Of a stretch of 64,000 nt of DNA, positions 1 through 64,000 are shown one piece after another. The notes beneath the pieces are model-generated. The model was given only the letters and a program-made list of their open reading frames with translations. It was not told the DNA's origin and ran no database searches. Made by a program: the position numbers and the translations under genes. The stretch comes from Bacteroidota bacterium. Its GTDB lineage: Bacteria > Bacteroidota > Bacteroidia > Chitinophagales > Chitinophagaceae. Numbering within the stretch: position 1 is the stretch's first letter; each line of letters opens with the position of its first letter. The DNA lies in contig JAFDXE010000006.1 of the NCBI GenBank assembly GCA_018268085.1, positions 1 through 64,000 on the forward strand, written 5' to 3'.

Positions 1-1745
1 TTAGTTATTATGTTAGTCAAACAACAACGCCTTGCGGCGAAAGTGTAAGAACGCCTTTAGTTGTTAATATTACTGCATTACCTGCTGCACCGGTTACAAG
101 TCCGCTTACCATTTGCCAGGCTTCAACAGCAGCGCCATTAACCGCATCCGGTTCCAATTTATTATGGTACACATCGGCAACCGGTGGTACGGGCGTATCT
201 TCTTTAGCTCCTTCTACAACGAATGTTGGAAATACTACTTATTACGTTAGTCAAACCGTTTCATCTTGTGAAGGTCCACGTGCGCCACTTGTTGTTACAG
301 TTGTGTCATTACCTCCTGCACCAGTTGGTAGTGGTCCGTTTACGTATTGCCAGGGAACGCCTGCAACACAATTAACCGCTACAGGAACAGCATTACTTTG
401 GTACACCACAGCAACTGGCGGAACAGGAAGTACTGTTGCCCCGGTTCCATCAACGGCAAATGACGGTGTGTTTACGTATTACGTGAGCCAGACTTTCAGT
501 TGCGGAGAAGGACCGAGAACACCCATTGTTGTTACTGTAAATCCAACTCCTGCTGCACCGGTAACCAATAACATAAGTTACTGCCAGGGAACTCCAACGG
601 CTGCTTTAACTGCTAATGGATCCAACCTGCTTTGGTACACGAACGAAACCGGTGGCACCGGAACAGCAGTTGCCCCGGTACCATCCAGCACTGCAGTGAG
701 TTCTACAACTTACTATGTAAGTTCAACGTTGGGTGTATGTGAAGGACCAAGAGCTACATTAACGGTTACGATTAATGTAACTCCCAATGAACCTTTTGTA
801 GGCGATCCCCTGAATTATTGCCAGAACACAATTGTAGCTCCGCTTACAGCAAGTGGCGTAAACCTGCTTTGGTATAGCTCACCAACCGGCGGCACAGGAT
901 CTCCAATGGCACCTGCGGATTATACTTCTTACGTAGGAACTACTGTGTATTATGTTAGTCAAACAATCGGCGTTTGCGAAGGTCCACGATCTGCTATCAC
1001 CGTTAACATAAATCCTTATCCAAATCTTGGCGCAGACCAAAGAGATACGGTATGTTTCGGCGAAACAGTAGACCTTACTACGAAATACGATACAACCGGA
1101 TTAACTTTTGGCTGGTTTATTACAGGCCATGAAATAACCAATCCGCAAGCAGTTGGTGAAACGGGTGTGTACCAGTTACAGGCTACCAACAATGTTGGTT
1201 GTGCAGATACTGCCAATGTGTATGTGATAATAATGCCGAAGGTAATTCCATCTGCCGGTCACGATACAACAGCCATCAAAGGTGTACCGCACCAGTTAAT
1301 GGCATCCGGTGGTGTGTCCTATAGCTGGTCACCGGCATATCTGTTAAATACTCCGGATGTTCAGTTCCCATTGGCTACTTTGGATCATGATCAACAATTT
1401 GTGGTAACCGTTACGGATGCCAAAGGATGTTCGGCAACCGATAAGGTGATGGTGAAAGTGTACAATGGACCTACCTATTATGTTCCAAATGCTTTCACAC
1501 CTAATGGTGATGGATTAAATGATATTTTCAGAGTTGTTCCTGTGGGTGTTGAATACACAGACTGGTTTAGGATATTCAATCGTTACGGGCAACTTGTTTT
1601 TGAAACCAATGAATGGATGAAAGGATGGGATGGAACATTTAAGGGCAAAAAACAACCGGTAGGAAGTTTTGTATGGATGGTGAAGGGCCGCGATAAATAT
1701 GGAAAAGTAGTTGAAATGAAAGGTACCGTTACCATTGTTCAATAA
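1..1745 (+). CDS. Partial Ig-like-repeat adhesin with gliding-motility (CHU_C) C-terminal domain
   Basis: The reading frame (frame of base 3) is open from the window edge to TAA at 1743-1745, so the 5' end lies outside the window; an ATG-like start at 303 is only an internal codon. What is seen: part of one and then four complete Ig-like units of 78-79 residues, each with an YCQ start, an LLWY core, a GGTG turn, a YYVSQT strand and a CEGPR end. A further Ig-like segment follows, and the last 90 or so residues carry the CHU_C signature (VPNAFTPNGDGLND, then a GWDGTF motif and a final VTIVQ). The repeats match the Ig-like domain family found next to CHU_C domains. Known of the family: CHU_C (type B) C-termini direct export by the type IX secretion system and surface anchoring. 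Inference: a large surface adhesin. A strong hairpin follows the stop. Confidence 0.88.
   Translation, partial: SYYVSQTTTPCGESVRTPLVVNITALPAAPVTSPLTICQASTAAPLTASGSNLLWYTSATGGTGVSSLAPSTTNVGNTTYYVSQTVSSCEGPRAPLVVTVVSLPPAPVGSGPFTYCQGTPATQLTATGTALLWYTTATGGTGSTVAPVPSTANDGVFTYYVSQTFSCGEGPRTPIVVTVNPTPAAPVTNNISYCQGTPTAALTANGSNLLWYTNETGGTGTAVAPVPSSTAVSSTTYYVSSTLGVCEGPRATLTVTINVTPNEPFVGDPLNYCQNTIVAPLTASGVNLLWYSSPTGGTGSPMAPADYTSYVGTTVYYVSQTIGVCEGPRSAITVNINPYPNLGADQRDTVCFGETVDLTTKYDTTGLTFGWFITGHEITNPQAVGETGVYQLQATNNVGCADTANVYVIIMPKVIPSAGHDTTAIKGVPHQLMASGGVSYSWSPAYLLNTPDVQFPLATLDHDQQFVVTVTDAKGCSATDKVMVKVYNGPTYYVPNAFTPNGDGLNDIFRVVPVGVEYTDWFRIFNRYGQLVFETNEWMKGWDGTFKGKKQPVGSFVWMVKGRDKYGKVVEMKGTVTIVQ
108..1046 (+). 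repeat. Four tandem 78-79-codon Ig-like repeats
   Basis: Units begin at about 108, 342, 576 and 813, so the period is 234, 234 and 237 bases. A truncated earlier unit occupies 3-107. The protein units share YCQ, LTA.G, LLWY, GGTG, AP, YYVS.T and CEGPR positions. The array continues beyond the left edge, so its full length cannot be seen. Confidence 0.85.
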
Positions 1746-1764
1746 AGAGAAAAATAATTTTTAT

Positions 1765-1799
1765 AAATAAAAGCCCAGATTCTTTCCGGGCTTTTATTT
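1765..1799. terminator. Bidirectional hairpin terminator
   Basis: A perfect 12-bp inverted repeat, AAATAAAAGCCC at 1765-1776 and GGGCTTTTATTT at 1788-1799, separated by 11 bases. It lies between two convergent stop codons and has A/T runs on both outer flanks, so it can end transcription from both sides. It touches the stop codon of the reverse gene. Confidence 0.8.
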
Positions 1800-2611
1800 T
1801 ACCATTCAATGTAGTAAATGAATTTCCATGGGCCTTTAATCGCATATACTTCACCGTGACTTTTCACAGCAACGGGCCTGGATATTGAAACAGCAATTTC
1901 ATTGATGCCGGAAGATACCGTCAGTTCCTGGAACGGTTCCGAATACAATTGTACATCGCCCAGTTTATCGGTTGATTCCCTGAAATAATTATTGGTATGA
2001 TCGCTGTAGGATATACAGAAGGAATTCCCCTTTCCGTCGCGGTCGGGATCACTCCATTCATAATGCCGGTAAACAGGATATGTGTTTGCAGGATATGCAA
2101 GATTTGCATAAGAGGTAGTGAGATCTACCGTTATAATTTTAGGCCGACGTTTACGTGTATTGATAAATTTCCATTCACCGAAATCGGGATGATTAGTTGC
2201 ACTCACTGTTCCCTGTTCAAAATCGTTGTTCAAATCCGATGCTGTGCGTAACAACATATTGTGCTTAAAAGAAACAGGCTGACTACCTATTGAATCAATA
2301 ACTGTTTGAATATACAATGCTCCGTCAGACCAGATGATCGAATCGTACTGACCAGCAACGCTGGTTCCACCTCCTATTTCCAAATGATATCTCCCCGCAG
2401 AATCTGTTTTTACTCTTTGTATCTCCCCGTAAAGCAATATGCCATCTACAGCATCTTTTAAAATATTTACGGTAATCTTAACCGGAACGTTACCACTCGG
2501 TACTATAGCCCATCCTATTGTGCCATCGTACCCAATGGTTCTCCTGTCCTGCGCCCGGGCATTATGGTTAAAGGATACTATTAAAAAAATGATCAGGCCT
2601 ACTCTCATCAT
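1799..2611 (-). CDS. Secreted hypothetical protein
   Basis: I do not recognise the family. The predicted protein has about 270 residues. I chose the ATG at 2611; four more codons back to a TTG at 2623 are possible but less likely. It opens with a hydrophobic signal peptide ending near HNARAQ, and the remainder is beta-rich with no internal membrane segment. An acidic SDPDRDGKG stretch sits in the C-terminal third and could bind a metal, but this is weak. No type IX C-terminal domain is visible, so general Sec export to the periplasm or cell surface is the most that can be said. It is convergent with the CHU_C adhesin and divergent from the next gene. Confidence 0.6.
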   Translation of the reverse strand: MMRVGLIIFLIVSFNHNARAQDRRTIGYDGTIGWAIVPSGNVPVKITVNILKDAVDGILLYGEIQRVKTDSAGRYHLEIGGGTSVAGQYDSIIWSDGALYIQTVIDSIGSQPVSFKHNMLLRTASDLNNDFEQGTVSATNHPDFGEWKFINTRKRRPKIITVDLTTSYANLAYPANTYPVYRHYEWSDPDRDGKGNSFCISYSDHTNNYFRESTDKLGDVQLYSEPFQELTVSSGINEIAVSISRPVAVKSHGEVYAIKGPWKFIYYIEW

Positions 2612-2784
2612 AATTTTTATCAAATTAAAAGTGCAAACTAATAAAAACCGATTTACCTAACGACTGTGTAAATGTAAAAAGGTAAAGGAACAGATGGAGT
2701 AATTTTTGAAATACTGATGAAGATGCCGGTGTACAGGCAATAAGATACGTTCAACATCGTTATTTCACTAAACGGGTATTCCCC

Positions 2785-3144
2785 ATGCGCTTTATTTTCC
2801 TGATCGTCCTGTCATTATTTTCCAGTTGGCAATTATCTGCCCAACAATCCATTCCGGTTTCAAAAAACCAATATGATTATGTAGTGACATTTAAAAATGT
2901 AGAAACCCGCAATGATGTAAGATTTATCGAAAATAAAATCAGGAAGATCCCTGGCGTAATTTCCTTTGAAAGCAATCGTTTCCCGGTAAGATATTTTATT
3001 CTAAGAACAAGAAATCCATTTACAAAAGAAAGATTAGCGATCTGTCTGAACAATTCCCGCTACACAATAGAATTGTATGGGCAAGGAGATAAAACAAGAG
3101 AAACTACCATCGTTCAATTCAATAAACAAAAAGCCGGGCGATAA
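2785..3144 (+). CDS. Small secreted hypothetical protein, coupled to the following P-domain protein
   Basis: A 119-residue protein with a clear signal peptide (residues 1-19, ending LSAQ). The mature part alternates beta strands and helices (YDYVVTFKNVETRNDVRFIENKI, then PGVISFESNRF, then a helix and strand). This looks like the ferredoxin-like fold of small heavy-metal-associated or ACT-like domains, but there is no CxxC metal motif. Its stop codon overlaps the ATG of the next gene by one base (TAATG at 3142-3146), so the two are probably translated together. Function unknown. Confidence 0.65.
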   Translation: MRFIFLIVLSLFSSWQLSAQQSIPVSKNQYDYVVTFKNVETRNDVRFIENKIRKIPGVISFESNRFPVRYFILRTRNPFTKERLAICLNNSRYTIELYGQGDKTRETTIVQFNKQKAGR

Positions 3145-5273
3145 TGAGGAGATTTTTACCTTTAATTATTGCTGTTTTTGCTATTCTGCAAATGAAGGCG
3201 CAAACCTTTACCGGTGTTGGTGGAAATATTCCCGATAGCGGATTCACACCCAATTCCTTTCCTATTCAAGTTAATGGTATCGGCAACATTAATGCTCAAT
3301 TCGGATTAACGGGAGTTTGTATAAACATTACTCACTCCTGGGATTCAGACCTTGAAATTTATCTGATCTCTCCTTCCGGCACGATGGTGCCTTTATCTAT
3401 TCAAAATGGCGGTTCTGGTCAAAATTATACCAATACTTGTTTTGCAGCCACTGCCGCTTCTATCATTGGAAACGCATCTGCTCCTTTTACAGGATCCTTC
3501 ACTCCTGACGGTTACCTGGGGGCCTTCAATAACGGTCAGAATGCAAATGGAAACTGGAATTTATTCATAAAAGATATTGCCTTTGGCGAAACCGGAAGTT
3601 TACTCAACTGGAGTATAACTTTTGGCAACAATCCACCGGCAAATCCTCCTGCATGTACTGTAAATCCGCTTCCTTCAAATACCTGCCAGGGCGCAACACC
3701 GGTATGTAGTTTTAACGGCTTTTGTGCTTCAACTGCTGCTACGTTTACGGCTGACACCTGGCCGGATTTGGATAACGCCTTTTGTGGTTCAGTTCAAAAC
3801 AATGCTTTTGTGAAATTTACAGCTACCGCTGCAATAATGGATTTCAATGTATGGGTAACCAGCAGTACAAACCATGATGGCATCCAGATTATGTTCTTCG
3901 AAGGAAATTATGGCGGATCTATAAATGAATTAGGTTGTTACTCACCCATTAGCCCGGGTGCTTCTCCATTTGGCATTACAGCAGCCGGTTTAGTTCCCGG
4001 GAATATTTATTATATGATGATCGATGGTTTTGCAGGGGATGAATGTGATTATATCATTCAACCTTTTCCTGCGCCCGGTGGTTTACAAATTACCGCAGAC
4101 AATGAAACGGTATGTGAAGGAACGCCGGTTCAGCTTACTGCTTCCGGTGGCAACGGAAATTATTCCTGGCAAGGTGTTGGACTTACCACAACAACAGGCA
4201 CCAACGTTACGGCTTATCCCCAGAGTACTGCTATCTATTCTGTAACATCCGTTGAACCGGGTGGTATGTGCCCCACTACAAAAGAAATAGAAATAAACAT
4301 ATCAAGAGCGCCTGTTGCACCAACGGCTACGGATACACTAAGATACTGCCAGGGCTCTGTAGCATTACCGTTAGCAGCGAACGGACAAAATCTTTTATGG
4401 TATTTTTCGTCAACTGGTGGAAGTGGCAGCCCGGAAGCCATTATTCCCTCTACAATAACAGCCGGTATCGTTAATTATTATGTAAGCCAAACGTTGGATT
4501 GCGAAAGTGAACGAACACCTATTGCAGTGATGATTAATGAAAAACCATTTGTTGGTTCCGACAAACAGAAAACATTATGCAATGGCAACAGCATAAACCT
4601 TACGGGTGAATTTGCTTCCGCCGGATATTTTGCACAGTGGAGTTTCAACAACCAATGGATACCTCCGCCGGTACATGTATCTGACCCGGGTATATATCAA
4701 CTGGAAGTAAAAGATAATAATGGATGTGCAGATACAGCACGGATACAACTTTCCAATAACAGCATCCCCAGGGTATTTGCCGGCAACGACACTATTTCCG
4801 TTGCAGGTAAACCCATTCGTTTGCATTGTACACCTGCTACCAATTATTCATGGTTACCGGAAAATTTGCTGGACAATCCGCACATTCAAAATCCAACAGC
4901 AGTAGTACAACAGGACCAGCTATTTATTGTACAGGTAACAGATGATGCAGGATGTAAAAGCGCTGATTCCGTTTTCGTGAAAACCATTAAGGGCATTACT
5001 TACTATGTGCCTACAGCATTTACACCCAATGGTGATGGCTTAAATGATATTTTCCGTGCCGTACCTGTTGGCATTGCTCATACTGAATATTTCAGGGTTA
5101 TCAATAGGTTCGGTAAAGTAATTTTTGAAACAAACGACCCATTGTTGAAAGGCTGGGATGGAACTTTCATGGGATACAAACAACCCTCCGGTACGTATAT
5201 TTGGCTGATCAAAGGAATAGATATCAATGGAAAAATTGTAGAGATGAAGGGTAATTTTATTCTTATCCAATAA
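3144..5273 (+). CDS. P-domain and Ig-like protein with CHU_C (type B) sorting domain
   Basis: A 709-residue exported protein. Domains seen in order: signal peptide 1-20; a proprotein-convertase P-domain at about 26-162 (SWDSDLEIYLISPSGT, NGNWNLFIKD, GSLLNWSITF); a Cys-containing beta domain at about 170-310 ending in YYMMIDGFAGDECDY; one Ig-like segment; one copy of the YCQ...LLWY...YYVSQT unit near 395-465, like the repeats of the gene at the window start; and a CHU_C domain in the last 95 residues (VPTAFTPNGDGLND, KGWDGTF). In this family the C-terminal domain directs export through the type IX system. There is no protease domain, so the P-domain here is an accessory or binding module. Probably co-translated with the preceding small gene. 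Confidence 0.88.
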   Translation: MRRFLPLIIAVFAILQMKAQTFTGVGGNIPDSGFTPNSFPIQVNGIGNINAQFGLTGVCINITHSWDSDLEIYLISPSGTMVPLSIQNGGSGQNYTNTCFAATAASIIGNASAPFTGSFTPDGYLGAFNNGQNANGNWNLFIKDIAFGETGSLLNWSITFGNNPPANPPACTVNPLPSNTCQGATPVCSFNGFCASTAATFTADTWPDLDNAFCGSVQNNAFVKFTATAAIMDFNVWVTSSTNHDGIQIMFFEGNYGGSINELGCYSPISPGASPFGITAAGLVPGNIYYMMIDGFAGDECDYIIQPFPAPGGLQITADNETVCEGTPVQLTASGGNGNYSWQGVGLTTTTGTNVTAYPQSTAIYSVTSVEPGGMCPTTKEIEINISRAPVAPTATDTLRYCQGSVALPLAANGQNLLWYFSSTGGSGSPEAIIPSTITAGIVNYYVSQTLDCESERTPIAVMINEKPFVGSDKQKTLCNGNSINLTGEFASAGYFAQWSFNNQWIPPPVHVSDPGIYQLEVKDNNGCADTARIQLSNNSIPRVFAGNDTISVAGKPIRLHCTPATNYSWLPENLLDNPHIQNPTAVVQQDQLFIVQVTDDAGCKSADSVFVKTIKGITYYVPTAFTPNGDGLNDIFRAVPVGIAHTEYFRVINRFGKVIFETNDPLLKGWDGTFMGYKQPSGTYIWLIKGIDINGKIVEMKGNFILIQ

Positions 5274-5378
5274 ACCCCATTTATACCAACAGATTTTTTC
5301 CGGTTCATCGCCTTTTAATATATTCGTAATTGATATTACAGCTTACTGAATTTCAAACCTTCAACTCAAAACCCTCGT

Positions 5379-6251
5379 ATGCGCATATTAATCACGCTGC
5401 TGTTTTTATTATCAGGTTTAACTGCATTCGAACAAAATAAAAAAGATTCAGTTCCCGGTGTTCCATTTGATTATGCACGGGATTTTAAAACAATCCTTGA
5501 AAAAACAAAAGATCCAACCAGTGATTTATATTATCATAAACTCCTACCAAAATTCCTGAGTGAAGATTCTACCATTACAAAATCTGAAACCCTGGCATTA
5601 ATGATCGGATTTACAGAGGATCCGCATTATAAGCCATGGGAAGATCTGCAAACCGAACAGGAAATATTTGATCTCAATGATAGTGCAGATTACCAGGGAT
5701 CATTGGATGCATCTAAAATTTACCTGCAAAACCATCCGCTTAGCTTAAGGGTTTTAAAAGAAAGATCTTACTCATACAACCAGTTAAAGGTAAGAGACAG
5801 TGCAGACTATTTTATGAACCAGGTTGATAAGATAATGCAGGCGATGATTTATAGTGGCAAAGGCAGAACTCCTGAAACACCCATATTTTCTTTAGGATTA
5901 TCAGACGGAGAATATTTTATTCCAAATGTGGGAATGACTGTTGCTTCAAAAAATACTGACTGGAATAAACACAATCATTTTATAGAAGTAATTGATGCCA
6001 TGGATGAAATGGGCACTCATAAATATTTCTATTTTGTAATTCAACATGCAAAAGATAAGATTGATGATGACATGGTGAACGATTCTAAACCCAAAAAATC
6101 AAAAAAGCCGGCAAAGAAAAAAGAAAGCAAAAAGGAAAGCAAAAAAGATTCAAAAAAAGATTCGAAGAAGGGTTCAAAAAATGATAAGGATGAAACGGCC
6201 TTACCCGAAATACAACCTGCCCCTACGGATAGCATACCAAAAGGAAATTAA
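5379..6251 (+). CDS. DUF4919-like secreted protein with lysine-rich tail
   Basis: A 290-residue protein starting with a signal peptide (residues 1-19). The central part (VPFDYARDFKTILEK, YYHKLLPKFL, MIGFTEDPHYKPW, SLDASKIYLQNHPLSLRVLKERSYSY, YSGKGRTPETPIF, DGEYFIPNVG) follows the pattern I recall for DUF4919, a Bacteroidetes family of unknown role. From about residue 233 to 270 the protein turns into an almost pure Lys/Ser/Asp tail with short KKES and KKDS repeats. Such a basic tail is not part of the family core and could bind the negatively charged envelope or simply be low-complexity drift. A -7-like box TAtaTTCG lies at 5319-5326. Family assignment is from memory. Confidence 0.6.
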   Translation: MRILITLLFLLSGLTAFEQNKKDSVPGVPFDYARDFKTILEKTKDPTSDLYYHKLLPKFLSEDSTITKSETLALMIGFTEDPHYKPWEDLQTEQEIFDLNDSADYQGSLDASKIYLQNHPLSLRVLKERSYSYNQLKVRDSADYFMNQVDKIMQAMIYSGKGRTPETPIFSLGLSDGEYFIPNVGMTVASKNTDWNKHNHFIEVIDAMDEMGTHKYFYFVIQHAKDKIDDDMVNDSKPKKSKKPAKKKESKKESKKDSKKDSKKGSKNDKDETALPEIQPAPTDSIPKGN

Positions 6252-6304
6252 TTTCTAAGCATGTAGAATTCCTGCTTTTAAGGAACAAGATTGATATAAT
6301 TAAA

Positions 6305-6330
6305 AATGCCGTTCAACATTGAACGGCATT
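6305..6330. terminator. Bidirectional hairpin between convergent genes
   Basis: AATGCCGTTCAA at 6305-6316 pairs with TTGAACGGCATT at 6319-6330, a perfect 12-bp inverted repeat with a very short loop. It lies between the stop of the DUF4919-like gene and the stop of rpsG, with A-rich sequence on the left flank. Confidence 0.7.
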
Positions 6331-6349
6331 CCTATTATTCTTAAATCTG

Positions 6350-6817
6350 TTAAACCCTGAAGTGCGCAAAAGCTTTGTTTGCTTCAGCCATACGATGGGT
6401 ATCTTCTTTCTTTTTAAATGCGGCACCTTCACCTTTACTTGCTGCTACAATTTCATTAGCCAGTTTATCGGCCATGCTGCGTCCATTTCTTTCGCGGCTA
6501 TACCTGATCATCCATTTGATGCTAAGAGAAACTTTCCTGTCCGGACGAACTTCTGATGGTATCTGGAAAGTTGCACCACCGATACGGCGACTACGAACTT
6601 CAACACCAGGCGTAATGTTTGCCAGCGCTTTTTTCCAGATTTCGTATCCGTCTTCTCCGGTTTGTTTACTTACTTTTTCCAGTGCATTGTAAAAAATATT
6701 AAATGCCCCGCTCTTCTTTCCTTCCCACATTAAATTGTTTACAAAACGGGTAACCATTTTATCCTTAAACTTCGGATCCGGCGACAGTGGAATTTTTTTC
6801 GGTTGTGTTTTACGCAT
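6350..6817 (-). CDS. rpsG: 30S ribosomal protein S7
   Basis: A 155-residue protein of the normal length for S7. It binds 16S rRNA and organises the head of the small subunit near the E and P sites. Family motifs are clear: [15 protein letters not shown]-type N-terminus, [21 protein letters not shown], and [25 protein letters not shown]. It follows rpsL by 44 bases on the same strand and shares its transcript. The usual next gene of this operon, fusA (elongation factor G), is not present: rpsG is followed by a terminator hairpin and a convergent gene. Confidence 0.97.
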
Positions 6818-6861
6818 CTCAGTATTTATTATTAATAGCGAATGCTATTTTGAATGTTTAA

Positions 6862-7242
6862 TTATTTTTTTGCTTTTTCTTTTTTAGTTCCGTATTTACT
6901 GCGGCTCTGTTTACGGTCTTTTACACCGGCAGTATCAAGGCTACCACGTACGATATGGTAACGAACACCCGGAAGATCTTTAACCCTTCCGCCACGAATC
7001 AGCACAATGGAGTGCTCCTGCAGGTTATGTCCTTCACCTGGAATATAAGCGATCACCTCGATTTTATTTGTTAAGCGAACTTTTGCAACCTTGCGCAGCG
7101 CTGAGTTTGGTTTCTTAGGCGTAGTTGTATACACCCTTGTGCACACGCCACGACGCTGTGGACAACTGTCCAAAGCCCTGGATTTACTTTTCGCCTTAAT
7201 AATTTCTCTACCTTTTCTTACTAATTGTTGAATTGTTGGCAT
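6862..7242 (-). CDS. rpsL: 30S ribosomal protein S12
   Basis: A 126-residue S12, the decoding-site protein. Conserved loops [13 protein letters not shown] and [13 protein letters not shown] are intact, with Lys43 and Lys88 both present; substitutions at these two residues are the classical streptomycin-resistance changes, so the sequence predicts a drug-sensitive ribosome. Asp89, the residue that RimO methylthiolates in other bacteria, is also present. It is the first gene of a two-gene transcript with rpsG. A -7-like box, TAccTTCG on the reverse strand at 7268-7275, lies 25 bases before the ATG. Confidence 0.97.
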
Positions 7243-7267
7243 TGTATACCTTTTATTTTTCGGACGG

Positions 7268-7275
7268 CGAAGGTA
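7268..7275 (-). promoter_or_regulatory. Putative -7 box of rpsL-rpsG
   Basis: TAccTTCG read on the reverse strand, followed by C, 25 bases before the rpsL ATG. It matches the Bacteroidetes -7 consensus TAnnTTTG except for one T-to-C change that recurs before yidC, prs and ruvA in this window. An upstream TTTTCG at about 7293-7298 could serve as the -33 element. Confidence 0.4.
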
Positions 7276-7330
7276 GCCATATTCCTTTAAAAACGAAAAA
7301 TAATATTCATTTTTTTTCCACCTTTACAAC

Positions 7331-7355
7331 AAAAACCGCCTCAGGGGCGGTTTTT
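7331..7355 (-). terminator. Terminator of the aminotransferase gene
   Basis: AAAAACCGCC at 7331-7340 pairs with GGCGGTTTTT at 7346-7355 around a 5-base loop. It sits 26 bases past the stop codon of ilvE, and its last stem bases form a run of U in the reverse transcript. Confidence 0.8.
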
Positions 7356-7380
7356 AATTTTTTAGTCAGGTGCTAAACGC

Positions 7381-8445
7381 TTAAATCTTATACATCCAGC
7401 CGTGTTTATCGGCAACTTTTCCATAACGGATATCATTGAATCGCTTCTTCAGTTCAGGAGCTGTTTGCCACTTATCCACATCAAAATGCATGGTAAAGTT
7501 TTTATAGCGGAGTTCCTTTATCAGGGAAATGGTTGCAGCCGTACCTGTACCAAATACTTCATACAAAAGCCCGGCCTTGTAAGCGTCCATCACATCATCT
7601 ATACTTAAGGGACGTTCTTCAACAGAAAATCCCATTTCTTTTAAAATGGCAATAGCGCTGTCACGGGTAACACCGGCAAGGATTGTTCCTGCCTCAAGGT
7701 CGGGAGTGATGGCCGTATTTCCAATGATAAAAAATACATTCATCGTACCACATTCCTGTACATATTTATGTTCGTAGGCATCTGTCCATAAAACCTGGTC
7801 ATACCCTTTCTTTTTAGCTTCTGCAGTTGCAAACATTGCTGCACCGTAATTACCGGCAGCTTTTGCATATCCAACGCCGCCCGGAACAGCCCGCACATAT
7901 TGTTCTTCCACATAAATCCGCATTGGCGTATTGTAATAAGGGCCGGTTGGACTTAAGATGATCATGAATTTATACTTTTCACTGGGCCGAACGCCAATCA
8001 TCTCATCACTACTAAACATAAATGGTCTTATATATAACGAGTGATCTTCTTTATCAGGAACCCAGTTTTTGTCCAGCTCAACCAGCATCCGCATTCCTTC
8101 CATAAAAATGTCTTCAGGAACCGCCGGCATTTGCATCCTTTCCGCCGAAACATTAAATCGTTTAAAATTGTCAATCGGGCGGAAAATTTTCACTTCACCT
8201 CCCGGATGTTTATAAGCCTTAATTCCTTCAAAAATCGCCTGCCCATAGTGAAGCGCAGCCATGGAAGGTTCTATTAACAGGGGCTGATAAGGTTTGATTT
8301 CCACTGTTTTCCATTCTCCATCTTCGTAATCAACCTCCAGCATGTGGTCAGTAAAATACCGGCCAAAAGGAATGTTTTCGAGGTTTATATCATTGAGTTT
8401 ACTTCGTTCAGCCCTGGTAATATTAAAATCGGCGGCAGCAATCAT
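7381..8445 (-). CDS. ilvE: Branched-chain amino acid aminotransferase (class IV, PLP)
   Basis: Transfers the amino group between glutamate and the 2-keto acids of leucine, isoleucine and valine. The protein has 354 residues from the ATG at 8445; a longer frame to 8481 adds a hydrophobic stretch not expected in this cytosolic enzyme. Motifs of the eukaryote-like BCAT subgroup are seen: ALHYGQAIFEGIKAYK, YIRPFMFSSDEMIGV, the Schiff-base lysine (Lys195) in GYAKAAGNYGAAM, ECGTMNVFF, and the phosphate loop GTILAGVTRDS and FGTGTAA. It stands alone, divergent from the HolD-like gene, and has its own terminator. No other ilv or leu genes are in the window. Confidence 0.93.
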   Translation of the reverse strand: MIAAADFNITRAERSKLNDINLENIPFGRYFTDHMLEVDYEDGEWKTVEIKPYQPLLIEPSMAALHYGQAIFEGIKAYKHPGGEVKIFRPIDNFKRFNVSAERMQMPAVPEDIFMEGMRMLVELDKNWVPDKEDHSLYIRPFMFSSDEMIGVRPSEKYKFMIILSPTGPYYNTPMRIYVEEQYVRAVPGGVGYAKAAGNYGAAMFATAEAKKKGYDQVLWTDAYEHKYVQECGTMNVFFIIGNTAITPDLEAGTILAGVTRDSAIAILKEMGFSVEERPLSIDDVMDAYKAGLLYEVFGTGTAATISLIKELRYKNFTMHFDVDKWQTAPELKKRFNDIRYGKVADKHGWMYKI

Positions 8446-8499
8446 AATCGTTAATTTTACACAAAGAAACAAAAAAAACAACGATCAAACGATGGTTTT

Positions 8500-9000
8500 A
8501 TGAGTTTAGACAATTTTCAACTGACTCCATTTCTGGCAGGAGAATTATACAAAGATTCACTGGTTGATTTAGATATAAACCAATCAAAACCCCAATCTGT
8601 TAAGAGCGAAAATCTTATGTATTTGGGTGATAACAACAGGCAGATACTCTTAATAGTGGATGAAGAAAACGCAGTTTTTTTAACGGATGAAGACCTGAAT
8701 TTCCTGATCGGTGTACTTAATGCCTGTTCGCTAACCGTTGGCGATATTGCCCTGGTAAACATATGGAAGAATTCCTCCATAAATTTCAACAGGTTACAGG
8801 ATAATTTTAAACCGGCATATACCATAGCTTTTGGTATTAACCTGGAAGCGTTGGGATTTCCATTAAGTTTCCCGGATTACCAGGTACAGCAGTATAACCA
8901 GCAACTTTTCCTGTCGGCTCCGGCATTATCTATTCTTGCTACCGACAAAAAAGAAAAAGTACAACTTTGGAATTGCCTGAAGAAAATGTTTTCACTTTAA
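8500..9000 (+). CDS. Conserved hypothetical, resembles DNA polymerase III psi subunit (HolD)
   Basis: A 166-residue cytosolic protein with no signal peptide. Two stretches recall the psi clamp-loader subunit of gammaproteobacteria: LLIVDEENAVFLTDEDLNFL followed by a helix and GDIALVNI, which parallels the segment of E. coli psi containing LVMVANDLPALTDPLVSDVL; and the C-terminal SAPALSILATDKKEKVQLWN, which parallels its ASPALTDLRANPTARAALWQ. The shared core is SPAL..L......K..LW. This was read by eye against remembered sequence and is an inference, not a database result. It is the first gene of a tight forward unit with rdgB (13-base gap) and a thioesterase. A structural similarity to the uracil-DNA-glycosylase fold would be expected if correct. 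Confidence 0.45.
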   Translation: MSLDNFQLTPFLAGELYKDSLVDLDINQSKPQSVKSENLMYLGDNNRQILLIVDEENAVFLTDEDLNFLIGVLNACSLTVGDIALVNIWKNSSINFNRLQDNFKPAYTIAFGINLEALGFPLSFPDYQVQQYNQQLFLSAPALSILATDKKEKVQLWNCLKKMFSL

Positions 9001-9013
9001 CTAAATAAAATTT

Positions 9014-9604
9014 ATGCCGGCACTGATATTCGCCACCAACAATAAGAATAAAGTAGACGAGATACGTTCTGTTTTAGATAACCGTTATGAGATCATTTCA
9101 TTGAAAGAAGCGGGTATTTTAATTGAAATTCCTGAACCACATCAAACACTGGAAGAAAATGCTTCAGAAAAATCAAAAACAATTTTCACATTAACAGGGA
9201 AAGATTGTTTCAGTGAAGATACAGGGCTTGAAGTTGAGGCACTAAATGGTGAACCCGGCGTAAGAAGTGCCCGTTATGCCGGAGATGAAAGCGATTTCAA
9301 AAAAAATATACAGAAGTTACTCAGCAACCTGGGAGAAAACAGCAACCGGAAAGCCTGTTTCAAGACAATAATTTCACTGATCCTTGACGGCAAGGAATAT
9401 ATGTTCGAAGGAATATGTGATGGAACAATAATTAATGAAGAAAGAGGAACAGGAGGATTTGGTTACGATCCGGTATTTATTCCTAATGGCGATACAAGAA
9501 CATTTGCCGAGATGAGCATGGATGAAAAAAATAAATTCAGTCATCGTAAAAAAGCAACAGCTAAACTTATAGAATTTTTAAACAACAGATATGGCAAGAA
9601 TTAA
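9014..9604 (+). CDS. rdgB: Non-canonical purine NTP pyrophosphatase (RdgB/HAM1)
   Basis: Hydrolyses dITP, XTP and ITP to the monophosphates, keeping deaminated purines out of DNA and RNA. It has 196 residues, normal for the family. Motifs: ATNNKNKVDEIR at the N-terminus, LEENASEKSKT, the metal-binding and catalytic FSEDTGLEVEALNGEPGVRSARYAG, GGFGYDPVF, and FAEMSMDEKNKFSHRKKA near the C-terminus. It overlaps the following thioesterase gene by 14 bases and follows the HolD-like gene closely, so the three are almost certainly one transcript. Confidence 0.96.
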   Translation: MPALIFATNNKNKVDEIRSVLDNRYEIISLKEAGILIEIPEPHQTLEENASEKSKTIFTLTGKDCFSEDTGLEVEALNGEPGVRSARYAGDESDFKKNIQKLLSNLGENSNRKACFKTIISLILDGKEYMFEGICDGTIINEERGTGGFGYDPVFIPNGDTRTFAEMSMDEKNKFSHRKKATAKLIEFLNNRYGKN

Positions 9605-10025
9605 ATTACACATTCCGGAGTTGATTTTGGATACTGTAACCATACCCGTTAGAATTACTGATATCAATTACGGCAACCACCTTGGGAATGATTCATTAGT
9701 AAGTATTGTTCATGAAGCAAGGATGAAGTGGCTCACCAATTACAATTATTCTGAAATGAATGTTGAAGGTGCCAGCCTCATCATGGGCGACCTGGCAGTA
9801 GAGTTCCTGGGAGAATCATTTTATGGCGATATCCTTTCCATAGATATTGCTGTTGGTGAAATAACAAGGGTAAGTTTTGAATTATTTTATTCCATCCAAA
9901 CGGTTCGCAATAATAAAAGCATCATCATTGCAAAAGCTAAAACAGGTATGATTTGCTATGATTATAAGAACAGAAAACTGATGGAAGTGCCCGATAAATT
10001 CAAGACTTTTTTATCAGGTTCATAA
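9591..10025 (+). CDS. Hotdog-fold acyl-CoA thioesterase (4HBT family)
   Basis: A 144-residue single hotdog domain. The active-site region TDINYGNHLGNDSLVSIVHEARMKWL carries Asp24 and the small residues typical of the 4-hydroxybenzoyl-CoA-thioesterase-like/YbgC group, followed by the long central helix. The rest forms the expected sheet (GDLAVEFLGESFYGDILSI, SFELFYSIQT, AKAKTGMICYD). The acyl substrate cannot be told. It starts inside rdgB (14-base overlap) and its 3' end overlaps the end of the convergent aroE gene by 6 bases. Confidence 0.85.
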   Translation: MARIKLHIPELILDTVTIPVRITDINYGNHLGNDSLVSIVHEARMKWLTNYNYSEMNVEGASLIMGDLAVEFLGESFYGDILSIDIAVGEITRVSFELFYSIQTVRNNKSIIIAKAKTGMICYDYKNRKLMEVPDKFKTFLSGS

Positions 10026-10760
10026 GGCATTCCAGATCTTCCAGTTTTCTTCGGCCTGTAACACCAGCATTTCAAATCCGTTTTTAACAGTAGCCCCCCT
10101 TTCCTCCCCCAGTTGAAGAAATTTTGTTTTTGAAGGAGAATAAATTAAGTCGAACAACAGATTTTTTTCCGAAAGGAATTCATACGGCAACTGCGGGTAT
10201 TCGTGAACGTTCGGGCTCATCCCAACAGGTGTGCAGTTAATGATCACCGGATATTCCTGTAGCAGTGCTTCGCTGATCTGCCTGTATTGAATATACTTGC
10301 CTGTATGCTTATCACTACTTGTTACAATCAAAAATTCAATGCCCTTCTTTGTTAATACATATTGCACGGCTTTTGAAGATCCGCCGCTACCCAATACCAG
10401 TGCTTTTGGATGACTGGCTTTTAACAAAGGAGAAAGCGATTGTTCAAAACCTGTACTATCAGTATTATACCCGTAACATTTTCCTTCAATTATTCTGATA
10501 CAGTTTACTGCACCTACTGCTTCGGCAACAGGATCTATTTTATAAAGAAAAGGTAAGACGGCTTCTTTGTAAGGTATGGTAACAGCAAGCCCTTGTAAAT
10601 TCGTTTCAGATTTAATGAGATTGCCAATACGATCGATATGACTGATGGGAAAAAGTTCGAAAGAACAATCTGTTATTTGTTCCCGTATAAATTTTTCGGT
10701 GAAATATTGTTTTGAAAATGAATGGCCAAGCGGATAACCAATTAAGCCATAAAGTTTCAT
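10020..10760 (-). CDS. aroE: Shikimate dehydrogenase
   Basis: Reduces 3-dehydroshikimate to shikimate with NADPH in chorismate synthesis. The protein has 246 residues, somewhat short of the 270 usual in E. coli but typical for Bacteroidetes. Substrate-binding Ser pair in GYPLGHSFSKQYF, catalytic Lys in VTIPYKEAV, Asn and Asp in GAVNCIRI and YNTDSTGFEQSL, and the nucleotide-binding GSGGSSKAV loop are all present. It begins 6 bases after the stop of the phosphosulfolactate synthase gene, so the two share a transcript. Confidence 0.94.
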   Translation of the reverse strand: MKLYGLIGYPLGHSFSKQYFTEKFIREQITDCSFELFPISHIDRIGNLIKSETNLQGLAVTIPYKEAVLPFLYKIDPVAEAVGAVNCIRIIEGKCYGYNTDSTGFEQSLSPLLKASHPKALVLGSGGSSKAVQYVLTKKGIEFLIVTSSDKHTGKYIQYRQISEALLQEYPVIINCTPVGMSPNVHEYPQLPYEFLSEKNLLFDLIYSPSKTKFLQLGEERGATVKNGFEMLVLQAEENWKIWNAL

Positions 10761-10766
10761 GAAAGC

Positions 10767-11528
10767 TTATTTATTGAGGTATAATGAAAATGTATCGCCT
10801 CTTAAACCAATACGCATGGCTTCGAGTGGCAACACTTCGGTTGGTGCGATATTGCCCAGGTTCACATTGCAACCTATTAATTCAAGAAAATACAATTGTT
10901 GTGCTTTCTGCGGCGCTTCCCATAATATCTTTTCCTCCGGGATCTGCGTAAGGATTTCCTGTACTAACCCCTCCCTTACTTCTCCAGATCCACGATATAT
11001 ACCTACATTACCGGCTTCCCTCGCTTCAGCTATCACGTAAGTTGAACCTGCATTCAATTCTGCCTTCATCAGTTCAATCCATTTGTATGGCGGGATAATA
11101 TGAGCGGCATCTTTACTTCCAACTTCACTTAACACAACGCCATGTTTTGTAAGCTTTTCTATATAACCGCATTTTTCCGCATGTGGAATTGTAATTGATC
11201 CATCACTCACTTCCATATAGCTAACTCCAAAATCTTTACAAACAGCTATATAATCTTCAAACTGGTTCCTGATCAAAAATGCTTCAAATAAAGTACCGCC
11301 AAAATAAACGGGAATATCAAAAGACCGGTAAACTTCAAGTTTCTCACGCAGATTTGGAGTAACATATGATGTACCGAATCCAAGTTTTACCACATCTACA
11401 TGCGGATGTGCAATACTCATAAAATTGCTGGCTTCCTGGATGCTTAAACCTTTATCCATCACCATAGTGATACCGTTAGTACGTGGCTTCGCTGTCCTGT
11501 CGGGAATTTGTGTAAGATTAAAATTCAT
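10767..11528 (-). CDS. comA: Phosphosulfolactate synthase (ComA family)
   Basis: ComA adds sulfite to phosphoenolpyruvate to give phosphosulfolactate, the first step of coenzyme M synthesis in methanogens. This 253-residue protein shows the family pattern KPRTNGITMVMDKGLS, VDVVKLGFGTSYV, VYFGGTLFEAF, MEVSDGSITIP, LSEVGSKDA, VIAEAREAGNVGIYR and LWEAPQKAQQ. No comB or comC partner lies nearby. Bacteroidetes do not make coenzyme M; a link to sulfonolipid or other C3-sulfonate metabolism is a guess. Followed at 6 bases by aroE. A -7 box TAtcTTTG (11549-11556, reverse strand) lies 20 bases before the ATG. Confidence 0.85.
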   Translation of the reverse strand: MNFNLTQIPDRTAKPRTNGITMVMDKGLSIQEASNFMSIAHPHVDVVKLGFGTSYVTPNLREKLEVYRSFDIPVYFGGTLFEAFLIRNQFEDYIAVCKDFGVSYMEVSDGSITIPHAEKCGYIEKLTKHGVVLSEVGSKDAAHIIPPYKWIELMKAELNAGSTYVIAEAREAGNVGIYRGSGEVREGLVQEILTQIPEEKILWEAPQKAQQLYFLELIGCNVNLGNIAPTEVLPLEAMRIGLRGDTFSLYLNK

Positions 11529-11548
11529 TTGCTGGTTCTTAATTGCCG

Positions 11549-11556
11549 CAAAGATA
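11549..11556 (-). promoter_or_regulatory. Putative -7 box of comA-aroE
   Basis: TAtcTTTG followed by CGGC on the reverse strand, 20 bases before the comA ATG. Perfect match to the Bacteroidetes -7 consensus; no clear TTG is found at the -33 position. Confidence 0.5.
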
Positions 11557-11606
11557 TTTAATCAGGATAAATAAATGGTTTAAAATAAATGGCTAAAATG
11601 GGATGC

Positions 11607-13028
11607 TCAACGGCTTTTTTTCTTCTTGTATTTAGCAATAAGTTCAACTACCTGCTGGTGCTGAAGTATTGACGGATTTATTTCAATGAATTGTTTTATG
11701 AGTTTTGGATTTACCGTCATTCCATTCTCCAGGCAAATCAATGCTTCTTTAGATTTCCCGGTTGCAAACAGGAACATGCTTTTAAAAAAAATAAAAAGTG
11801 GTTTGGAATCCGTTTGTTCAAAGGCAAATGCAGCGTATTCAAGCCCTTCTTCATATAACTTCCCAACGTACAGGCATTTCAATAACTCTGACCAACCGGT
11901 GATATTTTTGGGTCTAACTCTTACAACATTTCCAAAATAAGTAATGGCTTCATCAATATTTCCCAACTGCATATAACATCTGCCTAAAGCCAGGTTGTAT
12001 TCGGGTTGCATTACATGCATTTTAGCAGCAGTTTCCAGCGATTTAATTGCATTGTGCCACACCCCTTCATTCATATAAGTGCAAGCAATTTTATAGTGCA
12101 TCTGACTGTCTTCAGGACTTAAATGTGAGGCTTTTTTGTAGTTAAACCTTGCCTGTGCGAAGTTTCCGGTTTTATCATAACAATGCCCGATCGCCTCGTA
12201 TATTACCGCTTCTGGCCTGGTAAGTTCCAGTACTTTTTCCAATACTTCCATTGCATCCTTATACTTTCTGAGTTTAATGAAAGCATCGCCCATATTGCGG
12301 TAGGCATAATCAAATTTTTCGTCGATAGCTACAGCATACTGATATGCATCTATAGCTTTTTCATAAAGCTTCAAACCCTGGTAAGCTGCGCCCAGGTTAA
12401 ACCAGGCCAGCTCATTGAATGGGAATTCTTCAATTATTTCCTGATGTAGTTTTATTCCTTCCTCATTTCTACCTGTGAAATCTGTCCAGAAACATATTTT
12501 ATACAGTGCCTCTTCATTCGAAGGATCCTGTTCCAGAATTATTTTAAGGCAATCAAATACCTTTTCAAAATTTTCGTAATCGTCGTACACATCTGCCAAC
12601 TCGAATAACAGGTCAATTTTTTCTTCTCCTTCAAAAGTTTCGATAGCAGCTTCAAGCAGGACAGCAGCTTTTTCCTGCATATCCAGCGCCAGGTAAGCGT
12701 CTGTTTTGAGTATGTAAAGAGATGAATCTGTGCTGTCCAGTAATTCAGCCTGCTCAAGTGTATATAACGATTCTCTATACCGACGAAGCGAAATCAGAAG
12801 ATCTGCTTTCTTTATTAGCAGGGAGGCAGAATAAGGGTACTGTTGTATAGCTGTTTCAGCAGCTTCCAAGGCATGGGTATATTGCTCTTTTTCATCAAAA
12901 TAGTCTATGATTCTTTCGAATCCGTCTTCCTCGATGAAACTATAACTTTTTCCAGCCTTCAAATTGGCATATTGCTGTAATAGCTCTTTAAGTTCTTCGC
13001 GGTCTTGTCTGTAAGGGTTTTTACTCAT
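11607..13028 (-). CDS. TPR repeat protein
   Basis: About 473 residues built of tetratricopeptide repeats across nearly the whole length, for example LLIKKADLLISLRRYRESLY, LAWFNLGAAYQGLKLYEKAI, YAYRNMGDAFIKLRKYKDAM and YNLALGRCYMQLGNIDEAIT. I chose the ATG at 13028 (MSKNPYRQD); the open frame extends to 13130 but that part reads like intergenic sequence. No signal peptide, so a cytosolic scaffold is likely. The C-terminus ends in a basic KYKKKKSR. It lies 78 bases upstream of comA on the same strand, with a separate box before comA, so it may be transcribed separately. Partner unknown. Confidence 0.85.
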   Translation of the reverse strand: MSKNPYRQDREELKELLQQYANLKAGKSYSFIEEDGFERIIDYFDEKEQYTHALEAAETAIQQYPYSASLLIKKADLLISLRRYRESLYTLEQAELLDSTDSSLYILKTDAYLALDMQEKAAVLLEAAIETFEGEEKIDLLFELADVYDDYENFEKVFDCLKIILEQDPSNEEALYKICFWTDFTGRNEEGIKLHQEIIEEFPFNELAWFNLGAAYQGLKLYEKAIDAYQYAVAIDEKFDYAYRNMGDAFIKLRKYKDAMEVLEKVLELTRPEAVIYEAIGHCYDKTGNFAQARFNYKKASHLSPEDSQMHYKIACTYMNEGVWHNAIKSLETAAKMHVMQPEYNLALGRCYMQLGNIDEAITYFGNVVRVRPKNITGWSELLKCLYVGKLYEEGLEYAAFAFEQTDSKPLFIFFKSMFLFATGKSKEALICLENGMTVNPKLIKQFIEINPSILQHQQVVELIAKYKKKKSR

Positions 13029-13150
13029 GTTCAATAGGTTATTGTAATTTAACGCAATCAGGAATAAAGAGCAAGTTTCTGATAGAATTTTTGCAGAATA
13101 AGTTATTAAGATTGTTAATAAATATTTCACAAATTCTTTGATGAACGGTA

Positions 13151-13181
13151 TTGAAAAAAACGGGAAATATTAATATATTTG
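13151..13181 (+). promoter_or_regulatory. Bacteroidetes-type promoter
   Basis: TTG at 13151-13153, a 20-base spacer, and TAtaTTTG at 13174-13181. This fits the -33 TTG and -7 TAnnTTTG consensus. It is 22 bases before the ATG of the small secreted protein at 13204. Confidence 0.7.
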
Positions 13182-13203
13182 TAACAGTTAATCTTAAATA
13201 ATC

Positions 13204-13548
13204 ATGGGTCAATTAACCAAATCAATACTACTTATAGGTATTCTTGCTGGGAATATGCTCATGTCTTTTGCCGATAGGGGTGTAGGAAAGAAATCAAAAA
13301 ATAAAATCAACCTTAATATACCGGCTAATACTAATTTAAGAAATTCACTTTCTTATAATTTAAATAATGGTTTAAAGTATAAAGGAAGTTTGATAACCGG
13401 CGTGCAAAAAGGAAGTGGGTTAATTACTTCGAATAACATAGTTACTTACCAAAAGGGAAGTAATATTTACATCATCCCCTACAAACAAAAAGTGATTGTT
13501 CCTGAAATTAAACAAGGTTATACAGGAATGAAACTTATCATAAAATAA
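13204..13548 (+). CDS. Small secreted hypothetical protein
   Basis: A 114-residue protein with a signal peptide (residues 1-23, ending MSFA) and a basic, Asn- and Gly-rich mature part (GKKSKNKINLNIP, NLRNSLSYNLNNGLKYKG, GSNIYIIPYKQK). No family recognised. It has its own well-formed promoter and a strong terminator, so it is a single-gene transcript and looks real despite its small size. Confidence 0.6.
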   Translation: MGQLTKSILLIGILAGNMLMSFADRGVGKKSKNKINLNIPANTNLRNSLSYNLNNGLKYKGSLITGVQKGSGLITSNNIVTYQKGSNIYIIPYKQKVIVPEIKQGYTGMKLIIK

Positions 13549-13574
13549 AAAATCCGGTTTTTAAACCGGATTTT
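13549..13574. terminator. Bidirectional terminator
   Basis: AAAATCCGGTTT at 13549-13560 and AAACCGGATTTT at 13563-13574 form a perfect 12-bp stem, directly after the stop codon of the small secreted gene and just before that of the convergent gene, with T runs on both strands. Confidence 0.85.
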
Positions 13575-13582
13575 TTATTTCG

Positions 13583-14257
13583 CTATTTGTCAGACTTTTT
13601 TAACTGTTGCGTTTCTTCATAAGACATTATTCTATACCCTGTTTTCGGAATTTCAAACTTCGATGAAGGTACAGGATCATAACTTATATTACTTAATGTG
13701 TATTTAAATTTTAATGCTCCTGATTGTAACTCATATTGAACAGGAATACCAGCCAATTGAGGAAATGCATTATCATATTGCTTGTTTAACAATACAACAT
13801 TAGGATAGTAATAAACAATTATTTCCGTTCCATCGGCAGATCTCGCAGTTGCTTTTTTACAGGTGTATCCCGCAATCGAAAGCTCATTATTGTCAATGCT
13901 AAATTTCAAGTTCTGAAAGTTTTTATTTTTCTGCGCCCAGTTATTACTATTCAGCGTAATCATTAATTTTTGACCGCTGTACTGCTTTAATATTGTTCCG
14001 GAGCCGGATTTAGAATCATAAAAATTAGATTCAGTTCCAAGAGTGCTCGTCATATCTGTTCGACTTTGTGTTCCTTTAATATAAACGGTTAGCGTAGCAC
14101 CTTCCAATGCTTTTGCCATTGCAGCTTTATCGTTAGTTGATTCTGTAGAAATCGTATAGTTGAGCACAGCTTCGTTAACTGACTTCTGAGCATGTACGTT
14201 TTTTGCTGTAACTGAAAAGACAATAAGAGCCAACAATAGTAGTTTATAATTTTTCAT
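13583..14257 (-). CDS. Exported protein, DUF4412-like
   Basis: A 224-residue exported protein from the ATG at 14257 (a second ATG three codons upstream at 14266 is also possible). Signal peptide ends near VHAQ. The body forms long beta strands (LNYTISTEST, GATLTVYIKGTQSRTDM, GYTCKKATARSADGTEIIVYY, GIPVQYELQSGALKFKYTLSNI, PVPSSKFEIPKTGYRIM), a pattern I associate with DUF4412 and related LolA-like or GLPGLI beta sheets of Bacteroidetes. No membrane anchor or type IX C-terminus. Likely periplasmic; function unknown. Confidence 0.6.
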   Translation of the reverse strand: MKNYKLLLLALIVFSVTAKNVHAQKSVNEAVLNYTISTESTNDKAAMAKALEGATLTVYIKGTQSRTDMTSTLGTESNFYDSKSGSGTILKQYSGQKLMITLNSNNWAQKNKNFQNLKFSIDNNELSIAGYTCKKATARSADGTEIIVYYYPNVVLLNKQYDNAFPQLAGIPVQYELQSGALKFKYTLSNISYDPVPSSKFEIPKTGYRIMSYEETQQLKKSDK

Positions 14258-14322
14258 TGTAACCATTTGATGTATAAAGGTAATATAAACCTATGCCAAA
14301 CTGAAGTTATATGTAAAAAAGC

Positions 14323-14351
14323 AAAGCCCGCATCGGTTAAATGCGGGCTTT
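14323..14351 (-). terminator. Terminator of yidC
   Basis: AAAGCCCGCAT at 14323-14333 pairs with ATGCGGGCTTT at 14341-14351 (11 bp, 7-base loop), just past the yidC stop; the reverse transcript ends in a U-rich run from the preceding A tract. Confidence 0.8.
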
Positions 14352-14369
14352 ATGATCATCATTAACAAT

Positions 14370-16205
14370 CTATTTACCTTTTGATTTATTTTTTAATTCC
14401 TGCAATTTCTTCTGGCTTTCCTGCATGGCTTCTATTCTTTCTGCCATTTTTGATTTTTTTACCGGCTTCTTTCTGTTTTCACTGATCTCAGCCAGGATTT
14501 TATCATGATTGATGATATATTTCTGAATGATGATCTGAAGTAACAAGGTAATTGTATTAGATACTGTATAATACCATGTTAACGCAGCGGGTAGTCTATT
14601 AAAAATAAACAAAAGGAATACAGGGAAAATATACGGCATGTATTTCATAACAGGGTTGCTGTTATCCTGTACATTACTCATACTGTAAATGGATATCAAA
14701 AGGCTTGTAGCCACTGCCGTTAGTGTAAATAAACTAACATGATCTCCGTAAAACGGAACATTAAAAGGGAGATGCGCTATGGTGTCGTACGAAGCCAAAT
14801 CGTTAGCCCATAGAAAACTTTTACCACGTAAATCAATATTGGATTGAAAAAAGTAATATAACGACATAAAAATTGGAATCTGGAGCAGGGCAGGTAAACA
14901 ACCGCCTAATGGATTTACACCCGCTGAACGCCATAATTTCATCTGCTCCATACCAAAAGCCTGTTGATCATCTTTATACTTTGCTCTCAATGCATCTACT
15001 TCCGGCTTTAATACTTTCATTTTCGCTCCGCTCAGATAACTTTTGTATAAGATCGGAGAAGTAATTACCCTGATGATTAATGTAAGCAATAGAATAACAA
15101 TTCCCATGCTGGCAATGTTCTTCCTGAAAAAATCAAATACGGGTAAAAGGAAATGACGGTTGATATATTTTACAAATGCAAAAACTCCGGTTCCGTAAGG
15201 AACAATGTTCTCCATCTTGTTGTCATATTTTTTGAGGATATTATAATCACTTGGACCATAATAAAACTGCAATGGAACAACAACATCGTTTCCGGTTACC
15301 ATGTATTTAGCAGTGGTGGTTGCCTGGGTTAGAAAACTTCGTACTGAATCTGCCGGAACTACCCAGTTCACATTGGCAGATGCAAATTTATTTTTAGCGA
15401 TCAGTGCCGTTGCAAAAAATTGTTGCTTCATGGCTATCCAGTCTACCTGCTTCGAAAACTCCTTACTACCTCCGGTTCCGAGGTATTCGAAATCAAAATC
15501 ATTGTCCTTTACATAGCATAAATGCGTTTGTGTTTGCTCATACTTATGATCAGATTCTATCTGCTCAGCTTCTGTTTGCCATAGGAAATTGATAGCATGC
15601 TGGTAGAATAATTCGTCGGCTCCTTTAATATTAATGTTCAGATCCACCATGTAATCATCCGGTCTTATGGTGTACTGATGTGTTATTTTTCTTCCCAATG
15701 AATCACCGGCAACAAAACTGATAGACTGGCTTTTATCGCTGTTAATTGTAACGGGCAATGTTGTAAAAATAAGATTCTCGGTTTCAGCAGTACGTTCTCC
15801 GTTTTTGAAACTGTATGTGAGTTTATTGAAGTTACCCTCCTGAACAATTACCGGGCTTCCATCCTGCTTTTTATATTTCTTTAGTTCTATTTTACGCGGC
15901 TGAGCACCTTTATTGCTGAATGAAATCTTCATTACTTCATTTTCAACAACAACTAATTTTTCACCTGTGCTGTCGCCAACAAAAGCACCTTGCATTTTTG
16001 TTGTTTGTTGAACTGCTGAATTAAGCGAATCAATTCTCCGTGAAGCGGTATCAGCCTGTATCTTTTTCTGTTGAACAGCCGCTGCTGAATCAGCTTTTCT
16101 TTTTTCTTCTCCTTCGTAAGCGAGCCTGTTTCTGCTGTTAATGATAAACATGGTGATCAGTAATGCACCAATGAGTATAAAACCGATTACCGTATTTCTA
16201 TCCAT
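14370..16205 (-). CDS. yidC: Membrane protein insertase YidC
   Basis: Inserts and folds inner-membrane proteins, alone or with SecYEG. About 611 residues from MDRNTVIG at 16205 (an ATG two codons earlier, at 16211, is an alternative). Layout: N-terminal membrane anchor (GFILIGALLITMFII), a linker, a large periplasmic P1 domain (about 60-345), then the five-helix insertase core with the conserved groove Arg in LIIRVITSPILYKSYL, SGAKMKVLKPEV, PLGGCLPALLQIPIFMSLYYF and the final membrane helices. The tail is very basic (RKKPVKKSKM, ELKNKSKGK), suited to ribosome contact. It is not next to rnpA or rpmH here. Confidence 0.96.
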   Translation of the reverse strand: MDRNTVIGFILIGALLITMFIINSRNRLAYEGEEKRKADSAAAVQQKKIQADTASRRIDSLNSAVQQTTKMQGAFVGDSTGEKLVVVENEVMKISFSNKGAQPRKIELKKYKKQDGSPVIVQEGNFNKLTYSFKNGERTAETENLIFTTLPVTINSDKSQSISFVAGDSLGRKITHQYTIRPDDYMVDLNINIKGADELFYQHAINFLWQTEAEQIESDHKYEQTQTHLCYVKDNDFDFEYLGTGGSKEFSKQVDWIAMKQQFFATALIAKNKFASANVNWVVPADSVRSFLTQATTTAKYMVTGNDVVVPLQFYYGPSDYNILKKYDNKMENIVPYGTGVFAFVKYINRHFLLPVFDFFRKNIASMGIVILLLTLIIRVITSPILYKSYLSGAKMKVLKPEVDALRAKYKDDQQAFGMEQMKLWRSAGVNPLGGCLPALLQIPIFMSLYYFFQSNIDLRGKSFLWANDLASYDTIAHLPFNVPFYGDHVSLFTLTAVATSLLISIYSMSNVQDNSNPVMKYMPYIFPVFLLFIFNRLPAALTWYYTVSNTITLLLQIIIQKYIINHDKILAEISENRKKPVKKSKMAERIEAMQESQKKLQELKNKSKGK

Positions 16206-16231
16206 TCCCATTAATTACAATTTTAGGTGTG

Positions 16232-16239
16232 CGAAGTTA
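16232..16239 (-). promoter_or_regulatory. Putative -7 box of yidC
   Basis: TAacTTCG followed by C on the reverse strand, 26 bases before the chosen yidC ATG. It has the same T-to-C variant seen before rpsL, prs and ruvA. Confidence 0.35.
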
Positions 16240-16275
16240 ATCAAGTTTAACCGTTGGAATTCTATAAATAATAAA

Positions 16276-16300
16276 AAAGCCCTTATTACTAAAGGGCTTT
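16276..16300 (-). terminator. Terminator of rplY
   Basis: AAAGCCCTT at 16276-16284 pairs with AAGGGCTTT at 16292-16300; an A run at 16273-16278 gives the U tract of the reverse transcript. It follows the rplY stop by 23 bases. Confidence 0.75.
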
Positions 16301-16323
16301 CTATTATTTTATACGTTAACAAC

Positions 16324-16959
16324 TTATTTTTTTGCAGCAGGTGCAGCAGCTTTTGCAGGTGCAGCGGCTGGTGTTGCAGCTTTAGCAGGAGTAGCAGCAG
16401 CTTCTTCCTGTTTCAACTGGCGGGTCATTGTTACTGAAGCAATCGGAATTCTTGGTGAATTCAATACTTCCATATTATCAGCAATAATATTTTCAACCCT
16501 TAAGTTTTCATTGAGTTGCAGATTGCTAAGATCTACCTCAATTGATTCTTTCAGATATTTTGGCAGTGTTTTTACTTTAATAGCTTTCATCTTAGTTACC
16601 AGCTTTCCTCCTGCTTTTACCCCGGCTGGTGTGCCAGTATATTTCAAAGGAAGCGTAGCAATAACTTTTTTGTCTTCAACCAGTTCCAGAAAATCTACGT
16701 GAGTTAACTGATCTGTTACTTTATCAAACTGCAGATCTTTAAGAATGCAACGATAATTAGTACCGTTTACGTTAATTTCTGCCAGCATAAAATCCGGTGT
16801 GTACACGATGCTTTTTAAAGCAGGAGCCGGGGCAGAAAAATTGATTTCTGTTTTGCCGCCATAAATTACACCTGGCACCAGATCCTGAGAGCGAAGTTGG
16901 CGGGTGGCTTTTTTTCCGCTTTCGGTCCTCAGTTGTCCTTCGATTGTAATTGATTTCAT
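16324..16959 (-). CDS. rplY: 50S ribosomal protein L25 (general stress protein Ctc type)
   Basis: Binds 5S rRNA. The 211-residue protein is the long (TL5/Ctc) form: an N-terminal 5S-binding domain (IEGQLRTESGKKATRQLR, VPGVIYGG, LKDLQFDKVTDQLTHVDFLEL) and a C-terminal beta domain (PLKYTGTPAGVKAGGKLV, LPKYLKESIEVDLSNLQLNENLRVENI). The last 30 residues are a low-complexity Ala/Pro/Lys tail with repeated PAKAA units, a common lineage-specific extension. It lies downstream of prs on the same strand, a pairing widespread in bacteria, with its own probable promoter between them. Confidence 0.95.
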   Translation of the reverse strand: MKSITIEGQLRTESGKKATRQLRSQDLVPGVIYGGKTEINFSAPAPALKSIVYTPDFMLAEINVNGTNYRCILKDLQFDKVTDQLTHVDFLELVEDKKVIATLPLKYTGTPAGVKAGGKLVTKMKAIKVKTLPKYLKESIEVDLSNLQLNENLRVENIIADNMEVLNSPRIPIASVTMTRQLKQEEAAATPAKAATPAAAPAKAAAPAAKK

Positions 16960-16984
16960 TTTAATAATTTTTTTTAATGAGGCG

Positions 16985-17018
16985 CAAAGCTAAGAAAAAC
17001 TATTGTAAAAAGATCAAA
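16985..17018 (-). promoter_or_regulatory. Putative promoter of rplY
   Basis: On the reverse strand, TTTG at 17018-17015 and TAgcTTTG at 16992-16985, followed by CGCC. The spacer is 22 bases, slightly longer than the usual 19-20. The box ends 25 bases before the rplY ATG. Confidence 0.5.
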
Positions 17019-17088
17019 TAAACAGAACAATATCCTTCCGGTTTGTGAAGAAACTTTTTACGCTTAATTACACTTCTATTGCTCTATT

Positions 17089-18045
17089 TCAGGCTGTTAT
17101 ACCTTTAGATCGCCCGCGGATGAATAAACTGTTTATACTTTTATTTTCATATGCATTTCTGATAGCCACCGCAAACAGTTCATCGGTAGAAAGTACTTTG
17201 ATCTTATCGCATAGCGGTTTAACCGGAATTGTATCGCAAACTACCAATTCATCCAATACACTGCTTTGTATATTTTCATACGCTTTACCGCTCAATACCG
17301 GGTGTGTACATAGCGCCCTTACACTCCTGGCACCTTTTTCGATCATGAGGCTTGCACTTTTTGCGAGCGTTCCGCCTGTATCACAAATATCATCGATCAG
17401 CACTATATCCCGATCTTTCACATCACCAATTACAACCATGCTGGCAATTTCATTTGCTCTTTTACGATGTTTATCGCATATAACCATTTCACATTCAAAA
17501 AATGTGGCTATTTCCCTGATCCTGTTCGCACTTCCAACATCGGGGGCTGCAAACGTAAGATTCGGAAGATTGAGATTTTCGATATATGGAATAAATATGG
17601 CAGAGGAATCAAGGTGATCTACCGGGATGTCGAAATAACCCTGTATTTGGGCAGCATGAAGGTCCATAGTTACCACCCTGTCGGCCCCTGCGGCGGTAAG
17701 CATATTAGCTACCAGTTTTGCGCCAATGGCTACACGTGGTCTGTCTTTTCTATCCTGCCTTGCATAACCATAATAAGGAATTACTGCAATTACTTTATAT
17801 GCAGATGCACGCTTGGCAGCATCAATCATTAAAAGCAATTCCATTAAATTATCCGTAGGAGAAAATGTGCTTTGAATCAGGAACACAAATCTTCCCCGGA
17901 TGCTTTCCAAAAACTCAACGCCGATTTCGCCATCACTAAACCGTTGGATATTAACTTTTCCAAGTGTTTCGCCAAATTTTTTTGCAATTTTTTCAGCGAG
18001 ATATTGCGATCCTCTTCCTGAAAAAATTTTAGCATTTGATTGCAT
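17089..18045 (-). CDS. prs: Ribose-phosphate pyrophosphokinase
   Basis: Makes PRPP from ribose 5-phosphate and ATP for nucleotide, histidine and tryptophan synthesis. The 318-residue length is normal. Seen: IFSGRGSQYLAEKIAKKFG, FSDGEIGVEFLESIRGR, YYGYARQDRKDRPRVAIGAKLVA with the ATP-site loop, MDLHAAQIQGYFDIPVDHL, and the PRPP-binding DIVLIDDICDTGGTL. It precedes rplY on the same strand and is divergent from radC. A box TAttTTCG (18084-18091, reverse) lies 38 bases upstream. Confidence 0.97.
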   Translation of the reverse strand: MQSNAKIFSGRGSQYLAEKIAKKFGETLGKVNIQRFSDGEIGVEFLESIRGRFVFLIQSTFSPTDNLMELLLMIDAAKRASAYKVIAVIPYYGYARQDRKDRPRVAIGAKLVANMLTAAGADRVVTMDLHAAQIQGYFDIPVDHLDSSAIFIPYIENLNLPNLTFAAPDVGSANRIREIATFFECEMVICDKHRKRANEIASMVVIGDVKDRDIVLIDDICDTGGTLAKSASLMIEKGARSVRALCTHPVLSGKAYENIQSSVLDELVVCDTIPVKPLCDKIKVLSTDELFAVAIRNAYENKSINSLFIRGRSKGITA

Positions 18046-18083
18046 CAGATTAAGAGTTGAGTTTAACTAAATAATATTTACTG

Positions 18084-18117
18084 CGAAAATACATTTAGTT
18101 TTCTTCATTTAAATTTG
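18084..18117. promoter_or_regulatory. Divergent -7 boxes of prs and radC
   Basis: Two boxes lie back to back in the 77-base gap. Reverse: TAttTTCG at 18091-18084, for prs. Forward: TAaaTTTG at 18110-18117, only 5 bases before the radC ATG at 18123. Neither has an obvious TTG at -33. Confidence 0.4.
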
Positions 18118-18122
18118 ATTTT

Positions 18123-18824
18123 ATGGAAAATATACATTCTTCTTCTACATCAATAAAATCATGGCCGGTTGATGAACGCCCCCGTGAAAAACTGGTGCAT
18201 AACGGTGCTGCATCTCTGAGCAATTCTGAATTGCTGGCAATCATAATAAATAACGGAAATAAGAAAAAATCAGCAATTGATCTGGCCAAAGATATTCTTT
18301 CGCTGGGACGTAATAATCTGAATGAACTCGGAAAGCTTTCAATAAAAGATTTGCAAAAAGTAAACGGCATCGGTTCTGCAAAAGCCATAAGTATTGCTGC
18401 GGCGCTGGAATTGGGCAGGCGTAGAAACGGGACAGCTTTGCTGGAAAAAAAAGTGATTCGTAATAGCAGTGAAATTGCTTTGTACCTGCAAACAACGTTA
18501 AAAGATCTAAATCACGAAGTTTTTGGCGTTTTGTTCCTGAACAGGGCTAACCGGATCATGCATTTTGAAATCATCAGTAAAGGCGGTATTACCGGAACAG
18601 TAGCCGATCCGCGACTAATTCTTAAAAAAGCAATTGAAGAACAGGCTACTTCAATCATATTAACGCATAATCATCCTTCCGGCAACCTAATTCCAAGTAA
18701 AGCAGATGAAGATATCACTCAAAAAATTAAGACAGCAGCGGCATTCCTGGATATTCGTGTACTGGATCACCTGATCGTGAGTGAAGAAGGATATTTCAGT
18801 TTTGCGGATGAAGGAATGATCTGA
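18123..18824 (+). CDS. radC: RadC/JAB-domain protein
   Basis: A 233-residue protein with the usual two parts: an N-terminal helix-hairpin-helix region (DERPREKLVHNGAASLSNSELLAIII, QKVNGIGSAKA) and a C-terminal JAB1/MPN domain with the metalloprotease-type motif LTHNHPSGN..PSKADEDIT, giving His182, His184 and Asp195 as zinc ligands. RadC was named for DNA repair in E. coli, but that role has been withdrawn; the enzymatic function remains unsettled. It stands alone on the forward strand, with the -7 box very close to the ATG. Confidence 0.92.
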   Translation: MENIHSSSTSIKSWPVDERPREKLVHNGAASLSNSELLAIIINNGNKKKSAIDLAKDILSLGRNNLNELGKLSIKDLQKVNGIGSAKAISIAAALELGRRRNGTALLEKKVIRNSSEIALYLQTTLKDLNHEVFGVLFLNRANRIMHFEIISKGGITGTVADPRLILKKAIEEQATSIILTHNHPSGNLIPSKADEDITQKIKTAAAFLDIRVLDHLIVSEEGYFSFADEGMI

Positions 18825-18896
18825 ACAATTGCAGATACTTATAGAAATACCTGGAAGCCAGAACCTACTTCAATCCGTAATTTCAGATAATTATTT

Positions 18897-19211
18897 CTAA
18901 GCCTGTGCTGGCGGGCCACCAAAATTAAAAGGAATTTCTACGGACTCCATATCCTGTATTGTACCATTTGCAACTTCGAATTTCTTTACGTTATCGATCA
19001 ATGCCTTCATGAATCTTTTTGCATGAAATGGTGTTAATATAATCCGGTTTTTGATGCGGCTTTTAGGTGTACCAGGCATCACATTTACAAAGTCGATTAC
19101 AAATTCTGCATGGCTATGGGTTATGATTGCAAGATTTGCGTACGCCCCTTCAGCCACTTCTTCAGAAATTTCTATATTAAGTTGATTGGGTACATTTTTG
19201 GAGTCTGCCAT
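18897..19211 (-). CDS. DUF3467 protein
   Basis: A 104-residue protein with the DUF3467 pattern: QLNIEISEEVAEGAYANLAIITHSHAEFVIDFVNVMPG, then KSRIKNRIILTPFHAKRFMKALIDNVKKFE. The family is widespread in Bacteroidetes and others and has no assigned function. A perfect -7 box TAacTTTG on the reverse strand (19229-19236) lies 17 bases before the ATG, so it is probably a single-gene transcript. Confidence 0.85.
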   Translation of the reverse strand: MADSKNVPNQLNIEISEEVAEGAYANLAIITHSHAEFVIDFVNVMPGTPKSRIKNRIILTPFHAKRFMKALIDNVKKFEVANGTIQDMESVEIPFNFGGPPAQA

Positions 19212-19228
19212 AGTATTTTATTATTTAG

Positions 19229-19236
19229 CAAAGTTA
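19229..19236 (-). promoter_or_regulatory. Putative -7 box of the DUF3467 gene
   Basis: TAacTTTG followed by C on the reverse strand, 17 bases before the ATG at 19211. Full match to the Bacteroidetes consensus; no clear -33 TTG. Confidence 0.5.
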
Positions 19237-19283
19237 AGGTTATGCAATTGATCTGAAGGTATTATTCAAATATGTGTAAAAAA

Positions 19284-19315
19284 GAAGAGGTTGTTTCCTG
19301 GGAAACAACCTCTTC
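19284..19315 (-). terminator. Strong terminator of the susC-susD operon
   Basis: GAAGAGGTTGTTTCC at 19284-19298 pairs perfectly over 15 bp with GGAAACAACCTCTTC at 19301-19315. The reverse transcript then runs into six U residues. It lies 28 bases past the stop of the last gene of the operon. Confidence 0.9.
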
Positions 19316-19342
19316 AAAATTAAATCGTAAAATACTATCGTA

Positions 19343-20299
19343 TTATGGCCTTGGCCCAACATATTTCAATACAATCTCGTATTCCCTGGTTGTTGTAGCA
19401 GGGTTCCAAATGAATGCAAGACGGAACGTTTTTGTAGCTGGATCATAATCGTTCGGATGTCCGGCCCAATTAGTTAAAGTAGCATTTTGCTGAGAACTCA
19501 TTGTAACAGCGTTGGTAGCACCATCAACTAATACTTTCAATCCGTTGATTCCTGCAACAGAGGAATTACTTCCTGCTGCCCAAAGCAATTGTCCGGGTCC
19601 TGGAGGAATTGGAATAGTACATGAAGTTGCGTCTGCAGTAACCAGGTAAACATCCGGATTACCAGTCAAATCGCCACTCAAAGCATCACCTGCAGGAACA
19701 CCTGGAGATAAATATCTTGTTACATGTCCGGAAACTACTGAATAAATACCATCATATTGGTTTCTAATTGTGAAAGTAATCAGGTATTCGTCTCTGTCTG
19801 AAATTACAGAAATTCCATTATCAGCTCCGGTTAGTCTTAATCCAATTCCATAAGTCTGGCTAGGATCAAGTGTTGCTGAATTTGAAAGTAAAATAACCAG
19901 GCTGTCTAAATTATAACCAGCCTTAATTGTTCTGTTTAACCCTCCGTTTGCGAAAGAATAATAACTAGGAGGTAATACAATCAGGTTACGAGAATTACCA
20001 TCCTCATCAACTGCATTAGTTACCAAATCATCAACTATTTCAAGGTTCACGTGAACATCGCTGGAACGTGGAGAAGATTCAAGGGCGATAAAGGGTCCAA
20101 GAATCGAATCAACACCTGCTGATGATACGATACCTAAGTCAAGTGACAAAGATTTCAATGCAGCAGGAAAGCCTACTCCACTACCACTTTGTACCTGTGT
20201 ACCATAAGCCTGGTTTTCATAATCTTTATCTTTTAAACAACCTGTTCCTAAAATTACCAGGGTGAAAAGAGTTAAAGACGCAAATAGTATTTTTTTCAT
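19343..20299 (-). CDS. DUF1735-type surface lipoprotein (SusCD-associated)
   Basis: A 318-residue lipoprotein: signal peptide with lipobox GTGC (Cys21) followed by the acidic/basic LKDKDYE, which resembles the surface export signal of Bacteroidetes lipoproteins. The segment with ESSPRSSDVHVNLEIVDD, YYSFANGGLNRTIKAG and SQTYGIGLRLTGAD follows the DUF1735 (BT_3987-like) N-terminal domain, a beta sandwich that often precedes glycan-binding or hydrolase domains. The C-terminal half (NQYDGIYSVVSGHVTRY, FRLAFIWNPATTTREYEIVLKYVG) fits the companion domain of such proteins. Third gene of a susC-susD operon, 25 bases after susD. Likely helps capture the ligand at the surface; no catalytic motif seen. 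Confidence 0.8.
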   Translation of the reverse strand: MKKILFASLTLFTLVILGTGCLKDKDYENQAYGTQVQSGSGVGFPAALKSLSLDLGIVSSAGVDSILGPFIALESSPRSSDVHVNLEIVDDLVTNAVDEDGNSRNLIVLPPSYYSFANGGLNRTIKAGYNLDSLVILLSNSATLDPSQTYGIGLRLTGADNGISVISDRDEYLITFTIRNQYDGIYSVVSGHVTRYLSPGVPAGDALSGDLTGNPDVYLVTADATSCTIPIPPGPGQLLWAAGSNSSVAGINGLKVLVDGATNAVTMSSQQNATLTNWAGHPNDYDPATKTFRLAFIWNPATTTREYEIVLKYVGPRP

Positions 20300-20324
20300 A
20301 TTTATATTTATTAATTGTCAATTT

Positions 20325-21929
20325 TTAGTTTATATCCCAGAAAATTCTTCCTGATGCCGGTGTTGCGGTATTTTGAACGTCAATCGTTCCTTGAGCCAAC
20401 ACATTAGCTGAATTATAGTTATACTCATTTTGCGGATAGAACAAACGAACAGGAATAAGATCTGCTGAATTCCTCTGAGGATTTACAGAGATTGGAGGGC
20501 CAGGTAAGAAACCAGCGCCTTCACCGTAAACTACATCAGTTCTTCTCCAGTCAGTCCAAACTTCCCATGGGTTGAAACCGTTAAGCGCAAACCATTTTTG
20601 AGAAAGAATGGTATATAAACCACCACCTGGTAAACCTGGAGCCAATGGACCAGCAGTATAGTCAACATCAGGAAAACCAGCATTCCATGCAAGGTAGTCA
20701 GCCATTTCTGTTGCACCTAAGCCAAACCATGCAAAAGATGCATCCATACCTGATTGTAATAAAGAAGCAGCACTTGGGCCAGAAGTTAACAAACCTCTTT
20801 CTCTTGCTTCAGCCTGTAAGAAGAAGCTTTCAAAGTTTGTTATTATCCATGCTTTAGAAGAAGCTCCATCAGGAGAGTATCCTTGGCCGATAGTAGATAA
20901 TTTATCTCCGGTGTTTCCTGGATTAGTCCCGGCAATTTCACCATATTCAATACCTCTGTGACCACCTGAAGGTGCAGTGTACATAAAGTCAACCCTTGGG
21001 TCTGCATCAACGGTATAGTAACCATCCGCAGTAACTCCTGGAATTGGACCAACAGCAAATGCATTTGCTCTTTCGAGATTACCATTACCCGGAATCACAC
21101 CTGTTTCAGTTAAGATATAGGCACGATAGAACGGAGTAGGTTTGGTACCACTGTAACCAGGATTTAAAAGAGCTGAAGAAGTAAGGAATCCAGAACCTTC
21201 AGCTTCAATTATTGCAGCTTTACCAGCAGCGTCGAAACCTGGAGCTTCGTAAGCATGCAGGATCATACGCAATTTCAAGGTATTTGCAAACTGAATCCAT
21301 GCATTGGTATTTCCTTTAAAAACCAGATCATTTTTTGCAATTTCACTGTTTTTATCAAGTGCAGTTGCATCCGGATCTTTTAATAAAGCAATAGCACGAT
21401 CCAGTTCAACAAAAAGGCTGTCATAAATATCCTGTCCTTTGTCGTAAGCAGGTGTGCGAATTTCTTCAATTGCGAATGCCTGAGTATATGGAACATTTCC
21501 GTAAATATCCACAAGCATTTGGAAATCCAAAGATTTCATAATTCTTCCTATAGCTTCATAAATTCCGGCGCCTTTTGCGTTGGCTCCCTTAATTATGAAA
21601 TCATAATTTGTAGCATTTCCGTACAAACCATTCCATACACCCACATTAAAATCATTCTGGAATTTGTAGGTTTCTTCATCTGTTACATCCTGGTAGCTAC
21701 CGGAACGAGCCCAGTATCCCATCCAGTTTTGTATAAATTTCATATTTGATCCTTCGATCACAGTTGCTGTACTTGTTAATGAAGCAGGGAGGATCAATTT
21801 AAAATCAGCAGTTGCAGACGTTACGTTATCCTGATCTGTATTGCTGAAATCCTGCTTTTTACAACTGTCGGTCATTACTACAATTCCCGCAGCCAGTAGA
21901 GCAAGTTTTGTTATATTCTTAAGATTCAT
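20325..21929 (-). CDS. SusD/RagB-family outer-membrane lipoprotein
   Basis: A 534-residue lipoprotein (Cys23 in VMTDSCKKQD) that forms the lid of a SusC-type transporter and binds its nutrient. It belongs to the SusD-like group 2: FIQNWMGYWARSGSYQ, YEAIGRIMKSLDFQMLVDIYGNVPYTQA, GQDIYDSLFVELDRAI, LANTLKLRMILHA-like helix with FANTLKLRMI, FFLQAEARERG and the C-terminal WFALNGFNPWEVWTDWRRT with RLFYPQNEYNYN. It is 22 bases downstream of susC. The substrate cannot be told: no enzyme gene accompanies the pair, so glycan, peptide or another nutrient are all possible. Confidence 0.93.
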   Translation of the reverse strand: MNLKNITKLALLAAGIVVMTDSCKKQDFSNTDQDNVTSATADFKLILPASLTSTATVIEGSNMKFIQNWMGYWARSGSYQDVTDEETYKFQNDFNVGVWNGLYGNATNYDFIIKGANAKGAGIYEAIGRIMKSLDFQMLVDIYGNVPYTQAFAIEEIRTPAYDKGQDIYDSLFVELDRAIALLKDPDATALDKNSEIAKNDLVFKGNTNAWIQFANTLKLRMILHAYEAPGFDAAGKAAIIEAEGSGFLTSSALLNPGYSGTKPTPFYRAYILTETGVIPGNGNLERANAFAVGPIPGVTADGYYTVDADPRVDFMYTAPSGGHRGIEYGEIAGTNPGNTGDKLSTIGQGYSPDGASSKAWIITNFESFFLQAEARERGLLTSGPSAASLLQSGMDASFAWFGLGATEMADYLAWNAGFPDVDYTAGPLAPGLPGGGLYTILSQKWFALNGFNPWEVWTDWRRTDVVYGEGAGFLPGPPISVNPQRNSADLIPVRLFYPQNEYNYNSANVLAQGTIDVQNTATPASGRIFWDIN

Positions 21930-21951
21930 ATTTCTGAGTATTTAAGATTGA

Positions 21952-24900
21952 TTAGAATGTAAAAATTGCATTTGCACCAAAAATACGTGTTGGAGGCATG
22001 TTATAAGCAGTACTCCTACCAGCAGCATTTCCTGAGTAAGCAGAATTACCATTTGCTGAGAATTCAGGATCTGTCCACTGATTAGATTTAGGCAACCATG
22101 TCAACAGATTTCTAGCAGTAAATCCAATTGTAAGACCTTTAATGGTATTTCCTTTAAAGATCCTTGATGGAACTGTATAGCTCAGTGAAATTTCCCTTAT
22201 TTTCCAGAAAGCGCCACTTGCCAAGTAATTACTAGCTGCATTTGTATTTAAATCTGTATTGTAAAATTCACGTCCCCAAAGTGTGGTATAAATAGAAGTA
22301 TTATCTACATATTTACCTGAACCTGGTGCAGTTTCGTAAACTGAATTAGGGAACACAAACGCTCTGCGGCCATTAGCTGCACTACGTTTAGAGATACCGT
22401 TATCATCAAGGAATGAACCAAGCTGATCAGCAACGATCTGGTTTCCTGTTCTGTATTCACCCGTTACACCAAATGTGAATCCTTTGAAATTAATATTCAA
22501 ATTCAAACCAAGGATATCAGTAGGTAATGTGTTTCCGAAAGTGTGCAAATCGCTGGCAATTGTAGGTAACCCTGTAGTTGCATCAACAATCACTTTTCCT
22601 GTTGCAGGATCTCTTTCGTAATCAGTTAATTTAAATGTATAAACTGGTTTACCAACTATTGCATAGTTGAAGTTTCCGATACCTAATTCATTTGTTCCAT
22701 CAATCAGGCTTGTGATTTTGTTGGTTTGATGCGTGTAGTTTATTTTGAAGTCTACAGACATCTGACCAATTTTAACCAATGGAGTCAATTTCAAATCAAG
22801 TTCAATACCATTGTTCTTGAAAGAACCTGCATTTGCTACCAATGTGTTATATCCGGTAGTATTTGACAATGCAATGTTCAGAATCTGATCGGTATTATCC
22901 TGTGTATAATAGGTAGCTTCGAAATTCACACGATTTTTTAAGAATCCAAGTTCAACACCAACCTCATAGTTTTTAACAAACTCAGGTTTCAATTTAGAAT
23001 AGGTTGTAGTTCCCTGTTGGAATCCTAAAAGGTCATTATATGGATAGAAAGTTCCTGCACCAAATACAGTTGCATTACTGTAAGCAGATACTGAACTTAA
23101 ATTACCAGTACGGGTAACAGCACCACGGATTTTAGCATAGTTGATAATCTTGTTATTATCAAGGCTTGGTATTAATTTATTAATCAATACAGAAGCATTT
23201 ACACCTGGATAGAAGAAGGAAATATCGTTTACACTGTAATTACTTCCAACTGGTGATAACCTGCTGTCTGTATCATAACTTCCTGTTGCTTCCAGGAATA
23301 ATGTTCCTTTATAATCCAATCCAACCCTACCAAACCACCTGCGTAATTTAGTTTTATAGTTAGAAGCTCCGGAAGCAAAATCACCCTGACGAACTGCAAC
23401 ACTTAGGAATTCAGAAAAACCAAGTGTGCTCGCTCCTACTGTAGATGTTTGTCCTTTAATATCTCTTTGAGACCAACCAATTGTTCCATTGATTCCAAGA
23501 TTCTTATACTTTGTATTGAAATTTGCAAAAAATTCCTGAGTATATCTGTTTCCAAAATCAAAGCCAGATGACCTTCCGTACAGTATCGCATCGCTTACTG
23601 AAGAAGTGATATTTAAATTAGCATGATCTCTTAATGTAAGAGCATAAGCGCTGTATTGGAATGGCTCCTGAGTTGTACGAACACGTTGAGTTGTTACATT
23701 CGCACCAAGACGATATACAAAACTTAACCAGTTTGTTAATTTATAATTTAACTCAAGGTTTCCAAAGATATCGTCCAATTTACCTGCTTCACGACGAGTA
23801 TCCTTTGCAAAATATGGCGTTTTACCATTATTGTCAAGATATGGAGTGTAATAACCATCAGGACTAGAGAAATAATCTGTTCTCCAGTTTTTAAATCTTG
23901 AAAGATCATAGTTACCCGGAGCACCGGTTACATCATAATAAATCAATGTATTATTTCCTGTAACGTCATATTTAGTATTGGTATAACGTACATTCAAAAT
24001 TGCTTTGAATTTATTGTATTCTTTTTCTGCTCTGAAAGTAACAGCACGACGTGTTTCAACATCTCCTGGAACGGTTCCGGAAATGTGTACATTCTGAGCG
24101 CTCAGGTAAAAGTCACCTGCCGCATAAGAAACGTCTGTCTGGTTAGTTACACCTGTCTGGAAGAAATTCACACGTCCTTTTGGATTATATGCAAAAGGCA
24201 TAATCAACTTTTCACCATTTGGACCAGTTTGGCCAAACTGCCTGATAGACCCGTCGAAACGTGGACCCCAGCTTTGTTGCTCAATTGGTTCCCAATCTCC
24301 GTCACCGGTTTGTGCATTTTGGTTGTATCCACCACCAAACTCGCTCTGGAATTCTGGCATGTAAGCGATTTTTTCTAACTGAGTAGCCTGAGAAAAAGTA
24401 ATTACCGGCTTTTTTGTTCCACGTTTAGTTGTGATAACAACCGCACCGTTCACCCCTTCCGGACCGTAGATAGCCGTAGCTGAAGATGACTTCAGGATAC
24501 TTACATCTGCAATATCATTTGGGTTAATAGAGTTCAGATAATCTAACGCGATAGGAATACCATCAACGATAAGCATTGGCTGGTTACTACCAGTGATAGA
24601 ACGGATACCACGTAAAGTTAAACGGGTAGTTCCTCTAACACCACTGTTTGTTTGGTTGATCTGTAAACCAGATACTTTACCATTCAAACCCTGTGTAATG
24701 TTAACCGGAGTAGCCTGGGTTAGGTCTTTTGCTTTTACACTTGCGGTTGAATAACCAAGTGAAGCCTTTTGCCTAACCTGTCCCAGTGAAGTAACAACAA
24801 CAGTTGTTAATTCCTGTGCATTTCTAACCATTGCTACAGCAACGGAATTGCCAGAAGCAGGAATTTCCTGTTTGTCATAACCTACTGCAGTGATAACTAA

Positions 24901-25107
24901 TGTAGGAGATGCGCTTTTTACCTTAATGGCAAAATTACCGGCAGCATCACCGTTAACTGCATTCGTTGTGCCCTTTTCTGTGATAGTAGCAAAGCCTACC
25001 GGATTTCCCTGGAGATCTTTTACCTGACCAGTAATAGTCCGACTTTGCGCTGATGCTAATATTCCACTGAACATCAGCATCATGAATAACGTTAAAAATC
25101 TTCTCAT
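21952..25107 (-). CDS. SusC/RagA-family TonB-linked outer-membrane transporter
   Basis: A 1051-residue TonB-dependent transporter. Seen in order: signal peptide (ends LASAQ), a carboxypeptidase-regulatory-like domain (TITGQVKDLQGNPVGFATI...GYDKQEIP), a possible TonB box (TTVVVTSLGQ), the plug with RGIRSITGSNQPMLIVDGIP and ATAIYGPEGVNGAVVITTKRG, and a 22-strand-type barrel ending in the aromatic FTF-type terminus. It is first in the operon with susD and the DUF1735 lipoprotein. No ECF sigma, anti-sigma or hybrid sensor gene is adjacent, so regulation is not visible. Its -10 region has only a weak box (TAttTTTA). Confidence 0.95.
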   Translation of the reverse strand: MRRFLTLFMMLMFSGILASAQSRTITGQVKDLQGNPVGFATITEKGTTNAVNGDAAGNFAIKVKSASPTLVITAVGYDKQEIPASGNSVAVAMVRNAQELTTVVVTSLGQVRQKASLGYSTASVKAKDLTQATPVNITQGLNGKVSGLQINQTNSGVRGTTRLTLRGIRSITGSNQPMLIVDGIPIALDYLNSINPNDIADVSILKSSSATAIYGPEGVNGAVVITTKRGTKKPVITFSQATQLEKIAYMPEFQSEFGGGYNQNAQTGDGDWEPIEQQSWGPRFDGSIRQFGQTGPNGEKLIMPFAYNPKGRVNFFQTGVTNQTDVSYAAGDFYLSAQNVHISGTVPGDVETRRAVTFRAEKEYNKFKAILNVRYTNTKYDVTGNNTLIYYDVTGAPGNYDLSRFKNWRTDYFSSPDGYYTPYLDNNGKTPYFAKDTRREAGKLDDIFGNLELNYKLTNWLSFVYRLGANVTTQRVRTTQEPFQYSAYALTLRDHANLNITSSVSDAILYGRSSGFDFGNRYTQEFFANFNTKYKNLGINGTIGWSQRDIKGQTSTVGASTLGFSEFLSVAVRQGDFASGASNYKTKLRRWFGRVGLDYKGTLFLEATGSYDTDSRLSPVGSNYSVNDISFFYPGVNASVLINKLIPSLDNNKIINYAKIRGAVTRTGNLSSVSAYSNATVFGAGTFYPYNDLLGFQQGTTTYSKLKPEFVKNYEVGVELGFLKNRVNFEATYYTQDNTDQILNIALSNTTGYNTLVANAGSFKNNGIELDLKLTPLVKIGQMSVDFKINYTHQTNKITSLIDGTNELGIGNFNYAIVGKPVYTFKLTDYERDPATGKVIVDATTGLPTIASDLHTFGNTLPTDILGLNLNINFKGFTFGVTGEYRTGNQIVADQLGSFLDDNGISKRSAANGRRAFVFPNSVYETAPGSGKYVDNTSIYTTLWGREFYNTDLNTNAASNYLASGAFWKIREISLSYTVPSRIFKGNTIKGLTIGFTARNLLTWLPKSNQWTDPEFSANGNSAYSGNAAGRSTAYNMPPTRIFGANAIFTF

Positions 25108-25255
25108 GTGCGGTTTATTATTAGTTTAATGAAATGTAAAAATAGGGATATTGTGTTATCGAGAAAAAAAAATGTTAATTCTTCCCGAAATAACCCTAAT
25201 AACTTCTGAAATGACAAAAGGCTAAATTGAATTGCTGCACGACAGGGAAAAAAAG

Positions 25256-27343
25256 TTAAAATTTATACTGTAGTTCGGCTCTGATTTCCGATTTTCTGTT
25301 CCCTTTTATTTCATCCAGTCCTGAACCCACCACAGCTTTATTTGCATACAAAAACTGGCCGAATTTTACCCAAACTGATAGCTTTTTGGAAAAATCGTAA
25401 TTACAATTGATATAGTATCTATACCCTTTATCATAGAATACGGGAATAGAAAAATAGTAAAGAACATCAGACTCATAGGCATACAGTCGGCTATTATATC
25501 CCTGAGTTTCAAAATATTGCAGGCGGAAATTGGCCGAAATACGCTTCATCATCGGTTTGTAAAATAAATCCACATACATCAGGAAACCCGATTCATCTGC
25601 CCCTCCTTTTTTATCAAACCAAACCATTTCTACCCTGTTTCTTATTGTAAATGTTGGACTTATCTTATATCCAAGTTGTGTTCTCCAGTTCTTCCTGGGC
25701 TGCAAGATCACCGGGTTTAATATTAAATCCTCCGGATTATAGTTTATTGCTTTCGATTCTCTTTTGTATCGGCTGTATATTTCCAATTGTTTGTTGGGCT
25801 TGTAGGTAACCTGGGCAAAATAATCAGTACCATTGGTTGGCGCATCTACTCGATATCTCAACCAGGGGAACTTATATATATCCATGTAAGCATCAATCTG
25901 CCACTGCATTGCCGGCCTGATGGTGATTCCTGTGAATAACCCCTTTTCATTGGAAGGTAAAGTACTCTCGGTAAATGCGTTAGTGTATAAAGACTGATAT
26001 TTCCTTGAAATATTGCGATATAAAAGACTCATGTCTACATTATTGGAAACACTTACCAATAAACCGTTGATGAAAGCAGTTCCGTTTTGCGAAGACATAG
26101 CCGCTTCTCCAAAAAAATGAAGGTTTTTGAAAGTATAACTGTAGTCAACACTATAATTACCAAAATGCTTACCCGATAATGCATAACTATTATAGGGAAG
26201 TGGCTCTTTCACCAGAGGTACTTTAAACTGGAACTGAATTGCATTAACTCCTATATGCAAGCGGCCTGATTGAATAGAAGCATTTCCACCATAGGCCAAT
26301 TGACGCTGACTACCCTTATCTTCTATCTCACTTTTTGTTCTATGGTATCCGGAGGTTTGCAGTGATGATATATAATCATCTGTTGTTTGCAGTGTGTCAG
26401 TTACAAAATTTGCATCAGTTTTCCTGTAGGACCCGAAAACAGTAAGCTGCCAGTTGCGCTTTCCGATGGTAATTCCTGCTCCCCGGTGAAAATTAATTTC
26501 TGCAGCCGAATTATAAGGACGCAATACGGCAGATTGCCTTTTAATAGATACGATATCCGGTCCCTTTTTGAAAGCCAGACTTTGCCATTGCGTAAGCCCC
26601 TGGCCCAGGTTTACTGTAAAATCTCCTAATGCCAACGATTTAATAATTCCAAGATTTCTGATAAATAAATGAGCGGAATAAAAATCAAATCCGCTTTTCT
26701 GGCTTCCTTTAAAAAATTCCTCTCCGGCATCCTTTTCTGCAACTATTCCATATTGAAGGAGGTTTTTATATACATATTTATATCGCAACATTAATTTTTG
26801 GGGAGAACCGTAATAAAAGCTTTTAGTGGAAGAATGGTCAATCAGGAAACCCTCGGACCGTTCCAGTGTTTGTGAATACCTGAATAATATGGAGTGCTGG
26901 CCGTTTGAAAACCTTGATGATAAATCTTTCCCCGCCTGGCCATTTCTTCCTATGGAAACATAAGGTAGTAACCGTTGTATCATCCGGATATTCCATCCGG
27001 GAATTGCCTGGAGTTCATAAATGTCTATAAGATTCCCCATCAGGTTCCGGTAAATAACCAGGTTTTGAATCTGCAAGGGAGACAATATCATCAATTCTTT
27101 CAGTAAAGCCTCATCAGCGGTATTCAGATTTACGGGATTCCTTTGAAATTGCACAAGTTCCTGCAGGTAAGAATCGTCTTCTGTTTCTGCATCTTCATTG
27201 TTTTCAGTAATATTTTCCAACTGTTGTTCTGAAGTAGATGAAGGCGCAAGTTCGGGTACGTTTTTAACAGAGTCTGCTACCTGGGCTATAATACCGGTGG
27301 ACACTACTATCAAAAAAAGAAAGACGAGTATAAATTGCTTCAT
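25256..27343 (-). CDS. Outer-membrane barrel with N-terminal helix-hairpin-helix (ComEA-like) domain
   Basis: A 695-residue exported protein. Signal peptide 1-20; an acidic linker (NITENNEDAETEDDS); a ComEA-like helix-hairpin-helix region at about 71-128 (VNLNTADEALLKELMILSPL, then YELQAIPGW); and some 550 residues of alternating beta strands that end in ELQYKF, with the terminal Phe expected of an outer-membrane barrel. The first hairpin lacks the GxG that contacts DNA in true ComEA (it reads LMILSPLQ), so DNA binding is doubtful. I start at the ATG at 27343; a GTG one codon earlier is also possible. That ATG overlaps the upstream barrel gene's TGA by one base (TGATG), so the two are coupled. 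Confidence 0.78.
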   Translation of the reverse strand: MKQFILVFLFLIVVSTGIIAQVADSVKNVPELAPSSTSEQQLENITENNEDAETEDDSYLQELVQFQRNPVNLNTADEALLKELMILSPLQIQNLVIYRNLMGNLIDIYELQAIPGWNIRMIQRLLPYVSIGRNGQAGKDLSSRFSNGQHSILFRYSQTLERSEGFLIDHSSTKSFYYGSPQKLMLRYKYVYKNLLQYGIVAEKDAGEEFFKGSQKSGFDFYSAHLFIRNLGIIKSLALGDFTVNLGQGLTQWQSLAFKKGPDIVSIKRQSAVLRPYNSAAEINFHRGAGITIGKRNWQLTVFGSYRKTDANFVTDTLQTTDDYISSLQTSGYHRTKSEIEDKGSQRQLAYGGNASIQSGRLHIGVNAIQFQFKVPLVKEPLPYNSYALSGKHFGNYSVDYSYTFKNLHFFGEAAMSSQNGTAFINGLLVSVSNNVDMSLLYRNISRKYQSLYTNAFTESTLPSNEKGLFTGITIRPAMQWQIDAYMDIYKFPWLRYRVDAPTNGTDYFAQVTYKPNKQLEIYSRYKRESKAINYNPEDLILNPVILQPRKNWRTQLGYKISPTFTIRNRVEMVWFDKKGGADESGFLMYVDLFYKPMMKRISANFRLQYFETQGYNSRLYAYESDVLYYFSIPVFYDKGYRYYINCNYDFSKKLSVWVKFGQFLYANKAVVGSGLDEIKGNRKSEIRAELQYKF

Positions 27344-28167
27344 CACTTTTTACCCTTAAAATTTGCGATAAGTGAAATTCCGGGAGAAAAACCCAATTCG
27401 GGATGATAACCTGTAGCAATGTCGAGTCGCAGATTTTTCCAGGAAAATCCTATTCCGCCAAAAACACTTCCAGTTTCACTGCCGAAACCCAGCCTGGCAA
27501 AAAATTTCTTTTCAAACTGGTATTGTACCATTCCGGTAACATTTACCGGCTTATCTTCCTCTTTTACCGCTTCTGCACTTACATAAAAGTTTGTTGAGGC
27601 ATCATAACCCATCCCAAACTTATACACAGAAGCGAGTTTTTCCTCTCCCGATTTCCCCAGTTTACCTCCTACCGGACTGTATGTGTGAAAGCCGGCATTC
27701 AGTTTATCCGACAAGTGCAGTAACGCACCAATCTCGAAATTGATAGCCGAAGCATTACCATAAGAAGGTACACGATAACCATAATAATTAAACTGAACAC
27801 CTATATCCACCTTCTTACCCAGGCTTCTTGCATAAGCCAGCCCTACTGCGTTTTCATTAAAATTTGTGAACCCGGCATAATTCAGTTTCACCCCAAAATT
27901 TCCTAAAGCCGTTGGAATGGCTGCCGCTACGGCATAGGCACTATTCTCTGACAATAAAAAACGTTGTTCTCCATATATCCCAATGGCTGCGTTTTTTTGC
28001 CGGGCCAGCGAAGCCTGGTTCCCCACAAAAGAGAATACATCATTTTGCTGCTGACTATAAGCCGACATCGTTATGTATGGCATACTTATGCTATACCTTA
28101 ATGACTGGCCCCTGGAAACAACTACAGAAAATATGGCTACTATAATGAATAATATATTTTTTCTCAA
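27343..28167 (-). CDS. PorV/PorQ-like outer-membrane beta-barrel protein
   Basis: About 274 residues with a signal peptide (MRKNILFIIVAIFSVVVSRG) and a beta-barrel pattern throughout. Residues near QNDVFSFVGNQASLARQKNA resemble the N-terminal NPA-like loop of PorV/PorQ and FadL-like proteins, followed by strands such as VGLAYARSLGKKVDIGVQFN and LNAGFHTYSPVGGKLGK. PorV and PorQ are 14-strand barrels that work with the type IX system; membership here is by appearance only. The start codon is TTG, since no ATG lies before the signal peptide. Coupled to the HhH-barrel gene by a TGATG overlap, suggesting the two proteins form a complex or at least act together. Confidence 0.65.
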   Translation of the reverse strand: MRKNILFIIVAIFSVVVSRGQSLRYSISMPYITMSAYSQQQNDVFSFVGNQASLARQKNAAIGIYGEQRFLLSENSAYAVAAAIPTALGNFGVKLNYAGFTNFNENAVGLAYARSLGKKVDIGVQFNYYGYRVPSYGNASAINFEIGALLHLSDKLNAGFHTYSPVGGKLGKSGEEKLASVYKFGMGYDASTNFYVSAEAVKEEDKPVNVTGMVQYQFEKKFFARLGFGSETGSVFGGIGFSWKNLRLDIATGYHPELGFSPGISLIANFKGKK

Positions 28168-28288
28168 AGCACTTTGTTTTCACTTTACAATTTAAGGATT
28201 TCTGCTTAACGAAATTGAATTATGGAACACATAAGTTTAAATCTCCGTTATTGAATTGAAAACTTATATCCTATTCACTTTTCAATCT

Positions 28289-28296
28289 TACTTTTG
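28289..28296 (+). promoter_or_regulatory. Putative -7 box abutting folD
   Basis: TActTTTG followed by CGGC; only four bases separate it from the ATG at 28301, implying a leaderless or nearly leaderless mRNA. A -33 TTG is not evident. Confidence 0.45.
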
Positions 28297-28300
28297 CGGC

Positions 28301-29182
28301 ATGAAAATTTTAGATGGAAAACTGGTTTCTCAATCAGTGAAAGATGAATTAAAAAAACAGGTTGATGCATTAATAGCCCGAAACAAAAAGGTACCACATC
28401 TTGCCGCTGTTTTAGTAGGCACTAATGGCGCCAGTGAAACGTATGTAGCAAGTAAAATAAAAAACTGTGCGGAAACGGGTTTTAAAAGCTCACTGGTAAG
28501 ACTAAACGAAGATGTTGCCGAATCGGACTTAATAGAAGCAATTGAAAAATTAAATAATGATGAAGATGTTGATGGTATCCTCGTTCAGTTGCCATTACCG
28601 AAACATATAAATGAAGAAAAGATCATTAACCTGATTCGCCCGGATAAGGATGTGGATGGATTTCATCCTCAGAATACAGGTAAACTGCTGCTTGGTCAGC
28701 CAACGTTTATCCCTGCAACTCCTTATGGAATTATGCTGATGCTTGAACATTACGCTATTGAAACAGCCGGTAAACATGCCGTGGTGATCGGCCGGAGTAA
28801 TATTGTGGGAAGGCCCATGAGTATCCTGCTTAGTTTAAATACAAATCCGGGTAACTGCACCGTAACGTTGTGCCATAGCCGAACAAAAAATCTAGATAAT
28901 TTTTGCCGGGAGGCTGATATCATCGTGGCTGCACTGGGTAAACCCGGATTCCTAACCGCAGATATGGTTAAAGAAAATGCTGTAGTAATTGATGTGGGTA
29001 TTACCAGGGTTCCGGATGCAACAAAAAAATCCGGATTTTCCATTAAAGGTGATGTTGACTTCAACAATGTTGCACCCAAATGCAGTTACATAACACCTGT
29101 ACCCGGCGGAGTAGGATTGATGACCATTGCAGCATTATTAAAGAACACATTCAATGCGTATAAAGCAAAACACGGAATGTGA
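28301..29182 (+). CDS. folD: Methylenetetrahydrofolate dehydrogenase / cyclohydrolase
   Basis: Interconverts 5,10-methylene-THF and 10-formyl-THF with NADP, feeding purine and formyl-Met synthesis. It has 293 residues from the ATG at 28301, where the conserved MKILDGKLVSQSVKDEL begins; the open frame extends upstream to 28256 but into the promoter. Tyr48 and Lys52 in ETYVASKIK are the catalytic pair; ILVQLPLPKHI, DKDVDGFHPQN, VVIGRSNIVGRPM and the terminal PVPGGVGLMTIAALL are intact. It stands alone and is followed after 32 bases by queE. Confidence 0.97.
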   Translation: MKILDGKLVSQSVKDELKKQVDALIARNKKVPHLAAVLVGTNGASETYVASKIKNCAETGFKSSLVRLNEDVAESDLIEAIEKLNNDEDVDGILVQLPLPKHINEEKIINLIRPDKDVDGFHPQNTGKLLLGQPTFIPATPYGIMLMLEHYAIETAGKHAVVIGRSNIVGRPMSILLSLNTNPGNCTVTLCHSRTKNLDNFCREADIIVAALGKPGFLTADMVKENAVVIDVGITRVPDATKKSGFSIKGDVDFNNVAPKCSYITPVPGGVGLMTIAALLKNTFNAYKAKHGM

Positions 29183-29214
29183 TTTTGATAAATAAATTTA
29201 ATTAAGAACAGGCT

Positions 29215-29835
29215 TTGAAAATACAATCTACAGATACCATTGCCCTTCCGGTAATGGAACACTTTTATACCATACAGGGTGAAGGTTTTCACCAGGGACG
29301 GGCTGCTTATTTTATACGACTTGGCGGTTGTGATGTTGGTTGTGTTTGGTGTGATGTAAAAGAAAGCTGGGATGTACATGCTCATCCGTTAATTACTATT
29401 GATGCACTCGTTTCATTCGTTAAACAAACACCAGCAAAACTTGTAGTAATTACCGGTGGCGAACCTCTATTGCATAACCTTGATGCATTAACTACGGCAT
29501 TGCAGGATGCCGGGCTCGAAACAAATATTGAAACATCAGGTGCTCATCCATTGAGTGGTAAATGGAACTGGATCTGTTTGTCGCCCAAAAAATTCAAAGC
29601 TCCCCTACCCGGCATTCTGCCGCACGCAAATGAATTAAAGATAATTGTGTTTAATGCTTCTGATTTTGAATGGGCAGAAAAATATGCCGCCCAGGTAACG
29701 CCCGGATGTAAATTATTTCTGCAGCCGGAATGGGATAAGTCGGGAACCATCAGTCCTATGATCATCGATTATATTAAACAACACCCGCAATGGGAATTAT
29801 CGTTGCAGATACACAAATACATCAATGTTCCGTAG
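29215..29835 (+). CDS. queE: 7-carboxy-7-deazaguanine synthase (radical SAM)
   Basis: Radical SAM enzyme that contracts 6-carboxy-tetrahydropterin to 7-carboxy-7-deazaguanine in queuosine synthesis. About 206 residues. The cluster motif CX3CX2C is at Cys39, Cys43, Cys46 (GGCDVGCVWCD), preceded by YTIQGEGFHQGRAAYFIRLGG and followed by VVITGGEPLLH. The start is a TTG at 29215; an ATG at codon 14 would remove part of the conserved N-terminus, so the TTG is preferred. No queC, queD or queF lies in the window. Confidence 0.93.
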   Translation: MKIQSTDTIALPVMEHFYTIQGEGFHQGRAAYFIRLGGCDVGCVWCDVKESWDVHAHPLITIDALVSFVKQTPAKLVVITGGEPLLHNLDALTTALQDAGLETNIETSGAHPLSGKWNWICLSPKKFKAPLPGILPHANELKIIVFNASDFEWAEKYAAQVTPGCKLFLQPEWDKSGTISPMIIDYIKQHPQWELSLQIHKYINVP

Positions 29836-29936
29836 TGATTATACAAGAACTGCTTTAAAAGATTACACGGCTGTTAACTGTTTGCGCTTTCATTCTTCTG
29901 CAGGATATAGTACCTTCATACACTGAAACAAAGAAA

Positions 29937-31871
29937 ATGACCCAACGATTCTATACAAAAGCGTGTTGCTTTTTAATAGCCGGGATTTTAATTTCCCTTC
30001 TCACACAGGCACAGTGGTACGATCCTGATAAAGTAAATAAAAAAGCAAGAGACATATACGGCGTTGCTTTTGATGATGCTATGGCCGGCAATTATGAAGC
30101 CTCCCTCCAGAAAATTGAAGCCGCACTGAAAATAGAGCCGAAATTCGTAGAAGCTTATTTATCACGTGCAGGCGTGTACGCAGAAATGAGAAACTATAAA
30201 TCATCTGTAGCCGATTTTGAAAAAGGTTTTGCTCTTGATGCTGTTTTTGCATCCACCTACCTGCTCCCCTACTCCATTTCGCTTGCAGGAACCGGGCAAT
30301 TCGACAGGGCATTAACTGAAGTAAATAAATTCCTTGCAACACCAGGACTCAACCAGCAAAGCATAAAAGCAGGAAACTACCGGAAAAGCACATACGAATT
30401 TGCACTGGATTATGCAACCAAACATCCTGCCGGCAATTATACATTTGCACCGGTAAACCTCGGCGACAGTGTAAACACAAAATACCTGGAATATTATCCT
30501 TCATTAACCATTGACGGAAAAAAACTCATTTTCACGAGAAGAGTTAATGATGATGAAGATTTTTATGAATCCGATCTTATTGATGAGAAATGGAGCAAGG
30601 CCAAACCGGTTGAAGGAAAGATCAACACCAATTTTAATGAAGGCGCCCAGAATATTTCGCAAGATGGACAATGGCTGATTTTTGCAGGATGTAACTACCC
30701 GGAAGGCCAGGGCAGTTGCGACTTATATATTGCTTATAAAATGAAAAACGGCAAGTGGACTGAACCTGAAAACCTCGGGCCAATTGTAAACACTGATTAT
30801 TGGGAATCATCTCCTTCTCTTTCGCCCGACAAAAGAGATTTATATTTCTGCAGCAATATGCCCGGCGGTTATGGAGGAAAAGATATCTGGGTTACCCATC
30901 GCACGCAGGCAGGCAAATGGAGCCGCCCGGAAAATCTCGGACCCGAGATCAATACAAACGGTGATGACGCATGTCCATTCATTCATGCCGATAATCAAAC
31001 ACTTTATTTTAACAGTAACGGACATACCGGTTATGGAAGTACCGACCTGTATGTATCCAGGAAAATAAATGACAGCACCTGGAGTGAACCTGTAAATCTC
31101 GGCTACCCCGTAAATACGATAGATGACGAAGGTTCATTGATCGTAGCTGCAGATGGGAAAACTGCTTATTATGCCAGTGATGGAAATGAAAGCAGGGGCG
31201 GACTTGATCTCTGTACTTTCAATTTACGGGATGAAATCAGAGCCGCTAAAACCCTTTGGGTAAAAGGCAGGGTGTATGATAACAAAACCAAAAACGGATT
31301 GCCTTCCACGGTTGAACTAACGGACCTGGATAGCCGCAATATCATTTCAAAATTACAAACGGATGAAGAAGGAAATTATCTCGTTACCCTTCCAGAAGGA
31401 AAAGATTATGTATTTAACGTGAACAGGAAAGGATATTTATTCTATTCCGATAACTTTTCACTGCTAAAGAACCTGGCCGATTCGTTTTTTGTAGTAGACA
31501 TCCCACTGCAGCCCATTGAAGCAGGTGCAGCAATTGTATTAAAAAATATATTTTTTGATAACAACAAATCAGCATTAAAACCGGCTTCACTGATAGAATT
31601 AGACAAAGTAGTTGGCCTGCTTACAGACAATCCCAAACTTACCATACAAATCAGCGGTCATACAGATAATGTTGGCAAGGAAGCAGACAATCTTACGTTG
31701 AGCTTAAACAGGGCGAAGTCGGTAACAAATTATATCATCAGTAAAGGAATTGATGCAAAGCGAATTACTTCTAAAGGATTTGGCGCTGCAAAACCGGTTG
31801 CGGGCAATGAAACAGAAGAAGGAAAGGCGATGAACAGGCGAACTGAATTAAATGTCATATCCAATAAATAA
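29937..31871 (+). CDS. PorE-like OmpA-family protein (TPR, beta-propeller, CRD, OmpA)
   Basis: A 644-residue envelope protein with the four-part layout of PorE, a type IX secretion component. Seen: signal peptide 1-26; TPR helices at 37-140; five WD40/PD40 blades at about 180-430 (EYYPSLTIDGKKLIF, GAQNISQDGQWLIF, SSPSLSPDKRDLYF, ACPFIHADNQTLYF, EGSLIVAADGKTAYY); a carboxypeptidase-regulatory-like domain at about 440-505; and an OmpA-type peptidoglycan-binding domain at 533-640 with the diaminopimelate-binding Asp577 and Arg592 region (HTDNVG...LNRAKSV). PorE of Porphyromonas is a lipoprotein; no lipobox Cys is present here, so this is a paralogue or a variant. Similar proteins also occur outside the secretion system. 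Confidence 0.82.
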   Translation: MTQRFYTKACCFLIAGILISLLTQAQWYDPDKVNKKARDIYGVAFDDAMAGNYEASLQKIEAALKIEPKFVEAYLSRAGVYAEMRNYKSSVADFEKGFALDAVFASTYLLPYSISLAGTGQFDRALTEVNKFLATPGLNQQSIKAGNYRKSTYEFALDYATKHPAGNYTFAPVNLGDSVNTKYLEYYPSLTIDGKKLIFTRRVNDDEDFYESDLIDEKWSKAKPVEGKINTNFNEGAQNISQDGQWLIFAGCNYPEGQGSCDLYIAYKMKNGKWTEPENLGPIVNTDYWESSPSLSPDKRDLYFCSNMPGGYGGKDIWVTHRTQAGKWSRPENLGPEINTNGDDACPFIHADNQTLYFNSNGHTGYGSTDLYVSRKINDSTWSEPVNLGYPVNTIDDEGSLIVAADGKTAYYASDGNESRGGLDLCTFNLRDEIRAAKTLWVKGRVYDNKTKNGLPSTVELTDLDSRNIISKLQTDEEGNYLVTLPEGKDYVFNVNRKGYLFYSDNFSLLKNLADSFFVVDIPLQPIEAGAAIVLKNIFFDNNKSALKPASLIELDKVVGLLTDNPKLTIQISGHTDNVGKEADNLTLSLNRAKSVTNYIISKGIDAKRITSKGFGAAKPVAGNETEEGKAMNRRTELNVISNK

Positions 31872-31978
31872 AAAGGGAAGCAGAAAATTCCGGTAATTGA
31901 ATGTGAATTTCCTCCTGCTATCAGCAGAAAAACAACTTTTCAGCACTGCTGCAATATGCTATCATTGTTCATTCTTAT

Positions 31979-33079
31979 ATGAGCAACGATCTCCTCTACC
32001 AGATTGCATTAACACTTGTTCCCGGCATCGGCGATGTACGGATCAAATTACTCATTGAAATATTCGGCGAAGCCCGGGCAGTTTTCAAAGCACCCAGAAA
32101 ACAACTCGAAAAAATAGAAAATATTGGAACGGTGGCTGCCGGCAGTATCAGATCATTTGCTGATTTTAAACGTTGCGAAAAAGAATTGCAGTTCATAGAA
32201 AAATTCAAAATCACCCCGTTGTTTATTACCGATGCTCATTATCCTAAGCGATTGATGAATTGTTACGATAACCCGGCCCTGTTATATTACCGGGGTTCTG
32301 CAGATTTAAACAAATCAAAAATAATTTCAATTGTAGGCACCAGGAACAATACACACTATGGAAAGCAGGTTTGCGAACAATTGATTGCAGACCTCAAAAA
32401 TGAACAAATAATAATTGTAAGCGGACTGGCATTCGGTATCGATACCATTGCACACAAATCCGCATTAAAGGAAAACATTCCTACGGTGGCAGTTCTGGCA
32501 CACGGCCTTGACAGGATTTATCCATCACAAAATAAAATGATGGCCAGGCAAATGGTAGATAATGGCGGGTTGCTCACTGATTTCCCGAGCGAAACCAAAC
32601 CCGACCGGCAGAATTTCCCAAAAAGAAACCGCATTGCGGCAGGCATTTGCGATGCACTGGTTGTGATTGAATCCGGCAAAAAGGGCGGCTCGCTCATTAC
32701 GGCAGAATTGGGATATGGGTACAACAAAGATGTATTTGCATTCCCCGGCAGGTCAACAGATGTAAAAAGTGAAGGTTGCAATTTCCTGATCCAGCAAAAT
32801 AAAGCAGCACTCATCAATAATGCCGATGATCTGCTCACGATGATGAACTGGAAACAGCAGCAAAAGCCTGTTGTGCCACAACAAAGATCTCTTTTCATTG
32901 AATTATCGGCTGATGAAAAAAAACTGGTAGATCTGTTACAGGAAAAAGGAAGCATGCATATAGATGAGCTGTTTACCAGGAGCGGGTTAAGCAGCAGTTC
33001 GGTAGCCGGGGCATTACTGATGCTGGAGATGCAGGGCGTAATTGCTTCACTTCCGGGAAAAGTTTATCAATTGCTGTAA
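31979..33079 (+). CDS. dprA: DNA-processing protein DprA
   Basis: Loads RecA on incoming single-stranded DNA during natural transformation. The 366-residue protein has an N-terminal helix-hairpin-helix/SAM-like part (LVPGIGDVRIKLLIE, ENIGTVAAGSI), the Rossmann core (ISIVGTRNNTHYGKQVCEQLI, VSGLAFGIDTIAHKSAL, VAVLAHGLDRIYPSQN, FPKRNRIAAGICDALVVIE, GGSLITAELGYGYNKDVFAFPG) and a C-terminal winged helix (GSMHIDELFTRSGLSSSSV). Present in many bacteria not known to be competent. It is 107 bases after the PorE-like gene, with a weak -7 box TAtcATTG at 31960-31967. Confidence 0.95.
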   Translation: MSNDLLYQIALTLVPGIGDVRIKLLIEIFGEARAVFKAPRKQLEKIENIGTVAAGSIRSFADFKRCEKELQFIEKFKITPLFITDAHYPKRLMNCYDNPALLYYRGSADLNKSKIISIVGTRNNTHYGKQVCEQLIADLKNEQIIIVSGLAFGIDTIAHKSALKENIPTVAVLAHGLDRIYPSQNKMMARQMVDNGGLLTDFPSETKPDRQNFPKRNRIAAGICDALVVIESGKKGGSLITAELGYGYNKDVFAFPGRSTDVKSEGCNFLIQQNKAALINNADDLLTMMNWKQQQKPVVPQQRSLFIELSADEKKLVDLLQEKGSMHIDELFTRSGLSSSSVAGALLMLEMQGVIASLPGKVYQLL

Positions 33080-33127
33080 AGTTGAAAAACCAGTTTCCAT
33101 TTACGGCATCGCAGGCAAATTCCTTCA

Positions 33128-33157
33128 TTGCCAATTGTAAATTGTCAATTAACTTTG
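33128..33157 (+). promoter_or_regulatory. Bacteroidetes-type promoter of guaB
   Basis: TTG at 33128-33130, an exact 19-base spacer, and TAacTTTG at 33150-33157. The guaB ATG at 33161 follows after only three bases, so transcription should start at or next to the initiation codon. The TTG of the -33 element is in frame with guaB and could be mistaken for its start codon. Confidence 0.75.
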
Positions 33158-33160
33158 CCT

Positions 33161-34654
33161 ATGGCAACAATCATTAACGCTCCCCGCAACAAAAGATCCC
33201 AACAATTTTTCGGTGAAGGCTTAACATTCGATGACGTTTTACTCATGCCTGCATACTCACAGGTATTGCCCCGTGACGTGAACATTTCTACTTTCCTAAC
33301 CAAAGAGATCAGCCTGAATATTCCCATGCTAAGTGCAGCCATGGACACCGTTACAGAAGCCGAACTCGCCATTGCATTAGCCAGGCAGGGAGGGATGGGA
33401 ATCCTTCATAAAAACATGACCATTGAACAACAGGCTGAGCAGGTACGCAAAGTAAAGCGGAGTGAAAACGGCCTGATCCTCGACCCAATTACGCTTACCC
33501 CGGATGCCAGTATCGGGGAGGCCATGCGGTTGATGAGGGAAAATAAGATCGGCGGTATCCCGATTGTTGACGCACAAAAAAAACTTGTTGGCATTTTAAC
33601 CAACAGGGATCTCCGTTTCGAAAATCATCCTGAACACAAAGTGAGTACCGTGATGACAAAAGATAACCTCATTACTGCACCCGAAGGAACGGATCTTAAA
33701 AAAGCAGAACTCATTTTCAAGAAAAATAAAATAGAAAAATTACCGGTGGTGAATAAGTCCGGCAAACTAATCGGCCTGGTTACGTTTGGCGATATTCTCA
33801 AATTAAAAAGCCACCCCAATGCCATTAAAGATTCTTTTGGAAGATTACAGGTAGGCGCCGGCGTTGGAATTACCAATGATATTCTGGACAGGGTGAGTGC
33901 TTTACAACAGGCAGGAGTGGATGTAGTGTGTTTGGATAGCGCTCATGGACACACCAAAGGTGTTATTGATGCATTGAAAAAAATAAAAAAATCATTCAGG
34001 AAACTGCAGGTGATCGCCGGTAATGTTGGCACTGCTGCGGGTGCAAAAGCTTTGGCCGAAGCCGGAGCGGATGCGGTTAAAGTTGGTATCGGTCCTGGTT
34101 CTATATGTACCACCCGTATTGTTGCCGGAACAGGTGTACCGCAAATTACTGCTGTTATGGAAGCTGCTGCAGCATTGAAAAATAAAAATATCGGTATCAT
34201 CAGCGACGGCGGAATCCGTTATACAGGCGATATGGTAAAAGCCCTGGCTGCAGGAGCAAGTTGTGTGATGATGGGAAATGTTTTTGCAGGTACAGAAGAA
34301 AGCCCGGGAGAAACGATCATTTACGAAGGAAGAAAATTCAAACAATATCGCGGTATGGGATCACTGGGTGCAATGGCACAGGGAAGCAGCGACAGGTATT
34401 TCCAGGATGTAGAAGACGATATCAAAAAGTTTGTACCTGAAGGCATTGAAGGCAGAGTTCCTTTTAAAGGAAGCCTGAAAGAAGTGGTTCACCAGTTTAC
34501 CGGTGGACTGAGGGCCGGGATGGGATACTGCGGGGCTACCAATATTAAAGCATTGCAAACAGCCAGCTTTGTAAAAATTACCAATGCCGGAATGAGGGAA
34601 AGTCATGCACACGATATTGCCATTACCAAAGAAGCACCGAATTACAGCAGGTAA
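33161..34654 (+). CDS. guaB: Inosine-5'-monophosphate dehydrogenase
   Basis: Oxidises IMP to XMP, the committed step to GMP. The protein has 497 residues from the ATG at 33161. The TIM barrel is split by two CBS domains (about 105-155 and 165-215: [51 protein letters not shown]). Catalytic Cys316 is in [29 protein letters not shown], the flap [16 protein letters not shown] and the C-terminal KEAPNYSR are also typical. Its promoter box lies three bases from the ATG. The in-frame upstream TTG at 33128 belongs to the -33 element, which argues against a longer protein. Confidence 0.97.
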
Positions 34655-34721
34655 GCAATTCCATTGTTATTTTGCTATGCACAAAATGAATATTCCCCGG
34701 TTGTCACAAACACAAGGCTCG

Positions 34722-35891
34722 ATGAAATTTTTGTCCGCTTTTTTACTTGCATGCCTCATCTTTATTATTCCTGCAACAGAGGCAACAGCACAGGATTCAT
34801 CTCACATGAGGGTTTCTTTACTCACCTGCACTCCGGGAGAAGAGTTGTATTCCACCTTTGGACACAGCGCCATCAGGATTGTAGACAGTAGCAGCGTTAC
34901 CGACTATGTGTACAATTACGGCACATTCAATTTTGATGATAAGAATTTTTACCTCAAGTTTATGAGGGGAAAACTGTTATACTATATCAGTGTTGAACCT
35001 TTTAATGATGGCAACGGTTATTACGGATTCAAATCTTCCTATCAGCTCGATCATCGCGGCATCACAGAACAGGTTTTGAATTTAAGTGCTGCAGAAAAAA
35101 TCAACATCCAGCATTTACTCAATGAAAATCTGAAAGAGGAAAACAGGTATTACAAATATGATTTTTTCCTCGATAATTGCACAACGAGATTAAGAGATAT
35201 CATCCTTCAATCCAAACAACCAACTCCTGTTTTACCTGCTGTAATGCCGGTAACCACTACCTTCCGGAACGCCATTCATGTATACCTCGATAAAAACAAA
35301 CAATACTGGAGCAAATTAGGAATTGATATCCTGCTGGGTGCACCAACAGATGCTGTTATGACAGCGGCACAACAACAGTTTCTACCCGACAACCTGATGA
35401 CTGCACTTGACAGCTCCCGGAATGTGCGGGTGGTACAATCTTCTGCCAGCCTTTACCCGTTACCGTCAGTAAGCGATGAATTCAGTTGGTTTACACCAGT
35501 CGTGTTTTTTTCAATTCTCCTGCTTGTATTTGTGTTAACAGATCTGTCTTCTAATAAATGGATCAGGCAAACCGGAAATGGACTGGATGGCTTTTTATTT
35601 TTTATGGTTGGATTACTGGGAGTGCTGTTGTTATTTATGATGACCGCTACTGATCATAGCATGACAAGAAACAATTACAACATACTTTGGGCTTGGCCAA
35701 CACATCTTATCATTTCATTTTTCATGAATAGCCGTCGGAAATTCGTAAAAATGTATTTCCTGGTAACATCAGTTTGCCTTGTTATCCTGTTGCTGGCATG
35801 GTTCTTTCTTCCGCAGCAAATGAGCGGTGCATTGATACCTTTTGTGGTATTGCTTTTATACAGATCTGTAAGAAAATATATGTTATCCTGA
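34722..35891 (+). CDS. DUF4105 membrane protein, possible lipoprotein N-acyltransferase (Lnb-like)
   Basis: A 389-residue protein. The ATG at 34722 begins a clean signal peptide (MKFLSAFLLACLIFIIPATE); earlier in-frame ATGs exist at 34677 and 34686. The periplasmic DUF4105 domain (about 28-230) has the two conserved sites: STFGHSAIRI with His48 and FFLDNCTTRLRD with Cys153, which look like the His and Cys of an NlpC/P60-type fold. Five predicted membrane helices follow. From memory, DUF4105 proteins were recently identified as the lipoprotein N-acyltransferase Lnb of Bacteroides; this supplies the third acyl chain where Lnt is absent. It precedes an alpha/beta hydrolase by 1 base. Confidence 0.75.
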   Translation: MKFLSAFLLACLIFIIPATEATAQDSSHMRVSLLTCTPGEELYSTFGHSAIRIVDSSSVTDYVYNYGTFNFDDKNFYLKFMRGKLLYYISVEPFNDGNGYYGFKSSYQLDHRGITEQVLNLSAAEKINIQHLLNENLKEENRYYKYDFFLDNCTTRLRDIILQSKQPTPVLPAVMPVTTTFRNAIHVYLDKNKQYWSKLGIDILLGAPTDAVMTAAQQQFLPDNLMTALDSSRNVRVVQSSASLYPLPSVSDEFSWFTPVVFFSILLLVFVLTDLSSNKWIRQTGNGLDGFLFFMVGLLGVLLLFMMTATDHSMTRNNYNILWAWPTHLIISFFMNSRRKFVKMYFLVTSVCLVILLLAWFFLPQQMSGALIPFVVLLLYRSVRKYMLS

Positions 35892-35892
35892 A

Positions 35893-36708
35893 ATGTTTGA
35901 ACAAACAGAAAAATACATCAGTTATAGTAATGGAAAGCTCTTTTATACTATAGCCGGTAGCGGGCCGACGGTTGTGCTGCTTCATGGCTTTGGAGAAGAG
36001 CATACCATCTGGGAAAACCAGGTTTCCGTATTACAGCAACAATATTCCCTCATTTTACCCGACATTCCCGGAAGCGGGCGATCAACCATGTTGCGAAATG
36101 ACCGTATTATATTGATGGATGATTATGCCGAATGCATCAACGCCATTTTACTTGCCGAAGGAATAAAAAAATGTGTAATGATTGGTCACAGTATGGGTGG
36201 ATATATTACCCTGGCTTTTGCAGAAAAGTACCCTGGAAAATTAACCGCACTCGGCCTGTTTCATTCCAGTGCCTATGCAGATGATAAAGACAAAAGAGAA
36301 ACCCGTAAGAAAGCTAACGGGTTTATGAGATCGAACGGCGCTGCTGCCTTTCTTGAAACGAGTATCCCGGGTTTGTTTTACAATGCAGAAATGAGTAGAA
36401 AGGATATCGCTTCCCTACTGAAAAAAGGCAACAATTTTACTGCAGAAACGTTGATACAATACTATGAAGCGATGATGGAAAGACCCGACAGAACTTCAAT
36501 ATTAAAAAAAATAAATATTCCTGTTTTGTTTGTTATTGGCAATCATGATAAAGCTGTTCCATTTCAACATAGTCTTGAGCAATCTACCATGCCTGCTTAT
36601 TCATTTGTAACCATCCTGAGGAACAGTGCTCACATGGGAATGCTGGAGGAAAAAGAAAAGGCGAATAAAACTTTGGCAGATTTTTTAGAAACCATACAGC
36701 TAAAATAA
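35893..36708 (+). CDS. Alpha/beta hydrolase
   Basis: A 271-residue hydrolase with the full catalytic set: oxyanion loop VVLLHGFGEEHTIW, nucleophile Ser100 in GHSMGGY, an acid in VIGNHDKAVP and a His in SAHMGMLEE. A cap region (ANGFMRSNGAAAFLE and following helices) sits between strands 6 and 7. Substrate unknown; the closest general class is epoxide-hydrolase or ester-hydrolase-like proteins. The ATG starts one base after the stop of the DUF4105 gene, so the two are translated from one mRNA. A link to lipid handling at the envelope is only suggested by this neighbour. Confidence 0.88.
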   Translation: MFEQTEKYISYSNGKLFYTIAGSGPTVVLLHGFGEEHTIWENQVSVLQQQYSLILPDIPGSGRSTMLRNDRIILMDDYAECINAILLAEGIKKCVMIGHSMGGYITLAFAEKYPGKLTALGLFHSSAYADDKDKRETRKKANGFMRSNGAAAFLETSIPGLFYNAEMSRKDIASLLKKGNNFTAETLIQYYEAMMERPDRTSILKKINIPVLFVIGNHDKAVPFQHSLEQSTMPAYSFVTILRNSAHMGMLEEKEKANKTLADFLETIQLK

Positions 36709-36775
36709 AAATACCAGACAGCTTTTTTAGCTATTTTACACTCTATAAAAATATAAACTGAATATTTCTCGCTGA

Positions 36776-39415
36776 ATGAAAAAATCGCTACTGATATCCT
36801 TACTGCTCATGCTTTTTGTTTCAGCAAATGCGAAGCATATTACGGGTGGCGAAATTATATACGACTTCATCAGCTCTACTTCAACCAGCAAAACATACAG
36901 GATTACTTTATTACTATTCCGTGATCAGAACTGTGATGCAGCAGGCAATTGTGCTCCCCTGCCGGCAACTGCCAAGATCGGGATTTTTAACAGGGACAAC
37001 AATGAGTTGTACGGCGATTATCACATCGTTAATCAAACCAGTAGCAGCGCTGTTCCGATTAACACGGTTCCAACCTGTATCACCAATCCGCCTTCATTAA
37101 GTTACCGCGTAGGCTATTACAGCTTTACCGTTACACTTCCCAATAACAGCAAAGGATATACAGCAGCTTATCAAACCTGTTGCAGGATTGATGGTATTGA
37201 AAATATCAACAACAACGTAGGGGCAACGTATACGGCAGAAATTCCGGGGAATACGCAATTGGCGGGCACGAACGGCCAGGATAATAGTCCACGCTTTACC
37301 ACCGGAATTTCCATTGTATGTTTCAACAAACCATTTACACTCGACTTTAGTGCAACCGATCCTGATGGTGATCAACTGGTATATGAACTATGTGATGCCT
37401 ACAATGGCGGTGGTGCACAGAATGCAGACGTGAATTATTCTCCTTCGGCGCCTCCGTACGGAAATGTTGCTTATACCAACGGTTACCAGGGATATAGTCC
37501 GTTGGGAGACCTGGCCACAATAAATCAGAATACAGGAATCATATCCGGAACTGCACCTGAAGCGGGAAGATATGTAGTGTGCGTTTGCGTGTTTGAATAC
37601 CGCAATGGAAATCTGTTAGGCGTTCACAAAAAAGATTTTATCATTACCGTTGCACCATGTGAACTGGCCGGCGTTCAGCTTGAACCGAACTATATTACCT
37701 GCGATGGCTTTTCCTATACATTTGAGAACCTGATATCATCGCCTTTAAACCTCACAACCTATTGGGATTTCGGCGACCCTGCCTCTCCCGACAATATATC
37801 CACTGATCCCGTTCACACACACGTGTTCTCAGATACAGGCGTGTACACTATTAAACTGGTTGTAAACCGCGGTGGAAATTGTTCAGACTCTACTTATTCT
37901 ACAATTAAAGTGTACCCGGGTTATTTTCCTGCACTGGATAACAATTCGCCCAGGTGTACCGGATCCCAGATACAATTCAACGATCACACAACCGCAAACT
38001 ATGGCGTAGTAAATTCCTGGTGGTGGGATTTTGGAGATCCGGGATCATCCAGCAATAACAGTTCGGCACAAAATCCTGTTCATGTATATACCAGTTCAGG
38101 CACTTACCAGTCGAGCCTGATTGTAGCCAGTGATAAAGGTTGTATTGATACGGTGTATAAGGATGTAGTAGTACTTGACAAGCCGCCTTTTACAGTTACG
38201 AACGATACCCTGATTTGTTCAGTAGATAATTTACAATTAACAGCTACGGCTACTGAAAGCTGCTGTGTTACATGGTCGCCCAATTACAATATCAGTAACA
38301 TCAATAGTTTTACGCCCATCGTTCATCCGCAGGTAACAACAACCTACACGGTTACGTACAGCGATGTGAGAGGATGTTCCATTACAGACTACGTTCAGGT
38401 TCGTGTAGTAGATACCGTTAGTTTAAGTACAGGTAATGATACCACCATTTGCCGGGGCGATGCCATTGTGCTGAACCTGGAAACAGATGCGCTTCAATTT
38501 GCCTGGACGGAATCACCTTCCGGGAATACTTTAAATAATGCAACGCTTGGTCATCCGCTGGCAACACCAACAGCAATAGTAACCACTTACTATGTAACCG
38601 GGAATATCGGTTCCTGTGTTGATAGTGATTCCATTAAAGTAAAAACTGTTCCTTATCCTGTTCCCAATGCCGGGGCCGACCAACGAATTTGCGCAGGCAC
38701 TTCTACGGCGTTGCATGCCAGTGGTGGATCCTCTTACTCCTGGAGCCCGGAAGTGTTTTTAAACAATCCGAACAGCGCCAATACCGATGTGATCCTGCCA
38801 TCACAGACAACTTATTATATTGTAACGGTAACGGATACCCTCGGTTGCCCGAAACCCATTACAGATGGAGTGGTTGTTTTCGTGAATACGCCAGTTGCAG
38901 ACGCAGGGCCAAGAGATACCTCCATTGTACAGGATCAGCCATTACAATTATCGGGAACGGGAAGCACTTACTTCCATTGGGAAGCAATCCCTGACAATGA
39001 TAATAACGGGCTCAGCAATGCGAATATTTCTAACCCGGTTGCATTGCCTTCCGATAACATTGTTTATGTTTTAACCACCACTGATTCCATAGGTTGTTTT
39101 GATAAGGATACCATTACTGTTCATTATTATAAACTGGCTCCTGATTTTTATGTACCAACAGGGTTTAGTCCGAATGGCGATGGCACAAACGATATACTTA
39201 AACCTATTGCTTTGGGATTAAGATCTGTAGATGCATTTAAGGTGTACAACCGATGGGGTGAAATGGTTTATTCTACTTCCAGGATCGGACAAGGATGGGA
39301 TGGAAAATATAAAGGCGCCGACCAGGCACCGGGCACTTATGTGTGGTTTGCAGAAGGAACAGATTATAAGGGAAAGAAATTGTTTAAGAAAGGAACGGTT
39401 GTACTGATCCGCTAA
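36776..39415 (+). CDS. PKD-repeat surface protein with CHU_C (type B) sorting domain
   Basis: An 879-residue exported protein. Seen: signal peptide 1-19; a conserved N-terminal domain (HITGGEIIYDF, TAAYQTCCRI, DFSATDPDGDQLVYELCDAYNGGGAQN, ISGTAPEAGRYVVCVCVFEYRNG); PKD-like domains with WDFGDPASP and WWWDFGDPGSS; several Ig-like repeats (ADQRICAGTSTALHASGGSSYSWSP); and a CHU_C domain (VPTGFSPNGDGTND, GWDGKYKG, ending VVLIR). The C-terminus marks it as type IX cargo. The next gene is a longer paralogue in the same order of domains. The paired Cys of QTCCR recur in both. Probable role: adhesion or gliding-type surface contact. Confidence 0.88.
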   Translation: MKKSLLISLLLMLFVSANAKHITGGEIIYDFISSTSTSKTYRITLLLFRDQNCDAAGNCAPLPATAKIGIFNRDNNELYGDYHIVNQTSSSAVPINTVPTCITNPPSLSYRVGYYSFTVTLPNNSKGYTAAYQTCCRIDGIENINNNVGATYTAEIPGNTQLAGTNGQDNSPRFTTGISIVCFNKPFTLDFSATDPDGDQLVYELCDAYNGGGAQNADVNYSPSAPPYGNVAYTNGYQGYSPLGDLATINQNTGIISGTAPEAGRYVVCVCVFEYRNGNLLGVHKKDFIITVAPCELAGVQLEPNYITCDGFSYTFENLISSPLNLTTYWDFGDPASPDNISTDPVHTHVFSDTGVYTIKLVVNRGGNCSDSTYSTIKVYPGYFPALDNNSPRCTGSQIQFNDHTTANYGVVNSWWWDFGDPGSSSNNSSAQNPVHVYTSSGTYQSSLIVASDKGCIDTVYKDVVVLDKPPFTVTNDTLICSVDNLQLTATATESCCVTWSPNYNISNINSFTPIVHPQVTTTYTVTYSDVRGCSITDYVQVRVVDTVSLSTGNDTTICRGDAIVLNLETDALQFAWTESPSGNTLNNATLGHPLATPTAIVTTYYVTGNIGSCVDSDSIKVKTVPYPVPNAGADQRICAGTSTALHASGGSSYSWSPEVFLNNPNSANTDVILPSQTTYYIVTVTDTLGCPKPITDGVVVFVNTPVADAGPRDTSIVQDQPLQLSGTGSTYFHWEAIPDNDNNGLSNANISNPVALPSDNIVYVLTTTDSIGCFDKDTITVHYYKLAPDFYVPTGFSPNGDGTNDILKPIALGLRSVDAFKVYNRWGEMVYSTSRIGQGWDGKYKGADQAPGTYVWFAEGTDYKGKKLFKKGTVVLIR

Positions 39416-39501
39416 AATTATAAGCTGCGTTTTTCTTTACGAAATCCTCTTCCGGATAGGGCATTTTTTCTTATATTTAATGTTGATTACTGCAACACCG
39501 G

Positions 39502-42500
39502 ATGAAAAAATTTTTACTATTCTTCGTACTGCTATTTTTTGTGTTCTCCGGCACATTTGCAGCCCATATCATTGGAGGTGAATTAAGGTATGAATATCTT
39601 GGCCCCGGCACTACTCCTAACACTAGGTCTTATAAAATTATTCTCTTACTAATTAAAGGTGATGCTACAGGTCCTAATGTGGCCCAGCTTGCAGCTTCCT
39701 ATGTTGTAGGTATTTTCAATAATGATAATAATCAAATGATTCCCGGAGATCAACCCGATCCTAATGGTAACGGACATCTCCTCTGGTTAATGACACGTGA
39801 TGAGCCGCCGGGAATACAGGCCATGCCTATCATTGCATCTCCCTGCCTGGTGAATCAGCCCACACTTGCATACACTTATGCCACCTATTCCATGACCATT
39901 GAATTACCCTTAAATAATAATGGGTACACCATTGCGCATCAAACCTGTTGCAGACAGGCCAACATGATGAATGTAGTGGACAATATGGGTGCAAATTATT
40001 CCTGTGTAATTCCAAGATTGAATCAACTACCTGCTTCTAATTCTGTAGACAGCAGTCCTAAATATCATTTACCTATTTCTGTTATTTGTTTTAATTCTCC
40101 ATTTACTATGGATTTTGCCGCTGACGATATGGATGGAGATTCCCTGGTGTACAGCTTTTGTGATGCTTACAACGGCGGGCTGGCGCAAAACTCTGGTTAC
40201 AATGATGCGGAACCGCCACCGTACGGTGCAGTAACTTATCAAAACGGCTACACTTCATCTGCACCCTTGGGAAACCTGGCTACCATTAATCCACAAACAG
40301 GAATTATTTCCGGTATTGCACCCGATGCAGGCAATTATGTTGTATGTGTTTGCGTACAGGCCTGGCGCAACGGCAGGCTGATCACTACGCACAGAAAGGA
40401 TTTACTTGTCAGAGTTTCTCCTTGTATTCCTACTGTGGCTAATCCCGATCCGGGATATACTACCTGCGATGGATTTACCATCCAGTTCAATCACAACAGT
40501 ACAGGTGCTAACAGTGTTTTCTGGGATTTTGGAGTTCCCTCTGTAACCAATGATACAGCCAATATAGATAACCCTGTATTTACTTATCCCGACACCGGCA
40601 TCTACTATGTAAAATTCTATATCAATAAAGACGGCAACTGTACAGATTCTGCCACCATACAAATGGGCATTTATCCTGGTTTCTTTCCCGGGTTTAAAGC
40701 GGATGCGCCCTACTGCGCCGGTCAGCCCATCCAATTTAATGATACTACTATCACCAACTATGGTGCTGTAGATAGCTGGAGCTGGAATTTCGGCAATACG
40801 GCTACGTTGGCAGACACCAGCCATCTGCAGGCTCCGCAATACACTTACCCTTCTGCTGGCACGTATCACGCCAGTTTTATAGTTACCAACAGCAAGGGAT
40901 GTATTGATACCGTGTACAAAGATATTACCGTAAATCCGTTACCTGCTGTAACTGCGCCTCCGGATACACTGTATTGTGGCCTCGACAGTTTACAGCTTAC
41001 AGCTACGGGCACCAGCGGGGGAACCTATGCCTGGACACCCAACACAAATATCCTGGGAGCGAATAATGCTTCTGTAACTGTATTCCCCTCTTTACCTACA
41101 ACTTATTATTCTACCATTACCGTTGCAGGCTGTTCTAAAACTGATTCTGTGCGGCTAACACCGGCATTTGATTTAACCAATAATATCACAGCGTCGCCAC
41201 CATCTATTTGCCAGGAAGATACACTCACCTTAACCGGAACAACCAATCATACAACACATATCAGTTGGCAGTGGAGCCCGGTTGCATCATTGTCTGCCCC
41301 AACAAGCAGTACAACGCAGGCATACCCGAATGTTACAACTGCTTATACACTCCAGACAAAATGGGGGGATCATTGCGTTGCGACAAAAAATATAAATATA
41401 AACGTAACACCTTTAGCGATTCCAAATGCAGGAGCTAATTCCTATATCTGTGCAGGTCAAACCAGCACTACCCTTTCAGCGAGTGGAGGAAATACCTACA
41501 ACTGGTCACCGGCAACAGGGTTGAGCAATCCGAATATCCCGAACCCGGTAGCATCGCCATCGGTAACCACCAATTATATTGTTCATGTAGGTGTAAATGG
41601 ATGTGCTAAAACAAAAGCGGATACGGTGACTGTTGAGGTTAAACCTATCCCGCCACTAACTGCAACCAACGATACGCTTATTTGCATTGTTGACGGACTG
41701 CAGCTCAATGCAAACGGAACCGGAAACATGCATTGGACACCAAATTATAATATCAATAACCAGGGCATTGCCAATCCTTTTGTAACACCTACTGTAGATA
41801 CAACCTATTACATTCATATTGTCGACAATTTCGGATGCTTTAATAATGATTCTGTAATGGTAAGGGTGAAACCAAAAACAGTGGTGGATGCAGGCAACGA
41901 TACGACCATTTGTAAAACAGAAAGTTTTCATTTGAATACAACCGGCGATGCATTGCATTATCAATGGTTTCCTGCAACTTTCCTGAGCAGTGATACCGCC
42001 ATGCAACCATTAACGACACCGCTTACTGATATCACTTACCAGGTGATCGGGAATATCGGAACCTGCTCAGATACGTCGTATATCACTATTCATCCTGTGC
42101 CGTATCCTGCAGCAAATGCCGGCCCCGATTCAACCGTATGCTTTGGATTCAATGCACAATTATTTGCCAGTGGCGGCAGTCATTTTACCTGGACTCCCGG
42201 CACCTACCTTTCAAATATTTCTTCCGCAAACCCGATTGTGGCAAACCCGCTTGAAACGATCACGTACACTGTAACGGTAACGGATACACTGGGATGTCCG
42301 AAACCAATTACTTCCACTGCAACAGTAACCGTGATACCACAATTACACGTAAGCGCAGGTGCAGACTCAAGTATTGTACAAGGTCAACCATTGCAGTTAC
42401 AGGGATCGGGAGCAGAACATTATTTATGGGCATGGTCGCCCGCTAATTTCCCGGGCTGGCTAACCAATCAATCCATCTGGAACCCTGTTGCCAGTCCGCA

Positions 42501-42864
42501 GGATAATATAACGTATATCCTAACCGGCACCGACAATCATGGTTGCAGAGCGGTAGATAGTGTAATGGTACTTGTATATACCATTGAGCCGAGTATGTAT
42601 GTTCCTACAGCATTTACACCTAACGGCGATAATCTTAACGATAACGTTAAACCGATCATGCTCGGCATGAAGTCATTAAAGTATTTCCGTATTTACAATC
42701 GCTTTGGTGAACTTGTTTTTGAAACACAACAACAAGGCAAAGGATGGGATGGTTATTACAAAGGCAAGCCACAGGATTCGGCAACATTTGTGTGGATGGC
42801 CCAGGGCGAAACGTACAAAGGTCAAACCATCACCAAGAAAGGTTTTGTTGTACTTATCAGGTAG
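39502..42864 (+). CDS. Larger paralogue: PKD/Ig-repeat surface protein with CHU_C domain
   Basis: A 1120-residue exported protein that repeats the architecture of the preceding gene: signal peptide, HIIGGELRYEYLG N-terminal domain, IAHQTCCRQ, ADDMDGDSLVYSFCDAYNGG, NGYTSSAPLGNLATINPQTG, VVCVCVQAWRNG, two PKD domains (VFWDFGVPS, WSWNFGNTA), then more Ig-like units than its neighbour (ICAGQTSTTLSASGGNTYNW, CKTESFHLNTTGDALHYQWF, VCFGFNAQLFASGGSHFTW) and a CHU_C domain (VPTAFTPNGDNLND, GWDGYYKG, ending VVLIR). The extra length lies in the Ig-like section, as expected from repeat expansion after duplication. Confidence 0.88.
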   Translation: MKKFLLFFVLLFFVFSGTFAAHIIGGELRYEYLGPGTTPNTRSYKIILLLIKGDATGPNVAQLAASYVVGIFNNDNNQMIPGDQPDPNGNGHLLWLMTRDEPPGIQAMPIIASPCLVNQPTLAYTYATYSMTIELPLNNNGYTIAHQTCCRQANMMNVVDNMGANYSCVIPRLNQLPASNSVDSSPKYHLPISVICFNSPFTMDFAADDMDGDSLVYSFCDAYNGGLAQNSGYNDAEPPPYGAVTYQNGYTSSAPLGNLATINPQTGIISGIAPDAGNYVVCVCVQAWRNGRLITTHRKDLLVRVSPCIPTVANPDPGYTTCDGFTIQFNHNSTGANSVFWDFGVPSVTNDTANIDNPVFTYPDTGIYYVKFYINKDGNCTDSATIQMGIYPGFFPGFKADAPYCAGQPIQFNDTTITNYGAVDSWSWNFGNTATLADTSHLQAPQYTYPSAGTYHASFIVTNSKGCIDTVYKDITVNPLPAVTAPPDTLYCGLDSLQLTATGTSGGTYAWTPNTNILGANNASVTVFPSLPTTYYSTITVAGCSKTDSVRLTPAFDLTNNITASPPSICQEDTLTLTGTTNHTTHISWQWSPVASLSAPTSSTTQAYPNVTTAYTLQTKWGDHCVATKNININVTPLAIPNAGANSYICAGQTSTTLSASGGNTYNWSPATGLSNPNIPNPVASPSVTTNYIVHVGVNGCAKTKADTVTVEVKPIPPLTATNDTLICIVDGLQLNANGTGNMHWTPNYNINNQGIANPFVTPTVDTTYYIHIVDNFGCFNNDSVMVRVKPKTVVDAGNDTTICKTESFHLNTTGDALHYQWFPATFLSSDTAMQPLTTPLTDITYQVIGNIGTCSDTSYITIHPVPYPAANAGPDSTVCFGFNAQLFASGGSHFTWTPGTYLSNISSANPIVANPLETITYTVTVTDTLGCPKPITSTATVTVIPQLHVSAGADSSIVQGQPLQLQGSGAEHYLWAWSPANFPGWLTNQSIWNPVASPQDNITYILTGTDNHGCRAVDSVMVLVYTIEPSMYVPTAFTPNGDNLNDNVKPIMLGMKSLKYFRIYNRFGELVFETQQQGKGWDGYYKGKPQDSATFVWMAQGETYKGQTITKKGFVVLIR

Positions 42865-42889
42865 TCTCTCCCGGTTTCATTTTTTTTAC

Positions 42890-42921
42890 TTTGCTATTGA
42901 ATTTCCTTACCGGTAAATTTG
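42890..42921 (+). promoter_or_regulatory. Bacteroidetes-type promoter of the SDR gene
   Basis: TTTG at 42890-42893, a 20-base spacer, and TAaaTTTG at 42914-42921, followed by CAG. The ATG of the SDR gene lies 31 bases downstream. Confidence 0.7.
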
Positions 42922-42952
42922 CAGATCATTTTTTATAATCATTGATTCATAC

Positions 42953-43714
42953 ATGTCAACAATTGCATTAATTACTGGCGCTACAGCAGGAATCGGAAAA
43001 GCCTGTGCTGAAAAATTTGCATCTGCCAAATACAACTTAATTATAGCGGGGCGCAGGAGCGAACGATTACAGGACCTGAAATCAGCTCTTGAAAAAAAGG
43101 AAGGGATAAAAGTGTACCCGCTTTGCTTCGATGTACAAAATCGAAATGAAGTGTTTGAAGCCATCAGCAATTTACCTGCAGCATGGAAACACATAGATAT
43201 TTTGGTTAACAATGCCGGACTGGCACTGGGCAGAGATAGTTTTGAAAATGCCAGTATTGATGACTGGGATACCATGATGCATACGAATGTAGATGGCCTG
43301 TTGTATGTAAGTAAGGCTGTTGTACCGTTGATGATCGAAAATAAAAAAGGGCATATCATCAACCTTGGGTCTATTGCCGGTAAGGAAGTATATGAAAACG
43401 GAAATGTGTATTGTGCCAGTAAGTTTGCTGTAGATGCAATTACAAAATCGATGCGGATAGACCTGCTTAAATACGGAATAAAAGTAACAGGCATTCATCC
43501 CGGTGCAGTAGAAACAGAATTTTCCATCGTGCGATTCAAGGGTGATGATGAAAAAGCATCTGCTGCTTACAAGGGATTTACACCGCTTACTGCCATGGAT
43601 ATTGCTGACACTATTTTTTACTGTGCAACTTTACCGCCCCATGTATGTATTAATGACCTCGTAATTACCTGTGTTCAGCAGGCAGGCACTTATTATTTTT
43701 ACAAAAATTCCTGA
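42953..43714 (+). CDS. SDR-family NAD(P)-dependent oxidoreductase
   Basis: A 253-residue classical short-chain dehydrogenase. Cofactor loop TGATAGIGKACAE at residues 8-20, NNAG at 86-89, Asn112, Ser140, Tyr153 and Lys157 (NVYCASK) give the complete catalytic tetrad. AGRRSERL after the second strand suggests NADP preference. The pattern SFENASIDDWDTMMHTNVDGLLYVSKAV and IHPGAVETEFS resembles the 3-hydroxy acid / serine dehydrogenase (YdfG-like) group. It has its own promoter and no functional neighbours. Confidence 0.92.
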   Translation: MSTIALITGATAGIGKACAEKFASAKYNLIIAGRRSERLQDLKSALEKKEGIKVYPLCFDVQNRNEVFEAISNLPAAWKHIDILVNNAGLALGRDSFENASIDDWDTMMHTNVDGLLYVSKAVVPLMIENKKGHIINLGSIAGKEVYENGNVYCASKFAVDAITKSMRIDLLKYGIKVTGIHPGAVETEFSIVRFKGDDEKASAAYKGFTPLTAMDIADTIFYCATLPPHVCINDLVITCVQQAGTYYFYKNS

Positions 43715-43883
43715 GGCATTTCATTTACATAAAGTTTAAGTACGCTGACATTCAACCCGCTAAGTTTTCAGCGCTGTTAGAATGTTGAAGAGGCAGAGGC
43801 AAGCCGCAATATCTGTTACTGAATTTCGTTATCAGTTAAATGAAGCCGGCTCCCGAATCTTACGGCCTTCGTTTTCCATACTT

Positions 43884-44354
43884 ATGAAAAAACGGATCTT
43901 CACCTGCATTTGCCTTTCAGGCTTATTCTGTCTTTCTTCGAAATCACAGGACGTAATCAGGCAGGTATCCTGCAATGATGATTTTATTGCTCACCAGGTA
44001 GATAGTGTTAAAGAAGATTTTTCCAGGAAAGGATATATTGTAGTGAAAGAGGCATCCATGACAATGGAGAGCCAATACGAAATGCCGATTATAGTTCCCT
44101 TAACTGAAGGAACCTGGTACCAGTTTGTATTTATAGGTGATATCAGTTCCAGGTTGTATGAAGTTAGAATGTACGACTGGAATGAAAGACAGGTTGTGTA
44201 CAAAAAGAATCAATGGGGAGATGTTGATGGCAATATCATCAGCTATTTATACATTCCGCAGGCAAGTGAATTTCACCTTATCAAACCGCTGCAGATCAAT
44301 AAAAAGAAAAAGCAAATGTGCGGTTATGTGATGTTACTTAAAAGAGTAAAATAA
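43884..44354 (+). CDS. Small secreted hypothetical protein
   Basis: About 156 residues from the ATG at 43884, where a signal peptide starts (MKKRIFTCICLSGLFCLSSK); an upstream open frame to 43782 is unlikely to be translated. The mature part is beta-rich (KGYIVVKEASMTMESQYEMP, GTWYQFVFIGDIS, YEVRMYDWNERQVVYKKNQW, FHLIKPLQI, GYVMLLKRVK). No family recognised. Convergent with sprA. Confidence 0.6.
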   Translation: MKKRIFTCICLSGLFCLSSKSQDVIRQVSCNDDFIAHQVDSVKEDFSRKGYIVVKEASMTMESQYEMPIIVPLTEGTWYQFVFIGDISSRLYEVRMYDWNERQVVYKKNQWGDVDGNIISYLYIPQASEFHLIKPLQINKKKKQMCGYVMLLKRVK

Positions 44355-44434
44355 TTCATCACCTTCTTTCCGGAAAATTTCGGCTACTCCTCTACGTTAA
44401 AACTTCCTCTTCGTTTTCAACAGGCTACATAAAA

Positions 44435-44457
44435 AAAGTGACCACAAAGGCCACTTT
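44435..44457 (-). terminator. Probable terminator of sprA
   Basis: AAAGTG at 44435-44440 pairs with CACTTT at 44452-44457, with an inner CC/GG pair. The A run at 44431-44437 becomes a U tract in the reverse transcript. It is 31 bases past the sprA stop. Confidence 0.55.
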
Positions 44458-44487
44458 CTTATGATGAATTGTTTTCATTGCTTTTTA

Positions 44488-47400
44488 CTATGGAGCCAGT
44501 GAAATCCTGATCTGAACACCCGCCCTTGTATTGGTAGTTGGTGCACTGGATGAGATGTAAGGTTTCACTCTTCTACGATCGTAATATAATTTGATGTTGA
44601 TCCTGCTGTTGATGTAATAGTCAATCGTAGGACTAATGGTTGTTTCCCTGCTGCCACCGGTAGCAAAATTATTATCCTGGTCGAGGCGGCTGTTGGAAGT
44701 TACATTATCTCTCACTTTATAATCTACACGGAAGTTGATTTCATTTTCGAGTTTCTTTCCTGGTTTCTGCCCGGTTAAAAATCTGGGCAGATTGAATGGA
44801 AACTTCAATCCTTTTTTACGATAGCCCAGGCCAATTGAAAATTCTGTACTACGCACTTCACTTAACTGGTAATCGTATAAACTCAAACTCAATTGCCTTG
44901 ATTTTGAATATTCAAATTTCGCCTGCATCTGGTTGGTAAACATCATATCAAAACCAAGCAATGGTGAAAACTGTTCCTGGATAGTAACATTTGGAATCAG
45001 GTAATAAGGCATGTATGAGTTGGATGATGAATCATAGAAGGAAGGGTAACCATACCGTGATACATCCTGGTATAATAATGCAGAAGTAAATCCATTCATG
45101 GAAAGATTGCCGGTGTAGCCGTGCGATACGGTGAAACTGGTAAACAATTTCTGCAGCCCCTTGATCTTTGTTAAACCATTGTAATCAATTTTCCAGTTTG
45201 GTTTTGGAAGTATTGATCTGAACGGATTCGTTTTCGTTTTTTCATTGCTTTGTTTGATCAATGAAACTTTATTAGGATCCTGCCCGGTATAAGCAGCGAT
45301 AAAAGACGGGATCAATACATCCACTGAATATTTTCCATAACCATAATAGTAATCTCCCACCTGCCGGTTGGCTGTATATGGATTTGCTTTACCCAATCTT
45401 GCAGACAGTATCTTCCTGTTTGCTTCAAATGTTTTGAAAGTAGAAGATACCCTGTTCGGATTGAACTTGCCAAACAATGTTTTAAAGGCGATATAAGAAA
45501 TATCGAAACCTCCGCCTGCATACGGGTTGAGGTGATTGAACTTCGGATTAAGCCCTGTTCCGGTTGTATCTACATACCTGAATGTTTCGCTGTAATTTTT
45601 GCTGAAGCTCTTACTAACGTTGATGGTTATGTTAAGATCACGTACCGGTTCCAGTTGAGCTGATAGCGTGATCCGCTGATCATAGGATTGCTGGAATATG
45701 GAATTGAAAGTTGTATCCTTTGTTATCAATCCTTTATCTGCCTTTCGGTTAAGCCAGTTGGTATCAGGTTGTCGTCCCATGATGAAATCAAAACCGGGCG
45801 CCATGCTCCTGAAGTTCTGACCAAGATACCTGGTACTGTCTGTATAACCCGGTAACCTGGTATTGCCCACTTCGGCAATAGAAAAATTCACTGCTTTTAT
45901 ACTCGTAAGCAGCTTACCTACAACCCTGCCTGCAGTACCTATATATGGCATTGCCGTTTGATCAACAATCCTTCTTTTTTGCAAAATACGTTTGCCGCTT
46001 TTGGTTGTTACTGAATCACGAACGATCTTAACCCTGTTCTTCCATTTTTCCTTATCGGCTTTGTTTTTCGGCTGATCCAATTGACGCAGCCATTTTGATT
46101 TCTGGTACAATCTTGTAAAATCCATTTGGAGCGTACCTTCTTTCTGCTGGCCGTTTTCCAGGAAGTTACCCAGGTTTACTGCCAGCCTTGAAGCGCCGAT
46201 CCATTTGTACAATGCCTGGTACTTAATGTTTGCTGTAGTCCAGTCAAGCAAAGGAAACTTAGCTGTCGGTAACGTATAGGAGAAGTTAATGGTTTGGTTA
46301 AATACGGTATTCCTTCCGCCTTTCAGCAGGTTTTTCCAAACAGTGTCTTTTTTGGCTTTTGTATCCAGCCTGCCGTAAGGTTCATCGATCCTGGAATTAT
46401 TCGTAGCCGTATAATCCATCGAGATCGATCTTGTGAAATTCCATCTTAGTATATAATCCCGCTGGAAGGTGAAATACTTATCATAGGTTTCAGGGATCTT
46501 GTACTTGTCATTTCCCACACTTCTTGGTTTAATTGCACCAAATTGCCTGCTGATATCAGCCCGGAAACTCAATTGTGACGGCAGGTAGTTGAAATTAAAA
46601 TCCTTGATCAGGTCGAACCAGTGTTTCTTGTTCTTTTTAAACAGGTTCTTAAACGGCTCAATATATTTCGGCTGCGGTGAATAATTATATCCCAAAGCTC
46701 CACGGTGACGGGTAACTTCGTTCCTTTCTATTAAAGGGTTGTGATTAATGGTTTGAATATACGAATAGCTTACATCAATATTTTCAATATCATAGATCCT
46801 TGGCTTTTTGCCATTGGTTTTGTTTTTTCGAACGTTGGTAAAATTCAATGTTTTCACCGAAGTGTAATCAATAGCCGCATTCTTAATAGAGTCTTTGGTT
46901 GATTTGTCGGCTCCTTTTAATTTGTCTTTGAGTTTAATATCAAGATCATAAGGATCATACTCGGGTGTACTTACGGTTTGCGAATAACTGGCGAATACCG
47001 GAATTGACATTCCGATTTTTTTCGGCAACAATTTTCCCAGTTCAAGATTAGCGGCAATATCGTACTGAACAAAATCATCACGGTAACGCTCATTCGCTCT
47101 TTGTTCAAGCGTACCAAATCCATTGGAGTGTGCGTTCGCAGAAAGGGAAACGGTTCCTAAATCAGCCAGGTTCACATCCAGTCTCCCCAATGCTGCCCAA
47201 CCACCTTTTTCATCAATGGAAGACAACCTGAGTTCATTCACCCAAATCTGTCCGCAGGCGCCGCCCGGGAAATCTGAATTCGTGTTTTCAACGCCCAACA
47301 GGATGCCGCGGATCTCTCCGAGGTTTGGATTCCCGATTACGGAATAGGTTTGACCATTCGATTGTAACTGGCTGAACAACTGGGTGAGCTGTGTAGAAGA

Positions 47401-50400
47401 AATATTTCTCGCCTGCTTCAACCTTGTTAATGTAAGAAGATCCAGGTCGAGTGAATTTGACGGATTCCACAGTGAATCATTATATGCATCACTGTCGGGT
47501 TGCAAATTATTTGGTATAGCCGTTAACGTTAGTGGTATCCTGATCTCGTAGTAATTGCTCACGAAATCGGTACCGAGCCTGATCACTGCTGTGAGGTCTT
47601 TATCCTTCACTGTTCCTCTCGCCTGTGTTGTTCCGTTAACAGTTGCATCTTCAGCATGAATGTACATGCTCAGCTTTCTGAATTGCCGGAGATCCCTGTT
47701 GGCGAATGTCTGGAATACACCTTTAGCATCCGTTTTCAACATATTACAAAACACAAGGCTCATCGCCTGTTCATTCTGCAATAAGTTTACACCATTATTG
47801 CTAATGGTTTGCTGGCGCTGAATTTCCCTTGGTGTACGATAGGGCAAAGGAATACGCTGATCATTCTGTTCGATGCTAACAGCCTGCACATCAAAACTTG
47901 CGCTGCTGGTAGGATTGTATTGATTGGTTGAATCAATTTTGTATTTGAATTTCCGCCAGATATTTCTTGTTAACTGCAACAATCCAAAGCGCATAACAAC
48001 ACTGTCTTCAAAATCTGTTGCATACATGCGAATGAATCGAATGGATCTGAAATCAGGTACATTTCCAACATTTGCATTATAGTTCTCAATTGGAATTTTA
48101 AACTGGTACCAGGTTTCATTTCCAACCGTACCATTTGGATAGCTGATCGAAACAACTTTTTTATCAACGATATTGTTGAATCCAATTTGCATCGCAGGAT
48201 CAGAACTTGGTTTGATATCTACGGAGTACTGGAAATAAGCTTCATTTTGTTCCAATGAGTTATCGCGGTTCAGGTCTTCAGCATCCGGATATAACGTGGC
48301 GGCATTTGTGAACTCACCTCCATTATTAATGGCTGAGTTTCCTTCCGGGTTATTATAATTTTTATACCTGGTTAAAATTCCGTCACCACCACCAAACCTT
48401 CCATCGCGGTAATTTACAAAGTCGTCGCTCGATGGATCACGGAATGCATCCTGGTATGCTTTGGAGTTTGTTCCGAAATTGTTGGCCATATTTGCCAGGT
48501 AAGCCGTACGGAAATTCTGTTCCGCCGTATCTGTCAATCCATCAAATCCTACATCCTGGTAAGGTCTGTCTTCCGGCGTATTATTAAAGGCATTGGTAAC
48601 CTGTATCGGATTCCTTGGTACACGGCCCCAGATGGTAACATCTTCCTGTGCCGGTACGTTCGGTGTGTTTAATCCATTTTCATAAAAACGTCTTCCGTCT
48701 TTCAGGATATCTTCCGATACCGTTCCAAGGTTGAAATATAATTTTCCGCCCGTGCCGGGATTTGGATTTTGCTGAGATACAATAAACGGATCCTGCATCC
48801 AGAATTCAATGAACTCAATGTTGGCTGTTTCAAAGTCAGTTTGATCAAGACTGCGCATCAATCCACCAAACTTCTTCTTCCGTTCTGCTGCATCTTTATA
48901 GAAACCATTCGCATCAAGCTTACCTGCAGCATCATCATAATTATAAGGACCTTTTTCTCTTGGATAATACGCAAGATCAAATGTTACCAACTGGCTTTCG
49001 CCGAAACCTGTTGTACGTTGAGGGAATATTTCTTTTTGATATACCTGCCTTGCTCTCGGATCGCTCAACAGGTTACGATCAGAGATCGGGTTATTGGATG
49101 CGCCAACCTGTTGTAAGGTTTGTTCAATCTGGTACCACGCAATTTTCGCCCGGTTCTTTCCATACACAAGGCTGTTGCTTGAATCTGATTCCGGGAACAA
49201 TGGTGTTGAACTTGAACCATCCGTTGCATTTCTTGGTACTGATGCCAATGCCCAACTGATGATGGGGAAGCGTAAATCAATTCCCGACTGGCTGCCTTCA
49301 AAATCATCGATATAAACAACACCATTCTTACCCCTGCCGATCTGTGGTGCATGGCCCGGTTTTAATATTGCACCTTCTCCATAAAAATTAACGGTAGAAG
49401 GAGCAGTAGTTGAATAGAACGGAAGTTTATCAAGCAGTTTAGTGATCCTTGGTACATCCGTTTTATAATTTACATCCAACCCGTACATGGTATTACGAAT
49501 GGGATCTTCATTATAATTCACTTTTGTAAAGAAAGGCCTTTCACCCAACCTTACAATTGTACCTCCAATGGATGCCTGTGTTTTAACGGTATTCTTTAAC
49601 TGGTAGTCGAGGCGCAATCCAAGATAATTGCGTTGTTGCAAACCAAAAGATGCATTGTTTTCAAAATTTACCTGAACGGGTAATCCTGCATTCAAAATTG
49701 CCTGGTTGGTAATTTTAATGGTACCGAGATCATAATTGATATCATAGTCTACGCCTTCCTGTAAGGTTCGTCCGCCTGCCGTTACCGTCACCGATCCCTT
49801 GGGGATATTGTAACCAATGCTGATGTCGCCAGAACCCGAGGTTTTCGCCATTCCTTTAAGCAGGAATCGGTTAAGATTCGGATATTGCTGTGCAACGGCT
49901 TTGATAGAATCGTATAACGCATAATACAGGGTATCCTTAATCGTTGGTAACGAAGGATCGGTATATACTGCGGCGGCAAGATCACGGCCAAAAGGTTCCA
50001 GCACCGGGAAAATCACCCGACTGTATTGTGAGTTAACGGTAAATCCTTCAACATAATCAAATACACCATCGGGTTGGGGATCGAGCTGACTATTCAGCCT
50101 GTCGAGATTGATCAATGAAATAATGGGAGAACCGGCATTCTTATTACCGAAAGGAACATAGCGTTTTTCGCCGAGGCCCGGTTCCTGGTAAAGCACATCG
50201 AGTTTAAAATCCTGTGGTGATAATACACCGTACCCAATGGTGTACACGTTTTTCAGCATCAGGTCCCAGATGGGTAAATTGGTACGCTGAGAAGTTGCTT
50301 TTAATAATTTCAGGAACAATACTGCCTGTGTTGCCGAAGTAGTATCTGGTGGTACATCCTGTGAAAATTCACCCACCTGGTAAATTTTACCATTGTAAGA

Positions 50401-51771
50401 ATATTGGAATGCCACTCCTAAAACTTCATCCGTTTGCAATGGCTGCATCAGCGATAACATACCAACCTGGGAATTGTATGTGTACTGCGTAGAATCCAGT
50501 TTACGGGCAAATGTTTTTTCAAAATCCTGTACAGGTGTAAGGCCGATAAGGTTGGTAAGATTGGCGTACACCTGTGCCGGGTTGCGGGCATTGATCTGTC
50601 CAAGCACCCGATCATACAAATCGTTTGTTCTGTTGGAAGGAAGTTCGCTGGTTGTTAACGGATTCACCAGTGGCGAATAAGGATGCGTTTCACCAAGGTC
50701 AGCAAGTCCAACCACATCTCTTGTTTCAGTGGTCGTTCCGTTCTTATTGGTAACCCACACTTCCATTCTTAAAATCTGAACCGGGGCTGTAATGGCCGGC
50801 AGGTTCGACATTACTTTATTGTAATTGTTTTTGAAATATTGTCCTACCAGGAAGTGACGGTTTTCTTCATATTCATCCGCTTTAATTTCAAAAGGTGTAG
50901 CTGCTGCGCCGCCCTGTAAGTTTACACTCTGGCGTTGCGATTTCTGGTTGGCCAGAACGCCACTGATAAATAATTTACCAAACTGTAATGTTGTTTTGAT
51001 ACCGAACAGTTGCTGGGCGCCGGGAATTAAAGTACCACGGGAAGGAAAGGTAACGTTACCGGCTTCGAATCTCTTTAAGATTTCATCGTCTTTACCTGTA
51101 TAGTCAAGTTTGAGCTGGTTATCCAGGTCGAATGTTGCCTGTGTATTGTAATTGATCGGAAATTTCAGTTTGCTACCGATGCTGGCATTTACATTCAACT
51201 GGGCATTCATGTTAAAATCAAGTCCGCCATTTTTCCTGGCTCTTTCGGGCAAGGTGGGATTGTCGATGCGCTGGCCCTGGTAGCCTGCGGTGATATCAAC
51301 ATTACCCTGCGGACTTATGGAAATCGGTCCTTCACCAAATAATCGATTAAACAGATTTTCGGTGAGTTTTAATTTTGGACGGGTTAACTGGCCCCTGTTT
51401 AAAATGCTGGTGGTATTGCTGCGGCTTTTGAAATAATCAACCTCCGCCTGGCGATTCATAAAATTCCAGTATTCTTCAAAAGTGTAGGTAACCGGTGTGC
51501 GGTAATAATGGCTGCCGATCTTTTCATAAACAGTGTACGTCCTGGTTATGGGATCAAATGCAACCGAATCCCGAAGGTTGGAGGGATTGCGTAAATCTAT
51601 CGGGTTGTTATATTGGCCGGATAAGTTATCAGTTCTCCTGTCCTGGATCGGATAGTGAAGTGAATCATTGCCGGTTTGAGCAAGCGTGAATTCAGGTACA
51701 CCTACAATAAGCAGTATCGAAAAAAAGCAATATCCTGATATTGTAAGAATTGATTTTTTTATAAGCAACAT
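44488..51771 (-). CDS. sprA: Type IX secretion outer-membrane translocon SprA (Sov)
   Basis: A 2427-residue protein, in the normal size range for SprA/Sov, which forms the very large outer-membrane barrel through which type IX substrates leave the cell. Signal peptide ends at TLAQ. Family hallmarks seen: SILNRGQ with LFGEGPISISPQGNVDITAGYQG near the N-terminus, GNVTFPSRGTLIPGAQQLFG, DDFEGSQSGIDLRFP, VWVNELRLSSIDEKGGWAALGR, and a beta-rich C-terminus ending in GVQIRISLAP. The gene lies 28 bases after ruvA on the same strand, the order also known from Flavobacterium. The other core type IX genes (porKLMN, porV, porU) are not recognised in this window. Confidence 0.95.
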   Translation of the reverse strand: MLLIKKSILTISGYCFFSILLIVGVPEFTLAQTGNDSLHYPIQDRRTDNLSGQYNNPIDLRNPSNLRDSVAFDPITRTYTVYEKIGSHYYRTPVTYTFEEYWNFMNRQAEVDYFKSRSNTTSILNRGQLTRPKLKLTENLFNRLFGEGPISISPQGNVDITAGYQGQRIDNPTLPERARKNGGLDFNMNAQLNVNASIGSKLKFPINYNTQATFDLDNQLKLDYTGKDDEILKRFEAGNVTFPSRGTLIPGAQQLFGIKTTLQFGKLFISGVLANQKSQRQSVNLQGGAAATPFEIKADEYEENRHFLVGQYFKNNYNKVMSNLPAITAPVQILRMEVWVTNKNGTTTETRDVVGLADLGETHPYSPLVNPLTTSELPSNRTNDLYDRVLGQINARNPAQVYANLTNLIGLTPVQDFEKTFARKLDSTQYTYNSQVGMLSLMQPLQTDEVLGVAFQYSYNGKIYQVGEFSQDVPPDTTSATQAVLFLKLLKATSQRTNLPIWDLMLKNVYTIGYGVLSPQDFKLDVLYQEPGLGEKRYVPFGNKNAGSPIISLINLDRLNSQLDPQPDGVFDYVEGFTVNSQYSRVIFPVLEPFGRDLAAAVYTDPSLPTIKDTLYYALYDSIKAVAQQYPNLNRFLLKGMAKTSGSGDISIGYNIPKGSVTVTAGGRTLQEGVDYDINYDLGTIKITNQAILNAGLPVQVNFENNASFGLQQRNYLGLRLDYQLKNTVKTQASIGGTIVRLGERPFFTKVNYNEDPIRNTMYGLDVNYKTDVPRITKLLDKLPFYSTTAPSTVNFYGEGAILKPGHAPQIGRGKNGVVYIDDFEGSQSGIDLRFPIISWALASVPRNATDGSSSTPLFPESDSSNSLVYGKNRAKIAWYQIEQTLQQVGASNNPISDRNLLSDPRARQVYQKEIFPQRTTGFGESQLVTFDLAYYPREKGPYNYDDAAGKLDANGFYKDAAERKKKFGGLMRSLDQTDFETANIEFIEFWMQDPFIVSQQNPNPGTGGKLYFNLGTVSEDILKDGRRFYENGLNTPNVPAQEDVTIWGRVPRNPIQVTNAFNNTPEDRPYQDVGFDGLTDTAEQNFRTAYLANMANNFGTNSKAYQDAFRDPSSDDFVNYRDGRFGGGDGILTRYKNYNNPEGNSAINNGGEFTNAATLYPDAEDLNRDNSLEQNEAYFQYSVDIKPSSDPAMQIGFNNIVDKKVVSISYPNGTVGNETWYQFKIPIENYNANVGNVPDFRSIRFIRMYATDFEDSVVMRFGLLQLTRNIWRKFKYKIDSTNQYNPTSSASFDVQAVSIEQNDQRIPLPYRTPREIQRQQTISNNGVNLLQNEQAMSLVFCNMLKTDAKGVFQTFANRDLRQFRKLSMYIHAEDATVNGTTQARGTVKDKDLTAVIRLGTDFVSNYYEIRIPLTLTAIPNNLQPDSDAYNDSLWNPSNSLDLDLLTLTRLKQARNISSTQLTQLFSQLQSNGQTYSVIGNPNLGEIRGILLGVENTNSDFPGGACGQIWVNELRLSSIDEKGGWAALGRLDVNLADLGTVSLSANAHSNGFGTLEQRANERYRDDFVQYDIAANLELGKLLPKKIGMSIPVFASYSQTVSTPEYDPYDLDIKLKDKLKGADKSTKDSIKNAAIDYTSVKTLNFTNVRKNKTNGKKPRIYDIENIDVSYSYIQTINHNPLIERNEVTRHRGALGYNYSPQPKYIEPFKNLFKKNKKHWFDLIKDFNFNYLPSQLSFRADISRQFGAIKPRSVGNDKYKIPETYDKYFTFQRDYILRWNFTRSISMDYTATNNSRIDEPYGRLDTKAKKDTVWKNLLKGGRNTVFNQTINFSYTLPTAKFPLLDWTTANIKYQALYKWIGASRLAVNLGNFLENGQQKEGTLQMDFTRLYQKSKWLRQLDQPKNKADKEKWKNRVKIVRDSVTTKSGKRILQKRRIVDQTAMPYIGTAGRVVGKLLTSIKAVNFSIAEVGNTRLPGYTDSTRYLGQNFRSMAPGFDFIMGRQPDTNWLNRKADKGLITKDTTFNSIFQQSYDQRITLSAQLEPVRDLNITINVSKSFSKNYSETFRYVDTTGTGLNPKFNHLNPYAGGGFDISYIAFKTLFGKFNPNRVSSTFKTFEANRKILSARLGKANPYTANRQVGDYYYGYGKYSVDVLIPSFIAAYTGQDPNKVSLIKQSNEKTKTNPFRSILPKPNWKIDYNGLTKIKGLQKLFTSFTVSHGYTGNLSMNGFTSALLYQDVSRYGYPSFYDSSSNSYMPYYLIPNVTIQEQFSPLLGFDMMFTNQMQAKFEYSKSRQLSLSLYDYQLSEVRSTEFSIGLGYRKKGLKFPFNLPRFLTGQKPGKKLENEINFRVDYKVRDNVTSNSRLDQDNNFATGGSRETTISPTIDYYINSRINIKLYYDRRRVKPYISSSAPTTNTRAGVQIRISLAP

Positions 51772-51799
51772 TCGGTAAATCAGTTAAGGTAGTATTTTC

Positions 51800-52384
51800 T
51801 CAAACGGCTTTTAATGCTTTTTTAATTAATTCTTCTAATTGTAAAATATCAGGTTCTGAACGGATTATTTTTTGAATTGATTGCTCAGCCTGTATTCTTG
51901 ATATACCGAGTGCAGTTAAAGCTGTTAACGCATCCTGCTCAAGTGTATTGCCTTTCAAAAATACATTTCCTGATGAAACCGGCTGCTTGTTGATCTTGTC
52001 TTTTAACTCCAGCACCAGTCTTTCAGCAGTTTTTTTTCCTATTCCTTTGACACTTTCCAGCAATTTAATGTTGCTTTGAACGATGGCCCTGTTCACTTCT
52101 TCAGGTTTGATAGAAGACAACATCATGCGTGCTGTTGCTGCTCCTACTCCCGACACACTGATCAGCATTAAAAAAATGTCTTTTTCTTCCTTTTCAAAAA
52201 AGCCGAACAGGGTATGTCCGTCTTCTTTCACCTGCAAATGTGTATATAATTTACCGGCATCAAGGTTTTGTATCGCAGCAAACGTATGTAAACTTATATT
52301 TACTTCATAACCAACTCCATTCACATCCACATGTACCTGGGCCGGACTTTTATAAGTAAATTTTCCCTGCAGATAAGCAAACAT
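51800..52384 (-). CDS. ruvA: Holliday junction branch-migration protein RuvA
   Basis: Binds four-way DNA junctions and loads RuvB. It has 194 residues from the ATG at 52384 (MFAYLQGKFTYKSPAQ); a longer frame to 52456 reads into the promoter region. Domains: N-terminal OB fold (VHVDVNGVGYEVNIS, LYTHLQVKEDGHTLFGFFEKEEKDIF), tandem helix-hairpin-helix motifs (SVSGVGAATA and SVKGIGKKTAERLVLELKD) and the C-terminal RuvB-contacting domain (ALTALGISRIQAEQSI). First gene of a ruvA-sprA transcript. A box TAttTTCG followed by C (52406-52413, reverse) lies 21 bases upstream. Confidence 0.95.
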   Translation of the reverse strand: MFAYLQGKFTYKSPAQVHVDVNGVGYEVNISLHTFAAIQNLDAGKLYTHLQVKEDGHTLFGFFEKEEKDIFLMLISVSGVGAATARMMLSSIKPEEVNRAIVQSNIKLLESVKGIGKKTAERLVLELKDKINKQPVSSGNVFLKGNTLEQDALTALTALGISRIQAEQSIQKIIRSEPDILQLEELIKKALKAV

Positions 52385-52405
52385 ATTTAACTGAAATGTC
52401 AGTAG

Positions 52406-52413
52406 CGAAAATA
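52406..52413 (-). promoter_or_regulatory. Putative -7 box of ruvA-sprA
   Basis: TAttTTCG followed by C on the reverse strand, 21 bases before the ruvA ATG. One base off the TAnnTTTG consensus, the same change as before rpsL, yidC and prs. A forward TActTTTG at 52465-52472 may serve fabH. Confidence 0.4.
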
Positions 52414-52515
52414 AGGATAATTTATTAGCTATCAACTGAAAAAAAACCTGAACCAATTTTCCATTACTTTTGATCTCCTAAAACGATTGAATTTAATTAA
52501 CTAAATCAGTTATTC

Positions 52516-53514
52516 ATGCAAAAACTCACTGCTGCAATTACTGCTGTAGGTGGATATGTTCCCGAATACAGGCTTACGAACCAGGTGCTTGAAACAATGG
52601 TAGACACAAACGACGAATGGATCAGAACCAGAACCGGCATTGACGAAAGAAGAATATTAAAGGGTGAAGGTTTGGGCAGCAGTGATATGGCGGTGGAAGC
52701 GATCAAAGAAATTTTCCGGAAAAAAAATATTTCTCCTACTGATATCGACTGCGTGATTTGCGCTACGGTTACACCAGACATGGTATTTCCTGCCACAGCC
52801 AATGTGATCTGCGACAAAACAGGCATGACCAATGCTTTTAGCTATGACCTGGGTGCGGCCTGCTCCGGATTTTTATTTGCATTAACCACAGGAACTGCCT
52901 TAATTGAAAGCGGTCGTTATAAAAAAATAATTGTGGTTGGTGTAGATAAGATGAGCAGTATCATTGATTACAGCGATCGGGCCACCTGCATCATCTTTGG
53001 CGATGGTGCCGGCGCTGTTTTGCTGGAACCATCTGATAATGGGAATGGAATCAAAGATAGTATCCTGAGAAGCGATGGAAGCGGAAGACAATTCCTGCAC
53101 ATGAAAGCGGGCGGTTCTGTAAAACCCGCAACGGTTGATACGGTGCTGGCAAAAGAGCATTACGTGTACCAGGAAGGACAGGCGGTTTTTAAATTTGCGG
53201 TGAAAGGAATGGCGGATGTGAGTTATGAACTTATGCAAAGAAATAATCTTACTGCCGATGATATTGCCTGGCTCGTGCCCCACCAGGCTAATTTGAGAAT
53301 TATTGATGCTACTGCCAGCCGGATGAACCTTCCTAAGGAAAAAGTAATGATCAATATCCAGAAATTCGGCAATACAACGGCTGGAACCATACCACTGTGT
53401 TTATGGGAATGGGAAAAACAATTAAAGAAAGGCGATAATATCGTACTTGCTGCGTTTGGCGGCGGTTTCACCTGGGGTGCTACATTGGTGAAATGGGCTT
53501 ATGACAGCAATTAA
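52516..53514 (+). CDS. fabH: Beta-ketoacyl-ACP synthase III
   Basis: Condenses an acyl-CoA primer with malonyl-ACP to start fatty acid synthesis. The 332-residue protein has the full catalytic triad: Cys116 in LGAACSGF, His256 in VPHQANLRI and Asn286 in [11 protein letters not shown], plus [16 protein letters not shown] and the terminal FGGGFTWGA. In Bacteroidetes, FabH primers are often branched-chain acyl-CoAs; that cannot be read here. Not in a fab operon: it is divergent from ruvA and has plsX- and acpP-type genes nowhere near. Confidence 0.95.
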
Positions 53515-53539
53515 CAGGGGGCATGAACATACGCCACAA

Positions 53540-53570
53540 TTGGTAAGTAAGCTTGTAATAAGTAAATTTG
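53540..53570 (+). promoter_or_regulatory. Bacteroidetes-type promoter of the secreted protease
   Basis: TTG at 53540-53542, a 20-base spacer, and TAaaTTTG at 53563-53570, 18 bases before the ATG at 53589. The TTG inside the -7 box (53568) opens the same reading frame but is not a credible start. Confidence 0.7.
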
Positions 53571-53588
53571 GGAAACGCTGAATTTACT

Positions 53589-55541
53589 ATGCAAAAAACC
53601 TTTACCCTGTTCCTGCTTTGTTTTTCATTTTTTTCCGGGGAGGCACAGTTTACAAAATACATTGTTCGTTTTAAAGATAAAGGCACCAATCCCTATTCTA
53701 TAAATAATCCCTCACAATATTTATCGCAAAGGGCGCTGGACAGAAGAACAAGGTACCATATTGCCATCGACAGTCTCGATCTGCCGGTTACACCACGGTA
53801 TATAGATAGTATTCGTTTAGCTGGCAGCGTTAGTATATTAAATGTATCAAAATGGCTGAACCAGGTTTCTATTCAAACAACAGACCCGGCCGCTTTGAAC
53901 AAGATAAACAGCTTCCCATTTGTACTTTCAACCAATCCTGTTGCGGCAAGGGTTTCTGCAGCGGGTGCGATCAATAAGAGATATGATATTGCACCGGATG
54001 CCGCAATCTCCAATCAATCAATACAGAGAACTACTGCCGGTTTTTATAACTACGGGCAATCAGAAGCGCAGGTAAAAATTCACAATGGAGATTTCCTGCA
54101 TAATCATGGATTCCGGGGTGAAGGCATGCAGATGGCAATACTGGATGCAGGTTTCTATCATTATCTTTCATTGCCAACATTCGACAGTGTAAGAAATAAC
54201 AACCAGGTGTTGGGCACATGGGATTTTGTTGCGAATGAAGCCAGTGTGGATGAAGATTATTACCACGGCATGCAATGCTTTAGTACAATAGCTGCAAACA
54301 TGCCCGGTGTATTTGTTGGCACATCGCCTAAAGCATCTTTTTATTTGTACAGAACCGAAGATGTAAATAGTGAATACCCAATTGAAGAACACAACTGGGC
54401 GGCTGGTATTGAACGGGCCGACAGCCTGGGCGTGGATATCAGCTCTACCTCATTAGGCTACTCAACTTTTGATAACGCTTCACTCAATTATACCTATGCC
54501 AGCATGAACGGCAATACAACCATTTCTGCAAGAGCGGCGGATATAGCGGCGGCCAAAGGAATACTGGTAGTTGCTGCAGCAGGCAATGAAGGCAATAGTG
54601 CCTGGCACTTTATTACCACCCCATCTGATGCTGATAGCAGTTTATGTGTTGGTGCAGTAAACGTAAACGGTGTTGTTGGCGGTTTTAGTAGTTACGGGCC
54701 TTCCAGCGACGGCCAAATAAAACCATCTGTGGCAGCCGTGGGCTGGAATGCAGTCGTTGCCAGTCCTTCCAACGGGCAACCGAGTTTTAACAGCGGCACT
54801 TCCTTCGCTTGCCCGAACATGGCGGGAATAACAACCTGTTTATGGCAGGCATTTCCCGAAGTAAATAATATGTCGGTTATTGCTGCGCTGGAAGCATCAG
54901 CAAATCGTTGGGAAAATCCCGACGACAGAACTGGCTATGGCATCCCGGATGTAAAGAAAGCATTCGTTATTTTACAAAAGCAACTCTATACCCGGCAATC
55001 TTCCATAGTAAATTGTACAATGGATATTCAGTTTAATGTGAAGACAGATGCTACCATGAATATTGAAGTAGAACGAAAATCAGCAACGGATGCATCATTT
55101 ACATTGTTACCAGGCAATCTTTCAAGCAGTGAAAACTATGGTATGCATGCATTTCATTTTATAGACGACCTGGGAAATTTGTCAATGGGAACATATCAAT
55201 ACCGGTTAAAAGTAAATATTGATACAGATACCAGTTATTATCTTGATACGATCAATGTTAACTATGATCAAACCTGCGCATTGCCGGCAGAAAATTCAGT
55301 TAAGATCGGGCCGAATCCATTTACGGATCATATCAATGTAATGATTGCCAGAACAACGGATAGTAAAATAGAAGTTGTACTAAGAAATTCAATTGGACAA
55401 AAAGTATATAAAAGCAATTTTCAACAACCAGCAGGCATGCAAACACTTGTTATCCCTATGCAATCATTCAGCAGGGGAATATATTTTTTAACGGTTTATG
55501 CCAATGGTAAAAAGGAAGTAACGAAGAAAATGGTGAAGTAA
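53589..55541 (+). CDS. Secreted subtilisin-like (S8) serine protease with type A T9SS sorting domain
   Basis: A 650-residue exported protease from the ATG at 53589, which begins the signal peptide (1-20, ending SGEAQ). An N-terminal pro-region spans about 21-165. The S8 domain carries Asp186 (MAILDAGF), His226 (DYYHGMQ), oxyanion Asn333 (AAAGNEG) and Ser405 (NSGTSFACPNMAG), so all catalytic residues are present. The last 80 or so residues are a type A sorting domain (KIGPNPFTDHINV...RNSIGQKVY...SFSRGIYFLTVY..GKKEVTKKMVK), which directs export through the type IX system. Likely a cell-surface or released protease; target unknown. Its stop codon abuts that of the convergent methyltransferase gene. 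Confidence 0.93.
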   Translation: MQKTFTLFLLCFSFFSGEAQFTKYIVRFKDKGTNPYSINNPSQYLSQRALDRRTRYHIAIDSLDLPVTPRYIDSIRLAGSVSILNVSKWLNQVSIQTTDPAALNKINSFPFVLSTNPVAARVSAAGAINKRYDIAPDAAISNQSIQRTTAGFYNYGQSEAQVKIHNGDFLHNHGFRGEGMQMAILDAGFYHYLSLPTFDSVRNNNQVLGTWDFVANEASVDEDYYHGMQCFSTIAANMPGVFVGTSPKASFYLYRTEDVNSEYPIEEHNWAAGIERADSLGVDISSTSLGYSTFDNASLNYTYASMNGNTTISARAADIAAAKGILVVAAAGNEGNSAWHFITTPSDADSSLCVGAVNVNGVVGGFSSYGPSSDGQIKPSVAAVGWNAVVASPSNGQPSFNSGTSFACPNMAGITTCLWQAFPEVNNMSVIAALEASANRWENPDDRTGYGIPDVKKAFVILQKQLYTRQSSIVNCTMDIQFNVKTDATMNIEVERKSATDASFTLLPGNLSSSENYGMHAFHFIDDLGNLSMGTYQYRLKVNIDTDTSYYLDTINVNYDQTCALPAENSVKIGPNPFTDHINVMIARTTDSKIEVVLRNSIGQKVYKSNFQQPAGMQTLVIPMQSFSRGIYFLTVYANGKKEVTKKMVK

Positions 55542-56711
55542 TCAAACAGTAAACACTGCCACAAACATCGTATCAGCCTTTAACTCATATCCTTTAAGAT
55601 ATTCCATCTGCAATAACTGCAGGTGGAATTTTTCTTTTAAGTAATGAACCACTTCTTCATTTTCGCTGCTGAAAACCGAACAGGTGATATAAAAAAACAA
55701 ACCATTTTTATGCAGGTACTGAATTGCAGTAGAGGCAATCTTTTTTTGCCGGTCGCTATAGATGGCTATTTCTTCACGCTTACAAATAGAAAGTTGTTCC
55801 GGTGTTCTGCTCCAGGTGCCACTGCCGCTACAGGGCACATCGCATACAATGACTGAATACCGCTCATCGGCTGTAGGTGGTTTGGTTGTGGTAAGATCAC
55901 ATACAAACTTCCGATTGATGTTAATACCTGCTTCCTGCATTCTTTTTACTAAATTGGACAGAATAGATTCACGTATATCGGATACCGTTAGTTTTATTTT
56001 TCCTTTCAATGTATCGTACAGTAAAATAGACTTCCCGCCACTCGCCGCACAACAATCCCATACGGTAATCGTATTCGTAACGTGCAATAATTCCGGGTTA
56101 TGGTCGAGAAAACAAAATACCCGTTGTGAGTTATAGTCCTGTATCACCACTTCCCTGTTTGGCTGAACGATGCTTTCAACGGAAGTATTCTTGATGAGCC
56201 TTAAACAATAAGTTCCCGCTTCTGTAAATGGTATCGAAGATGCATTTAGTTTTTGCATCACCTGTTGTACACGTGCAGGACGCACCCGAATAAACAGGTC
56301 GGGTTGTTGCAGGAATGACAATGAAAATTTTGCCGGATCCAGTTCTTTACTTAGGGATTCTTTAAACGGGAATAAATCATCCGCACTGATCCCGAGCCAT
56401 TTCAATTTTTCATCCGGGGAATAACCTGCTTTTTCATTCCATTCCGGTTGCAATGTTCCGAGTAGCTCGCTGCTTTGTTCTTCACAAAGAAATATTCCCC
56501 GCCTGATAACTTCATCTACAGGCAAAGCAGGAAATGCATGTACAACCCTGAAATAATAATAGCAAAGCGAAGCAATTTGCTTCCTGTCGCGTGAACCAAA
56601 CTTTTTCTGGCCTGAAAAAAAATCTTTTATGTGGTAGGAAAAGGGTTTGTCTTTTTTATATGTGCCGATAATCGTAACTGCATTAGATAAATAAGATTGA
56701 TACCGGTTCAT
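55542..56711 (-). CDS. RsmB/NOP2-family RNA m5C methyltransferase
   Basis: About 389 residues from the ATG at 56711 (MNRYQSYLSNA). SAM site WDCCAASGGKSILLYD, VSDIRESILSNLVKRM, and both family cysteines: the release Cys in CDVPCSGSGTWSRTPE and the nucleophile Cys in FYITCSVFSSENEEVV. The N-terminal helices resemble the NusB-like domain of RsmB, shortened. Methylates a cytosine of rRNA (RsmB or RsmF type); the exact site is not known. It is 38 bases after sucB, on the same strand, and probably co-transcribed. Confidence 0.88.
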   Translation of the reverse strand: MNRYQSYLSNAVTIIGTYKKDKPFSYHIKDFFSGQKKFGSRDRKQIASLCYYYFRVVHAFPALPVDEVIRRGIFLCEEQSSELLGTLQPEWNEKAGYSPDEKLKWLGISADDLFPFKESLSKELDPAKFSLSFLQQPDLFIRVRPARVQQVMQKLNASSIPFTEAGTYCLRLIKNTSVESIVQPNREVVIQDYNSQRVFCFLDHNPELLHVTNTITVWDCCAASGGKSILLYDTLKGKIKLTVSDIRESILSNLVKRMQEAGININRKFVCDLTTTKPPTADERYSVIVCDVPCSGSGTWSRTPEQLSICKREEIAIYSDRQKKIASTAIQYLHKNGLFFYITCSVFSSENEEVVHYLKEKFHLQLLQMEYLKGYELKADTMFVAVFTV

Positions 56712-56749
56712 ATAAAAATATAACGGGGAGCCGCAAACGAACAAAGTGA

Positions 56750-57979
56750 TTAAAATCCGAGCAGTGCATCAACTGGATCCTTTCCAAATAACAACAGGGA
56801 TGGATTTTCCAGTAATTGTTTAACCATTACCAGGAAACCTACAGATTCCCTTCCATCAATAATGCGATGATCATAACTTAATGCTACATACATCATCGGC
56901 TTTATGACCACCTGCCCGTTAACAGCCATCGGGCGTTCAACAATATTGTGCATGCCTAAAATGGCGCTTTGCGGAATATTAATGATTGGCGTGCTCATCA
57001 TGGAACCAAAAATCCCACCATTGGTAATGGTGAACGTTCCGCCGGTCATTTCTTCGATCGTAAGTTTATTGTTTTTTGCTTTAGTGGCCAGGTCTACTAC
57101 TGCTGATTCAATTTCAGCCATACTTAAACTTTCCGCATTGCGGATCACCGGCACTACCAGGCCCTTTGGCGCACTCACTGCAATTGAAATATCGCAGAAA
57201 TCATGGTAAATAATATTTTCACCATCTATATAAGCATTTACAGAAGGGAATTGCTGCAGTGCATAACAACAGGCCTTGGTGAAAAAGCTCATGAACCCAA
57301 GGTTTACGCCATGCAATTCTTTAAACTTATCCTTGTATTTTTTACGGATCTCCATGATACCACTCATATCAACTTCGTTGAAAGTGGTAAGCATGGCCGT
57401 GGTATTTTTTGCTTCTACCAACCTCCGGCTGATTGTTTTCCTGAGGTTACTCATTTTTTCAGGTCTTTCATTCCTGCTGAATAACTCGATGCCCGGTTTG
57501 CGGCCAGGATTATTCAACGCTTCCAATACGTCCTGTTTTACGATCTTACCATTGCTACCGGAAGGCTTGATGCTCTTACTGTCAACCTTCTTATCGGCAA
57601 TGATAGCTGCCGCTACCGGTGTAGCTTTTACATCCGGCGTAGCTGCTGCAGGAGCAGTTGCCGGTTTATCTGACGCGGGTTCTGCAGTGGGTTTAGCAGG
57701 CTTTTCTATTTTCTCAGGGGTAGCAGCAGTAGCAGGTTTAGAAGCCTCGGTATCAATACTGCATACGAGGTCTCCGATAGCAAGTGTGTCTCCTTCTTTA
57801 GCCACCTGTTTGATAATACCCGCCTGTTCTGCATTTATTTCAAAAGTGGCTTTTTCGCTTTCCAGTTCCGCAATTACCTCATCACGGTCGGCCCATTCGC
57901 CATCAGATTTCAACCATTTTACCAGCGTTACCTCGTTGATACTTTCACCTACCGTTGGAACTTTTATATCTATAGCCAT
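56750..57979 (-). CDS. sucB: Dihydrolipoyllysine succinyltransferase (2-oxoglutarate dehydrogenase E2)
   Basis: E2 core of the 2-oxoglutarate dehydrogenase complex: passes the succinyl group from lipoate to CoA in the TCA cycle. It has 409 residues from the ATG at 57979. Lipoyl domain with Lys43 ([11 protein letters not shown]) at 1-75; an Ala/Pro/Lys-rich linker (75-130); a short E1/E3-binding region ([20 protein letters not shown]); catalytic domain with His371 and Asp375 (SYDHRIIDG). Unusually, no sucA (E1) precedes it: the upstream 270 bases are non-coding and then run into a forward gene. Confidence 0.93.
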
Positions 57980-58252
57980 TACAATAAACAATTAGGCTGC
58001 AAATTTCGGGGAAAAATGAGGATATATAAAAATTGATTTCAGGTGTTGTTGCCGATTATTTTTTCCAAAACCGTGTGGGCAAAAATGTACTAAATATCAA
58101 ATTTTCAATTACCTTTATTCATCTTACAATTTTTTTGTAAGTCATTCTACCAGCAGTAATCCAATCCTTTCAAACACTAATACCAAGGCTAAGTTTTTAC
58201 TTCGCTCAAACAGTTTTATACGCAACTGATCACATTAACTAAAAGTTTCATT
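57980..58252. other. Intergenic region between sucB and a secreted-protein gene
   Basis: The longest non-coding stretch (273 bases), A/T-rich. Seen: a small inverted repeat CTTACAA / TTGTAAG at 58123-58141 around a T run. No clear TAnnTTTG box, tRNA or open frame was found. It must hold the divergent promoters of both neighbours. Confidence 0.5.
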
Positions 58253-59893
58253 ATGAACTACAAATTACTCAATGCTCTTGGGTTTTCTTTGTTTCTTATA
58301 CTGTGTACGAATGCAAATGCACAGTTGTCCATCAACAATGCCATCATTACAATTGAGAGTGGAGCGGTTGTTACGGTGCAGGGAAATATCACCAGCAATA
58401 CCAGTATCACAGGCGGTGGAAAGATACTGATGAAAGGCAATGCCGGCCAGACAGTAAGTATGGGCGGATCTACCATCTCCAACCTTGAAATTGACAACGC
58501 AAATAATGTAACACTGATCAGTGACCTTACCGTTTCTTCTTCACTTGCCTTTACAAATGGAAAATTTCAACTGGGAAATAACAATATGAATCTTGCTGCT
58601 GCCGCTACCGTTACAGGTATGGGCACCAATAAATTCATAGAAACAAATGGCAATGGTTACGCCCGCAGGTTGATTAATGCAGATGTTGCCAACCTGGTTA
58701 TTCCTGTTGGAACCGGCTCCGATTATACCCCTGTTGCTGTAACAAACAGTGGAAGCACGTATACTTCTGCATCTATAGGTGTTCAGGCCAAAGGCACTGC
58801 AGATCCAAACAAACATCCAAGAAGTGAATCATACCTTACGGTTTACTGGCCAATTGCCAAAGCAGGTATCGCCGGGGGAACCACATCCGCTACCGGAACA
58901 TATACAGATCCAACAAGAGTAACAGGAACTGAAGCAGACCTGAATGGAATGTTCTGGAACGGATCGAACTGGAGCAACGCAGGTACATCACAAAATACTA
59001 CTACCAACACAGCCGGTGCAGTCGTTTCGGCTAATGACGGAGAACTGTATGCGATGAATTCCTTTGTACTTGTATCTCCGAAAGTTTTCCTGCAGGGAGC
59101 ATATAACACCAGCACATTGCGTATGAACGACAGGCTGCGGAACAGTGGAGCCTATAACCCGGGAACCCTTCCTGCATCTAACCTCATCCCTACATCCGAT
59201 CCTTATCGTGCAGCACCATACAACTATACGCACACCAATAACGCGGTTGCAGAAAATGTAATATCTGCTTCTTTTGCAAATCCGTTCATCGATCAGCAAA
59301 ATGCAGACAATAATATTGTTGACTGGGTGTACCTTGAATTGAGAAGTGCTACTACGCCGGGCAATACCATTCTGCAAACCCGTTCTGCTTTGTTGCAAAG
59401 AGATGGAGATATCGTTGACATTGACGGCGTAAGCCCGGTGTACTTTAAAAATGTAACTGTTGGCGGAAGTTATACGCTTGCTATCCGTCACAGGAACCAC
59501 CTGGCTATTTCAACCAATCCTGCCAATTATACAAAAGTGCTTGGGATGACGAGTTCATCTGTTGACATGAGTACGCTGGGCGCTGCTAACCTCATGGGTG
59601 CGGCCAATACCAATTATTTTAATGATGGTGCCCTCAATATGATGTATGCAGGAAATGCCAACGGTAATTCAAATATCCGGTGGGCAGCTCCGAGTTCTGA
59701 TAAAGATTTCATACTTAGCAGCATTTTGGGAAATTCAAGTTCAACAGTTCTTTCAAACGTGTACAGCCAGGGAGATGTTGATCTCAACCGCGGTGTAAGA
59801 TGGGCTGCACCAAATTCAGATAAAGACTTTATTCTGTCGAGGCCTTTGGGCAATAACGCTGCCAATGTAAAAAGCCAGGTTTTACCTAACTAA
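58253..59893 (+). CDS. Secreted protein with paired C-terminal dockerin-like repeats
   Basis: A 546-residue exported protein. Signal peptide 1-23 (ends ANAQ); a beta-helix-like section rich in Asn, Gly and Thr (ITIESGAVVTVQGNITSNTS, GGGKILMKGNAGQTV, LEIDNANNVTLISDLTV); a middle domain (VFLQGAYNTSTLRMNDRLR, VDWVYLELRSATTPGNTI, ALLQRDGDIVDIDG, GGSYTLAIRHRNHL); and two 39-residue tandem units at the C-terminus with the core RWAAP.SDKDFIL. The second unit starts GDVDLNRG, reminiscent of the DxNxDG loop of dockerin-like modules in other Bacteroidetes exoproteins. No type IX C-terminal domain is visible after it. The next gene, 38 bases on, is a type A CTD protein, so the two are one transcript. 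Confidence 0.78.
   Translation: MNYKLLNALGFSLFLILCTNANAQLSINNAIITIESGAVVTVQGNITSNTSITGGGKILMKGNAGQTVSMGGSTISNLEIDNANNVTLISDLTVSSSLAFTNGKFQLGNNNMNLAAAATVTGMGTNKFIETNGNGYARRLINADVANLVIPVGTGSDYTPVAVTNSGSTYTSASIGVQAKGTADPNKHPRSESYLTVYWPIAKAGIAGGTTSATGTYTDPTRVTGTEADLNGMFWNGSNWSNAGTSQNTTTNTAGAVVSANDGELYAMNSFVLVSPKVFLQGAYNTSTLRMNDRLRNSGAYNPGTLPASNLIPTSDPYRAAPYNYTHTNNAVAENVISASFANPFIDQQNADNNIVDWVYLELRSATTPGNTILQTRSALLQRDGDIVDIDGVSPVYFKNVTVGGSYTLAIRHRNHLAISTNPANYTKVLGMTSSSVDMSTLGAANLMGAANTNYFNDGALNMMYAGNANGNSNIRWAAPSSDKDFILSSILGNSSSTVLSNVYSQGDVDLNRGVRWAAPNSDKDFILSRPLGNNAANVKSQVLPN
59645..59878 (+). repeat. Two tandem 39-residue dockerin-like repeats
   Basis: Units start at 59645 and 59762 (117-base period). 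Both contain the block RWAAPxSDKDFIL followed by xxLGNxxxxVxS. Each has a degenerate calcium-loop-like start (YAGNANGNSN and YSQGDVDLNR). Confidence 0.75.
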
Positions 59894-59931
59894 TCTATAA
59901 TCAACACAACTATTTTTAAAAAGAGCATATC

Positions 59932-61110
59932 ATGAAAAAAATTCTATCTTTTTGTTTCTTATCTTTTTTAACGGTCATAGGATTTGCGCAAACTTTCCAG
60001 GCAACCATTCAACCCCTGGATGCATCCGGAAATGGTGTGATTGTATTTGTAAATACAAGCGCTTTCCCGGGCATTACAGGTAAAGTTTCCAGCTTAACCA
60101 TTACCATTGCCATTCCAACTTCTGTAGGGGCTCGTCCTCCTATCAGCATTGATAATACGGCAGACCCATACATCACTTACGATGTGTACAATGCAATTAA
60201 CCAGGTGGTAGACGGTGAAAGCCACTATATCTATAACATTCTCGGAACCGGTGATGTTACACAGCCAGGAGCAACAATGACCTGGTCTTCCGGTTCTGAT
60301 GTTCCAATGGCTACCATTCGTTTCAATGGTACAAATGCGGCTATTTCTTCCCAGATAAAAATGGTGAGTTTACCGGATGGCGGATCTGACCCCAATCCAA
60401 ACTCATTTTTTGGATTTAGTGTTGATGGTATTGACAGGGTTGATGAGTTTGCCATGTTTTATGGCCTACCGCTCATTTCCGAAGCTGTTAACGACGGACA
60501 AGGTTATTTTGGAACGTCTTTCGCCAGAACAATTCCTTTGGTACCATTGCCGGTTAAGTTTACAAGTTTCAATGTTGTAAAAAAAGATAATGACGGATTG
60601 TTAACCTGGTCAATTGAAAACGAATCTTCAATGGCTGATCATTATGAAGTAGAAAGAAGTTTAAATGCTGTTGATTTTACTGTTATCAATACTACAGCTC
60701 GTAAACTTAACGGCGCAAGCAGCAATGCATACAATTATACAGATGCAAACCTTACCGCAGTACGTAAAACAGGTTTAATCTATTATAGAATTAAACAGGT
60801 TGACAAAGATGGCAAGTTTGTGTACACCGATATCAAATCAGTAAAAGTGGGCAGCAACGGGTTTAATGTTAGCGTTTACCCTAATCCGGTAGTAAGCAAT
60901 AGTGAGGTTGATATTAACCTTAACGAAGCAGGAAGAATCAATATCCAGTTGTTTGATGCTACTGGTAAACTGATCTCTGCTTCTGTATTAGAAGGCGTAA
61001 AAGGATTGAACACCCATCCGCTGAACATGAGTAAACTTTCATCCGGAACATATATGGTTCGCATCATTGCCGGAGAGCAGGTGCAGACGATTCCGGTAAT
61101 TAAAAAATAA
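59932..61110 (+). CDS. Secreted protein with type A T9SS sorting domain
   Basis: A 392-residue exported protein. Signal peptide 1-20 (ends GFAQ); a beta-sandwich-like domain at about 21-200 (FQATIQPLDASGNGVIVFVN, VSSLTITIAIPTSVG, ATIRFNG, FFGFSVDGIDRVDEFAMFYG); a fibronectin-III-like segment (PVKFTSFNVVKKDNDGLLTW, HYEVERSLNAVDFTVI, YYRIKQVDKDGKFVYT); and a type A sorting domain (VSVYPNPVVSNSEVDI, FDATGKLI, KLSSGTYMVRIIAGEQ). It shares a transcript with the paired-repeat protein before it and ends at a strong terminator. The first domain might bind a partner, but this is not shown by the sequence. Confidence 0.85.
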   Translation: MKKILSFCFLSFLTVIGFAQTFQATIQPLDASGNGVIVFVNTSAFPGITGKVSSLTITIAIPTSVGARPPISIDNTADPYITYDVYNAINQVVDGESHYIYNILGTGDVTQPGATMTWSSGSDVPMATIRFNGTNAAISSQIKMVSLPDGGSDPNPNSFFGFSVDGIDRVDEFAMFYGLPLISEAVNDGQGYFGTSFARTIPLVPLPVKFTSFNVVKKDNDGLLTWSIENESSMADHYEVERSLNAVDFTVINTTARKLNGASSNAYNYTDANLTAVRKTGLIYYRIKQVDKDGKFVYTDIKSVKVGSNGFNVSVYPNPVVSNSEVDINLNEAGRINIQLFDATGKLISASVLEGVKGLNTHPLNMSKLSSGTYMVRIIAGEQVQTIPVIKK

Positions 61111-61125
61111 TTTTACCCAATTGTG

Positions 61126-61157
61126 AAAGCCCGGGCAGATTGTCCGGGCTTTTTTTT
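61126..61157 (+). terminator. Terminator of the secreted-protein pair
   Basis: AAAGCCCGG at 61126-61134 pairs with CCGGGCTTT at 61144-61152, followed by a run of T to 61157. A classical intrinsic terminator 16 bases past the stop codon. Confidence 0.9.
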
Positions 61158-61173
61158 GTGTAGAATACATTCT

Positions 61174-61208
61174 CAAAAAAAGAAAGCAGGCTTTCGGGCC
61201 TGCTCTTT
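61174..61208 (-). terminator. Terminator of the sigma-factor gene
   Basis: AGCAGGC at 61185-61191 pairs with GCCTGCT at 61198-61204, with further A/T pairs outside. The seven-A run at 61175-61181 is a U tract in the reverse transcript. It is 24 bases past the rpoD stop. Confidence 0.8.
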
Positions 61209-61228
61209 CTGCTGGTAAATAATATTCT

Positions 61229-62098
61229 TTATGCCCCGAGATAGCTTCTCAGAAGGTTACATCTCGATGCTGTTCTTAGTTTGGTAATCGCTTTGTCTTT
61301 TATCTGGCGAACCCTTTCACGGGTTAAGTTAAATCGTTCTCCAATATCTTCCAGGCTCAGCGGATGATCAATACCAATTCCGAAGAAATAAGTGATCACT
61401 TCTTTCTGCCTGTCGGTAAGGGTGCTTAATGAACGTTCAATTTCTGTTTTCAGCGAATCGTTTACAGCAAGGGCACTGTCGGCGCTATCCGCATTATGGT
61501 TTATCATTACGTCAACCAAAGTGCCTTCTTCCCCATCAAATAACGGCTGATCCATACTTACGTGACGTGCGGCCACGCCCAGTGTTGCAGCTACTTCTTC
61601 GGTGTCTATATCCAGTAAAAGCGCCAGTTCCTCGGGCGTAGGTTCTCTTTCATATTCCTGTTCCAGTTGAGAATAGGCTTTGCTGATACGATTGGTTAAT
61701 CCCACTTTATTCAGTGGTAAACGAACAATACGCGACTGTTCGGCAAGTGCCTGTAAAATGCTTTGCCTGATCCACCACACGGCATAAGAAATGAATTTAA
61801 AACCCCGGCTTTCATCGAAACGCTGTGCTGCTTTTATTAATCCCAGGTTTCCTTCATTGATAAGGTCTGGCAGGGTTAACCCCTGGTTTTGATATTGTTT
61901 TGCTACCGAAACAACAAATCTGAGGTTTGCTTTGGTTAATTTTTCCAGCGCACGCTGATCGCCTTTTTTGATGAGAACGGCTAGTCTTACTTCTTCTTCG
62001 GGCGAGATCAACTCTACCTTACCGATTTCCTGTAAATACTTTTCTAAGCTCTGGCTTTCGCGGTTGGTGATGGATTTTGTTATTTTCAGCTGGCGCAT
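61229..62098 (-). CDS. rpoD: Primary RNA polymerase sigma factor (Bacteroidetes RpoD type)
   Basis: A 289-residue sigma-70 protein from MRQLKITK at 62098 (an ATG two codons earlier is possible). It starts directly with region 1.2 ([22 protein letters not shown]), so region 1.1 is absent, as in the Bacteroidetes housekeeping sigma. Region 2 ([49 protein letters not shown]), region 3 and region 4 ([27 protein letters not shown]) are complete. This is the factor expected to read the TTG / TAnnTTTG promoters seen through the window. Single gene with its own terminator. Confidence 0.95.
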
Positions 62099-62286
62099 AC
62101 TCATAATCCGTAGTTTTTGGGGGTTACTAATTAAATTTCAATTATTATCGAATATCAATTAGCTATAACGTAATTTATATCATTATGGTATGTACACAAA
62201 AAAAATAATGTGATGATATGAATCATGGTAACCTGAAATCAATTGTAAAATATATTGCAGGAAATAAAAAATAATCAGGTAAATAT

Positions 62287-62316
62287 TTTGTCAGGTAAAT
62301 TATTTTTTTATAATTG
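62287..62316 (+). promoter_or_regulatory. Bacteroidetes-type promoter of the START-like gene
   Basis: TTTG at 62287-62290, an 18-base spacer, and TAtaATTG at 62309-62316 (one mismatch to TAnnTTTG), followed by CAGCC. The ATG is 26 bases downstream. The rest of the 244-base gap back to rpoD shows no other clear box. Confidence 0.6.
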
Positions 62317-62342
62317 CAGCCACACAAGGTTAAAAATTAAGA

Positions 62343-62723
62343 ATGAGCAAGAAAGTGTTATACACGCTGGAATACCCGGTTAGATGTTCTCCATCGATAT
62401 TATATGAATTCCTGAGCACTCCTGCCGGATTGCAGGAATGGTTCGCCGATAAAGTTGATGAACGCGACGGCATGTTTAGTTTCTCCTGGAACGGAACTAC
62501 AGACAAAGCAGACCTCGTAGATAAAGAACTGGATAAATATATCCGTTTTCACTGGACACACTCTCATAAAGATGAATACTTCGAATTCAGCATCGACAGA
62601 TCTGAAGTAACCAATCAAACAATTTTGATCGTAAAAGATTTTGCTGAAAAGAAAGATATTAAAGACCAGAGCCAGTTGTGGGAATACCAGGTGAAAGATC
62701 TGTTTCACCGTATCGGCAGTTAA
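62343..62723 (+). CDS. START-like domain protein (AHSA1 superfamily)
   Basis: A 126-residue protein forming one helix-grip domain: KVLYTLEYPVRCSPSILYEFLSTPAGLQEWFADKVDE, then FSFSWNGTTDKADLV and FHWTHSHKDEYFEFSIDRSEVTNQTILIVKDFAE. The family core matches the START-like/AHSA1 group found in most Bacteroidetes, often next to the primary sigma gene or lptG; no function is assigned. It has its own promoter. Its last 4 bases overlap the end of the convergent gene. Confidence 0.85.
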   Translation: MSKKVLYTLEYPVRCSPSILYEFLSTPAGLQEWFADKVDERDGMFSFSWNGTTDKADLVDKELDKYIRFHWTHSHKDEYFEFSIDRSEVTNQTILIVKDFAEKKDIKDQSQLWEYQVKDLFHRIGS

Positions 62724-63325
62724 TCTATCAATTGAAATAATTGTACAGTGCCGGCGTTTAACAATGCCGGCATTTTATTCCATTTCTCCAGGTTGTATTT
62801 CAATGAAAGTTTCAGGAAATGTTTCTCCCGCTTCATCAATTCAATTTGCTGGATGGTAAACTTTGAGAGCGGCTGGTAATTGCTTTCATCAAAATGATGT
62901 TGCCACTGGTTGTCGTTTACACAAATAAACAATTGTTCTTTAAGCAATGTATTGTTGAATAGTTTCTCAACATTCACACAGGCTTTATACGTTCCTGCCA
63001 GGTGAAGGGTTATGCTAAAAAAATTTCCCCACCAGAACATTGTACGCAATGCAAAAATATCGTCCTTGCCAAATAGCTTCGGATAATCCATGATCACATA
63101 AGGTAGTTGCCTGTATTGCTCCCCTTTTGCAATTTTAGGAATGGAAGTTTTCAATTCATCACCCAATCCGAGTAGATCCTGCATAATCAATTTAATTTGT
63201 TCAGCATGAAATGAAAACAATTCAAATACGTTTTGAATGATCCTATGTTTGGTTAAAATCCAGTCGGTATTTTGTACGAGTGAAAGTTCCTTATCAGAAA
63301 GAGTTATTTTTGCTGTATCGGTCAT
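62720..63325 (-). CDS. Conserved hypothetical protein
   Basis: A 201-residue cytosolic protein, mostly helical at the start (LSDKELSLVQNTDWILTKHRIIQNVFELF), with a central FALRTMFWWGNFFSITLHLAG and a mixed C-terminal half. No known domain recognised. It sits between the START-like gene (4-base convergent overlap) and the LptF/LptG permease (divergent, with about 45 bases between the start codons). The conserved placement beside the permease may reflect shared history only. Confidence 0.7.
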   Translation of the reverse strand: MTDTAKITLSDKELSLVQNTDWILTKHRIIQNVFELFSFHAEQIKLIMQDLLGLGDELKTSIPKIAKGEQYRQLPYVIMDYPKLFGKDDIFALRTMFWWGNFFSITLHLAGTYKACVNVEKLFNNTLLKEQLFICVNDNQWQHHFDESNYQPLSKFTIQQIELMKREKHFLKLSLKYNLEKWNKMPALLNAGTVQLFQLID

Positions 63326-63370
63326 AATGAAAAATTAATGCTTTTTTCGTCACCGAATACAATTCCCGGT

Positions 63371-64000
63371 ATGTTAAAACGACTCGACAAACTTATTATC
63401 AAATCTTTTATTGGCCCGTTCATTATTACATTCTTCATTGCATTTTTTGTGCTAATGATGCAAAGCCTCTGGAAGTATATTGATGATCTTGTTGGTAAAG
63501 GGCTCGATTTTTTAACGATAGGCCAGTTCCTCTGGTATGCAAGTGCCTCCCTGCTTATGCTGGCTATGCCCATTGCGATTCTCATTTCCTCCATCATGAC
63601 CTTCGGCAATCTTGGCGAAAGTTTTGAACTGGTTGCCATTAAAGCGTCGGGAATCTCTTTACTAAGATTCATGCGGCCGCTGATGTTTATTTCCATTTTA
63701 CTCTGCGGTATCACTTTCGTTTTTGCCAATTATGTTATCCCTTATGCCAACCTGAAGTTTGTTACACTGTACAATGATATTTTTTATAAGAAGCCTGCAT
63801 TTGATTTAAAAGAAGGGCAGTTTTTTACGCATATTCCAACCTATGCCATCAAGGTGGGTAAAAAAGATCCTGATGGGAAAACAATTCGGAATGTACTAAT
63901 CTACGAACAGAACAATCCGTTACAGGATAATTGCATCGTTGCAGAAAAGGGTGTGATGAAAATTTCAGATGACAAGAATTTCCTTGAATTCAACCTGGAA
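63371..64000 (+). CDS. LptF/LptG-family permease, 5' part (cut by window end)
   Basis: The frame from the ATG at 63371 stays open to the window edge (210 codons). MLKRLDKLIIKSFIGPFIIT, FFVLMMQSLWKYIDDLVGKG, SLLMLAMPIAILISSIMTFG, NLGESFELVAIKASGISLLRFMRPL and the following helix, then a periplasmic jelly-roll start (FDLKEGQFFTHIPTYAIKVGK), match the YjgP/YjgQ family. LptF and LptG are the membrane subunits of the ABC exporter that extracts lipopolysaccharide from the inner membrane. An in-frame ATG at 63338 would add 11 residues. The LptF and LptG forms cannot be told apart from this part. Confidence 0.92.
   Translation, partial: MLKRLDKLIIKSFIGPFIITFFIAFFVLMMQSLWKYIDDLVGKGLDFLTIGQFLWYASASLLMLAMPIAILISSIMTFGNLGESFELVAIKASGISLLRFMRPLMFISILLCGITFVFANYVIPYANLKFVTLYNDIFYKKPAFDLKEGQFFTHIPTYAIKVGKKDPDGKTIRNVLIYEQNNPLQDNCIVAEKGVMKISDDKNFLEFNLE

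Follow-up and report, generated by a model that had tools for sequence, protein, structure and literature searches.

Several Bacteroidota import DNA, and the step by which it crosses the outer membrane is not established. The locus described here lies in a 64,000-nucleotide stretch of DNA (the window) from a Chitinophagaceae genome that is Ferruginibacter-like by its closest named loci, and encodes two predicted outer-membrane barrels, one of them fused to a helix-hairpin-helix (HhH) module like that of the competence protein ComEA. Its preliminary description had suggested an envelope complex that handles DNA, which raises the question of whether this gene pair could serve the crossing step.

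The gene pair and its surroundings

Both open reading frames, and the TGATG overlap that joins them, were present as the preliminary description had stated, and the features are as follows (all on the minus strand).

25256..27343, minus: HhH plus predicted 24-strand outer-membrane barrel protein, 695 aa from the ATG at 27343 (ORF, Pfam, AlphaFold2)
27284..27343, minus: signal peptide of the HhH-barrel protein; mature N-terminus Q21, nearly invariant
26948..27136, minus: ComEA-like tandem HhH module, residues 70-132, with degenerate hairpins (MILS; PGWN)
25262..26899, minus: predicted 24-strand barrel, residues 149-694
27341..27345, minus: TGATG stop/start overlap of the PorV-like and HhH-barrel genes
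27343..28167, minus: PorV/FadL-like protein, predicted 14-strand outer-membrane barrel, 274 aa, TTG start, signal peptide at residues 1-20 (ORF, profile, AlphaFold2)

For the HhH-barrel gene the most probable start is the ATG at 27343 (695 aa), not the GTG at 27346. In both proteins the signal peptide ends before Q21, which fits the Q-rule of Bacteroidota (PMC10653852). A scan of the locus for promoters and terminators gave signals that were not above the shuffled background. Directly downstream of the pair is a susC/susD-like pair (TonB-linked barrel and lipoprotein; window 20325-25107, minus strand), and more divergent susC/susD-like genes occupy the same position in many related loci. The T9SS translocon gene sprA is also found in the window (SprA_N match at 46918-48501, minus strand, within a 2431-aa open frame). 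The barrel gene of one related locus (L020, contig 76 of G022) is split into two open frames, and may be a pseudogene or reflect a sequencing error.

On the other side of the pair, the plus strand carries a block (window 28256-33079) made up of folD, a queE-like gene, an OmpA/TPR gene and dprA. The position of dprA, at 31979 and 3.8 kb from the pair, had been taken as a sign of competence, but this argument fails for the window because the folD-queE-ompA-dprA block is conserved synteny of the lineage, and accompanies the pair in most loci of Chitinophagaceae type.

Predicted structures

AlphaFold2 models, computed from alignments of 79 (HhH-barrel) and 66 (PorV-like) homologues, bore out the expectation of two barrels. 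The larger protein was predicted to carry the HhH module at residues 70-132 and, after it, 24 long strands between residues 149 and 694 (pLDDT 91.1, pTM 0.88), and the smaller to form a 14-strand barrel (pLDDT 92.6, pTM 0.84). The placement of the HhH module between signal peptide and barrel also held.

The model of the PorV-like protein matched FadL (Z 27.9), PorV (Z 26.2) and, within the BAM complexes of Bacteroidota, the chains of FadL type (Z 22.8-24.4). That it has the PorV fold, with Z about 26, favors an alternative in which the pair is related to the T9SS: its smaller barrel would shuttle or anchor T9SS cargo, the HhH-barrel would act as an accessory translocon and the HhH module would dock a protein. 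A gene of the PorD family (T9SS PorD, NF052317) was, moreover, the divergent neighbor of the pair in 16 of 40 distant loci. However, the scores of the PorV-like protein were far under the PorV and PorQ equivalog cut-offs (12.9 bits against 250, and a weak 26.4 bits against 90 for PorV_fam), within the phylum sample each of the 49 genomes without sprA (48 of family f35, and G060) had the barrel, and many genomes with sprA had no barrel. This two-way dissociation from sprA, tested for the barrel, largely refutes membership of the T9SS, and we regard such a role as quite unlikely.

The larger barrel was more isolated. The 24-strand ushers FimD and PapC spanned residues 132-695 (Z ~13.5, rmsd 3.8-4.3 over 360-380 residues) and AlgE aligned with part of the barrel (Z 15), but the fold search yielded no PDB chain that stood out as truly related to the barrel part. 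A solved relative was also sought by sequence and set aside, the PDB matches covering the HhH module only. The odd-strand loops, which would face outward given the expected periplasmic N-terminus, were conserved to nearly the same degree as the strands (0.418 against 0.421), and five putative extracellular loops (L2, L3, L7, L8 and L11) exceeded them. Such conservation is unusual at the surface, and suggests a lid, a plug or an invariant ligand.

The HhH module

The HhH module matched Pfam HHH_3 at residues 70-129 just below the cut-off (E 9.6e-6, 26.1 bits against 27), and the A3 profile of the HhH-barrel family retrieved the ComEA crystal structures 8dss (E 1.2e-13), 8dfk and 2duy. On the comE model itself, the protein reached only 16.8 bits against a cut-off of 152. 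Hairpin 1 is without both glycines, reading MILS where PGIG would be expected, and hairpin 2 keeps a single glycine (PGWN). The caveat raised earlier, that the first hairpin had lost the GxG that contacts DNA, was correct and extends to all of the Bacteroidia homologues compared, since GxG occurred in neither hairpin of any of the 107. Among deep-branch homologues it was kept in hairpin 2 in 8 of 33, and ComEA-like hairpins (IPGxN, VPGIG) persist in some deep branches of the phylum. Despite the loss of GxG, an ELQ motif after hairpin 1 and other positions remain conserved, while the net charge of the Bacteroidia module is about neutral. Originally the module probably bound DNA, and in Bacteroidia its contact changed, perhaps to a protein.

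The loss of GxG in Bacteroidia is also what would be expected if the pair formed an exporter or surface-assembly barrel for polysaccharide or another polymer, its HhH module serving as a periplasmic protein dock and any neighboring comEC being incidental. AlgE and the usher barrels are the nearest whole-structure neighbors, an SLBB/Wza-type export gene adjoins the pair in one lineage (L145), and gut Bacteroides, which are not known to transform, carry the barrel. Against this, no association with polysaccharide genes was conserved across lineages, and the ComEA-type hairpins of some deep branches suggest a nucleic-acid origin. Together with the comEC operon described below, this leaves a polymer exporter as an unlikely explanation.

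Coupling of the two genes

The adjacency of the two genes is more than chance. They were adjacent in nearly all of the 94 loci of the first round (Chitinophagaceae-type), the same 4-nucleotide overlap recurring in 50 of about 90 related loci, and again in most distant loci, including those of high-GC deep branches. In Parabacteroides distasonis the neighbor of the barrel gene encodes an unannotated 269-aa protein that is matched by the PorV-like profile (E 2.5e-39). Conserved adjacency across Bacteroidota was thus supported, but it is not universal: no PorV-like gene adjoined the barrel gene in Bacteroides finegoldii, a Prevotella record and several other loci. Of the PorD-family genes that lie divergent to the pair in deep branches, the one at L135 (10265-11176) was identified by profile (PF16119/NF052317), the other 15 being grouped with the family by clustering.

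Rates of change were compared by a mirror-tree analysis of pairwise distances for six linked genes in 31 loci. Barrel and PorV-like protein gave a partial correlation of 0.69, whereas no other pair of genes exceeded 0.46; these values are descriptive because the genome pairs are not independent. Conserved adjacency and this correlation indirectly point to a hetero-complex of the two proteins.

Distribution across the phylum

The barrel profile (E < 1e-40) matched 154 of the 218 genomes of the phylum sample, and the barrel was present in about 180 of 217 genomes of the class Bacteroidia. It was absent from some large families (f24, f23 and f89), which we take by inference to be Flavobacteriaceae-like. 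A defense system was considered and rejected, there being no PADLOC match. Plasmid-borne cargo was likewise rejected, as the sole matches in the plasmid collection were four Bacteroidales records labelled as plasmids; three of these look like chromosomal fragments, and the fourth is a 1.77 Mb replicon. A description of the HhH-barrel was not found in the literature.

Co-occurrence with comEC had been envisaged as the main test of a role in competence, and was dropped. The gene was detected in 215 of the 218 phylum genomes and 215 of the 217 class genomes, and since it is nearly universal, its phylum-wide co-occurrence with the barrel says little. About 37 of the 217 Bacteroidia genomes had comEC without the barrel, and two draft genomes (G388 and G452) had the barrel without a detected comEC. 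Families f22 and f55 include genomes from which comEC and the barrel were both absent.

Linkage to comEC in one family

Support for the competence link came instead from family f22, probably the Sphingobacteriaceae, and from the parallel decay of genes in one closed genome (G297, below). The barrel was present in 61 of 71 f22 genomes and, in 57 of these 61, comEC was the next gene, immediately downstream and on the same strand. In the f22 loci sampled, the reading frames of the pair and comEC abut or overlap, as at L125 (PorV-like 8163-8960, barrel 8947-10998, comEC 10998-13100). Retention of this operon argues against an incidental neighborhood such as a polymer exporter would imply; the linkage was seen in f22 and in none of the other lineages sampled. 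The barrel was missing from all four f22 genomes that lack comEC and from 6 of the 67 that have it (Fisher p 2e-4, kinship ignored), but as the two genes are operonic in this family, they are not independent in such a test. The same four genomes were also without a clear PorV-like gene, and loss of the pair could be hitch-hiking with comEC.

One locus (L196) has a 128-aa reading frame between barrel and comEC (G323 C1:2456911-2457297), perhaps DUF559-like by eye. Most f22 genomes also encode a further HhH protein, about 300 aa long, which may be the counterpart of the Riemerella protein RA0C_RS02645.

Genome G297, a single contig of which 1.5 Mb were read, lacks comEC, the barrel, the PorV-like gene and dprA, whereas its congeners G278, G311 and G323 keep all four. 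The flanks of the operon are present and, between them, remnants of comEC and of the N-terminal part of the PorV-like gene accompany an IS21-type transposase pair (istA/istB, 2271193-2273514), the barrel gene being gone. Fragments of dprA lie between intact neighbors about 650 kb away (decayed genes at C1:2258386-2276177 and 2924662-2925448). Genes that separate the two loci in G278 were found elsewhere in G297, so that a single deletion does not account for the two losses. The pattern is consistent with a history in which transformation was lost and its genes, the pair included, then decayed, but the pair could also have been carried along with comEC.

A candidate route for DNA across the outer membrane

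Two exported barrels, their adjacency and covarying rates, the f22 linkage to comEC, the decay in G297 and independence from sprA lead us to read the pair as a candidate outer-membrane complex serving ComEC-dependent DNA uptake. Counted against this are the near universality of comEC, the comEC-bearing genomes without the barrel, the restriction of the operon to one family, the loss of GxG and the loci where the adjacent partner is missing, and we put the proposal at about even chances. The 24-strand barrel, with a caliber about that of the FimD/PapC ushers, would form a gated passage wide enough for DNA, and its conserved surface loops would act as a lid or ligand site. The HhH module would hang at the periplasmic mouth, gripping DNA in deep branches with intact GxG and, in Bacteroidia, where GxG is lost, docking a periplasmic DNA-handling protein instead. 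The FadL/PorV-type barrel may sit at its side as a partner or serve as a gate, in the manner of PorV with SprA and BamG with BamA, and DNA would then be handed to the stand-alone HhH proteins, about 300 aa in length, and finally to ComEC.

Uptake of extracellular DNA mainly as a nutrient, or the handling of DNA in vesicles or biofilms, with ComEC-dependent transformation a by-product, would explain both the wide retention of the pair in lineages not known to transform and its loss with comEC in places. In the neighborhoods sampled, however, neither secreted nucleases nor nucleotide salvage showed a conserved association with the pair, and we consider this explanation improbable.

A broader form of the uptake proposal is that Bacteroidota, taken broadly as in GTDB, ancestrally imported DNA through an outer-membrane channel formed by this pair, a route separate from that of the secretin and type IV pilus, and that a Riemerella-type barrel took its place in Flavobacteriaceae. 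This we offer tentatively, as a possibility that falls well short of even chances. The barrel, which is widespread, bears a ComEA-type module and has a fixed place beside comEC in one family, provides a single deletable gene with which to approach the question of outer-membrane crossing.

Comparison with known systems

The FimD/PapC ushers share the 24-strand caliber of the large barrel, but neither the usher plug nor the N- or C-terminal usher domains were seen here and identity is ~8%, so the likeness is one of analogy only. ComEA (TIGR01259), the periplasmic dsDNA receptor of competence, is exported and has a tandem HhH of the same type. In the present protein, however, the HhH is fused to a 24-strand barrel and is not a stand-alone protein, GxG is missing in Bacteroidia and the score is far under the comE cut-off; identity as ComEA was rejected on the loss of GxG and the barrel fusion.

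PorV and PorQ of the T9SS, and BamG, the FadL-type partner barrel of BAM (PMC12578637), share with the PorV-like protein a 14-strand FadL fold and pairing with a larger outer-membrane barrel. It differs from them in scoring under the family cut-offs, in being shorter (274 aa) and in its sprA-independent HhH-barrel partner, and identity as T9SS PorV was rejected on the score and the sprA independence of that partner. If the proposed complex is correct, it would extend a pattern of FadL-type partner barrels in Bacteroidota outer-membrane machines (PorV-SprA, BamG-BamA).

A functional parallel is known from Riemerella anatipestifer, where a stand-alone periplasmic HhH protein (RA0C_RS02645) and an outer-membrane barrel (RA0C_RS04915) are both required for transformation, and neither resembles classical competence proteins (PMC8459023). 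The same two functions, HhH and outer-membrane barrel, are divided there between two separate proteins. The barrel RA0C_RS04915 has been reported from Flavobacteriaceae only (PMC8459023), while the HhH-barrel appears to be absent from families of this kind, and this complementary distribution suggests that the two may have equivalent roles.
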